From a virus: a stretch of 39,340 nt of DNA. Within the stretch, counting starts at the first letter, position 1. Every line of letters begins with the position of its first letter. The position numbers were made by a program, and so were the translations under genes. Shown piece after piece: positions 1 to 39,340 of the stretch. The notes below the pieces were generated by a model. It saw nothing but the letters and a program-made list of their open reading frames with translations. It did not search any database and was not told the origin of the DNA. The stretch covers positions 1-39,340 of IMG/VR virus record IMGVR_UViG_3300032820_000035; one strand, given 5' to 3'.

Positions 1-20
1 AAAAAGGAGTAAATAGTATT

Positions 21-989
21 ATGGCAACATTGAAAAAAATATTAGGTGAAAGAACAGCCGGAGGCGGTATAGAACAAAACATAGAAAAAGGTTATATCTA
101 TGCTTATTCTCCAGGTACTCAACATTCTAATTTTTGTAATGGAGTTTGCTGGACTGCACCTTCAAATGGTAAAGCAATTGTAGAAATTTGGGGAGCTGGT
201 GGATCTGGTTCTCGTATGTGTTGTTGTGGTGATGGATTACCAGGCAATGCAGGAGGTTATTCTAAGAAAACTCTTGCAATTACGGCAGATGATACTATTA
301 CAGCTTCTTTAGGAATGGCTTGTATGTCTCACCCACTTTGTCACTCAGGTTGCGGTAGTCCAACTCAATTATGTTATGTAACAGCCGGTAGTAATGGAAA
401 TGGTTGTATGTGTGCTAGAGGTGGATATGGCGGGAAATCAATGTGTACTACAGGTACATCTTTTTATTGCTGTTATTCCAACGAAGGATTTTGTTTCAAA
501 AGATGTAACAATGACAATTGTGCATTAATTTGTAACGTATGTTCTGGAGCATGGGAAGCCTTAGCATATGGTGGTGACGTAAACTGTTGTGGAGAAATAG
601 GTTGCGTAAGTTATTTTGGATGTTGTCCTCACTGTAAATGTTTCTTTCAAAGACACGCACCTGTACCAGCAGGTATGTTTGCAGAAAATGGAGCGTTAAT
701 TACGTTCCAATCAGAATCAGATACGACTCCAATGTCGCAATGGTCAGGAAATCAATTATTCCAATATTATGCGTCCCTTAATTTGGCAACAAAAGCGCCA
801 AGACAAGGAAATCCAAGATCATATTGTTGGAGATCAGACAGATCTTGTGGATGTTATGAATCACAAGGTTGTGCAAATTTATTGCCAGTTGGAGCTGGCG
901 GATTAGGACCACTTGCTTGTCCTGATGTTAGAGACCACGGAATTAGAGGTGGTCATGGAGGCGTTAGAATTAAATTTATAGCTTCATAA
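21..989 (+). CDS. Cysteine- and glycine-rich phage surface/tail protein
   Basis: No named family is recognised. The 322-aa product is glycine-rich with about 31 cysteines (near 10%), many as CC or CCC runs or short-spaced pairs between residues 39 and 300. It starts with a short polar region, then WGAGGSGS at about residue 58, and ends with glycine-rich segments (GAGGLGP, GGHGGVRIKF) before a short beta-like tail. Glycine-rich C-terminal domains of this kind occur in phage receptor-binding and tail-tip proteins, so an adhesin role is inferred from composition and from the tail genes that follow. The start is supported by AAGGAGT 9 nt upstream. The other proteins in the window have few cysteines, so this one stands out. 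It could instead be a metal-binding or disulfide-stabilised decoration protein. Confidence 0.7.
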   Translation: MATLKKILGERTAGGGIEQNIEKGYIYAYSPGTQHSNFCNGVCWTAPSNGKAIVEIWGAGGSGSRMCCCGDGLPGNAGGYSKKTLAITADDTITASLGMACMSHPLCHSGCGSPTQLCYVTAGSNGNGCMCARGGYGGKSMCTTGTSFYCCYSNEGFCFKRCNNDNCALICNVCSGAWEALAYGGDVNCCGEIGCVSYFGCCPHCKCFFQRHAPVPAGMFAENGALITFQSESDTTPMSQWSGNQLFQYYASLNLATKAPRQGNPRSYCWRSDRSCGCYESQGCANLLPVGAGGLGPLACPDVRDHGIRGGHGGVRIKFIAS

Positions 990-1014
990 TAAATATTAGT
1001 ATTAACAGGAGTTA

Positions 1015-1022
1015 GATAAATA
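1015..1022 (+). promoter_or_regulatory. T4-type late promoter box GATAAATA
   Basis: GATAAATA differs from the T4 late box TATAAATA only at the first base. If transcription starts about 6 nt downstream, as in T4, the leader is about 13 nt and carries GGAG in front of the ATG at 1041. Confidence 0.55.
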
Positions 1023-1040
1023 GTTTTATAGGAGAACACA

Positions 1041-1697
1041 ATGACAGTTAGCGTAGCTTTTAATATTGAAATGCCAAATGAACCGTATGTAGATGATTTT
1101 TCAAACGGTGATGTTCATGCGTCAACTTATATTGGACATAAGTTTGTTTCAGTTAGCGTAGATGCAGATGGATGGGTTATTAGTGTTTTATCAGAAGCAG
1201 ATACAGAAGCAGGATTAGTAGAACAAGCTAAACCTACACCTGAAAATCATACAGCATTAACAATTGATGGTACAGCAAATCCTTTTGAAGCGTCTTATGT
1301 AAGTAGAAAATATACAACAGGTGCAGTAGCAAATTACACAGAAAATTTAGGAACAACTGATGATAATGGAGATCCTGAAACGTGGGAATATACATGGCAC
1401 GAAAACGGAATTTTATCTCAAATTTACTTACACGGTACATTAAAATACTCAGGTGGAGCATTTCAAAAACCTACAATGAGAATACACGCATTTGACCAAG
1501 CATCATTTAATGCATCAATGGGTCCTATGTCAGCAGGATTACAAGAAGCTCTTGATGCCGACTCGGCGAATCAAGTTTATTCAGCAGAGCAAAGACAAGC
1601 AATTATAGATCACAAAACATATGTAGATAACATTACTACAAAATACGCGGCAGTTAAGCATTGGAAAGTTCCTTTCAAACCAATGCCTCACGTATAA
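1041..1697 (+). CDS. Hypothetical structural-type protein, 218 aa
   Basis: Function unknown. This is an acidic soluble protein with no membrane segment or signal peptide. The N-terminal half is beta-like, with alternating valine and threonine. The C-terminal part (about 150-218) looks helical, including SAEQRQAIIDHKTYVDN near residue 180. It lies between the cysteine-rich surface protein and the sugar-modification cassette, within a run of tail genes, so a virion or fibre-associated role is likely but inferred. GGAG lies 9 nt before the ATG and a late box at 1015-1022 precedes it. It could be a chaperone or short fibre component. Confidence 0.7.
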   Translation: MTVSVAFNIEMPNEPYVDDFSNGDVHASTYIGHKFVSVSVDADGWVISVLSEADTEAGLVEQAKPTPENHTALTIDGTANPFEASYVSRKYTTGAVANYTENLGTTDDNGDPETWEYTWHENGILSQIYLHGTLKYSGGAFQKPTMRIHAFDQASFNASMGPMSAGLQEALDADSANQVYSAEQRQAIIDHKTYVDNITTKYAAVKHWKVPFKPMPHV

Positions 1698-1730
1698 TAG
1701 TTTAATACCTCACAATACAATTCAAAATTT

Positions 1731-1775
1731 TTAGGTAACAACATTCATACTTTATAAGTATAAGTGTTAACCTAA
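1731..1775 (+). other. Long imperfect inverted repeat in the gap before the GT9 gene
   Basis: TTAGGTAACAAC at 1731 is mirrored by GTGTTAACCTAA ending at 1775. Between them lies a 6-bp stem ATACTT/AAGTAT with loop TAT. No T-tract follows, so a classical terminator is unlikely. It directly precedes the ATG at 1778, which has no Shine-Dalgarno. It may control readthrough or translation of the sugar cassette. Confidence 0.5.
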
Positions 1776-1777
1776 TT

Positions 1778-2749
1778 ATGACTAAAAATAATCCAATATC
1801 TAGACCAAAAGCATTTTTTTTAAATGGAGGAATGGGCAGAATTATTTGTGCCATCCCTGCCCTTGAAAAATATTATGAAGAATCTGATGATAAAGATTTT
1901 ATCATAGTAGTAGAAGGAATTCAAAATATTCTAAATGGTCATCCAACTTTAGACGCTAGAACATATGATTATTCTCATAAAAATTTATTTCATACTAAAC
2001 TTGTAAAAATGGATGTAGTAAGTTTAGAACCTTATAGAGTATGGGAATATTATAATCAAAAATGTAATATAATTCAAGCATTTGATATTTTAATTAATAA
2101 TAAAGGTGTAAGAGAATTGCCTAAACCTAAAATTAATTTGAGTAAAGAAGAATTAATGGCAGGAGAAAAAGCAATAAATGATATTAAAAAACAAATTAAA
2201 AAAGACAAAGTAATTATTATTCAACCCTTCGGTCGAGCAATTCAACAAATAGATAGTAGTTTTGTAGATAAATCTAACCGAAGTATGGAATTTAAAAATT
2301 TAAAAAATTTAATAAGAAAATTTCAGGAAAAAGATTATGCAGTAGCTATAATGGCAGAATTTGGAATAGAATTTAAAGATGAAAAATATAAAGATGAAGT
2401 AGCAATGCCTGAAAAAATTGACTTAAGACAATGGACAGCAATTATAAAATATGCTGATCAATTTTTAGGTTGTGACAGTGTAGGACAACATTTGTCTTAT
2501 ATAGTTGATACACCATGTACAGTTGTTATAGGACAAACTTATCCTATTAACACATCATACCCTAAAACAAAAAATATTTCTATAATTGATATGGGACAAC
2601 TAGAACGAGAATATGATCCAATAAGAATAACAGTAGATGAAAGAGTTAGTAGACAAGGTGAAAAATTAATGTGGATGAGTAAAGAAATAGAAGATCTTGT
2701 TGTAAAAGTAGTATTAGGTGAAGAAACAATAGAGGAAGAAGATGAATAA
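1778..2749 (+). CDS. GT9-like (heptosyltransferase-type) glycosyltransferase, copy A
   Basis: Probably moves a sugar from a nucleotide-sugar donor; the GT9 family contains the ADP-heptose:LPS heptosyltransferases. Visible family features are an N-terminal glycine loop with following helix (FFLNGGMGRIICAIPALEKY, about 13-32), a middle strand (IIIQPFGRA, about 149) and the C-terminal donor-site signature FLGCDSVGQHLSY, equivalent to the GxDSGxxH of GT9, followed by VVIGQTYPINTSYP. The length (323 aa) fits the family. It is a close paralogue of the gene at 4537-5487, sharing GHPTL, EPYR-WEYY-QKC and NNKG-REL-KP. It overlaps the carbamoyltransferase by 8 nt. No Shine-Dalgarno precedes the ATG. 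The acceptor is unknown and heptose as donor is inferred from HldE and HldD in the same window. Confidence 0.75.
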   Translation: MTKNNPISRPKAFFLNGGMGRIICAIPALEKYYEESDDKDFIIVVEGIQNILNGHPTLDARTYDYSHKNLFHTKLVKMDVVSLEPYRVWEYYNQKCNIIQAFDILINNKGVRELPKPKINLSKEELMAGEKAINDIKKQIKKDKVIIIQPFGRAIQQIDSSFVDKSNRSMEFKNLKNLIRKFQEKDYAVAIMAEFGIEFKDEKYKDEVAMPEKIDLRQWTAIIKYADQFLGCDSVGQHLSYIVDTPCTVVIGQTYPINTSYPKTKNISIIDMGQLEREYDPIRITVDERVSRQGEKLMWMSKEIEDLVVKVVLGEETIEEEDE

Positions 2750-4550
2750 AAAATCTGGATGGATTGCCGCAATTTCTAGAGGACATAATTCAGGAATATG
2801 TCTAATGAAAGATGGAGAAATTATTTTTGCAATTGAAGAAGAAAGATTATCAAGACACAAATATGATGGTGGTCCTTATATGAGTATGTTGGAAATATTA
2901 AAATATACAGACACTTTAGATTATTTAATTATAGCACATACCCAACCATTAACTGATCCTTCTACTGGTAGAGTTGATTATACAGGTGATGATGTATATA
3001 CAGGTTTAGCAAGAAAATTAGGATTGATAGATAGAAAAGTAGATTTAAAAAAACATCCTCAAGTAATAGATCTCAGTCATATTCATCACAAGTTACACGC
3101 CGCCTGTGCTTTTTATAGATCTGGATTTGATGAAGCGTGTGCGGTTATTTGTGATGGTGCAGGAACTTTTATGCCTATTAATAGTTCTCTTGTAGGTGAT
3201 ATGACAATGTTTGAAGTTGAATCTATATTTGATTGTTCTTATCCTAATAATATATTTACTGTATGGAAACATTATGGTACTGGTACAACATCTCCAGGTG
3301 CTCTTATGACACAACAATCAGACAAAATGGGAGAGCCTGGAAGAACTCATCAAGTATTATTGTCAGACAAGGCAGGAATTACTAAAGTTTATGAAGCAGT
3401 TACTCAATACTGTGGATTTTCTGCCATTGAAGCAGGAAAAACAATGGGATTATTTCCTTATGGAAAACCTAATGATAGAATCCCTAAACTTTTTCAACAA
3501 GAAGGAAGATTTTCACAATCTAATAGAAATGTAATTCTTCCTACATATCCAAATGCGGCTATAGTAAATGAACAAATGTATGAATATCTTAATAATGTAC
3601 CTGAAAGTTGTTCTGATGTTTCTACATTAGATAATAGGAGAGATTTAGCATATGCTTGTCAAATAGAAACTCAAGCAGAATTATTAAAAGTAATTTACCA
3701 GGCTGTAAAAAGAACAGGTAGAAAAAATGTTGTATTATCAGGTGGCTATGGATTAAATTGTGTAGCAAATTATTTTTATCTTGAATCTTTAAGAAAAGAT
3801 GGAATTAATTTATTTGTTGAACCTGTGTCAAATGACGCTGGAACAGCCATTGGAGCGGCTCTTTTATTTTATTATGCTTTGTCAGAGGATAAGACAAAAA
3901 GACCACTTACTACATTGTGTCAAGGTCCTGAAAGAAAATATACATTAGAACAAATACAAGAATTAACAAATAAAGAAGGTATTGAATTAGTAGATGCAAA
4001 CGATAAAGATATAGTCAAATTAATGATAGAAAAAAATATTGTTTCTATGTTTCAAGGAAAATCAGAGAGTGGACCTAGAGCATTAGGTAATAGAAGTATT
4101 TTATTTGATCCTACATTTAAAGATGGTAAAGATTTTGTTAATATAGTTAAACGTAGAGAATATTTTAGACCATTTGCAGGGTCTATATTACATGAACACG
4201 TACATGATTGGTTTGATTTAAGAGGAATGGAAGAAAGTCCTTTTATGATGTATGCTGTAAATTGTCAAGAAGGAATAGCAGAAAAAATTCCTAGCATTAT
4301 ACACATAGATGGTACTTGTAGAATACAAACAGTTAAAGAAGAACAAAATCCATTGTATTATAAATTAATTAAAGAGTTTTATGATCAAACAAAAATACCA
4401 ATAGTGTTTAATACGTCATTTAATTTGGCAGGAGAACCACTTGTAGAAACATTACAAGATGCTATATTAACTCTTGAACACTCTCTTTTAGAATATTTGT
4501 ATCTTCCAGAATATGGAAAAATGATAAAGGTAAAAAATGTCGAGAAATAG
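2742..4550 (+). CDS. O-carbamoyltransferase, NodU/CmcH/TobZ family
   Basis: Transfers a carbamoyl group from carbamoyl phosphate, through carbamoyl-AMP, to a hydroxyl, usually of a sugar. The 602-aa length matches the family. The N-terminal Kae1/HSP70-like domain shows AISRGHNSGICLMKDG (10-25), EEERLSRHKYDGG (32-44), the metal-binding HxxxH (H115, H119) and CDGAG (137-141). Further on come VVLSGGYGLNCVAN, the C-terminal YrdC-like signature SESGPRALGNRSI and FNTSFNLAGEPLVET. No key motif is missing, so the enzyme is probably active. It is translationally coupled on both sides, overlapping the upstream GT9 gene by 8 nt and the downstream GT9 gene by 14 nt. The likely substrate is the sugar handled by those two enzymes. 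Carbamoylated heptose is known in Pseudomonas LPS cores, which makes heptose a plausible acceptor, but this is inference. Confidence 0.92.
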   Translation: MNKKSGWIAAISRGHNSGICLMKDGEIIFAIEEERLSRHKYDGGPYMSMLEILKYTDTLDYLIIAHTQPLTDPSTGRVDYTGDDVYTGLARKLGLIDRKVDLKKHPQVIDLSHIHHKLHAACAFYRSGFDEACAVICDGAGTFMPINSSLVGDMTMFEVESIFDCSYPNNIFTVWKHYGTGTTSPGALMTQQSDKMGEPGRTHQVLLSDKAGITKVYEAVTQYCGFSAIEAGKTMGLFPYGKPNDRIPKLFQQEGRFSQSNRNVILPTYPNAAIVNEQMYEYLNNVPESCSDVSTLDNRRDLAYACQIETQAELLKVIYQAVKRTGRKNVVLSGGYGLNCVANYFYLESLRKDGINLFVEPVSNDAGTAIGAALLFYYALSEDKTKRPLTTLCQGPERKYTLEQIQELTNKEGIELVDANDKDIVKLMIEKNIVSMFQGKSESGPRALGNRSILFDPTFKDGKDFVNIVKRREYFRPFAGSILHEHVHDWFDLRGMEESPFMMYAVNCQEGIAEKIPSIIHIDGTCRIQTVKEEQNPLYYKLIKEFYDQTKIPIVFNTSFNLAGEPLVETLQDAILTLEHSLLEYLYLPEYGKMIKVKNVEK

Positions 4551-5487
4551 TGCTATCTTTTTAAATGGTGGAGCAGGAAGAATGCTCAATTCAATACCTG
4601 CTTTAGAGAATTATCAAAAAGAAAATCCGGATGATGATTTTGTAATAGTTTGTGAAGGTGGTACAGATGTTTTAAAAGGACATCCAACGTTACATTTTAG
4701 AACTTATGATGCTTGGCATAAAAACATTTTTCAAGAAATTTTAAAAGATAGAAATATAATTAGTCCAGAACCTTATAGAATTTGGGAATACTATACTCAA
4801 AAATGTAGTCTTGCTCAAGCATATGACATTGCACTTAATAATAAAGGCATAAGAGAATTATCTAAACCTTCAATAAAATTAAGTAAAGATGAAATTTTAT
4901 ATGCTCGAAAAATGTTAACAGAAATAAAAAATAAGACTAAAAAAGACAAAGTAATTATAGTACAACCATTTGGACGAGGTATTAAAAAAGAAGATAAAGA
5001 TATAGTAGACATTACAGGTAGAAGTATTGAAATAAAAAATCTTTATAATATTGTAAGAAAATTGGCTAAAAATTACAGTATATTAGTTATGACTGAAGTA
5101 GCTTTAGAATTTAATAAGCATATGTCAACACCTATTGCTATGCCACCTAATGTTCATATTAGAATATGGATGGCTTTAATTAAACAATGTGATCACTTTT
5201 TAGGTTGTGATAGTGTAGGACAACATATTGCTTATGCTTTTGATAAAACTACTACAGCTATAATAGGGTCTACATACCCTATTAACACGTCATATCCTGA
5301 CGAAGAAACGTTTGACATCATAGATTTGGGCAAAGATGACCGAGTATATAGCCCTATAAGAATAACTGTAGATGAATTTTCTGACAGAATAAATGAAGGT
5401 ATAATGGACATGGATGACCAGCAAGAACAAAGGATAATTCAGTCAGTTAATAGAATGATAAAACACGGTAAAAATAACCAATCATAA
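4537..5487 (+). CDS. GT9-like glycosyltransferase, copy B
   Basis: Second GT9-like enzyme (316 aa), similar along its whole length to the copy at 1778, roughly half identical by eye. Conserved elements are FLNGGAGRMLNSIPALENY (8-26), FVIVCEGGTDVLKGHPTL, IIVQPFGRGIKK and the donor-site block FLGCDSVGQHIAYAF followed by GSTYPINTSYP. The acidic C-terminal tail (DQQEQRIIQSVNRMIKHGK) differs from copy A. It overlaps the carbamoyltransferase by 14 nt, and this overlap sets its start. A gene duplication that now flanks the carbamoyltransferase suggests two successive transfers or two acceptors, with carbamoylation between. Donor and acceptor cannot be read from the sequence. Confidence 0.75.
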   Translation: MSRNSAIFLNGGAGRMLNSIPALENYQKENPDDDFVIVCEGGTDVLKGHPTLHFRTYDAWHKNIFQEILKDRNIISPEPYRIWEYYTQKCSLAQAYDIALNNKGIRELSKPSIKLSKDEILYARKMLTEIKNKTKKDKVIIVQPFGRGIKKEDKDIVDITGRSIEIKNLYNIVRKLAKNYSILVMTEVALEFNKHMSTPIAMPPNVHIRIWMALIKQCDHFLGCDSVGQHIAYAFDKTTTAIIGSTYPINTSYPDEETFDIIDLGKDDRVYSPIRITVDEFSDRINEGIMDMDDQQEQRIIQSVNRMIKHGKNNQS

Positions 5488-5522
5488 CCCACTCCCCCAC
5501 TCAACTCTATCCTAGTAAAATT

Positions 5523-5530
5523 GGTAAATA
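5523..5530 (+). promoter_or_regulatory. Late-promoter-like box GGTAAATA
   Basis: A variant of the late box with GG at the first two positions, lying 23 nt before the ATG at 5554. The predicted leader of about 18 nt carries GAAGGA as Shine-Dalgarno. The same variant occurs in front of the HNH gene on the other strand. It would restart late transcription after the sugar cassette. Confidence 0.4.
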
Positions 5531-5553
5531 CATAATATAGAAGGATTTTTCAA

Positions 5554-5970
5554 ATGTTTGATGTGTCAAGATTATTTGGTAAAGGCGACAAAAATACGTT
5601 GTTAATGAAAAATGGATTAAATTTTTCATACAGCGGCCCTTATACTGTGGTAGAAGAAGAGGTGGTTTTAGACCAATGGCACGTTAATACCTTCTGTACA
5701 GCAGAGTATACAATATCTGTAGATTACGATACAAATAATAAAGAAATTATTAGATGTTTAATGGTAGCTAGTCCTGAAAATAGTTCTCTTACAATTTATG
5801 GTAGATCAAATTTAGGAAATGATTTAGTAAAATTAACTAGTGCAGTTACTAATTCATATGTACAATTAAAAATAGACCCTGCAAATAAAACAGCAACAAC
5901 AAAATATACAGGATCAAAAGTTATCTTTAAAGCAACATATTTTCAAACAATAAATGCTTTAAAACTTTAG
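5554..5970 (+). CDS. Hypothetical virion structural-type protein, 138 aa
   Basis: No named function. The small protein is beta-rich with alternating hydrophobic residues throughout (TAEYTISVDYDTN, SLTIYGRSNLGNDLV, VIFKATYFQ). It has no membrane segment and few charges in the core, as expected for a fibre or baseplate accessory subunit. AAGGA lies 10 nt before the ATG. It sits between the sugar cassette and the two large fibre genes. I recall similar short proteins beside tail-fibre genes in marine T4-like phages, but I could not check this. Confidence 0.65.
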   Translation: MFDVSRLFGKGDKNTLLMKNGLNFSYSGPYTVVEEEVVLDQWHVNTFCTAEYTISVDYDTNNKEIIRCLMVASPENSSLTIYGRSNLGNDLVKLTSAVTNSYVQLKIDPANKTATTKYTGSKVIFKATYFQTINALKL

Positions 5971-5981
5971 AAGGAAAACAA

Positions 5982-5989
5982 GATAAATA
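5982..5989 (+). promoter_or_regulatory. T4-type late promoter box GATAAATA
   Basis: Located 15 nt before the ATG at 6005. The predicted leader is about 10 nt and contains only a weak GGA. It would drive the two large fibre genes. Confidence 0.5.
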
Positions 5990-6004
5990 TAGAGTGGACA
6001 TAAA

Positions 6005-8194
6005 ATGGCAGTAAATTATAAACCTTTAGAATCGCAATATGGTTATAAATCCCCAGGATTTGTTGTAGATGATACGGGTAATGTAACAGTAAGAACTGTA
6101 ACCAGCACATATATTCCAACACCAGCTGAATCCGTAAATTTCATAGTTTCTGAAGATGCAAGTCAATTTACTATGGTGGCACCTTCAGCCGCATCTTATA
6201 CTCCAACAGCCGCATCATATACACCTTCAACAGGAGTAATGGTATTAACTATTGGAACACATACTTTACAAGCTGGTAATAAAATTAAAATTGCCCCTAA
6301 TAGTTTAACATTTACTTGTAACATGGACGGTCACGCTACTGAAAAAACATATCCAAGGGCAACTGGATCAGCCGCACCTGGTGGAGTAGATTATTTCTAT
6401 GATAAAGAAATAACACTTACTGGTAGAACAGAAACAACAATTACAATGAACGTTGGTGATACTAGTATATCAGGTAACAATCATCCACATACGTTTGTAA
6501 GAGCTACTGCTGATTGTGTAACTAATGAGTCTTTAGGAACTAATCCACTTCTTTCTTTAGAAAGAGGACAAAGTTACGTTTTTAAACTTAATGAATTAAG
6601 TTCTTTAACATTTAATACATTTTCACCTGACGGTAATAATCCTTTAGTTCCAGGAAATCTTTTTAATGATGGTTTAAAACACGTTACAACTATTACAGGA
6701 AATACACTTGTATCTGGTACTTTAACATTTGCTCAATCTTGGCAACAAGAAACAGATTATAATAGATCTGTATCTATAGTTGTACCTGATACTGCAAATA
6801 CTCCTTTACAAGGAAAACAAATACCTGTAGTTATAAGTTTGCATAATACAAATAAAACAATGGGGAATGGTATTGCAAACATTACATATATGACAGACAA
6901 AATTTTAATTGCTCCTCAAGGTTATAATAATGAATGGAATGTTGGTTATCAAACTAGTAAAGCAAATGATATTGCATTTCTTGATAGCATTATAGAAGAA
7001 TTAGAAAAGTATGACAATGTAGATACTACAGCTATTACAATAGTAGGTAAAGGTAATGGCGGACAGTTAGCACATCAATATGGTTTACAAACAACAAAAA
7101 CAAATGTTACAAACATAGTAATTGAGTCAGCATTATTTCACGAAGATCAATACAGAAAAGATACTAATACGTTTTATGGAATGAATTTAACAAATTTAGG
7201 AGATTCAACAGTTGTATCTTGGTCGGCTGTATCAGTTTTACCTAAAAATATTTTAATGTTTCACGGTGAGGTAGATTTAGTTTTTCCTTATAATGGTGGA
7301 ACTGTAAGTGGTCAAACTTTTACTAACGCAGAAGATACTATATATGGTTGGGCAAAAGCAAATAATACAGCTGAAGCACAATTAAGCAACTCTGGTGTTA
7401 CACAATCAGATGGGTCAAACTTATTCTCATATAATTCTGGTGATGTTCAAATGTATGGATTTCCTAATATAGCACAAAATTGGGACGCATTTCTAACATC
7501 AGTTCAAGCAAAAATAAATGCTTTAGCAACACCTAATTCTTATTTGAATATTCCAGTAATTACAGATACTACTGAAGGTGATGCACAAGGAAAAGCAACA
7601 GGACTTACAACGTGGGAAGTTCCAGTAGATGCTCCAGATGTATTATTTTATGGAAATAGTAATCGAAATCCTTATGGATCAGTTGCTATTACTAACCCAA
7701 CTCTTGTAGGAATAGGATCTTTTAGTTCTATTCTTAATACAGGAAATTTCTTTAGTTCAGGTGAAGATGCAATTATAACAATGAGTCCAACAGGTACTGG
7801 TACTGTAACTATTTCTCCAGCAGGTGGTGGATTTATAAACAATGTAAATGTTAATGCAACTAATTTAACAGTAGGTGGAGAAGTAACTATAACACCTAAT
7901 GAAGATGTAACTATAAGCCCACAAGTAAATGGTACGTTAGCAATGAACCCTTTATCAAGAGGTGAAATGAATAATATGAATATAGGAGGTTCTATAGCAG
8001 GAGATGGGTCTTTTTCTAGTTTAGTTTCTAGCGGAGGAACGTTAAATAACACTACAATTGGTGTAACTACACCTGCAAATGCTGGGTTCTTAACTGCTAC
8101 GGCGGAAAACGTTCCGACAGATAAAAAGGACTTAGGTAATAAAGCGTATATTGATAATACCTCAATGGTATATTCAATTGCATTAGGAGTATAA
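6005..8194 (+). CDS. Tail-fibre-like protein with an inactivated esterase-like domain
   Basis: A 729-aa mosaic. Residues 46-172 form a beta domain with CNMDGHATEKTYPRATG and NNHPHTFVRATADCV, a module I associate with marine myovirus fibre proteins. Residues about 254-505 resemble the LpqC/polyhydroxybutyrate-depolymerase alpha/beta-hydrolase fold: VVISLHNTNK, ILIAPQGYNNEWNVG, then GKGNGG (348-353) at the nucleophile elbow and MFHGEVDLVFPYNGG (418-432) at the acid loop. In active relatives the elbow is GLSNGG. Here the serine is glycine (G350) and no histidine is visible where the catalytic one should lie (about 478-500), while D424 is kept. The C-terminal 180 residues carry fibre repeats (SPTGTGTVTISPAGGG, ITPNEDVTISPQVNG). 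It probably binds, rather than cleaves, a surface polymer. It ends 4 nt before the next gene. Confidence 0.78.
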   Translation: MAVNYKPLESQYGYKSPGFVVDDTGNVTVRTVTSTYIPTPAESVNFIVSEDASQFTMVAPSAASYTPTAASYTPSTGVMVLTIGTHTLQAGNKIKIAPNSLTFTCNMDGHATEKTYPRATGSAAPGGVDYFYDKEITLTGRTETTITMNVGDTSISGNNHPHTFVRATADCVTNESLGTNPLLSLERGQSYVFKLNELSSLTFNTFSPDGNNPLVPGNLFNDGLKHVTTITGNTLVSGTLTFAQSWQQETDYNRSVSIVVPDTANTPLQGKQIPVVISLHNTNKTMGNGIANITYMTDKILIAPQGYNNEWNVGYQTSKANDIAFLDSIIEELEKYDNVDTTAITIVGKGNGGQLAHQYGLQTTKTNVTNIVIESALFHEDQYRKDTNTFYGMNLTNLGDSTVVSWSAVSVLPKNILMFHGEVDLVFPYNGGTVSGQTFTNAEDTIYGWAKANNTAEAQLSNSGVTQSDGSNLFSYNSGDVQMYGFPNIAQNWDAFLTSVQAKINALATPNSYLNIPVITDTTEGDAQGKATGLTTWEVPVDAPDVLFYGNSNRNPYGSVAITNPTLVGIGSFSSILNTGNFFSSGEDAIITMSPTGTGTVTISPAGGGFINNVNVNATNLTVGGEVTITPNEDVTISPQVNGTLAMNPLSRGEMNNMNIGGSIAGDGSFSSLVSSGGTLNNTTIGVTTPANAGFLTATAENVPTDKKDLGNKAYIDNTSMVYSIALGV

Positions 8195-8198
8195 TTAA

Positions 8199-11100
8199 AT
8201 GGCTAAAAAGAAATTAAAAAATTATATATTTCAAAAAGGAATTCCTAAAACCGGGAATAACTATCCTATTGCTTGGAATCTACTTGATAAAAACGTAGAA
8301 TATCTTAAAGATGAAATGTTAGGATATATTAAAGCCAGCTCAGCTAGAGATACTGCTATTAATTTATATCCTAATTTAGATTCTAGAATTACAAATAATA
8401 AAGAATATATTAAAGATGAAGTTGCATCTTGGGTTTCAGCACGAGTTATTCAAAATGTGGCACCATTTGCTGGTTATACAAAAGCGGCTAATGTTATAGA
8501 AGATGATGTTGATGCAGTAATAACTGCTGTTGCACGTGACGTTAGATATAATGGAAATGAACAAATAAGAGCACAAATAGAAACATATTTTATTGATGGA
8601 ACACTTCAATTAGCTAATGGTGGCGATCCAGAAATAGCTTATCTAACTCAAGCTAGAACAATTATAACAGATTTCATTGCAACAGGAGCCACATATTCAA
8701 GTACTCAAAATGCAACAACTCAAGATCTAACAGGATCAAATGGTGAATCAGGTGGAATAACTGAATTTACTACTAAAGCAAATCAAGTAATTGATACGAT
8801 TGATAATGGAATTATACAAACTCCAGCTCTTTCTAGTAGCCCTTATGTATTTGAAAACTTTACTTACGATAAAAGTAAGTGCGATAGAGATTACCAATTT
8901 GTTTTAGATGCATTTTTAAATGATTTACGTTATAATGGAAATAAATCAACAAGATATATTTCTTCTAAATTTTGGGTTGGATCAACACCTCAATTAGATG
9001 GAGATAGACAACCTGAAATACAAACACAATATTGGATTAGAGATTTTATAAACAATTATATTTTTACTAATGTAGATGCTTCTAATCAATCTCCTAATGC
9101 AAGTACTATTATAAATGCTAATAAAGAATTTATAGGAGATGAAGTTGCGGCTTGGTTTGATGCAACATATCCAGGTGTTCATAGTCAAACAGAAATAGAT
9201 AAGTGCGAAAGAGATTCTAAGTTTAATATCGAAGCAATAGCACATGATATACAATATGGTGGTAATTCAGAAATAGTTAGAACAGCTAAAAAATATTGGG
9301 AAGGTGCCGCTTTAACATTATATCCAAATGAAAGAACTTATGCAGTTGCAGTTAATAATAAAATAGAAGAAATTATTAATGGCTATATTCTTACTAATAC
9401 TCCATGGACGTCATTACAAAGTCCAAGTGTAACTATACAAACAATGGGATCAGGTGAAGGTAGTGCTACTGCTAAAGTAACATCTTTCATCCAAATTCTT
9501 AATGCTGTAACATTAAATGGCGTAGGACAACTTCCAGTAGAAGTACATACTACTTCACATCAAGATCCTATAACTTCTGTTCAATTTACAGATGACAATA
9601 CATCTGAAAGTCTAGCGTCTAATAGAATATCTACGCTTTCTTTTATTATTTCTGATGTAATGGAAAATGGATTAGATAATTTACCAGCTTTAGAAAGAAA
9701 TGAAGTATCTAGTATAAGAGCAGTTGATCCAGCTGGAAAAATTAAACATGAAGATATTTTATTAGTTACTAATACTACAAGAAATACTGTATTATACAAT
9801 TTTGCTGACCCTTCTATGGGTTGTGAAGTAGAATATGACAGAGGACTAACTGGCAGTTCTCATACAGAGCTTGTTGAAGATACAGATTTTCCTTCTTTCT
9901 TAGAAGGTGCAGATACAATATCTACAATATTTTTTAACGTAGATACTAGTACACACGAAAACACAGATAGTATACAAGCCTTTATAGAAGCTACAGAACT
10001 TAGAGTAAGACCATTTGATTTTGGTACAGATGCAATTGAAAGATATAGAATTGCAAAACCTCAATCAATGATTGACGCTGACTTTGAGTATGGTCTTCAG
10101 CCAACAAAATGGCAAGCCATTTCAACACAAAGAGGTTATCCATCAATTTACGAAGTACCGGGTACAGATATTGACGTTGAATCAGTAACAACTGACGCAT
10201 CAACTAGTACTCAAGGTATAGGTGCTTCATTAATAACTGTAAACACAACAGGTCCTCATAACTTGGATGTTGGAGCTCCTATTTCAATTATAGGATTTGC
10301 AGGTTCAGGTGTAGAAGGTACAGGTAGAGCAACAGGATCATTTGTTGTACATACTATTCCTACAAATAAACAATTAACTTATTATGCTAAAGCTAAAGTT
10401 GGTACTTCTGCTGGTGCAGTAATTTCTACAAAATTTACTCAAATGCGTAGAGCCGCATTTTATACTGGGGCAGATTTAGGAGAACCAAGTTTTTCTGTTG
10501 CAAGTAATGGATCAAGTGGTGCTGTTGTTACATCAATAGGCGCAATTCAAGGAGAAACAGTTTTAGCATTTACAGGAACACCTCCTCCTACTGGTGCACC
10601 TATTACTGGAACAGGTGTCGCAACAGGTACTCAAGTTACAGCGATTCAAGGAACAGGTGGAGCCATAGCAACACCAAAAATTAGTGGTGATTATGCCTCA
10701 GGAACATCACAAATAAATGTTGTTGATGCATCAGGTATAGTTCAAAACTCTGTAATGGATAGAGGAGATGGTTATGCAACAACTATTATAAGTGTTGTAG
10801 GTCAAACTTTAGTTTTATCAACTCCATTAAATGGAGCTTTGATAGGTGATCAAACAGTTTATCCTGAAGTTGCTGGAACTAATGCAACGCCGGCAGGACT
10901 TGAGGCAACGTGGAATGTAACCTGGGCAGGTGGAAACTATACTGTAACTCTTATTAATACTGGAAATGATTATGTAGTTGGAGATGCAATAGTTATTTTA
11001 GGAAATATGTTAAGTGGTACTACTCCTGAAAACGATCTTATAATATCAGTAGATGAAGTAGATACTGCAGGAGAAATTCTTGCTTTTACATTTACAGGAG

Positions 11101-14100
11101 TCTCTTTTGGAGGAACAGGAAGTCTTTCAGGAATAAGTGGTACTGTAGCAGGTGGCACCGGAACAGGTGGAACATTTGCATTAACTAAAGATGCTGGAAC
11201 ATATACGATAGCATTAGAAGATAAAACTTACACAGGTCTTACAGCTACATACGCCGGTAATATATATACTGCTACTACTTGGGACATAACTGTATTAAAT
11301 GGGGCTTATACTGTCCACACAGTAAACACTTCAGGAACAGGACATATTGTAAACGATAAACTTGAAATTTCTGGAGGAAGTTTTGGTGGAAGTTCGGCTA
11401 ATAATATAGTAATCACAGTTACCAGTGTAGATGGTACAGGACAAATTACAGGACATACTATTGTAGGTACTGCTCCAGATATTATTGAATCATATATTAG
11501 TCCAGTATGGTCAACAGCAGGTGGTGGAACACTTGCAACTTTTACTATAACTAGAACAGGTACAGTATATACAGCACAAGTAACAACTCCTGGGGCTGGA
11601 TTTGCAGTAAGTGATACTGTAGTAATTGATGGAGCACTTTTAGGTGGTGCATCAACAACAAATGATTGTACTTTAACTATTAATACAATAGGTGGATCTG
11701 GTGACATTTTAACACTTACTCCAACAGGTACAGCAGTTAATACAAAAGATTTTACAGAAGTTTCTTCATCAGGTTATATAGGAACTGGAGCACAATTTAG
11801 TGTTACTAATGTAGTTGGGGCTACTACTTATAGTAGTATTACTGCAACATCATTAGGAGAAAAATATGGAATAGGACAAGAATTAATAATACTAGGATCA
11901 AGTTTAGGCGGTACTGACGGTGTACATGATTTAACTCTTGCATTAACAGGACCTTTAGGGGCCAATGATGCTGTAGTAGATCAACAATGGACAGACAGTG
12001 GTGCGGCACAACCAGGTCCTGAAACAAAAAATTATACAGTAAATGATTTATTATTAGCTGGAGGAGTATCCTTAGGAGGTACAGCACCAACTAATGATGC
12101 ATATGTTACAGTTACAAGTGTAGATGCAAATGGATCTATTACTGGTATGTCTATAGCAGGTACAGGAACAGATGCTAACGTAGATTATGTTAGTCCAGCA
12201 TGGACAACATCAGGTTCAGGTGTAGATGCAACGTTTAGTGTAAACAGAACAGGAACAACATATTCAGTTTCAGTAACAGGTACAGGCTCAGGTTTTGCCG
12301 CAACAGATACAGTAACTTTTGCAGGAGATTTACTTGGTGGTGCTACAACTGCCAATGATTGTACTATTACAGTTGACTCAGTTAGTGCTGGAGCAATTGC
12401 TACAATAAGTGCCGCGGCAGGAACATCAGTAAACACTCAAACTTTTTCACCAGCATCAATATCTGCAAGAGTAGGTACATCGGCCACTTTTGATGTTGAC
12501 ATAGCAGGTGGAAATTATACAGTATCTTTGAATCAAGGAGGATCAAATTATTGGGTTGGTCAAGAAATTACACTTCCTGGTACAATATTATATGGTAGTT
12601 CAACAGCAAATGATTTAGTAATTACTATTACAGCCATTGATGCTGTTGCCACAGGTGTCATTACAACATTTAATTCGGCGGGAAGTGCCAATACTGGAAC
12701 AGGTGGAATATCTACTGTTATGAGCGGTCAAAATAGAGCAATGACAGGAGTAGGTGGTACGTTTAGTGTAACAAGATCTTATTCAGAAGATTCTTCAACA
12801 ACATATACTGAATGTCAAGTAACTTCTCCAGGTTCTAATTATAACGTAGGAGACAGACTTACTATATCAGGAGCAAGTTTAGGTGGAACTACACCAGCCA
12901 ATGATCTCGAAGTTTTAGTTCAAGCAGTAAGTTCAGCAGGAGCCGTAACAGCAAATACTCACTCAGGTACTGCTATAGTAGGAACGGGTGTAACAGTTTA
13001 TTCAAGTATAACGATATCTGATGCAACAACGACAAGTATTCCAAATGGAACTACATTAACTTATACTGCGATAGCAACTATGGAAGTAACTTTCTTAACT
13101 CCACATGGATTAGTTCCAGGTGCAGGATTCCTTGTAACAATTGGATCTGATGACGGATCTAATAATCATATATTAGCATCAGGACCAGGTCTTGTTACAG
13201 AAATTCCTTCTCCTACGAAATTTAGATATCAGGTTAGATCTCCAGGAACAATTACAGATGCTCAATGGTCAGGATTCGTATATGTTAGACCAGATTCATT
13301 CTTTGTACATAGACCATTTGATGGAGGTGTTATGTTAGGAACAGGTGGACCACAACATGGTGCACAGGCGATAAGACAATCTAAAAAATATATTAGATAT
13401 CAATCAGGTAAAGGTATTATGTATACAACAGGTGCCTTGTTTGCTCCATCTTATGATATTTTAAATGTTGTAGCAGATGGTAAAGCAGTAGGATCAGTAA
13501 TAACAATTACTACAGATGAAATTGATCACGGACTACAAGTTGGTGCAATAATAAAATTAATAGGAATAACACAACAAGAATATAATGATACCTATACAAT
13601 AACTCAAATTATAAGTGAAAGAGTATTTAAAACTACTGCACAAAGTACTTTAAGTATATTACAACCTGAATTTTCTGATCAACCTCAAGTATCATTAAAA
13701 AATTGGAATGGTGCAACAGTAAGATCAGGAATATTTGATGATCAAAACGGAATTTTTTGGGAATATGATGGTGTAAATCTTGCACTTACACAAAGAACAG
13801 CTACAAGACAATTAGCAGGTACAATTGCAGTAACACCTGATTCTAATACAGTAAATGGTACAGGTACAAGATTTAGAGAACAATTAAAATCTGGTGATAG
13901 AATAGTAATAAGAGGTATGACTCACGTTGTATCGAACGTTTCTTCTAACACAGAGATGTATGTAACTCCAGATTATAGAGGAGTTAATCCTTCTTCAGGT
14001 GTTAAAAGTTGTTTAATACTTGACAAAAAAACTAAACAAAGTGACTGGAATTTAGATAAAGTAGATGGAACAGGACCTAGTGGTTATGATTTAGATGTCT

Positions 14101-15734
14101 CTAAGATGCAGATGGTAGGAATTCAAATGTCCTGGTATGGTGCTGGATTTATTGATTACATGACAAGAGGTGGTGATGGTAACTTTATTTTCTGTCACAG
14201 AATGAGAAATTCTAACGTAAACACAGAAGCATATATGAGAACAGGTAACCAACCTGTGCGTTATGAAGTTACAAATGAAGGTGCTAATGGTAAACTTTCA
14301 GCTGATATAAGTGCTGGAGAAACAACAATAAGACTATTAGATACTTCATTCTTTCCACCAGCTGGCGGAACACTTTATATAGATAATGAAATTATTACAT
14401 ATACAGGAATTAACGGAAATAGATTAACAGGATGTACTAGAGCAACTCAATTAACAAACTTTACTTCCGGTTCAATTAGATCATATTCAGCAGGAGCGGC
14501 GGCAGAACACTTTAGAAACACTGGAGTGGTATTAATTAGTAATACATCAAGTCCAATTATATCACACTGGGGTTCATCTTATATAACAGATGGAGATTTT
14601 GATGAAGAACGTGGATATCTGTTTAGTTATTCAGCGACAGCTTTAGCTTTATCAACTATAAGACAAACCGTGTTCCTAATAAGATTAGCACCGTCAATTG
14701 CAAATGCTTTAACTGGTGACCTGGGAGATAGAGACTTACTTAATAGAGCCCAATTGCTACTTGATGGTTTAGAAATAACATCTGAACCTACATCAGGTGC
14801 AGGTAATGGATCATTAGTTGTACAAGGAGTTATTAATCCACAAAACTATCCATTAGATCCAAGTGATATAGGTTGGACGGGATTAACAGGAACAGCTCAA
14901 GGTGGTCAACCATCATTTGCCCAAATAGCGGCAGGTGGTTCGGTTAACTGGAACGGTGGAGCTACTCAAACTACACAAACAGCGGCAACATCGGCTATCA
15001 TTACAACTGATGTAACAAACAACTGGTGGAACATGGGTTCTTGGTATAATAATTATTCATACTGGTTAAAAGAAGATGGCCCAGGTAACAATAATGGTTT
15101 CGCGGATAGAAATATTAAAGTAGGAGATAATGTAAGTGGTGGTAACTTTCCTGCAGGTACAGTTATTACAGAGCTTTATGAATATTCTTATTACTTCCTA
15201 GCATACTACAGTCAAAATCACGGTGGTATTCCTATGGCAACAACTATTACGTTTTCTATGGGTGGTGATTTAACTAATACAAACTACTTGTATATGGATC
15301 CTACTCAGTGGGAATCCTCAAATGCCACATCAGGTACAGAATTGCAAGATACTAATTTCCCAGCTGGTACATCAGTTATTAGTGTGGATCCTAAAGCAAG
15401 ATATGGTCCAGTAAGTACTGGTACAGAATATTACAAAGTAACGTTTTCACAAACGTCAACTGGAACAATTAATGCAGGTGCAAATGTTACGTTCTTATTT
15501 GGTAATCCACCATATGCACAACCGGGAGAAACGATCTTTTCATTCGTTGCACAACCGGGAGAAAGAGCAACATTATCACTTAATCAAATCAAGGAATTGA
15601 CTAACACTACACTTGGTGGTCGAGGAGCATTTCCAAATGGTCCAGATGCGTTAGCTATTAACGTATATAGAACAGCAGGTTCAGGTGATGTAGCTGGTAC
15701 AGTTACATTACGTTGGTCAGAAGCTCAAGCGTAA
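8199..15734 (+). CDS. Giant repeat-containing tail/baseplate protein, 2511 aa
   Basis: The longest gene in the window. The N-terminal 430 residues hold modules of the CxRDxxxxxxAxxxDxxYGGN type (see repeat entry) interleaved with NKEYIKDEVASW and NKEFIGDEVAAW. Residues about 905-1596 hold eight degenerate beta repeats rich in Gly and Thr. The C-terminal third is less repetitive and looks conserved: KKYIRYQSGKGIMYTTGALF, CHRMRNSNVNTEAYMRTGN, LYIDNEIITYTG and DLGDRDLLNRAQLLLDGLEI. There is no signal peptide or membrane segment. Similar architectures occur in large structural proteins of marine T4-like phages, so a long fibre or baseplate-wedge role is the best guess. The stop codon directly abuts the stop codon of the convergent cupin gene. 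Confidence 0.8.
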   Translation: MAKKKLKNYIFQKGIPKTGNNYPIAWNLLDKNVEYLKDEMLGYIKASSARDTAINLYPNLDSRITNNKEYIKDEVASWVSARVIQNVAPFAGYTKAANVIEDDVDAVITAVARDVRYNGNEQIRAQIETYFIDGTLQLANGGDPEIAYLTQARTIITDFIATGATYSSTQNATTQDLTGSNGESGGITEFTTKANQVIDTIDNGIIQTPALSSSPYVFENFTYDKSKCDRDYQFVLDAFLNDLRYNGNKSTRYISSKFWVGSTPQLDGDRQPEIQTQYWIRDFINNYIFTNVDASNQSPNASTIINANKEFIGDEVAAWFDATYPGVHSQTEIDKCERDSKFNIEAIAHDIQYGGNSEIVRTAKKYWEGAALTLYPNERTYAVAVNNKIEEIINGYILTNTPWTSLQSPSVTIQTMGSGEGSATAKVTSFIQILNAVTLNGVGQLPVEVHTTSHQDPITSVQFTDDNTSESLASNRISTLSFIISDVMENGLDNLPALERNEVSSIRAVDPAGKIKHEDILLVTNTTRNTVLYNFADPSMGCEVEYDRGLTGSSHTELVEDTDFPSFLEGADTISTIFFNVDTSTHENTDSIQAFIEATELRVRPFDFGTDAIERYRIAKPQSMIDADFEYGLQPTKWQAISTQRGYPSIYEVPGTDIDVESVTTDASTSTQGIGASLITVNTTGPHNLDVGAPISIIGFAGSGVEGTGRATGSFVVHTIPTNKQLTYYAKAKVGTSAGAVISTKFTQMRRAAFYTGADLGEPSFSVASNGSSGAVVTSIGAIQGETVLAFTGTPPPTGAPITGTGVATGTQVTAIQGTGGAIATPKISGDYASGTSQINVVDASGIVQNSVMDRGDGYATTIISVVGQTLVLSTPLNGALIGDQTVYPEVAGTNATPAGLEATWNVTWAGGNYTVTLINTGNDYVVGDAIVILGNMLSGTTPENDLIISVDEVDTAGEILAFTFTGVSFGGTGSLSGISGTVAGGTGTGGTFALTKDAGTYTIALEDKTYTGLTATYAGNIYTATTWDITVLNGAYTVHTVNTSGTGHIVNDKLEISGGSFGGSSANNIVITVTSVDGTGQITGHTIVGTAPDIIESYISPVWSTAGGGTLATFTITRTGTVYTAQVTTPGAGFAVSDTVVIDGALLGGASTTNDCTLTINTIGGSGDILTLTPTGTAVNTKDFTEVSSSGYIGTGAQFSVTNVVGATTYSSITATSLGEKYGIGQELIILGSSLGGTDGVHDLTLALTGPLGANDAVVDQQWTDSGAAQPGPETKNYTVNDLLLAGGVSLGGTAPTNDAYVTVTSVDANGSITGMSIAGTGTDANVDYVSPAWTTSGSGVDATFSVNRTGTTYSVSVTGTGSGFAATDTVTFAGDLLGGATTANDCTITVDSVSAGAIATISAAAGTSVNTQTFSPASISARVGTSATFDVDIAGGNYTVSLNQGGSNYWVGQEITLPGTILYGSSTANDLVITITAIDAVATGVITTFNSAGSANTGTGGISTVMSGQNRAMTGVGGTFSVTRSYSEDSSTTYTECQVTSPGSNYNVGDRLTISGASLGGTTPANDLEVLVQAVSSAGAVTANTHSGTAIVGTGVTVYSSITISDATTTSIPNGTTLTYTAIATMEVTFLTPHGLVPGAGFLVTIGSDDGSNNHILASGPGLVTEIPSPTKFRYQVRSPGTITDAQWSGFVYVRPDSFFVHRPFDGGVMLGTGGPQHGAQAIRQSKKYIRYQSGKGIMYTTGALFAPSYDILNVVADGKAVGSVITITTDEIDHGLQVGAIIKLIGITQQEYNDTYTITQIISERVFKTTAQSTLSILQPEFSDQPQVSLKNWNGATVRSGIFDDQNGIFWEYDGVNLALTQRTATRQLAGTIAVTPDSNTVNGTGTRFREQLKSGDRIVIRGMTHVVSNVSSNTEMYVTPDYRGVNPSSGVKSCLILDKKTKQSDWNLDKVDGTGPSGYDLDVSKMQMVGIQMSWYGAGFIDYMTRGGDGNFIFCHRMRNSNVNTEAYMRTGNQPVRYEVTNEGANGKLSADISAGETTIRLLDTSFFPPAGGTLYIDNEIITYTGINGNRLTGCTRATQLTNFTSGSIRSYSAGAAAEHFRNTGVVLISNTSSPIISHWGSSYITDGDFDEERGYLFSYSATALALSTIRQTVFLIRLAPSIANALTGDLGDRDLLNRAQLLLDGLEITSEPTSGAGNGSLVVQGVINPQNYPLDPSDIGWTGLTGTAQGGQPSFAQIAAGGSVNWNGGATQTTQTAATSAIITTDVTNNWWNMGSWYNNYSYWLKEDGPGNNNGFADRNIKVGDNVSGGNFPAGTVITELYEYSYYFLAYYSQNHGGIPMATTITFSMGGDLTNTNYLYMDPTQWESSNATSGTELQDTNFPAGTSVISVDPKARYGPVSTGTEYYKVTFSQTSTGTINAGANVTFLFGNPPYAQPGETIFSFVAQPGERATLSLNQIKELTNTTLGGRGAFPNGPDALAINVYRTAGSGDVAGTVTLRWSEAQA
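8493..9266 (+). repeat. Three N-terminal CxRD...YxGN protein modules
   Basis: Within the 2511-aa protein, copies begin near residues 99 (VIEDDVDAV...RDVRYNGN), 227 (KCDRDYQFV...NDLRYNGN) and 335 (KCERDSKFN...HDIQYGGN), about 108-128 residues apart. Copy 1 has lost the Cys and Arg of the motif. These are diverged amino-acid repeats, not exact DNA repeats. Confidence 0.75.
10911..12985 (+). repeat. Eight tandem degenerate beta repeats in the giant tail protein
   Basis: Each unit is about 65-110 aa and follows the pattern F/W-x-V-T, Y-T/S-V, G-x-Y-x-V-G/N-D, then L/V-x-I-x-G-x-x-L-G-G, then a T-x-x-N-D pair and V-x-x-V-D-x-x-G-x-I. Units start near 10911, 11280, 11540, 11797, 12031, 12233, 12488 and 12763. 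Unit 5 is shortened at its start. The regular length suggests a stacked beta shaft or a bead-like fibre. Confidence 0.7.
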
Positions 15735-16127
15735 TTATTTCTTTTCAGGATTATTTTTAGAATCTTTTTGACTATCACCTTTAACAATTCTATAATTGTC
15801 ATCAGAATGATCAGGAGTACTAACTTCAGATACACTACCGGAATTACTCATACATACTAATTGATGTGGTTGGCAAGGAGGATTATGCCAAGAGTCGCCT
15901 TCTTTTAATTCTTGAGAATATAAAGTTGCATCTTTAGTATCAATCCAATTTAATTTAAATACACCATTGTTTACAAACCAAGTTTCATCTTTATCTTTAT
16001 GAAAATGCATACTAAATTTTGCTCCTTTTTTAGTAAACACCATAATTTTTCCACAGTACTTTTCATTAGAAGCCCATATTAATTCATAGCCCCAACCCAT
16101 TTCTCGTTTACCTGTTTTATTGATCAT
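15735..16127 (-). CDS. Small cupin, mannose-6-phosphate-isomerase-like
   Basis: A single-domain cupin of 130 aa. Motif 1 is complete: G35, then H41-F-H43, E48 and G55, matching G(X5)HXH(X4)E(X6)G, so three metal ligands are present. Motif 2 is GDSWHNPPCQPH (77-88), giving H88 as the fourth ligand, with Cys replacing the usual Gly. Small cupins of this kind are often sugar-phosphate isomerases, epimerases or binding proteins, and the neighbours HldD and HldE favour a nucleotide-sugar role. The substrate is not readable. The start at 16127 overlaps the end of hldD by 11 nt, so it is the last gene of the minus-strand operon. The tail (SQKDSKNNPEKK) is lysine-rich and looks disordered. Confidence 0.75.
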   Translation of the reverse strand: MINKTGKREMGWGYELIWASNEKYCGKIMVFTKKGAKFSMHFHKDKDETWFVNNGVFKLNWIDTKDATLYSQELKEGDSWHNPPCQPHQLVCMSNSGSVSEVSTPDHSDDNYRIVKGDSQKDSKNNPEKK

Positions 16128-16932
16128 TTACAAATTCCTTAACGGTTTTCCAATTAATGTCTATATGTTTATTTAATTTTGTCAAATCGGCGCAAGTATA
16201 ACTTTGATATTGATTGCTTAAATTTAATGGCATAGGTATAGTTTCTATTTTAGCATTGTATTTTTTAGCGATAATTCCAGCTATTCTTAAAAAACTAGTA
16301 GTCTTACCAGTACCTACATTAAAAATACCACTAACATCTTTTTTTAACATTTGTTCATGTACAGTACATACATCATCTACACAAACAAAATCTCTAAGAT
16401 AATTTTCACTATTTTCAAAAATTTTAATTACTTTATCTTCTTTAGCTTGTTTTGTAAATTTAGTTATAGGTGATGCTTGATCTTTTTTATGTTCTTCGTC
16501 AGAACCATATACATTAAAATATCTAAATCCTTGAACAAGGACATCAAATTGGTCCACAGATTCAATAAAACGATCAAACAAATATTTGCTCCATGCATAT
16601 GGATTCATTGGAGACACAGGACCATCTTCTGTAAATGTACTTTGACCTCCATAAACACTAGCAGAACTGGCATATTGAAAATTTGTTCCCATAGTATCAC
16701 ATAATTGTAACAATCTCATACTAAAATCATAATTTTGTGTTAATATTTTTTTAACATTAGTTTCTGTAGTAGTTGCAATTGCGCCTAAATGTATTACCCA
16801 ATCATATTTTGATGGATCTGGCACAACATTTTCTACATAAGAATAACCTTTTACAGTATGTCCTTTAGACTCTAAATGTTTAGATAAGTTTTTTCCTATA
16901 AATCCATTATGTCCTGTTATTAATATGTTCAT
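16117..16932 (-). CDS. hldD: ADP-L-glycero-D-manno-heptose 6-epimerase-like SDR enzyme
   Basis: Extended short-chain dehydrogenase that would convert ADP-D-glycero- to ADP-L-glycero-manno-heptose. Counting from MNILITG, the NAD(P)-binding loop is GHNGFIG (7-13) and the catalytic pair is Y112-x3-K116 (YAWSK), with YASSASVYG (87-95) supplying Ser. HldD-like signatures follow in the right order: GFRYFNVYG, EEHKKDQASPITKF, FENSENYLRDFVCVDDV, SGIFNVGTGKTTSF and NQYQSYTCADLTKL. At 271 aa it is shorter than the roughly 310-aa bacterial enzyme. The start at 16932 is preferred to an upstream ATG at 16959 because it forms a TAATG overlap with the preceding gene and begins right at the Rossmann strand. 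Another nucleotide-sugar epimerase is possible, but the motif series favours HldD. Confidence 0.85.
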   Translation of the reverse strand: MNILITGHNGFIGKNLSKHLESKGHTVKGYSYVENVVPDPSKYDWVIHLGAIATTTETNVKKILTQNYDFSMRLLQLCDTMGTNFQYASSASVYGGQSTFTEDGPVSPMNPYAWSKYLFDRFIESVDQFDVLVQGFRYFNVYGSDEEHKKDQASPITKFTKQAKEDKVIKIFENSENYLRDFVCVDDVCTVHEQMLKKDVSGIFNVGTGKTTSFLRIAGIIAKKYNAKIETIPMPLNLSNQYQSYTCADLTKLNKHIDINWKTVKEFVNDQ

Positions 16933-17537
16933 TAATATCCTGTCTTTTTCTCTCCCCAAGGTCTAGTTTTTTCTGCTACACTTTCGGGGATAGTTAAATG
17001 TGCATAGGTACTATCAGGTACCGGTATAAAATTAATATTAATTGCCATTCTACTTTTTACATCTGTACAAGTAGATCCAGAATGCATCATATAACTAGGA
17101 AAAATAACCATTGAATTTTCTACACTTGGTATTTTTGTACCATCTTCAAATTCAGTGTATCCATCATTTGTATTAATATAAAGAATTGCTGTAACACAAC
17201 AAGGAGTTACTGTATCAACATGATAACCATGAGTAACAAGTTTATCTTGTCTAGTAACAAGATTTGCTTTAACTCTAATAAAAGTTATTGGATCTAATAA
17301 TGCAAAAACAGGAATTAGAGCTTCCCAATTAGATTCATTTGTAACAATTCTATTACTTTCTTGAAATACGTGTGTAAATTGAAATTGGTATTTTTCAGTA
17401 TCTGGTAATATGTGCATATCATCTACTACATTAGAATTATAATACCAAGGAAAATTAAGACCCATGATAAGTTCTTGTAACCTTTTAAAGTGCTCAATTG
17501 ATAATGCGTTTGGTAATTGGATTATTTTATTGTTCAT
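16932..17537 (-). CDS. 2-oxoglutarate/Fe(II) oxygenase, prolyl-4-hydroxylase-like
   Basis: A 201-aa double-stranded beta-helix oxygenase. The iron triad is H106-x-D108 (GYHVDTV) and H152 (MMHSGS), and R163 in SRMAININF is placed to bind 2-oxoglutarate. YTEFEDG (127-133) corresponds to the Gly/Phe-rich strand common in this family. Members hydroxylate protein side chains or small molecules, and they are frequent auxiliary genes of marine T4-like phages. It lies between hldE (11-nt overlap) and hldD (TAATG overlap), so it is co-translated with heptose synthesis. A role in sugar tailoring or in virion-protein hydroxylation before glycosylation is possible, but neither is shown. No targeting signal is present. 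Confidence 0.85.
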   Translation of the reverse strand: MNNKIIQLPNALSIEHFKRLQELIMGLNFPWYYNSNVVDDMHILPDTEKYQFQFTHVFQESNRIVTNESNWEALIPVFALLDPITFIRVKANLVTRQDKLVTHGYHVDTVTPCCVTAILYINTNDGYTEFEDGTKIPSVENSMVIFPSYMMHSGSTCTDVKSRMAININFIPVPDSTYAHLTIPESVAEKTRPWGEKKTGY

Positions 17538-18768
17538 TTTTAATTTTTTCTATTATGTCACTTGTAGAATGTCCTTCTATTCTTGGAAAAATTCTAACTT
17601 CTGCAAGTTCATTTCCTACGGTTGTTTGTACTGTCCAATCTCCCCCTTTTACTATAATATCTGGCATAACTTCTTTCATAAGTTTGTGTGGATTATCTTC
17701 TTCAAAAACTTTAACTTCGTCTACCCACGGTAACATCATTAATTGTTTAACTCTTTTATCTTCATTATTAATAGGTCTATCCGGACCTTTTATTTTTTTA
17801 ACACTATCGTCACTATTAATTCCAACAATTAATTTTTTACCTAAACTTTTTGCATATTTTAATAATTCTAAATGACCTATATGTAAAATATCAAATACTC
17901 CATTAGTAAAAATAACTCCTTTTTGTAAATCATTTAAAGTAACAGGTACAACACCACGTTGTTCTACGTTTCTAGCTGATGCCGTACACGCCAATTTACA
18001 ACATTCAAATACATTAATATCTTTGGATATACCATAAGCTAATACACTTAAAAATGTGTCTCCTGCACCTGTAACATCTGCAACATCTTTTGCTTTTTCT
18101 TTTAATAAAGAATATTCACCTGTAGTACATAATACATGAGCACCATTACTACCATCAGTAACTATTAACCATGTCCATTGATGTTCTCGCATAAATTTAA
18201 GAGCATCAGTAATTGAAAATACACTATTCCATTCGTTATATTCTTTCATATTTGGTTTAACAATATATGCTCCATCATAGGTATCTGCACTTTGTTTTGG
18301 ATCAACTATTACATATTTTGTTTTTTTTAATAATTTAGATATTGTATCTTTTTTAATAACACCTTTATTATAATCACTAACAATTACTATATCATTTTCA
18401 TTACAATCAACTGTAACTTCATTAGAATAATCTTCTTCTTTATCTAATCTTAAAACGTGTTTACCACCTTGACCTATTATCCTTGTTTTAGTAGTTGTAA
18501 TAGAATGATCATAATTTAATTTAGGATGTATTTCTTGATTTAAAAATAATTTTATTAATTTTTTACCTGGATCATCTTGTCCTATTGCTCCATATAATTC
18601 ACAAGGTACCTTTAAATTTGCAATATTAACTGCAACATTTCCAGCACCTCCTATACTATATTTTTTATTATTCTCTTTTATAACTAATACAGGTCCTTCA
18701 GGTGAAACTCTTTCTGCATTTCCTTCTATCCATATATCTAACATAACATCACCAATTATTTTAATCAT
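17527..18768 (-). CDS. hldE: Bifunctional heptose-7-phosphate kinase / heptose-1-phosphate adenylyltransferase
   Basis: A two-domain fusion as in bacterial HldE. The N-terminal ribokinase-like domain (about 1-275) has GGAGNVAVNIA (40-50) and the anion-hole/catalytic motif DVTGAGDTF (231-239, base D237). The C-terminal nucleotidyltransferase (about 284-413) has TNGVFDILHIGH (288-299) with HxGH at 296-299, then GINSDDSVKKIKG, RPIN and IIVKGGDW. Together they give heptose-1,7-bisphosphate and, after removal of the 7-phosphate by GmhB (not in the window), ADP-heptose. At 413 aa it is shorter than E. coli HldE (477), mainly in loops and the N-terminus, and both active sites look intact. The ATG at 18768 sits in an ATGA overlap with the Nudix gene. 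An intact bifunctional HldE in a phage structural operon is unusual. Confidence 0.93.
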   Translation of the reverse strand: MIKIIGDVMLDIWIEGNAERVSPEGPVLVIKENNKKYSIGGAGNVAVNIANLKVPCELYGAIGQDDPGKKLIKLFLNQEIHPKLNYDHSITTTKTRIIGQGGKHVLRLDKEEDYSNEVTVDCNENDIVIVSDYNKGVIKKDTISKLLKKTKYVIVDPKQSADTYDGAYIVKPNMKEYNEWNSVFSITDALKFMREHQWTWLIVTDGSNGAHVLCTTGEYSLLKEKAKDVADVTGAGDTFLSVLAYGISKDINVFECCKLACTASARNVEQRGVVPVTLNDLQKGVIFTNGVFDILHIGHLELLKYAKSLGKKLIVGINSDDSVKKIKGPDRPINNEDKRVKQLMMLPWVDEVKVFEEDNPHKLMKEVMPDIIVKGGDWTVQTTVGNELAEVRIFPRIEGHSTSDIIEKIKNEQ

Positions 18769-19196
18769 ACTATAAATTTAACCATTTTAAAAACTGTTTC
18801 TAATTTTGTTTGATTGGTTTTATTTTGTAATGTTTTTCTTAATCCTTGATGCAAAGGTTTAGGCCATCTACCAAAAGCTACCCAAGAATAACCATCATGT
18901 TCTTTATTTAATTTAGGTATAAATTCATCTTTTACTAAACAAAGATATGTATGGTATAAGAAATTTTCATCATTACTAATGAATGTTTCCATAGGAATAG
19001 TTTTAACAATTTGTTGATTACCGATTTCTTCTTTAATTTCTCTTTTCAATCCTTCCCAAGGATTTTCGGAAGTTGTTGTTCCTCCAACTAACCCCCAAAC
19101 GTGACTTTGCTTACTTTGTGTCCTATGTAATAACAAAAATCGCTGAGTATTAAGGGTATAGAAAAGTGCTCCGCAACCAATTATTCTCTGGGTCAT
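18765..19196 (-). CDS. Nudix hydrolase
   Basis: A 143-aa Nudix-fold pyrophosphohydrolase. The Nudix box is complete: G38, E44, then R52-E53 and E56-E57, G59 (GX5EX7REUXEEXG) in the segment from GGTTTSENPW to REIKEEIGN. HVWGLVGG precedes it and SWVAFGRWPKPLHQG follows. Substrates of this family are nucleoside diphosphates linked to another group: nucleotide sugars, dinucleotides, (d)NTPs or capped RNA. The operon with HldE and HldD makes an ADP-sugar or a related nucleotide sugar plausible, but specificity cannot be read from the box. The start lies 13 nt beyond the gp15 stop with no clear Shine-Dalgarno, so expression probably depends on readthrough from gp15. Confidence 0.88.
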   Translation of the reverse strand: MTQRIIGCGALFYTLNTQRFLLLHRTQSKQSHVWGLVGGTTTSENPWEGLKREIKEEIGNQQIVKTIPMETFISNDENFLYHTYLCLVKDEFIPKLNKEHDGYSWVAFGRWPKPLHQGLRKTLQNKTNQTKLETVFKMVKFIV

Positions 19197-19209
19197 GTAA
19201 ATAATTATC

Positions 19210-20673
19210 TTAAAGAGTAATAGACCAGGTTCCTTTACGATACTCTCCTTCGAAACTTAATATCCATTGTGTGCCATCCCATTTATATTGGATGCCTGTA
19301 TTAAGGTTTGTAACGTATGTAGGTGTGAATACTGTTGAATCATCTAAATTATTAGCACTTGCATTAAAAATTACTGTCCAATCTGTTCCATTCCATTCTA
19401 TAATATCATTAGCTTCTGCTACAAAGTCTGCATTACCAGTACCTTTCCATGCATCTGCACCATCAGTATTACTTACATCACCGATAGGTCCTAATAATAA
19501 AAGTCTTTGACCTGCTACTTTTGTAGATGTAGGATTATATGTTACCGGATCAATTATAAAATCTACTGTACCTCTTGCATCTGCATATCCTTGAATATCA
19601 GTATCGGTAGGAATAGTATCTGCGTCCCAGTTTACAATTAATTGATTTTCATTTAAACTGTTAATTGCAAATGTTCCACTAATTCTTGTAGAAACATCTA
19701 ACCTATTAAGATACAATGTGCTTAAACTTGCTTGATATATTCCAGGTAATCTCTCTAGTAATGCATTCCAATTGACATTTCCTACAACACCTCTGTCTAC
19801 TATTTGAGCTATATTATTCATTACAAGAATATCATATTGTATACCTGTAGTTCCTATAACACTATCAACATCTGCTTTAACAACTTTACTAGTGTCAATA
19901 GTACCGTCTGCACTTTTTACAATATCTGCTTTAATATCTTTGCCATAATCATCTTGATAGGCTTGTAATTCAGGCATAGACTGACTAAGGTCAATGTTAC
20001 CTGTTTTTTCATTGTATATGCTAGTAATAATTTGAGTAATAACTCCTAATTTTTTAACTTTAGTAGGAGGACTAATCCAAATAGGTGTTGTAAAACCTAA
20101 AGTAGCTATATCTATTTCGCTTTCTGCTCCCACTGGAATTGTTCTTCCACTAAACTGTACACTTGTTAAATCCACTACACTTAAACTAGTCCAATCAATA
20201 TAATTGTCTGTAGTTTGGATTTCTAAACTTGGATTGAATAACATTAAAACTTGTTCTAAAATTTGTAATTTTTGTTCAGTATTTGTAGACCATATATCAC
20301 AATTTACATTTAACGTATAAGGTGTTGGCATTAATCTTTCTACAGTATAATTTGATCCTTGAACATTAAGATATTCTTTATTGGAATCATCATAAGCACG
20401 TTCTCGTAAATGAATTTTACTAACATAAGTAGCATCTGCTAATCTGTCTCTAGCCATTTCTAAACCATTAACATAAATTCCCATTCTAGGAGCAGAAGGA
20501 ATTTTATTTTCTGAATTATCTCTTATGATATGACCAACTTGTCTAGAAATATCACCATACATGACAGGTATTTGTTTTAGATTTCCATCACCATCTTTAT
20601 AGCTAAAGTTACTCATTAGTCTAATAATTTGAGTGATATATCGTCTTATCTGTCCGTCGTAAAAAAATTGCAT
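19210..20673 (-). CDS. 15: Tail sheath stabiliser and completion protein gp15
   Basis: Caps the tail tube and sheath and joins the tail to the neck in T4. The N-terminal about 230 residues match the gp15 pattern: FFYDGQIRRYITQIIRLMSN (3-22) aligns with the start of T4 gp15, followed by QIPVMYGD, PRMGIYVNGL, PTPYTLNVNCDIW, ILEQVLMLFNPSLEI and FTTPIWISPPTKVKKLGVI. At 487 aa it is much longer than T4 gp15 (272 aa). The extra half includes a C-terminal segment with TGIQYKWDGTQWIL and EYRKGTWSITL, which I recall from marine-phage gp15 proteins. It starts in a TAATG overlap with the 51-aa gene, in the same order (14, 15) as T4. Confidence 0.85.
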   Translation of the reverse strand: MQFFYDGQIRRYITQIIRLMSNFSYKDGDGNLKQIPVMYGDISRQVGHIIRDNSENKIPSAPRMGIYVNGLEMARDRLADATYVSKIHLRERAYDDSNKEYLNVQGSNYTVERLMPTPYTLNVNCDIWSTNTEQKLQILEQVLMLFNPSLEIQTTDNYIDWTSLSVVDLTSVQFSGRTIPVGAESEIDIATLGFTTPIWISPPTKVKKLGVITQIITSIYNEKTGNIDLSQSMPELQAYQDDYGKDIKADIVKSADGTIDTSKVVKADVDSVIGTTGIQYDILVMNNIAQIVDRGVVGNVNWNALLERLPGIYQASLSTLYLNRLDVSTRISGTFAINSLNENQLIVNWDADTIPTDTDIQGYADARGTVDFIIDPVTYNPTSTKVAGQRLLLLGPIGDVSNTDGADAWKGTGNADFVAEANDIIEWNGTDWTVIFNASANNLDDSTVFTPTYVTNLNTGIQYKWDGTQWILSFEGEYRKGTWSITL

Positions 20674-20828
20674 TATTTTTTCTCTATTTTAGATTTTTCA
20701 TTTGTTTTTTTAGTTGCTGGTTCATAAAAAGTTCTAACTTTGCCCATATATTTTCGAGTAACTTTTTTAAGTCCAACGGCTTTTTCTGTGCCTGGTATAG
20801 GAATGCCCCATAATTCTCTAATCATCAT
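20673..20828 (-). CDS. Small basic protein (51 aa) between gp14 and gp15
   Basis: A short reading frame that fills the whole gap between gp14 and gp15. Its ATG overlaps the gp14 stop (TAATG at 20830-20826) and its TAA overlaps the gp15 ATG (TAATG at 20675-20671). The product begins MMIRELWGIPIPGTEKAVG, contains RKYMGKVRTFYEPATKK and ends in a lysine-rich tail. A second in-frame ATG lies one codon later. The double TAATG coupling and the lack of free space argue for a real gene. Function is unknown. A neck or tail-completion accessory peptide is inferred from position. Confidence 0.72.
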   Translation of the reverse strand: MMIRELWGIPIPGTEKAVGLKKVTRKYMGKVRTFYEPATKKTNEKSKIEKK

Positions 20829-21985
20829 TAATTGTCTGCCTTAGGTTTAAGTGCTTTAGATAAACTTTGTCTTTCAGTTACAGTTTCTCCACCTATTTGA
20901 TTAGTTGCTGTATTATTAATAAACGTACCTTTTTGTGTAGCTCTTGTGTCTGTATTAGTTAATGTCATTCTTACACCATCTTCCATTTTAACCCATCTAG
21001 TCTTATCAAATCTAAATAATCTATTTGGTAAAAAGTCTGTTCTTAAGAAATAATCACCTTTAATTGCACTTGTTGGAAAAGTAATTCCATGACCAAATAC
21101 TTCACCATTAGGTGCAATTCCATCACCTACTAAATAACCTTGATATCCTGATCTATCAGGTGTTTGATTAACTCTGTCTGCTAATTCGTTTTGTGTACTA
21201 GCATCTAATTCATTTGTATCAGTAGTAACAAGCTCAGTATTACCTTTAGCATCTGTTTGTAATGTGTATAAATGACTAGTTTCATATCCACTTTTTGTAG
21301 TATCAGCTTCTGCTTGAGCAACAACAGCCTCATTAATTTGCATTTCTTTTTCATATGTGGATAGTACATCTCTAAGTGTTTGACTTGATCCTTCTTGTGC
21401 AGGTAAATCAAGTATGCCTTTAAATTCTTGGCTGTCTACTATTTGTTTTAATTTTACTCTATATAAATGAGGATACCATGATACACTAAATCCTTCTGCC
21501 GCCCTGCTTATATCTTCTACTACATAGTATCTTTTTAATGCTAAATTAAAATCATTAAGGGCGTATTCGTCTTTTAAATGAGGTAATTCAAATACATCTC
21601 CCGGCATTATTTTTCGTCCTAACGTTTCTACAGAAGTTGATATAGGAATAGTCATAAACAATGTATCATTTTGTAAAAACAAACCAAACTGGCTCATATC
21701 AAAATCTATATCTGCTACATTGTATATTCCTCTTAATGTATAAACACTTGAATCGTATTTTCTATCACGATTTTCAAGAAATAACATATCTTGAATGTTA
21801 GTTTCTTTTACAGCATTATATCTAGGTTGTGTAGCTGTAGCTTCTTCTTCTTCAGGATTCCTTGGACCTAGGTATTTGTGTACAAATACATCAGTGCCCC
21901 CTACAGTAAACATCTCATTAACTGTTCTATCTAAGAAGGCGTAGTCCTGTCCTTTTTCCGGTTTATATAGACTTATTCTTGGCAT
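20828..21985 (-). CDS. 14: Neck protein gp14
   Basis: Head-tail connector neck protein of T4-like phages; together with gp13 it seals the packaged head. Visible features are an N-terminal segment (YAFLDRTVNEMFTVGG), a middle beta region (SQFGLFLQNDTLFMTIPIS), the gp14-type loop MPGDVFELPHLKDEYALNDF and a C-terminal extension with FPTSAIKGDYFLRTDFLPN, RLFRFDKTRWVKMEDG and a terminal SKALKPKADN. It is 385 aa against 256 in T4. Marine T4-like relatives also carry the extension, as far as I recall. It is the first gene of the minus-strand operon, diverging from gp13. A late box at 21999-21992 ends 6 nt before the ATG, so the transcript may be leaderless. Confidence 0.78.
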   Translation of the reverse strand: MPRISLYKPEKGQDYAFLDRTVNEMFTVGGTDVFVHKYLGPRNPEEEEATATQPRYNAVKETNIQDMLFLENRDRKYDSSVYTLRGIYNVADIDFDMSQFGLFLQNDTLFMTIPISTSVETLGRKIMPGDVFELPHLKDEYALNDFNLALKRYYVVEDISRAAEGFSVSWYPHLYRVKLKQIVDSQEFKGILDLPAQEGSSQTLRDVLSTYEKEMQINEAVVAQAEADTTKSGYETSHLYTLQTDAKGNTELVTTDTNELDASTQNELADRVNQTPDRSGYQGYLVGDGIAPNGEVFGHGITFPTSAIKGDYFLRTDFLPNRLFRFDKTRWVKMEDGVRMTLTNTDTRATQKGTFINNTATNQIGGETVTERQSLSKALKPKADN

Positions 21986-21991
21986 ACGTTA

Positions 21992-21999
21992 TATTTATT
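21992..21999 (-). promoter_or_regulatory. Late box AATAAATA 6 nt before gp14
   Basis: On the minus strand AATAAATA is followed by TAACGT and then the ATG of gp14. With a T4-like start about 6 nt after the box, the leader would be 0-1 nt. It stands back to back with the gp13 late box, 15 nt apart. Confidence 0.65.
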
Positions 22000-22014
22000 C
22001 TTAGGCAGGACGTT

Positions 22015-22022
22015 GATAAATA
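22015..22022 (+). promoter_or_regulatory. T4-type late promoter box GATAAATA before gp13
   Basis: Located 17 nt before the ATG at 22040. The predicted leader of about 12 nt contains AGAGAA as a weak Shine-Dalgarno. Confidence 0.6.
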
Positions 22023-22039
22023 TCTATAGAGAACATATT

Positions 22040-22798
22040 ATGGCAGATTTAGCAACACAAAAACAAGAAATATTCGACTACGTATACAATATGCTGGGCG
22101 GTGGCATGGTAGAAGTAGAGCTAGATCCAGCACATTATGAAACAGCTTTACAAGATTCATTTGACAGATTCCGTCAAAGAGCAGATAATTCAGTAGAAGA
22201 AAGCTATATGTTTCTTACAACGGTAATAGACCAAAATGCCTACACCTTAGCTAATGAAGTAATAGAAGTAAAAAAAATATATAGACGTTCAATTGGGTCA
22301 CGAACGGGTGGAGGAGATGGCGGTACATTATTTGAACCATTTAATTTAGCATATACAAACACATATCTTCTCGCTAGTACTAACATGGGAGGTTTAGCAA
22401 CTTATAATATGTTTGCACAATTCCAAGAACTTGTGGGAAGAATGTTTGGTAGCTTTATTGAATTTAAATGGAACACTACAACTAAAGAATTAACTCTCTT
22501 ACAACGACCTCGTTCAGACGAAGAATTACTATTATATTGTTACAATTTTCGTCCAGATTCCGAATTAATGAAAGATTACCTAGTCAAAGAATGGCTTAAA
22601 AGACATACCCTTGCATTATGCAAAATATCACTAGGCCAAGCAAGAGGCAAGTTTGCCACTATTGCTGGACCACAAGGAGGAGCCGCATTAAACGGTGATT
22701 CTTTAAAACAAGAAGGTCAAGCCGAACTTGAAAAACTTGATGAAGAACTAAAAACGCAAGTTGGTGGTGGTCAAGGGTATCATTTCACAATTGGTTAA
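22040..22798 (+). CDS. 13: Neck protein gp13
   Basis: Head-completion/neck protein that pairs with gp14. The 252-aa form starts MADLATQKQEIFDYVYNMLG and continues with VEVELDPAHYETALQDSFDR, VEESYMFLTTV, EVKKIYRR, MFAQFQELVGRMF and LKRHTLALCKISLGQARGKF, the pattern of T4-like gp13 helices. It ends in a glycine-rich tail (GGGQGYHFTIG). An in-frame ATG 27 nt upstream exists, but the region overlaps the late box, so the start at 22040 is preferred. The gene is transcribed away from gp14 and gp15, splitting the usual 13-14-15 cluster by inversion. Confidence 0.82.
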   Translation: MADLATQKQEIFDYVYNMLGGGMVEVELDPAHYETALQDSFDRFRQRADNSVEESYMFLTTVIDQNAYTLANEVIEVKKIYRRSIGSRTGGGDGGTLFEPFNLAYTNTYLLASTNMGGLATYNMFAQFQELVGRMFGSFIEFKWNTTTKELTLLQRPRSDEELLLYCYNFRPDSELMKDYLVKEWLKRHTLALCKISLGQARGKFATIAGPQGGAALNGDSLKQEGQAELEKLDEELKTQVGGGQGYHFTIG

Positions 22799-22807
22799 TA
22801 ATAACAT

Positions 22808-22836
22808 TTGACATTCGCATAAATTTCCGTTATACT
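22808..22836 (+). promoter_or_regulatory. Near-consensus sigma70 promoter ending 6 nt before dNMP kinase
   Basis: TTGACA at 22808-22813, a 17-nt spacer and TATACT at 22831-22836. The ATG of the dNMP kinase is at 22843, where transcription should start, and no Shine-Dalgarno precedes it. This suggests a leaderless, early-expressed mRNA. Confidence 0.8.
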
Positions 22837-22842
22837 TTATAA

Positions 22843-23436
22843 ATGATTATAGGTATTTGCGGTCTCATGGGTAGTGGAAAAGACACCATAGCCGATCATC
22901 TTATTCAAGAGCATCAATTTAAAAAAATATCATTCGCAGATAAATTAAAAGAATCTGTTGCTACAATGTTTGATTGGGATAGAACTATGCTTGACGGTCA
23001 AACAGATGAAAGTAGACAATGGCGAGAAAAACCAGATGAATATTGGTCTAAAGAAGTAGGCAAATCTATTACTCCAAGATTTGTATTACAAAAATTTGGT
23101 ACAGAATGTATGCGTGATAATTTTTATGACGGTATATGGGTTAGTATGACTAAAAAGAAAATTTTAGATAATCCTAATACTAACTGGGTTGTTCCTGATG
23201 TTAGATTTGAAAATGAAGTTAAAATGATTAAAAGTATCAATGGTCAAGTATGGTGGGTAAAAAGAGGTGAATTACCTACATGGTTTAGAGTTTATCAAGA
23301 CATAGGTGTAGAACCTAAAGATGTACATCCTAGTGAATGGTCTTGGGCAAAGGCTAATTTTGATAAAGTTTTAGATAATAATTCTACTATGGATAATCTT
23401 AAAAATCAGGTACAAGATCACCTTGTTTCCACTTAA
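22843..23436 (+). CDS. 1: Deoxynucleoside monophosphate kinase (T4 gp1-like)
   Basis: Phosphorylates dNMPs to supply DNA synthesis. The P-loop is GLMGSGKDT (7-15, K13). FKKISFADKLKESVATMF (26-43) fits the lid/acceptor helix of the dNMP-kinase family. Later blocks are FVLQKFGTECMRDNFYDGIW, NWVVPDVRFENEV, a Walker-B-like strand, and GQVWWVKRG near residue 137. The length of 197 aa is shorter than T4 gp1 (241 aa). It is preceded directly by a strong sigma70 promoter whose predicted start is the ATG itself, which fits an early gene inside a late region. Its last 38 nt are shared with the convergent HNH gene. Confidence 0.85.
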   Translation: MIIGICGLMGSGKDTIADHLIQEHQFKKISFADKLKESVATMFDWDRTMLDGQTDESRQWREKPDEYWSKEVGKSITPRFVLQKFGTECMRDNFYDGIWVSMTKKKILDNPNTNWVVPDVRFENEVKMIKSINGQVWWVKRGELPTWFRVYQDIGVEPKDVHPSEWSWAKANFDKVLDNNSTMDNLKNQVQDHLVST

Positions 23437-23740
23437 ATCCTTCTTTATGTAATGTTCTTTGACAGTTGGCGCATACTGTTTTAAGATTTTTAAAGTTACA
23501 ATTATTCATATGTCCATCAATATGAAACACATTAAATTGTATTGGGTACTCACTTTTATACCCACACTTGTCACATTTACTTTTCATACGATAACCAGCA
23601 TTATGCCATTTAGGCATACCATGATTGGCTCCACCATATCTAATACAAGCTTCGCATTTACTTCTATAAAAGATTATATCCTTCTTATGATAGTTAATTG
23701 CACATGGATACTTGTTACAAACTTTACATAAAGGTCTCAT
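23399..23740 (-). CDS. HNH endonuclease-like zinc protein
   Basis: A 113-aa protein with paired cysteines (CKVC at 5-8, CEAC, CDKC, CANC) that bind structural zinc, and an HNH-type core: FHIDGHMNNCNFKNLKTVC with His, His, Asn and the closing CANCQ. Related free-standing HNH proteins are common in marine T4-like phages, where some are homing nucleases. The gene is antisense to its neighbours and its 3' end overlaps the dNMP kinase coding region by 38 nt, consistent with a mobile gene dropped between gene 1 and gene 18. A late-like box GGTAAATA ends 6 nt before its ATG. Confidence 0.8.
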   Translation of the reverse strand: MRPLCKVCNKYPCAINYHKKDIIFYRSKCEACIRYGGANHGMPKWHNAGYRMKSKCDKCGYKSEYPIQFNVFHIDGHMNNCNFKNLKTVCANCQRTLHKEGFKWKQGDLVPDF

Positions 23741-23746
23741 ATAGCT

Positions 23747-23754
23747 TATTTACC
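23747..23754 (-). promoter_or_regulatory. Late-like box GGTAAATA 6 nt before the HNH gene
   Basis: On the minus strand GGTAAATA is followed by AGCTAT and the ATG. The only Shine-Dalgarno-like sequence (AGGGCAGG) lies on the upstream side of the box and would not be in the transcript. A perfect TATAAT also occurs further upstream (23789-23784), without a good -35. Confidence 0.45.
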
Positions 23755-23810
23755 TGCCCTTTTCTGGCCCTTTTCATTTAGTAATTATAACCTGTCTTTT
23801 ATGTAATAAG

Positions 23811-23818
23811 CATAAATA
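23811..23818 (+). promoter_or_regulatory. Late box CATAAATA upstream of gp18
   Basis: Located 36 nt before the ATG of the sheath gene. The predicted 31-nt leader carries a good Shine-Dalgarno, AGGAG at 23842-23846, 8 nt before the ATG. Confidence 0.6.
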
Positions 23819-23854
23819 ACGTTAACAAAGGAATTATAAGCAGGAGATTATAAA

Positions 23855-26800
23855 ATGGCATTAGTTTCACCAGGAGTACAAGTAAGCGTAATAGACGAAA
23901 GTTTCTATACACCGGCCGAACCAGGCACGGTGCCAATGATATTCGTTGCATCAGCACAAGATAAAACATCAAGTTCAGGAACAGGAACAGCATCAGGCAC
24001 AACAGCCGCAAATGCTGGTAAAGTTAATCTAATTACTTCTCAAAGAGAGTTAGCAGAAACATTTGGTGATCCTACATTTACTAAAGATGGTAATAATAAT
24101 CCTATACATGGTGGTGAACTTAATGAATGGGGACTACAAGCGGCTTACTCTTATTTAGGTGTAGCCAACAGAGCTTATGTTGTTAGAGCGGCAGTTGATA
24201 CTGGAGAATTAAATGCTTCTGCAACAACACCAGCGGCTAACCCTCCATCAGGAACTTATTGGCTAGATACTGCTAATACAGAATGGGGAGTATTTGTTTG
24301 GAATGGTAATGCGTCAACTACTACAGGTGGACAAACATTTACAAAACATGATCCAATAGTTATAACTGACAAAACAAATTGCGTAGGAGGTGTTGCAGGT
24401 GCAGTACCTAAAACTTCAATAGGAGCAGTTGGTGATTATGCCATTAATGCTACTACTACGTATAACGATTTATATTTTAAAAAGCATGATGGAACTTGGC
24501 AAAAAGTTGCTTCTGCAGGATGGAAACAAAGTAATCCTGCTATAATTGGTGCAACATCAAATCCAACTATTACTAATGGTAAGACTATGACTCTTAATGG
24601 TAATAATGTTACTGCTTCAGGAACTACTTTAGATGCTTTAGTTACAGAAATAAACACTAATAATCCACACGCAGGTATTAAAGCTAAAAATCTTGATAAC
24701 AAATTAGCAATTTATTCAGACGGTTCTCAAGCTGGTCCTTTAGATACTAAAGTGACAATTGTAGACGGTACAGGACTAATGGCAGAAGTAGGAATTACTG
24801 CTTCAACTGGTGATGGTTATAAAATACCAGCATACAATACTTCTACTCACACTAACGTTCCAGCATTTAAAGGAACTCTAGGTAATGATGGAATGGCGTC
24901 AGGCGCTATTTGGCTTAAAACAACTAGTCCAAATTTAGGTGCAAATTGGAAAGTTAAGAAATTTAATGATACTACTAAACTTTGGGAAGACGTAAGTGCT
25001 TCATTATACTCTAGCAATGAATCTGCATTATATAGTTTAGATTTATCTGGAGGAGGAGTAAATCTTCCAGTTGGTACATTATACGTTAATACAGTAAATG
25101 GTCAAACTGGCGAAGCTGATTTTAAACTTTTCAGACGAGCAAACACAGGTTCAACAACAATTACATCAAGTGCAATAGCAACACAATTAACAGCGGCTAC
25201 ATATGCAGTTACTATAGAAGAATCAATAGTAGGAGCAGAAGCTCTTGCTTCTAAGACTTTTAGTGTAACAACTACTGCGGCAACTACTGATGCTGATGTA
25301 TTAGCAGGCGAAATTAATAACGCAAGTTTTACAAATGTTAGTGCTAGTGTTGATACACTTAACAGAGTTGTAATAACTCACAATGATGGTGGAGAAATTA
25401 AAATTACTGACACAGATGGATTAATAGCTCTAGCAGGAATAACACAAGATTCAACTAACGTAACATATGAACCAGGTATAGATCCAGCTAGTCCTCCTAC
25501 TCCTAGAGTATATAGAGGATCTAATTGGGGAGCATTAACACATAATTCTTCTTCAACAGCTCCTACTTCACTTGCAACAGATGGACAACTTTGGTATTCA
25601 TCTATTGTTGACCAAGCAGATATTATGGAACATACAGGTGCTAAATGGGATGGTTATTTAACTGTAAATGCAAACACAGATCCAGCAGGACCACAAGTTT
25701 CTGCTACAGCACCAACTACACAATCAGATGCTACAGCTCTTGTAGATAGAGATTTATGGATTGATTCAAGTGATTTAGAAAACTATCCTAAAATTTCTAG
25801 ATGGAATGCAAGTACATTAAAATGGGTAGCAGTAGATAATTCAGATCAAACAACAGAAGATGGTATTGTATTTGCAGATAGTAGATCAAGTACAGCAGGC
25901 GCAGATGAAACAGATGCTACAATTGTTGCTTTACTAACTAGCGATTTTGTAGATACAGATGCACCAGATCCAGCATTATATCCAAAAGGAACTTTACTTT
26001 TCAATACACGTAGAAGTGGATTTAATGTTAAGAAATTTGCAAGAAATCATGTAGACACTACAGCTAACAATCTTAGAATGGGTAGTGCATCTATGAGTGG
26101 TTATTATGCTCACAGATGGGTTACAGAATCAGCTAATAATTCAGATGGTTCAGGTTCATTTGGACGAAGATCACAAAGAAAAGTTGTTGTACAATCACTT
26201 CAAGCATTGGTTAATGCTAATCAAGAAATTAGAGATGATGAATCAAGAATATTCAACGTAGTTGCTTGTCCTGGTTATCCAGAACTAATAGGTGAATTGG
26301 TTAGTCTTAATAATGACAGAAACTTGTCAGCATTTATAGTTGGTGATTCACCAATGAGATTAACATCAGATGCAACGTCATTAAACAACTGGGCAACTAA
26401 CGTTAGTTCAGCAACTGAAGACAATGACAATGGTCTTGTAACTAACGACGATTATCTTGGAGTGTTTTATCCATCAGGATTTACAAGTGATAATTTTGGT
26501 AACAACGTTGTTGTTCCACCAAGTCACATGATGCTTAGAACAATTGCTTTAAGTGATCAAGTTTCATTTCCATGGTTTGCTCCAGCAGGTACAAGACGAG
26601 GAGGAATTACAAACGCTAGTTCAACTGGATATATAGATTCAGAAGGAGAATTTGTAAGTTCTCCATTAAATGAAGGTCAAAGAGACACTTTATATTCTAG
26701 CAATGTTAATCCACTTACTTTTATAACAGGTGCTGGTTTAGTTAATTATGGACAAAAAACTAGAGCAGGTGGTACTTCATCTTTAGACAGAATTAACGTA

Positions 26801-27103
26801 TCAAGATTAGTAATTTACTTAAGAAGTCAATTAAACAAATTGGCTAGACCTTTTGTATTTGAACCTAATGATAAAATTACAAGAGATGAAATAAAAGCAC
26901 AGGCAGATAGCTTATTACTTGAATTAGTAGGTAACAGAGCATTATATGACTTCTTAGTAGTGTGTGATGAATCAAATAACACACCTTCAAGAATTGACAG
27001 AAACGAACTATATTTAGATATAGCAATTGAACCAGTAAAAGCAATAGAATTTATATACATTCCATTGAGACTTAAAAATACTGGCGAAATAGCTGGTTTA
27101 TAA
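23855..27103 (+). CDS. 18: Tail sheath protein gp18 with large surface insertion
   Basis: Forms the contractile sheath. The N-terminal handshake region begins MALVSPGVQVSVIDESFYTP and includes NLITSQRELAETFGDPTF and YLGVANRAYVVRAAVD. The C-terminal core (from about 711) has TLLFNTRRSGFNVKKF, DSPMRLTSD, FPWFAPAGTRRGGI, LVNYGQKTRAG, RINVSRLVIYLRSQL and the sheath signature at the end (DIAIEPVKAIEFIYIPLRL). At 1082 aa it is far longer than T4 gp18 (659 aa). The extra material, about residues 130-700, holds repeated W-rich modules and two modules resembling each other (see repeat entry). These would project from the sheath surface, as insertion domains do in other sheath proteins. It is followed by gp19 as in T4. 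Confidence 0.93.
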   Translation: MALVSPGVQVSVIDESFYTPAEPGTVPMIFVASAQDKTSSSGTGTASGTTAANAGKVNLITSQRELAETFGDPTFTKDGNNNPIHGGELNEWGLQAAYSYLGVANRAYVVRAAVDTGELNASATTPAANPPSGTYWLDTANTEWGVFVWNGNASTTTGGQTFTKHDPIVITDKTNCVGGVAGAVPKTSIGAVGDYAINATTTYNDLYFKKHDGTWQKVASAGWKQSNPAIIGATSNPTITNGKTMTLNGNNVTASGTTLDALVTEINTNNPHAGIKAKNLDNKLAIYSDGSQAGPLDTKVTIVDGTGLMAEVGITASTGDGYKIPAYNTSTHTNVPAFKGTLGNDGMASGAIWLKTTSPNLGANWKVKKFNDTTKLWEDVSASLYSSNESALYSLDLSGGGVNLPVGTLYVNTVNGQTGEADFKLFRRANTGSTTITSSAIATQLTAATYAVTIEESIVGAEALASKTFSVTTTAATTDADVLAGEINNASFTNVSASVDTLNRVVITHNDGGEIKITDTDGLIALAGITQDSTNVTYEPGIDPASPPTPRVYRGSNWGALTHNSSSTAPTSLATDGQLWYSSIVDQADIMEHTGAKWDGYLTVNANTDPAGPQVSATAPTTQSDATALVDRDLWIDSSDLENYPKISRWNASTLKWVAVDNSDQTTEDGIVFADSRSSTAGADETDATIVALLTSDFVDTDAPDPALYPKGTLLFNTRRSGFNVKKFARNHVDTTANNLRMGSASMSGYYAHRWVTESANNSDGSGSFGRRSQRKVVVQSLQALVNANQEIRDDESRIFNVVACPGYPELIGELVSLNNDRNLSAFIVGDSPMRLTSDATSLNNWATNVSSATEDNDNGLVTNDDYLGVFYPSGFTSDNFGNNVVVPPSHMMLRTIALSDQVSFPWFAPAGTRRGGITNASSTGYIDSEGEFVSSPLNEGQRDTLYSSNVNPLTFITGAGLVNYGQKTRAGGTSSLDRINVSRLVIYLRSQLNKLARPFVFEPNDKITRDEIKAQADSLLLELVGNRALYDFLVVCDESNNTPSRIDRNELYLDIAIEPVKAIEFIYIPLRLKNTGEIAGL
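24250..25840 (+). repeat. Modular insertion in the sheath protein
   Basis: W-rich beta modules recur near residues 132 (TYWLDTANTEWGVFVWNG), 351 (AIWLKTT...KLWEDV), 577 (GQLWYSS...KWDGYL) and 633 (RDLWIDSS...LKWVAV). Two further modules resemble each other: TTLDALVTEINTNN...LAIYSDGS (about 250) and TDADVLAGEINNAS...VVITHNDG (about 480), a D-x-L-x-x-E-I-N pattern followed by a beta strand. They are diverged protein repeats within one gene. Confidence 0.65.
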
Positions 27104-27106
27104 TAG

Positions 27107-27114
27107 GATAAATA
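27107..27114 (+). promoter_or_regulatory. T4-type late box GATAAATA before gp19
   Basis: Located 19 nt before the gp19 ATG. The predicted transcript would start at about 27120, immediately before GGAG (27122-27125), leaving an SD-led leader of about 14 nt. Confidence 0.6.
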
Positions 27115-27133
27115 TTAATAGGAGATTATAAAA

Positions 27134-27760
27134 ATGAGTATATCAACATTATCAAAGATTACAGTACCTTTGAGTTCTAATCAAAGTTCTAGTAACCAAG
27201 GCCTATTAATGCCTAAGTTACAATATCGTTTTAGAGTAACTTTAGAAAACTTTGGTGTATCTACTCCTACTACTGAACTTACTAAACAAGTTCAGGATGT
27301 GATGAGACCTAATTTAAGTTTTGAAAAAACAACTATTGATGTTTATAATTCAAAAGTATATCTTGCAGGTAAGCATACTTGGGAGCCAATTACTTTAACA
27401 TTAAGAGAAGATGTTGCAAACAATGTTCAAAAATTAGTAGGCGAACAATTGCAGAAACAATTCGATTTCTTCGAACAATCTGCGGCGGCATCTGGAGCAG
27501 ATTACAAATTTGTAACTAGAATTGAAATAACAGATGGAGCTAACGGAGCCAATGTAGTTAATGTTTTAGAAACATGGGAATTATATGGTTGTTATCTTGA
27601 TTCTGCAAATTACAATACTTTAGCATATAACACTAGCGAACCAGTAACTGTAACACTTTCTATTGTATACGACAATGCTATACAAACACCACAAGGTTCA
27701 GGTGTAGGAACATCTGTAGGAAGAACAGTAAACACTTTAATTACTGGTGGCGGCGCATAA
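27134..27760 (+). CDS. 19: Tail tube protein gp19
   Basis: Builds the inner tail tube under the sheath. The 208-aa sequence shows the tube fold pattern: LQYRFRVTLENFG (29-41), VQDVMRPNLSFEKTTIDVYN, the strand-loop AGKHTWEPITLTLRED, a helix region (VGEQLQKQFDFFEQSAAA) and closing strands WELYGCYLDSANYN and EPVTVTLSIVYDNAIQ. T4 gp19 is 163 aa; the extra length is at the N-terminus and in a Gly-rich C-terminal tail. It lies directly after gp18, is preceded by a late box and a GGAG, and is followed by a strong terminator, which fits a very highly expressed gene. Confidence 0.93.
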   Translation: MSISTLSKITVPLSSNQSSSNQGLLMPKLQYRFRVTLENFGVSTPTTELTKQVQDVMRPNLSFEKTTIDVYNSKVYLAGKHTWEPITLTLREDVANNVQKLVGEQLQKQFDFFEQSAAASGADYKFVTRIEITDGANGANVVNVLETWELYGCYLDSANYNTLAYNTSEPVTVTLSIVYDNAIQTPQGSGVGTSVGRTVNTLITGGGA

Positions 27761-27787
27761 TAACAAAATTTAAAATTCCACTAATAG

Positions 27788-27812
27788 AGGAGGCGCTAAG
27801 GCGCCTTTTTTA
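27788..27812 (+). terminator. Rho-independent terminator after gp19
   Basis: A 6-bp GC stem AGGCGC/GCGCCT with loop TAAG (27791-27806) is followed by a run of six T (27806-27811). It lies between gp19 and the next late promoter at 27836. Confidence 0.9.
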
Positions 27813-27835
27813 TTCTCTACCCTGTTTTTCTACTC

Positions 27836-27843
27836 GATAAATA
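27836..27843 (+). promoter_or_regulatory. Late box GATAAATA 6 nt before the tube-like gene
   Basis: GATAAATA, then CTGTAT, then the ATG at 27850. The 17-nt stretch differs by a single base from the one before the gene at 33149. No Shine-Dalgarno is possible between box and ATG. Confidence 0.7.
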
Positions 27844-27849
27844 CTGTAT

Positions 27850-28998
27850 ATGGCAAACTTACTAAACGGATTTTTAGATAACTTAAAAAGTGGTATATTA
27901 GGACCTAAAGGTAATTTAGGTGACTTTGCTCATGCGGCTAGACTGTATGTAGATGACAGTTTTAGACTTGCTCCAAAGAGTAAATTTTTATATCACGTAA
28001 CATTTAACATTAATGATAGTGCTGGTATAACTGATCCACCCTTAACAAATCATAAACATGAATTGAATATGTTAGTAAAACAGGTTGACTTACCTAAATA
28101 TACAATTGATGTGGATATGGTTCAAGCATATAATAAGAAAAGAAAAATTCAAAAAAGAATTCAATATGATCCAGTAGCTATTTCATTTCATGATGACAAT
28201 TATGGAGTAACTACTGCACTATGGGAATGTTATTATAGATATTACTTTAAAGACGGTAACTATGGAGACACAATGACAGATGGTTCTCCTGATATGACAT
28301 CACCACCTGCATATAAAAAACCTTATAATAGAGGATTAACATATATGTCGTCTGAAATGAACAAATTTAATTTTGGATTAGACAATAATAGTCTTGCTCC
28401 ATTTTTTCACAGTATTCAAATTTATCAAATGGCTAGAAAAACATATACTTGTTACACATTAGTTAACCCTATAATTTCTGGTTGGGAACATGATTCACTT
28501 TCTAATGAAGACACAGGTCCAGTACAAAATCGAATGAGAGTAGAATATGAAGCAGTATTTTATAGTCGGGGTCCAGTAAGTCAAGGTAAGGCACCTAAAA
28601 CTTTTGCCGATCCTGCTCATTATGATAGAACTCCAAGTCCTAATTCATTAAGTGGTGGTGGTACAACAAGTGTATTTGGAACTGGTGGTATATTAGATGG
28701 TTTATTTGGTGGAGGAGGTTCAGGACCTAATACTTACATAGGCAGTCAAGGAGGTAAGAGAGGAAAAATGACCTTAGGATCTATCATTAGGACTGCTAAT
28801 AGAATTAGAAATTTGAAAAAATTAAGTAAAGATGGTTTAAGACAAGAAGGATTTAATATATTAGTAGGAGCAATTGGTAAAATAGGACAAACGGCAGATG
28901 CTTCTAAAGGTGTTGCAAATACACATCTTGGAAAATCTATTAATAGTGTTAGAAGTGGAGTAGTAAAAGCAATCCAAAAAACAAACAAACTCATATAG
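27850..28998 (+). CDS. Tube-like baseplate protein (gp48/gp54- or gp19-type)
   Basis: A 382-aa tail protein. The first 240 residues show tube-fold blocks: KSKFLYHVTFNIN (about 39-51), MLVKQVDLPKYTIDVDMVQAY, RIQYDPVAISFHDDN and, later, TYTCYTLVNPIISGWEHDSL and MRVEYEAVFYSRG. KQVDLPKY...YDPVAISFHDD is the arrangement seen in tail-tube and tube-initiator proteins of contractile tails. The C-terminal 130 residues are Gly-rich, then basic (KRGKMTLGSIIRTANRIRNL). It follows gp19 but is separated by a terminator and has its own late box. Which T4 protein it replaces (gp48 or gp54) cannot be decided by eye. The predicted mRNA is leaderless. Confidence 0.65.
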   Translation: MANLLNGFLDNLKSGILGPKGNLGDFAHAARLYVDDSFRLAPKSKFLYHVTFNINDSAGITDPPLTNHKHELNMLVKQVDLPKYTIDVDMVQAYNKKRKIQKRIQYDPVAISFHDDNYGVTTALWECYYRYYFKDGNYGDTMTDGSPDMTSPPAYKKPYNRGLTYMSSEMNKFNFGLDNNSLAPFFHSIQIYQMARKTYTCYTLVNPIISGWEHDSLSNEDTGPVQNRMRVEYEAVFYSRGPVSQGKAPKTFADPAHYDRTPSPNSLSGGGTTSVFGTGGILDGLFGGGGSGPNTYIGSQGGKRGKMTLGSIIRTANRIRNLKKLSKDGLRQEGFNILVGAIGKIGQTADASKGVANTHLGKSINSVRSGVVKAIQKTNKLI

Positions 28999-29007
28999 GA
29001 TAAATTT

Positions 29008-29382
29008 ATGGCATTACCTAATACAAACATACCAAATGAATCTAAAGACAGTTCAGCACCTGTTAAAGAATTTTTTAATAAATTTTTTACTGATCCTATA
29101 AATTTTCCTAGCAACCAAGTAGATGCAGTTGTTGGATTTTTTGAATCTAGAGGCTTTGATAAAGTTGCTAGTAGAAGTACTGCAACAGTTTTATTACAAC
29201 AAGCTAAATTAGATGGTGTTAATGTTTTTGAATTAGTTGACACATTAAAAGGTGTAGAATCTGCTAAACTCAGTTTTATGGTTACTGAAATTCTTAATCA
29301 TAATAGATCAAAAATATCAACGTTAGGTTATAAAATTACAAACCCAAACGAGTCTACTGAAAAAAGAAATATAGTGGTGTAA
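29008..29382 (+). CDS. Hypothetical helical structural-type protein, 124 aa
   Basis: No named function recognised. A small, mostly helical protein: VKEFFNKFFTDPINFPSNQV (19-38), ATVLLQQAKLDGVNVFELVD, TLKGVESAKLSFMVTEILN, then TLGYKITNPNESTEKRNIVV at the C-terminus. It sits between the tube-like protein and gp4, with ATAGGA 8 nt before the ATG. I recall similar proteins in marine T4-like phages at this location, so a virion-assembly role is likely but unverified. Confidence 0.7.
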   Translation: MALPNTNIPNESKDSSAPVKEFFNKFFTDPINFPSNQVDAVVGFFESRGFDKVASRSTATVLLQQAKLDGVNVFELVDTLKGVESAKLSFMVTEILNHNRSKISTLGYKITNPNESTEKRNIVV

Positions 29383-29386
29383 GTCC

Positions 29387-29824
29387 ATGAAACGTTATAT
29401 TAATGGTAGATTCAATCCAAAGAATCCTAGCAAATACATAGGTAATAGATCACCTTTATATAGATCAAGTTGGGAATTTGCTTTCATGAGATTTTGTGAT
29501 GAAAGTCCTAGTATTAGCAAATGGGCCAATGAAGCAATTAAGATACCTTACAAACATCCTTTCACAGGAAAATTTTCAATATATGTTCCTGATTTTTTTA
29601 TAGCATATACAGATAAAGCAGGTAAAAGTCATGCAGAAGTTGTAGAAATTAAACCAGAAAATCAAACTAGAAAAGAAAAATTAGGTGAAAGCAAAGCTAA
29701 CAAAATACAATATGTTATTAATCAAGCTAAATGGAATTCCGCTATGGCTTGGTGTAAAAATAAAGGTTTTAAATTTAGAGTAGTAAATGAAAAAGACCTT
29801 TTCCATACTGGAAGACGCGGTTAA
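29387..29824 (+). CDS. 4: Head completion nuclease gp4
   Basis: T4 gp4 (also called gp50) stabilises the filled head and has a TnsA/restriction-endonuclease-like fold. Visible are YIGNRSPLYRSSWEFAFMRF (17-36) with the first acidic residue, then IYVPDFFIAY and VVEIKPENQTRKEK, giving the E...PD...ExK metal-binding triad of this fold. The length (145 aa) is close to T4 gp4 (150 aa). It is 4 nt downstream of the preceding gene, so it is probably translated by coupling. It ends shortly before gp16. Confidence 0.87.
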   Translation: MKRYINGRFNPKNPSKYIGNRSPLYRSSWEFAFMRFCDESPSISKWANEAIKIPYKHPFTGKFSIYVPDFFIAYTDKAGKSHAEVVEIKPENQTRKEKLGESKANKIQYVINQAKWNSAMAWCKNKGFKFRVVNEKDLFHTGRRG

Positions 29825-29831
29825 AATTCTA

Positions 29832-29839
29832 AATAAATA
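29832..29839 (+). promoter_or_regulatory. Late box AATAAATA before gp16
   Basis: Located 14 nt before the ATG. The predicted leader is about 9 nt and has no Shine-Dalgarno. Confidence 0.5.
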
Positions 29840-29853
29840 TAGTAGTATATAAT

Positions 29854-30360
29854 ATGACTAAAAAATTAGAAGAACTTTTAAACTTACCTGAATCTCAATC
29901 CATAGTAGATGAAGATAAAGCCAATGAGAAACAGGCTAAAGTTAAAGCAGAAGCAGAAAAAGAACAAATAACTACCAAAAGAGATATAGCAGAACTAGAC
30001 AAAATAACTGCCGCTTTACCTAGAGTAGACGGATTAGGTTCATTAGGTGATACAGAATTAAATGATATTAGTTCTAAAGCCATAGATGCATATGAAGATT
30101 TAATGGATTTAGGTATGAACGTAGAAAGTAGGTACTCTTCTAGAGTGTTTGAAGTAGCAGGACAAATGCTCAAAACAGCCCTTGATTCCAAGGTAGCTAA
30201 AATAGACAAGAAGCTTAAAATGGTCGATTTACAGTTAAAGAAACAAAAACAAGACTCTAAACAAGGTACAGAAGACACTTCTAGCATAGTACAGGGCGAA
30301 GGATATGTTATATCTGACCGTAATAGTTTATTAGAGAAACTTAGAAAACTGGATAAATAA
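29854..30360 (+). CDS. 16: Small terminase subunit gp16
   Basis: Recognises and presents DNA to the large terminase. The 168-aa product has a charged N-terminal region (DEDKANEKQAKVKAEAEKEQ, coiled-coil-like), a central helical pair (DAYEDLMDLGMNVESRYSSR and VFEVAGQMLKTALDSKVAKI) and KKLKMVDLQLKKQKQ. The VFEVAGQMLKTA-KIDKKLKM block is the pattern seen in T4-like gp16. It lies two genes before gp17. The last codons (GAT AAA TAA) double as the late box of the following gene. Confidence 0.8.
   Translation: MTKKLEELLNLPESQSIVDEDKANEKQAKVKAEAEKEQITTKRDIAELDKITAALPRVDGLGSLGDTELNDISSKAIDAYEDLMDLGMNVESRYSSRVFEVAGQMLKTALDSKVAKIDKKLKMVDLQLKKQKQDSKQGTEDTSSIVQGEGYVISDRNSLLEKLRKLDK
30352..30359 (+). promoter_or_regulatory. 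Late box GATAAATA embedded in the gp16 stop, 6 nt before the next ATG
   Basis: The box covers the final codons of gp16 and part of its TAA. It is followed by ATACGT and the ATG at 30366, predicting a leader of 0-1 nt. Confidence 0.65.
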
Positions 30361-30365
30361 TACGT

Positions 30366-30914
30366 ATGCAAATAGATTTTAAAAAATATATAGCAGAAAG
30401 TAAAAAAACTTACAATTTTAAAGTAGGTTTAGCAGGTATGTTAGCAGATGATACTGGTGATAGACTTGAATCTTTAATGCAAAAATTTAGTGTAGTTAAC
30501 ATGAGTAACGGTAAAAAAACACCTATTCAAAAGAAAGCATTAGATTTCCCTGCATTAGAAAATACAGAAGTTACATATTTTGACATTGAAGTTGAATATC
30601 CAACAACTACTTCTGTCCTTGAGCAATACTTAAAAGATTCATTAGGACTACCTGCTAATCATGTAGTAGTTAGAAAACCTGGTGATCCTTTAGTTGCTAT
30701 ACAAGAAGAACCTAAAGCAAATGGAGATAAGAAAGCAAATTTAGAAAGTGACTATCCTAAAAGTGATTCTGCCGCAACAAAAACAGCAGGAGATTCAAGA
30801 GTAATGGAACTACTTAAAGAATTAGAAAAAGTTAGAAAAGATAGAGATGCACCTGATGCCGCTAAAGATGTTAAAGTTAATCCAGAAGGCAATAAAGGAA
30901 TAATGGAGAAATAA
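30366..30914 (+). CDS. Unknown protein between terminase subunits, 182 aa
   Basis: Not recognised as a named family. The N-terminal 110 residues form a compact alpha/beta pattern: KKTYNFKVGLAGMLADD (13-29), SLMQKFSVVNMSNGKKTPIQ, LDFPALENTEVTYFDIEVEY, and VLEQYLKDSLGLPANHVVVR. The remainder is charged and probably disordered (QEEPKANGDKKANLESD, VRKDRDAPDAAKD). I recall relatives in marine phages without function, often near packaging genes. A head or packaging role is inferred from its place between gp16 and gp17. A late box ends 6 nt before its ATG. It ends 2 nt before the next gene. Confidence 0.72.
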   Translation: MQIDFKKYIAESKKTYNFKVGLAGMLADDTGDRLESLMQKFSVVNMSNGKKTPIQKKALDFPALENTEVTYFDIEVEYPTTTSVLEQYLKDSLGLPANHVVVRKPGDPLVAIQEEPKANGDKKANLESDYPKSDSAATKTAGDSRVMELLKELEKVRKDRDAPDAAKDVKVNPEGNKGIMEK

Positions 30915-30916
30915 AA

Positions 30917-31495
30917 ATGGATATTAGTGATTTTAATATTAGAAAACATATAGAAAAGATAGACAAGATTCAAACTAAAGAACAGTTGAAAGAAGAAGCC
31001 GACAAAGCAAATATAAAAGAAGCGGCTCAAATTTCTATTGCTGGCGACTCTGCAGACGAAGTTAATAACTTAATGCAAATTTTTAGAAATGCAGGTGTAC
31101 AAGCTCCAGCTTCTATGTCACCTTGCGGAACAGAAGTTACACCAGACATGATTAATCAAGAACCAAAAGCTGATGAACCAGAAACTGGTGATGAAACATT
31201 AGATAAAATTTTAAGTCCTGAAGATGAACTAGCTTCAGAAGAAACTAAAGACGAAGTACCTGGTCAAGCAAGTACTACACCTGATCCTAAATATCAAGAT
31301 GCACAATATATGACAAAAGATATTGCAGGTGGTATTAATAAAGCTAAAAAAACATATCCTAAAGTATCAGATGGTGATAATCCAATGGCAGTCAAAGAAA
31401 GACTTATTTCGGAATACCAAATGTTTAAAAATAAAACAGAACCTCGTGGAACTGTAGTTACTGACGATATGATTAATCAAAAATCAACGAAATAG
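30917..31495 (+). CDS. Unknown acidic protein upstream of gp17, 192 aa
   Basis: No function recognised. Strongly acidic and mostly disordered-looking in the middle (PKADEPETGDETLDKILSPE). A conserved-looking core is QISIAGDSADEVNNLMQIFRNAGVQ (about 38-62). The phrases TEVTPDMINQE and TVVTDDMINQK occur near residues 72 and 182 as a short internal repeat. It begins 2 nt after the preceding gene and ATGGAGAAATAAAA provides a GGAG for its ATG. Together with its neighbour it forms a two-gene insert between small and large terminase. Confidence 0.72.
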   Translation: MDISDFNIRKHIEKIDKIQTKEQLKEEADKANIKEAAQISIAGDSADEVNNLMQIFRNAGVQAPASMSPCGTEVTPDMINQEPKADEPETGDETLDKILSPEDELASEETKDEVPGQASTTPDPKYQDAQYMTKDIAGGINKAKKTYPKVSDGDNPMAVKERLISEYQMFKNKTEPRGTVVTDDMINQKSTK

Positions 31496-31530
31496 ACCCC
31501 CGAATATAATATTTCCTCCCCATAATCCAC

Positions 31531-31538
31531 AATAAATA
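31531..31538 (+). promoter_or_regulatory. Late box AATAAATA 5 nt before gp17
   Basis: AATAAATA, then CTGTT, then the ATG at 31544. A start 6 nt past the box would be the A of ATG itself. The CTG immediately after the box is shared with two other leaderless-type sites. Confidence 0.7.
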
Positions 31539-31543
31539 CTGTT

Positions 31544-33136
31544 ATGACAATGAGAAGTTTGGACGGTGTGTTAACTAAAAAGGCACATTTAAAAGAAAAA
31601 TATACAGAAGAACAATTAAATGATGTCACTAAATGTGCAGATCATGACTTAGGATATAAAGTTTTTGCTAACAATTTCTTTTATATTCAACATCCTGTAA
31701 GAGGTAAATTATTATTCCAGCCTTTTGAATATCAAGACAAACTATTACAAAGTTATCATTTACATAGATTTAATGTTAATATGTTACCTCGACAATGTGG
31801 AAAAACTACTTCAGCCGCTTGTTATCTATTGTGGTATGCAATGTTTCATCCTGATCAAGTAATATTAATTGCCGCACATAAATTTGCAGGTGCTCAAGAA
31901 ATTATGCAACGTATCCGTTATGCATATGAATTATGTCCAGATCATATTAGAGCAGGGGTAATAAATTATAATAAAGGGTCAATGGAATTTGATAATGGTA
32001 GTAGAATAGTAAGCACAACTACAACTACAAACACTGGAAGAGGTATGGCAATTTCATTATTATATTGTGATGAGTTTGCTTTCGTAAATGCAGGAATAGC
32101 CAGAGAATTTTGGACTTCAATTTCTCCAACATTAGCAACAGGAGGTAAAGCAATAGTTACATCAACACCTAACTCTGATGAAGATGTATTTGCAACATTA
32201 TGGAAACAATCTCAAGACAAATTCGATGAAAATGGTAATGAATCAGAATTAGGTTCTAATGGTTTTTATGGTTTTACTGCTGGATGGGATGAACATCCTG
32301 AACGAGATGAAGTTTGGAAACAACAAGAATTAAGTAGAATAGGTGAAGAAAGATTTAGACGAGAGTACGGTTGCGAATTTTTAGTTTATGAAGAAACTTT
32401 AATTAATAGTATTTTCTTATCAACGTTAGAAGGTAAACAGCCAATATTTAATATGGGGCAAACACGTTGGTATGAAAAAATTAATAAAGAAAGCACTTAT
32501 GTAATAGCATTAGATCCTGCAATGGGTACTGGTGGAGATAATGCCGCCATTCAAGTTTTTGAATTACCATCCTATAACCAAGTTGCAGAATGGAAACATA
32601 ATACAACTGCTATACCACAACAAATTAGAATTCTAAAAGACATAGCAAATTATATTAAAGATGAATCAGAAAATCCTAATGGTTCAAATATATATTGGAG
32701 TGTAGAAAATAATACAATAGGCGAGTCAGCATTATTAGTAATTCAAGACTTTGGTGAAGATTCTATACCAGGTATGCTTGTAAACGAACCTATTAGAAAA
32801 GGTCATATTAGAAGATTTAGAAAAGGATTTAATACAACTCATAAAACTAAAGTTGTTGCCTGTGCAAGATTAAAATCAATGATTGAAAGAGGTAAGATGA
32901 AAATTAATAGTAAGCCTCTAGTTAGTGAACTCAAATCATTTATAGCATCTGGTGTTACTTACAGAGCTAAAACAGGTGAGCATGATGACCTAGTTAGTGC
33001 ATCATTATTAGCTATGAGAGTTATTCAAGTACTAAAAGATTGGGATCCTAAAATATATACGTCTTTCAGTCAAGCAGATGAAGATACTACAGAGAGGGTT
33101 ATACCACTACCAATTTTTGTTAGCCACGTTAATTGA
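31544..33136 (+). CDS. 17: Large terminase subunit gp17
   Basis: DNA-packaging motor ATPase and headful nuclease. The Walker A region is LPRQCGKTTSA (81-91, K87), followed by VILIAAHKFAGAQEIMQRI, NKGSMEFDNGSRI and the Walker B strand ISLLYCDEFAFVN. The coupling motif STPNS comes next. The C-terminal RNase-H-like nuclease domain shows VIALDPAMGTGGDNAAIQVF (first catalytic Asp), YWSVENNTIGES and EHDDLVSASLLAM (last acidic pair). At 530 aa it is shorter than T4 gp17 (610 aa), but all active-site elements are there. A third-codon ATG gives an alternative start (31550). The upstream late box predicts a leaderless mRNA. Confidence 0.95.
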   Translation: MTMRSLDGVLTKKAHLKEKYTEEQLNDVTKCADHDLGYKVFANNFFYIQHPVRGKLLFQPFEYQDKLLQSYHLHRFNVNMLPRQCGKTTSAACYLLWYAMFHPDQVILIAAHKFAGAQEIMQRIRYAYELCPDHIRAGVINYNKGSMEFDNGSRIVSTTTTTNTGRGMAISLLYCDEFAFVNAGIAREFWTSISPTLATGGKAIVTSTPNSDEDVFATLWKQSQDKFDENGNESELGSNGFYGFTAGWDEHPERDEVWKQQELSRIGEERFRREYGCEFLVYEETLINSIFLSTLEGKQPIFNMGQTRWYEKINKESTYVIALDPAMGTGGDNAAIQVFELPSYNQVAEWKHNTTAIPQQIRILKDIANYIKDESENPNGSNIYWSVENNTIGESALLVIQDFGEDSIPGMLVNEPIRKGHIRRFRKGFNTTHKTKVVACARLKSMIERGKMKINSKPLVSELKSFIASGVTYRAKTGEHDDLVSASLLAMRVIQVLKDWDPKIYTSFSQADEDTTERVIPLPIFVSHVN

Positions 33137-33142
33137 TAAATA
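33135..33142 (+). promoter_or_regulatory. Late box GATAAATA 6 nt before the 687-aa gene
   Basis: GATAAATA overlaps the stop region of gp17, followed by CTGCAT and the ATG at 33149. It is nearly identical to the site at 27836. Confidence 0.7.
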
Positions 33143-33148
33143 CTGCAT

Positions 33149-35212
33149 ATGAACACAGAAGCAATAGCAAACGATTTATTCAACAAAGTTAGAGGTCGAT
33201 TCCCTGCTGTTACGTTAGGGGATAAAGAAGGCAATGTGACTAATGAACCTACACAGGCCCGTTATTTTGACTTTGATTTTAAGGAGGCAGGAAAATCGTT
33301 AGGAAAGGTAAGTATTAGTATAGACGAGAAAGATGGTCTTGTAATACTACATAATACGGATTTTATAGAAAATTCCGACGAGGTAGTAAAGCATAAATGG
33401 TTTGAATTTCTTAAAGAATTAAGAAATTTTGCTAAAGCTAGAATGCTTAATTTTGATACAAGAGATATTACAAAAAGTAATCTAGAAAAAAGAGATTATG
33501 ATTATTTGAGTAAATCTCGTAAAGAAGAAGGAGAAAGTGTGAGCGAATCTAATATATACGGAACAACAAAAACTAGTTTTCAACCTATTGGAAAAGCACG
33601 TTTAGTTATTAAACATTCTGCCCCAGTAGACATGACAGTTGCTGGTGGAAGATCTCACAGAATAGAATCTATATTCATAGAAAGCCCTACAGGAGAAAGA
33701 TTTAGATATCCTCTTAAACATCTTAATGGTGCTAGAGCAATGGCACAACATATTTCCAATGGTGGAGTTCCTTATGATGACTTTGGAAAACATATTTCAG
33801 GATTAAGTGAAGAACTTAATCAACTTAAAAAATTTAAATCTTATATAAATCGTTCAGCTGTAATGGCAGAAGGACTTTCAGGCTATCTAAGTATTGTAGA
33901 TGAAAGAATAGAAGAAGTTAAAAATTCCTGCCAAAAATTACAAAGAAGTTCTTATTATAATAACGCTGTTAAAGACTTTGTAGCAAGACAATACGAAGAA
34001 GTACCAGAAGAACTTAAACAAAATTGGATAGACGAATTAACAATTAAAACTTTTAAAGAAGAATTAGAAGATGTATTTCCTTACATATACAAACTAATAG
34101 GTGAGAAAACAAAAACTCAAGAAGTTACAGCAGAAGATTTTGAAGAAGCAGGATATCAAGGAGAAGTAGAACCACATATGCATCAATTTGATTTATCAGG
34201 TGACTTTGATCAAGAAAGAGGTGTATCAGATATTGACGCACAACAAATTCAAAAACAATTAGCAGATTCAGGTATTACAGCAGAAGTTCATACAGACGAA
34301 ATGAATTTTAAAGGTGTTCATATTCACACAATGTCATCTAGAGAAGAAGTAGAGAAAGCATTAGGTGACATAGTAGAACGTATTGGCGGTATAGAAGATT
34401 TTGAAAAAATAATGAGTACTATTGTAGGTGAAGCAGAAAATGGTTTATTTTCATCTGATCCAACAGAAGCCAAACAAGCATTAGTAAAATTAAACAATTT
34501 AATGGGACGACATTTTCCTGCAGGAGTAAATGGTGTTAATGGTGTAGAAAGTTTACAAGGCGTTATAGATGACAAAGAACTAAACGACCAAATAGTTTCA
34601 ATGGGTAGAGAAGATAGTGATGCCTGCATTAGAGGAACAATATTAAATTATATCAAAGACAAAAGACCAGACATGGCTAATAGTATTAATACAGGTGATA
34701 TGGAACCAGAAGAAACATTGACTTGGGAAAATATTAAACCTTATGTATCTGTACAAAGAGATGATAAAAATAAAGTTCAATATCATGTATTAGACAAAGA
34801 TGAAAAAGATATATTTGTAACACATGATTCTAAAGAAGCAACACAATTTTTAAGAAAAAATTGGAAAGATTTAAGACAAGGTACAGCAAAACCAGAAATG
34901 CCAGCGGGTTGGGAAGATGACGATAAAGGTGTTGCTGTTATGAAAGGCCCAGATGGCAAAATTAGTTTAGAACCAAAAACTGATGAACCAGAAGAAGAAC
35001 CAAAAGAAGATCCAAAAAATTTAGATGAATATATAAAAAGCTTCTTTGATTATACAACTAATAGTTTTCCAAAAGGAGAAACAGGTCTTTTGACATCAGT
35101 GCAAAAGAAATTTGGTGATGAACACGTAAGAAATGCTGAAGCTATAATCCAAAAATTAATGTTGGGCAAAGATAAAGAAATTAATAGAATAAAAAAATTA
35201 GCCGGCGTATAA
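33149..35212 (+). CDS. Unknown large protein, 687 aa
   Basis: No named function recognised. The N-terminal half is alpha/beta: QARYFDFDFKEAGKSLGKVS (36-55), then SNIYGTTKTSFQPIGKARLV (about 134-153) and SHRIESIFIESPTGERFRYP (about 169-188) with LNGARAMAQHISNGGVPY. The middle and C-terminal parts are acidic and helical with likely linkers (DEPEEEPKEDPKNLDEYIKS). It has no membrane segment. It lies between gp17 and gp32, at the border between late and early blocks, with a late box ending 6 nt before its ATG, which favours a late, possibly structural, protein. I recall long proteins with the same SxxYGxxKxSxQ...R...GARAMA pattern in marine phages, all of unknown function. Confidence 0.75.
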   Translation: MNTEAIANDLFNKVRGRFPAVTLGDKEGNVTNEPTQARYFDFDFKEAGKSLGKVSISIDEKDGLVILHNTDFIENSDEVVKHKWFEFLKELRNFAKARMLNFDTRDITKSNLEKRDYDYLSKSRKEEGESVSESNIYGTTKTSFQPIGKARLVIKHSAPVDMTVAGGRSHRIESIFIESPTGERFRYPLKHLNGARAMAQHISNGGVPYDDFGKHISGLSEELNQLKKFKSYINRSAVMAEGLSGYLSIVDERIEEVKNSCQKLQRSSYYNNAVKDFVARQYEEVPEELKQNWIDELTIKTFKEELEDVFPYIYKLIGEKTKTQEVTAEDFEEAGYQGEVEPHMHQFDLSGDFDQERGVSDIDAQQIQKQLADSGITAEVHTDEMNFKGVHIHTMSSREEVEKALGDIVERIGGIEDFEKIMSTIVGEAENGLFSSDPTEAKQALVKLNNLMGRHFPAGVNGVNGVESLQGVIDDKELNDQIVSMGREDSDACIRGTILNYIKDKRPDMANSINTGDMEPEETLTWENIKPYVSVQRDDKNKVQYHVLDKDEKDIFVTHDSKEATQFLRKNWKDLRQGTAKPEMPAGWEDDDKGVAVMKGPDGKISLEPKTDEPEEEPKEDPKNLDEYIKSFFDYTTNSFPKGETGLLTSVQKKFGDEHVRNAEAIIQKLMLGKDKEINRIKKLAGV

Positions 35213-35239
35213 TCCTAAACAACTATCCAAAAAAAATAC

Positions 35240-35268
35240 TTGACTAAATAAAAAAGTTAATATAGTAT
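35240..35268 (+). promoter_or_regulatory. Sigma70-like promoter P1 upstream of gp32
   Basis: TTGACT at 35240-35245 with TATAGT (35261-35266, 15-nt spacer) or TAGTAT (35263-35268, 17-nt spacer). It overlaps the second promoter by one base. Confidence 0.55.
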
Positions 35269-35296
35269 TGACATTATGTTCGTCTTGTGCTACATT
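35268..35296 (+). promoter_or_regulatory. Sigma70 promoter P2 upstream of gp32
   Basis: A perfect TTGACA at 35268-35273, a 17-nt spacer and TACATT at 35291-35296. The leader would be about 40 nt and ends with AGGAGG (35330-35335), 7 nt before the gp32 ATG, the strongest ribosome-binding site in the window. Confidence 0.75.
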
Positions 35297-35342
35297 AACA
35301 ATAAGGCACAATTAACAAAGGCTAAAAATAGGAGGCTTAATT

Positions 35343-36296
35343 ATGGCAACATTAGCAGACATTCGTGCTAAACTTAAAGAACAAGAAGCACGTTCAGGCG
35401 GAAGCCGATCAGGCGGGGACAACGCCATTTTTCCATTTTGGAATCTAAAAGAAGGAGAGCAGGCAACTGTTCGTTTCTTGCCGGATGGAAATAAAGAAAA
35501 CACTTTTTTCTGGAAAGAGCGATTGATGATTAAATTGCCCTTTCAAGGAGTCAAAGGTGATACAGACTCAAAACCAGTACAGGTACAAGTACCATGCATG
35601 GAAATGTATGGAGAATCTTGTCCTATACTAGCTGAGGTTAGAGGTTGGTTTAAAGATCCTAAATTAGAGGATATGGGAAGAAAATATTGGAAGAAAAGAT
35701 CTTATATCTTTCAAGGTTTTGTCGGAACAAATCCTTTAAACGAGGAAACTACACCAGAAAATCCAATTAGAAGATTTATAATTGGACCACAAATTTTCCA
35801 AATTATCAAGGGTGCATTAATGGATCCTGATATGGAAGATTTGCCAACTGACTCAGTCAATGGTGTTGATTTTAGAATAATCAAAACTAGTAAAGGTGGT
35901 TACGCAGACTACTCAACTTCATCTTGGTCAAGAAAATCTAGACCGTTATCTGAAGAAGAAACTAAATCAATTGAACAAAACAATTTGTTTAATTTGAGTG
36001 ATTTCCTTCCAAAGAAACCATCAGAAGTTGATGTTAAGGTAATCAAAGAGATGTTTGAAGCATCTGTGGATGGCGAAGCATATGACCAAGAAAAATATGG
36101 TCAATACTTTAGACCAGCAGGTATTGGTTCTAGAACAGGAGATCCTGTAGCAGTTCCAAAATCAAACACACCGGCTCCTGAGAGCAACAAAACTCAGGAA
36201 ACATCTACGGCTAATACTAGTTCTACTAAATCATCACAGCAGAATAGTAAGGCTGAAGACATACTGGCAATGATAAGAGCAAGACAACAAAAGTAG
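35343..36296 (+). CDS. 32: Single-stranded DNA-binding protein gp32
   Basis: Coats ssDNA during replication and recombination. The N-terminal basic segment (MATLADIRAKLKEQEARSGG) would mediate cooperativity, followed by the OB-fold core: FWNLKEGEQATVRFLPDG (37-54), FFWKERLMIKLPFQG, VQVPCMEMYGESCPILAEVR, LEDMGRKYWKKRSYIFQGFV, RRFIIGPQIFQII and GGYADYSTSSW. The C-terminus is Ser/Thr/Gln-rich and ends with a helix, AEDILAMIRARQQK, rather than the very acidic tail of T4. Only C80 and C87 are visible in the region of the T4 zinc site, so that site is incomplete. It starts the early block with uvsX and uvsY. Confidence 0.93.
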   Translation: MATLADIRAKLKEQEARSGGSRSGGDNAIFPFWNLKEGEQATVRFLPDGNKENTFFWKERLMIKLPFQGVKGDTDSKPVQVQVPCMEMYGESCPILAEVRGWFKDPKLEDMGRKYWKKRSYIFQGFVGTNPLNEETTPENPIRRFIIGPQIFQIIKGALMDPDMEDLPTDSVNGVDFRIIKTSKGGYADYSTSSWSRKSRPLSEEETKSIEQNNLFNLSDFLPKKPSEVDVKVIKEMFEASVDGEAYDQEKYGQYFRPAGIGSRTGDPVAVPKSNTPAPESNKTQETSTANTSSTKSSQQNSKAEDILAMIRARQQK

Positions 36297-36308
36297 TATG
36301 AAATTTAT

Positions 36309-36330
36309 GGTGGGGATTTAATTCCCCACC
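36309..36330 (+). other. Strong hairpin between gp32 and uvsX
   Basis: GGTGGGGA and TCCCCACC form an 8-bp stem around a 6-nt loop. There is no T-tract, and AGGA follows 7 nt before the uvsX ATG. Such a hairpin could lower uvsX relative to gp32 by partial termination, or protect the gp32 mRNA 3' end. Confidence 0.7.
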
Positions 36331-36347
36331 GTAGTTAGGAATTAAAA

Positions 36348-37412
36348 ATGGCAAACAAAGCATTTGACGTATCAAAGTTTAGAAAAAGTATAACAAAGAA
36401 CATTCAAGGACTAGGCATAGGTTTTACCGATCCAACAGATTGGATATCTACAGGTAACTTTGCATTAAATTATTTAATATCAGGAGATTTTAATAGAGGT
36501 ATTCCATTAGGAAAAGTAACTGTATTAGCAGGTGAACCACAAGCAGGTAAATCTTATATAGCATCAGGTAACATTGTTAAAGCGGCACAAGAACAAGGAA
36601 TTTTTGTAATTTTAATAGATTCAGAAAACGCTTTAGATGAAAAATGGTTACAAGCATTAGATGTAGATACAGATGATAAGAAACTTTTAAAATTAAGTTT
36701 ATCTATGATTGATGATGTAGCAAAAACTATATCAACATTTATGAAAGATTACAAAGAACAATATTCAGAAAATAAAATAGATGCACCAAAAATTTTATTT
36801 GTAGTTGATAGTTTAGGTATGTTATTAACACCTACTGATGTTAAACAATTTGAAGAAGGCGATATGAAAGGTGATTTAGGACGAAAAGCAAAATCATTAA
36901 CAGCACTTGTAAGAAATTGTGTTAATATGTTTGGTAGTTGGAATGTAGGACTTGTTGCAACAAATCATACTTATGCATCACAAGATATGTTTGATCCGGA
37001 TGATAAAATATCAGGCGGACAAGGATTTATATATGCATCAAGTATTGTAATTGCAATGAAAAAATTAAAATTAAAAGAAGATGAAGATGGTAATAAAATA
37101 ACAGATGTACGTGGTATACGAGCATCTTGTAAAGTAATGAAAACAAGATTTGCTAAACCATTTGAAGCAGTACAAGTTAAAATTCCATATGATACAGGAA
37201 TGGATCCATATAGTGGATTAGTAGACTTATTTGAGAAAAAAGGCCTTTTAGTTAAATCAGGTAATAGATTAAAGTACGTAGATTCTAAAGGAAAAGAGTA
37301 CTTAGAGTATAGAAAAGCATGGTCCGGAGATAAATTAAAGATGTTAATGGATGATTTTGACGCTATGCAAGATAATCCAACAGCAAAAGAAATTGACGAC
37401 GAAACGGAGTAA
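36348..37412 (+). CDS. uvsX: RecA-like recombinase UvsX
   Basis: Strand-exchange ATPase of T4-like phages. A RecA fold with Walker A GEPQAGKS (62-69, K68), then IFVILIDSENALDEKWLQAL with the catalytic Glu region, the Walker B strand ILFVVDSLGMLL and a DNA-binding-loop region (DLGRKAKSLTALVRNCVNMF, FDPDDKISGGQGFIYASSIV). The C-terminal part has GIRASCKVMKTRFAKPFEAV, typical of phage UvsX proteins. At 354 aa it is slightly shorter than T4 UvsX (391 aa). It works with gp32 upstream and UvsY downstream. Start chosen from AGGA 7 nt upstream. It ends 3 nt before the next gene. Confidence 0.94.
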   Translation: MANKAFDVSKFRKSITKNIQGLGIGFTDPTDWISTGNFALNYLISGDFNRGIPLGKVTVLAGEPQAGKSYIASGNIVKAAQEQGIFVILIDSENALDEKWLQALDVDTDDKKLLKLSLSMIDDVAKTISTFMKDYKEQYSENKIDAPKILFVVDSLGMLLTPTDVKQFEEGDMKGDLGRKAKSLTALVRNCVNMFGSWNVGLVATNHTYASQDMFDPDDKISGGQGFIYASSIVIAMKKLKLKEDEDGNKITDVRGIRASCKVMKTRFAKPFEAVQVKIPYDTGMDPYSGLVDLFEKKGLLVKSGNRLKYVDSKGKEYLEYRKAWSGDKLKMLMDDFDAMQDNPTAKEIDDETE

Positions 37413-37415
37413 ACT

Positions 37416-37649
37416 ATGCTAGACGCTAACAAAGTAATAGAACTATGGCAGTTCTTTAAAGAATATCTAGATCAAAAACAAATAAAAATAATTGCAGAAA
37501 AATACGTTGATTTATTAGCAGACTACGGAGTTTCAGATGTAGAATTACAAGATGCAATAGGTCATGATGACGATTTAGATGAAGCTATAAATTATTATTT
37601 AGATGTAGATAATGAGGATAAACACGACGACGAATTAGAGGATTATTAA
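37416..37649 (+). CDS. Small acidic protein between uvsX and uvsY, 77 aa
   Basis: Function unknown. A small, very acidic helical protein: KVIELWQFFKEYLDQKQIKI (6-25), VDLLADYGVSDVELQDAIGH (31-50), DDLDEAINYYLDV, and an Asp/Glu-rich tail. Its stop overlaps the first base of the next ATG (TAATG), and it starts just after uvsX with CGGAG as Shine-Dalgarno. Its constant place beside uvsX and uvsY in marine T4-like phages, as I recall, suggests a recombination accessory role. The acidic tail could mimic DNA or contact UvsX. Confidence 0.75.
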   Translation: MLDANKVIELWQFFKEYLDQKQIKIIAEKYVDLLADYGVSDVELQDAIGHDDDLDEAINYYLDVDNEDKHDDELEDY

Positions 37650-38107
37650 TGTCAAATTGGTACACAATAATATCTAGAGACGTTGGAAAAATACCAGAAG
37701 CTATTCAACATTTTGAAACTGAATTACAAAGTGCAAGATATGAAATAAAAATTAAAGGTAGTGTTGAAAAACAATCAGCAGAGTTACCTGGTGTAGTAGA
37801 AAATAGATTTCATCAATTACAAGAAATAGAAGCAATATTAGAATATTTAAACATAGAATTAAGAAGATTAAGAAGCAAATTTTTCAAAAAATATTTAGAA
37901 AATTATCAAAGAGCACTATCTAGTAGAGACGTAGAAAAATATGTAGATGGTGAGCCAGACGTTGTAGACTACGAAAAAATTATTAATGAATTCGCGTTAT
38001 TACGCAATAAATGGTTAGCTGTTACTAAAGGTTTAGACCAAAAACAATGGCAATTAACTAACATTGTCAAATTAAGAGTAGCAGGTATGGAAGACGCTAC
38101 CATATAA
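37649..38107 (+). CDS. uvsY: Recombination mediator UvsY
   Basis: Loads UvsX onto gp32-coated ssDNA. The 152-aa helical protein fits T4 UvsY (137 aa): FHQLQEIEAILEYLNIELRR (55-74), LRSKFFKKYLENYQRALSSR, then VDGEPDVVDYEKIINEFALL aligned with the VLSADKDVLKVD region of T4, and RNKWLAVTKGLDQKQWQLTN with IVKLRVAGMEDA at the end, close to T4 IKHIQDMRAFEAG. Basic and coiled-coil-like, as expected for a hexameric ssDNA-binding mediator. It is linked to the preceding gene by TAATG. Assignment rests on this pattern and on location. Confidence 0.78.
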   Translation: MSNWYTIISRDVGKIPEAIQHFETELQSARYEIKIKGSVEKQSAELPGVVENRFHQLQEIEAILEYLNIELRRLRSKFFKKYLENYQRALSSRDVEKYVDGEPDVVDYEKIINEFALLRNKWLAVTKGLDQKQWQLTNIVKLRVAGMEDATI

Positions 38108-38130
38108 TAAATCCTCTCTAACATCCTTCA

Positions 38131-38138
38131 AATAAATA
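38131..38138 (+). promoter_or_regulatory. Late box AATAAATA before the GT-A glycosyltransferase
   Basis: Located 13 nt before the ATG at 38152. The predicted leader of about 8 nt has no Shine-Dalgarno. It separates the following genes from the early recombination block. Confidence 0.5.
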
Positions 38139-38151
38139 TTACAAAATAGCC

Positions 38152-39030
38152 ATGAATGAATTTAAATTACCAAAATTAGAAGGTAACAAACCAGTAGGAC
38201 CAGATATAATCTATTTTAGTTGTGATCCTAAATATTGGCATGAGTATGGTTTTTATCTAGCTAAAAGTACTATACATTTTAATCCTGATATTTTTTTACA
38301 TATTCATATTTTATATAATAATAAAATTGAACCTATAACAAAAATTAATGGATATAAAATAACTTATTCGTATGAATGTGTAGATGATAATTTTGTAAAT
38401 TCATTAATATTAACTCATGACAAAGGATTATTATCTCAAGGTTATAAAATACTTGAAACAATAAATGAAAAAGTAATTAAACGAAAAATATATTTTGCTA
38501 GTGCAAGATTTATTAGAATGAAAGAACTTTTTAAAGATAAACAACACGTATTACAATTAGATGCCGATGGATTATGTCGTAAAAATTTTTCTATAGATGA
38601 ATTTAGAGAAACTACTAAATTACCATCAGCAATGAGAAAACCAAAAGATCCTGATACATTAATTGCAAGTGCTATAACTCCGGGAACAGGTATTGAAAGT
38701 GCTAAATTTAAAAAAGAATTAGCTAATAAAATGACTGAGATTTTTACTAAACCAATTTATTGGTTTATAGATCAAACTGTATTAAGAGAAGTTTTTAGTA
38801 AAATTAAATTTGAATCTATTCCTTATAAATGGAATGCCTGGGGATTCAAAGACTTTGATATATTCAGTACTGCAAAAGGTCGAAAAAAAAATAATTGGCG
38901 ATATCTTGATAGAAAAGTTAATTGGTTAACAATAAACGAACAAAAAGAATATATTAGGAATACGTCAGAAGAAAGAAAACAAAGATTTCTTCGTAAGAAA
39001 CAAAAGAAATTGTTATGGCTTAAAAAATGA
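38152..39030 (+). CDS. GT-A-fold glycosyltransferase-like protein
   Basis: A 292-aa protein with the layout of a GT8-like or related nucleotide-sugar transferase. The N-terminal strand GPDIIYFSCDPKYW (16-29) is followed by PDIFLHIHILYNN. KIYFASARFIRMKEL (112-126) comes next, and HVLQLDADGLCRKNF (132-146) holds the D137-x-D139 metal-binding motif. WFIDQTVLREVF near residue 201 and IPYKWNAWGFKD near residue 224 fit the acceptor/closing region of such enzymes. The C-terminal tail is very basic (KQRFLRKKQKKLLWLKK), possibly membrane-surface binding. Its stop overlaps the next start (ATGA). Sugar and acceptor are unknown. Confidence 0.65.
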   Translation: MNEFKLPKLEGNKPVGPDIIYFSCDPKYWHEYGFYLAKSTIHFNPDIFLHIHILYNNKIEPITKINGYKITYSYECVDDNFVNSLILTHDKGLLSQGYKILETINEKVIKRKIYFASARFIRMKELFKDKQHVLQLDADGLCRKNFSIDEFRETTKLPSAMRKPKDPDTLIASAITPGTGIESAKFKKELANKMTEIFTKPIYWFIDQTVLREVFSKIKFESIPYKWNAWGFKDFDIFSTAKGRKKNNWRYLDRKVNWLTINEQKEYIRNTSEERKQRFLRKKQKKLLWLKK

Positions 39031-39340
39031 AAGTAACAGGTTATATAATTTATCTTCCAAACCATAAAAATAGTGTCCTATGGAGTGATGAAGCATTAAA
39101 ATCTGGGAAAAAATATAATTGGAATTTACAATTATTTCCTGGCGTTGATGGCAAAAAAGAAACTCTTAAAGATTATGGTTTAACAATATATCAAAAAAAT
39201 AAAAAATGTAAAAGATATATGTCTAGACCAGGCACAGCCGGTTGCTTTTTAAGTCAATGGCAGTTATGGAATATGTGTTATAATACTAATAAAACTATAG
39301 CAATATATGAGCATGATGTAATTTTTAAAAAGCCAATGGA
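39027..39340 (+). CDS. GT25-like glycosyltransferase, truncated by the window end
   Basis: Only the first about 104 residues are in the window and the frame is open at the end. It begins MKVTGYIIYLPNHKNS, then FPGVDGKKETLKDYGL, then the family block GTAGCFLSQWQLWNMC and IAIYEHDVIF. The GC-x-x-S-x-x-x-x-W and ExDV pattern is that of glycosyltransferase family 25 (LPS and collagen galactosyltransferase-like), with EHD in place of the usual EDD. The start is set by an ATGA overlap with the preceding glycosyltransferase, so the two are co-translated. It extends the sugar-modification theme beyond the heptose genes. Confidence 0.75.
   Translation, partial: MKVTGYIIYLPNHKNSVLWSDEALKSGKKYNWNLQLFPGVDGKKETLKDYGLTIYQKNKKCKRYMSRPGTAGCFLSQWQLWNMCYNTNKTIAIYEHDVIFKKPM

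Follow-up and report, generated by a model that had tools for sequence, protein, structure and literature searches.

T4-type late boxes adjoining the start codon in certain marine T4-like phages and a predicted class of leaderless late mRNAs

The late transcription of phage T4 is a textbook system. The late box of this phage occupies positions -13 to -6 (PMC2988020). A phage mRNA which starts at its AUG is known from lambda cI. Leaderless messages are not restricted to single genes of this kind, given that most of the middle and late mRNAs of the Thermus phage phiYS40 lack a leader (PMC3594737). In the SAR11 myophages, a published search for late promoters was unsuccessful (PMC7029224).

Late boxes at the start codons of the window

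The DNA analyzed here (the window) is a viral fragment of 39 kb (39,340 nucleotides), in which the T4-type late box [GA]RTAAATA is separated from the ATG by only 5-6 nt in seven genes. A preliminary description, made from the letters alone, had reported six of these sites, all of which were confirmed in place, although its count was low, as the 322-aa gene (21-989, box core at 10-15, 5-nt spacer) had been overlooked. The spacer has 6 nt in the gp14-like, HNH, tube-like, 182-aa and 687-aa genes, and 5 nt in gp17 and the 322-aa gene:

8..989, plus strand: 322-aa gene, phrog_4205, unknown function; ATG at 21, box AGTAAATA at 8-15, 5-nt spacer GTATT
20828..21999, minus strand: gp14-like neck/virion protein; ATG at 21985, box AATAAATA at 21999-21992, 6-nt spacer TAACGT
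23399..23754, minus strand: HNH endonuclease; ATG at 23740, box GGTAAATA at 23754-23747, 6-nt spacer AGCTAT
27836..28998, plus strand: 382-aa tail-tube-like gene; ATG at 27850, box GATAAATA at 27836-27843, 6-nt spacer CTGTAT
30352..30914, plus strand: 182-aa virion structural protein; ATG at 30366, box GATAAATA at 30352-30359, 6-nt spacer ATACGT
31531..33136, plus strand: gp17 large terminase; ATG at 31544, box AATAAATA at 31531-31538, 5-nt spacer CTGTT
33135..35212, plus strand: 687-aa virion structural protein; ATG at 33149, box GATAAATA at 33135-33142, 6-nt spacer CTGCAT

The invariance of the TAAATA core follows from the definition of the search. The hexamer is scarce in the window overall (39 copies, where some 100 are expected), and seven of the 18 boxes found 0-40 nt before a candidate ATG lie at 5-6 nt (binomial P = 1.3e-5, under a null of uniform placement). 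RRTAAATA precedes structural and packaging genes, which satisfies the T4-type criterion of a TATAAATA-like 8-mer. The gp14-like gene is divergent from gp13, and the HNH gene is a lone minus-strand gene. In the 322-aa gene, GGAG lies directly before the box, that is, 5' of the predicted +1.

The same box is found at a greater distance from other genes of the window:

1015..1697, plus strand: 218-aa gene; box at 1017-1022, 18 nt before ATG 1041, AGGAGA present
22015..22798, plus strand: gp13 head-tail adaptor; box at 22017-22022, 17 nt before the likely ATG 22040 (taken as the start, rather than TTG 22013)
23811..27103, plus strand: tail sheath; box at 23813-23818, 36 nt before ATG 23855, AGGAG present
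27107..27760, plus strand: tail tube; box at 27109-27114, 19 nt before ATG 27134, AGGAG present

The preliminary description had set these genes apart as having leaders of 12-31 nt, mostly with a Shine-Dalgarno sequence, and this contrast held. The close box is absent from all of the sheath (0/17) and tail tube (0/22) orthologs, every one of which has a Shine-Dalgarno (17/17 and 22/22). The two classes of window genes cannot be told apart by the structure of the first 45 nt of their mRNAs.

Conservation, confinement and signatures of the close box

The distance between box and ATG was scanned in approximately 950 kb of relatives and in independent isolates. The preliminary description had proposed such a scan of the relatives, in which the absence of a 5-6 nt peak would have refuted its claim, and a sharp peak was found. 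In 80 gp17-related marine contigs (the window clade), the 5-nt and 6-nt distances hold 62 and 56 boxes, respectively, compared with 4.4 at each other distance. The peak in the cultured SAR11 myophages falls at exactly 5 nt (10 boxes in HTVC008M and six in Mosig), and two sets of relatives of the Mosig gp17 have 21 and 17 boxes at this distance, against 2.2 and 2.8. When all hexamers were ranked by distance without bias, TAAATA at 5 nt came first among the hexamer-distance pairs upstream of the clade genes (40 observed vs 5.5), outranking the Shine-Dalgarno in the relatives of the window.

On the other hand, no 5-6 nt peak was found in the controls, i.e., T4, Syn9, PA5oct, 121Q, Atu_ph07, Phosso, Cr30, phiM12, the cyanomyophages, and the T-evens. 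Close boxes are nearly absent from the cyanomyophages (one in 776 kb) and the T-evens (four in 680 kb), where the boxes sit some 16-40 nt before the ATG, and PA5oct, the closest cultured gp17 relative, lacks the close box at gp17, at the tube-like gene, and at the genes that follow. The trait is thus confined to certain marine T4-like lineages.

The spacing is also conserved gene by gene. The box lies at 5-8 nt in all 38 orthologs of the 687-aa gene, at 4-7 nt in 18/18 HNH orthologs, and at 5-8 nt in the 11 gp14-like orthologs, which have neither a Shine-Dalgarno nor any other box in the 154 nt upstream. In the tube-like gene, 29 of the 30 orthologs have the box at 5-6 nt, the exception (L075) having it at 19 nt, together with AGGAG. 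The gp17 orthologs present either TAAATA at 5-8 nt (15/35) or TAAGTA at 6 nt (the remaining 20), whereas the orthologs of the 182-aa gene are divided between 16 with the box at 5-7 nt and no Shine-Dalgarno, and 18 with the box at 11-26 nt, of which eight have a Shine-Dalgarno. Four of the 13 orthologs of the 322-aa gene have the box at 5-6 nt. The 7-8 nt spacers of some orthologs would give leaders of 2-3 nt.

A number of signatures accompany the close box. Genes at 5-6 nt start with ATG in 145 cases and with GTG or TTG in two; 94% have a pyrimidine at -1 (43% in the leadered genes) and 8% a Shine-Dalgarno (66% in the leadered genes). Counted per gene family, a -1 pyrimidine is found in 21/23 close-box families vs 20/42 (P = 4e-4), and a Shine-Dalgarno in 1/23 vs 29/42 (P = 2e-7). 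The pelagiphages present the same two contrasts per family. The suggestion, in the preliminary description, of two recurring spacer types (CTGYAT and WWACGT), forming an extended signal, held only in part, given that the positions constrained across the relatives are -1 (a pyrimidine, mostly T), -2 in the 6-nt spacers (A), and, in the 5-nt spacers, box positions +2 and +3 (TA). In the leadered genes, a purine peak lies exactly 6 nt past the box (81% in the clade and 80% in T4), which is the predicted +1, in the absence of mapped ends.

Terminator-like hairpins were also found upstream of some close boxes, as in the window:

27785..27812, plus strand: terminator hairpin GAGGAGGCGC-TAAG-GCGCCTTTTTT, ending approximately 37 nt before the tube-like ATG, fold of -16.7 kcal/mol

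A terminator-like hairpin precedes the tube-like ATG by 40-46 nt in 22 of 28 relatives (0/28 in shuffles), and a terminator is found just upstream of gp17 in 7/35 relatives. The sequences themselves establish how the boxes are spaced, that this spacing is conserved and restricted to these lineages, and that the supporting signatures go with it.

Probable leaderless late mRNAs and the rival explanations

The reading which best accounts for these data, and which we consider highly probable, is that these lineages have a late regulon of their own, made up of leaderless mRNAs. In this view, the box would be a T4-type late promoter abutting the start codon and recognized by the host RNA polymerase carrying the sigma-like gp55 of the phage. 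Given that the T4 box spans -13 to -6, +1 should fall on the A of the AUG where the spacer has 5 nt, and on the preceding base where it has 6 nt, with transcription starting 6 nt past the box and thus no more than 1-2 bases away from the A in the latter case. A start at the AUG would create a class of late mRNAs without a 5' leader, on which ribosomes must initiate at a 5'-terminal AUG without a Shine-Dalgarno, presumably through the entry of 70S ribosomes. A second late class in the same phages (sheath, tube, and others) would have its box at least 12 nt from the ATG and an ordinary Shine-Dalgarno leader. Transcription starting at the AUG agrees with the start-codon choice, the -1 pyrimidine, the absence of the Shine-Dalgarno, the +6 purine, and the upstream terminators, which supports the interpretation of the preliminary description. 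The use of gp55, the +1 at the AUG, and leaderless translation are nevertheless inferred, as the 5' ends are unmapped.

The gp55 homologs are encoded by relatives of the window (G001-G004), HTVC008M, and Mosig; no gp55 gene was found on the window, which is only a 39-kb fragment. Both gp33 and gp45 are annotated in Mosig, although the dependence of the late promoters on gp33 and the sliding clamp has not been shown.

The rival that survives best combines both routes: the box would yield a leaderless late mRNA, while read-through would provide a leadered version of some genes, leaderless translation being only partial. The 182-aa, 192-aa, and 322-aa genes lie inside same-strand runs, and GGAG or AAGG precedes the box in some orthologs. 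However, this cannot apply to the divergent gp14-like genes, the lone HNH genes, or the terminator-shielded tube-like genes, and most of the genes of the class have no Shine-Dalgarno at all, which leaves this rival short of even odds, without excluding it. It must be counted against the main reading that AAGG or GGAG is found before the box in a few class genes (the 322-aa gene and many 192-aa-type orthologs), where a read-through transcript could use it.

In a second rival, the box would work in the RNA, as an AU-rich site for the ribosome or for a repressor (e.g., a RegA operator), on longer transcripts from upstream promoters. RegA sites are indeed AU-rich and overlap start regions (PMC3014915), and some close-box genes closely follow a same-strand gene. 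However, the gp14-like and HNH genes are divergent or lone, with almost no further box upstream, the tube-like gene is behind its terminator in most relatives, and the sequence is that of the promoter box found 12-37 nt out in the leadered genes, including the preference for G/A at box -2. A role in the RNA would also leave the T4-exact 5-nt spacing and the purine at +6 unexplained, and we regard it as most improbable.

The remaining rival, in which the post-box ATG is mis-called and normally leadered mRNAs start translation downstream with their own Shine-Dalgarno, is favored only by the mechanical calling of the ORF starts, and can hardly be sustained when ortholog alignments begin at the same Met down to approximately 45% identity, with the box moving along with it, when ATG prevails by 145 to 2, and when the cyanomyophage and T-even controls, called identically, have no peak.

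Two possible correlates of the leaderless class were rejected. The phage-encoded ribosomal protein bS21 does not follow the trait, given that HTVC008M and Mosig carry it, the contigs of the window clade yielded no copy, and it is present as well in the leadered PA5oct, Atu_ph07, Phosso, and a Vibrio phage; this link was dropped for these reasons. An alphaproteobacterial host as such is not the cause either, given that the Caulobacter phage Cr30 and the Sinorhizobium phage phiM12 have no peak. The absence of the trait from the T-evens and cyanomyophages suggests a host-linked trait. Against the leaderless reading stand the unknown host of the window phage and the lack of a clear leaderless class in a SAR11 single-cell genome (400 kb of one genome), where no clear peak of a -10 box precedes the ATG and the Shine-Dalgarno peak is only weak.

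A bolder reading, which can be offered only as a possibility, is that translation is initiated by separate routes in the two classes, the leaderless one comprising the terminase, the neck, HNH, and some of the tail and virion proteins, and the Shine-Dalgarno one the sheath and the tube. In this case, a change in the ribosome or in an initiation factor would tune the late genes during the infection of SAR11-type hosts.

Significance and comparison with known systems

The T4-like relatives that carry close boxes are among the common ocean viruses. From the close-box rule, the precise 5' ends of dozens of genes can be predicted and start-codon calls corrected. Boxes touching the ATG might also explain, in part, the failed promoter search in the SAR11 myophages (PMC7029224), although this reason is untested. 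HTVC008M or Mosig on Pelagibacter HTCC1062 provides a cultured system for testing the predicted leaderless translation of major structural genes.

The T4 late promoters (gp55/gp33/gp45, TATAAATA) share with the marine boxes the core, the lack of any other conserved flank, the +6 purine, and, in the relatives, the gp55 homologs, whereas the leaders of T4, the T-evens, and the cyanomyophages are longer and carry a Shine-Dalgarno, and position -13 of the box is T in T4 and mostly G/A in the marine clade. Lambda cI differs in being one regulatory gene, where the marine class is a set of structural and packaging genes. The preliminary description had framed leaderless phage translation as a matter of such single genes, which fails in the face of phiYS40 (PMC3594737). 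The phiYS40 system is similar in having an entire temporal class of leaderless phage mRNAs, but the phage and host are unrelated, there are no T4-type late boxes, and IF2 goes up and IF3 down; given this precedent, the marine case is a variant of a known phenomenon. Finally, the genes with a "-10 motif adjacent to ORF" of Deinococcus-Thermus (PMC12340547) and the "TA-led" genes (PMC3160421) also have a promoter element some 10-12 nt before the start and no Shine-Dalgarno, and their leaderlessness is likewise inferred from promoter spacing. The close-box class meets the TA-led criteria of promoter-element spacing (11-12 nt from box start to ATG), Shine-Dalgarno absence, and AUG start, but those genes are cellular and depend on a housekeeping sigma, whereas the marine phages present the box of a phage-specific late sigma.

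Late boxes adjacent to start codons

The complete 39,340-nt IMG/VR record covers part of the genome of a T4-like myovirus; its large terminase shares approximately 53% identity with that of the jumbo phage PA5oct. The preliminary description had identified T4-type late boxes 5–6 nt before the ATG of six genes; all six were confirmed in place, and the count was incomplete, given that the 322-aa gene is a seventh member (spacers run from the last A of TAAATA to the ATG):

21-989, plus strand: 322-aa gene, spacer 5 nt
ATG 21985, minus strand: gp14-like gene, spacer 6 nt
ATG 23740, minus strand: HNH gene, spacer 6 nt
ATG 27850, plus strand: tube-like gene, spacer 6 nt
ATG 30366, plus strand: 182-aa gene, spacer 6 nt
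ATG 31544, plus strand: gp17, spacer 5 nt
ATG 33149, plus strand: 687-aa gene, spacer 6 nt

Seven of the window's 18 TAAATA copies lying 0–40 nt before a candidate ATG sit at 5–6 nt (P = 1.3e-5), a small sample behind an idea prompted by the same data; the relatives provide the real test. Across the whole window TAAATA is depleted (39 copies vs ~100 expected, ~40% of expectation), possibly through selection against stray late promoters. The gp13 start is very likely the plus-strand ATG 22040 rather than TTG 22013, and its late box (22017-22022) falls inside the mechanical ORF start.

The expected 5–6 nt peak was found among the relatives, and the spacing is restricted to particular lineages. 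Within the window's clade (80 gp17-related contigs), the 5-nt position holds 62 boxes and the 6-nt position 56, vs 4.4 per other distance. Contigs whose gp17 closely resembles the one in SAR11 phage Mosig (44) have 21 boxes at 5 nt and none at 6, and those with a more distant gp17 (36) have 17 and 2. HTVC008M has 10 boxes and Mosig 6 at exactly 5 nt. The controls comprised 80 Syn9-related cyanophage contigs (776 kb; 1 box at 5 nt, 0 at 6, boxes 16–40 nt out), 33 T-even contigs (2 and 2, mode ~29–30 nt), P-SSM2 (260 genes, 4 of them with a box at 5 nt, the majority of its boxes at 20–25 nt), and single genomes with few or no close boxes (T4 0, Syn9 0, PA5oct 1, 121Q 1, at 6 nt, Atu_ph07 1, Phosso 2, Cr30 0, phiM12 0).

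When all hexamers were scanned at each distance 0–40 nt before starts, the highest rank in the window's clade went to TAAATA at 5 nt (40 observed vs 5.5 expected), over all Shine-Dalgarno words, and in HTVC008M and Mosig it ranked second (16 vs 1.4). Where controls gave strong signals, it was Shine-Dalgarno words that came top. The top hexamer in HTVC008M and Mosig, TATATT directly before the ATG (14 vs 0.8), apparently belongs to an AAAGG-type Shine-Dalgarno context. Gene calls were mechanical, and ATGs were sought only within the first 25% of an ORF, which means that a few of those counted may not be true starts; the ortholog alignments are free of this weakness.

Two further proteins were observed with such boxes. 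In many marine T4-like contigs (L427, L429, L431-L433, L437, and similar), a box at exactly 5–6 nt precedes the gene for a conserved 99-aa protein (MNEHYEKYKETIKKV...) encoded on the opposite strand from gp17, and a 227-aa protein (MITNTLFEIPITNRN / MITNTHFVVPITNRN) has one 5–6 nt before its ATG in the T-even contigs L552 and L572, where it may be an isolated leaderless late gene of coliphages.

Conservation by gene family

Orthologs aligned at the first Met, family by family, demonstrate that the spacing is conserved: the box lies at 5–8 nt in 11/11 gp14-like and 38/38 687-aa orthologs, at 4–7 nt in 18/18 HNH orthologs, and at 5–6 nt in 29 of the 30 tube-like orthologs. For gp17, TAAATA is found at 5–8 nt in 15/35, and the other 20 have TAAGTA at 6 nt. 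As this replacement, at a constant spacer, occurs in all 20 members of one sub-clade (within contigs L016-L055), the box variant is gene-specific. Leadered families remain leadered, with no close box in the sheath (0/17) or tube (0/22) orthologs and a Shine-Dalgarno in 39/39, and the early-type gp32 and uvsX orthologs lack close boxes and have a Shine-Dalgarno in 53/53.

Some families change class. The sole tube-like exception (contig L075) has its box at 19 nt and has acquired AGGAG. In the 192-aa family, 16 members carry a box at 5 nt, and the 12 that lack a box include 11 with a Shine-Dalgarno-like word. The 182-aa family is split between boxes at 5–7 nt without a Shine-Dalgarno and boxes at 11–26 nt, with one present in 8/18 of the latter.

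Most HNH orthologs retain, immediately upstream of the late box, a direct repeat of the form AAAAGGG(N5-7)AAAGGGCAGG (23753-23785, minus strand). It might be an operator or the recognition site of the HNH enzyme; I-TevI, which autorepresses at its late promoter, offers a comparison.

Predicted transcription start and possible leaders

Given that the 8-bp late box of T4 occupies -13 to -6 (PMC2988020), a 5-nt spacer places the predicted +1 at the A of the AUG. Among the clade's leadered promoters, 81% have a purine six bases after the box (80% in T4), the strongest purine preference of that stretch, and in the close class this base is the A of the ATG. A pyrimidine immediately precedes the ATG in 94% of close-box genes vs 43% of leadered ones, which fits the usual preference of bacterial RNA polymerase for a -1 pyrimidine and a +1 purine and lends sequence-based support to this start. 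As relatives are not independent, both signatures were recounted per gene family, and both persist:

Signatures per gene family, close vs leadered
Window's clade, -1 pyrimidine: 21/23 vs 20/42 (P = 4e-4)
Window's clade, Shine-Dalgarno: 1/23 vs 29/42 (P = 2e-7)
SAR11-type phages, -1 pyrimidine: 23/26 vs 17/32 (P = 0.005)
SAR11-type phages, Shine-Dalgarno: 1/26 vs 28/32 (P = 6e-11)

Close-box genes start with ATG in 145 cases and with GTG or TTG in 2, an excess that matches expectation for leaderless initiation, in which non-AUG codons perform poorly in many bacteria (PMC9031893). The exact +1 is inferred from sequence alone; a 6-nt spacer may leave a leader of 0–2 nt, and one of 7–8 nt up to 3 nt.

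A serious rival is read-through from upstream mixed with leaderless output, which cannot be excluded for genes in same-strand runs, such as the window's 182-aa, 322-aa, and gp17 genes. For several close-class genes, on the other hand, a leader from a longer transcript is unlikely. The gp14-like gene is transcribed away from gp13, the two start codons lying 54 nt apart, and the minus-strand HNH gene stands alone among plus-strand neighbours; a second box within 154 nt upstream occurs in 0/11 gp14-like and 1/17 HNH orthologs. The tube-like gene lies behind a terminator-like hairpin (-16.7 kcal/mol in the window), which ends 40–46 nt before the ATG in 22/28 relatives (shuffles 0/28). A similar hairpin ends ~20 nt before gp17 in 7/35 relatives.

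Proposed mechanism and known systems

The leaderless reading of the preliminary description is upheld as the best and a well-supported one, with leaderlessness itself inferred; the sequences directly establish the spacing, its conservation, its restriction to lineages, and the associated signatures. In this model, gp55-directed late transcription would begin at the AUG and ribosomes would load onto the 5'-terminal AUG. Homologs of gp55 are present in four relatives (G001-G004), HTVC008M, and Mosig, and the use of the box by gp55 is an inference. A SAR11 host is proven solely for HTVC008M and Mosig, not for the window's clade, and the one SAR11 genome examined offered no clear evidence for a leaderless class of its own. 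One study reported that late-promoter prediction in SAR11 myophages had failed (PMC7029224).

Placement of a -10 element beside the ORF is an established form of leaderless organisation in Deinococcus-Thermus (PMC12340547), and inferring leaderlessness from it is a standard rule in bacteria (PMC3160421). No paper combining leaderless mRNAs with T4-type late promoters was found in the open-access literature, the only literature searched. Leaderless phage mRNAs are already known, given that the Thermus phage phiYS40 has leaderless late mRNAs (PMC3594737), as predicted here for the close class; the new part, which is well supported, is their proposed link to T4-type late promoters.
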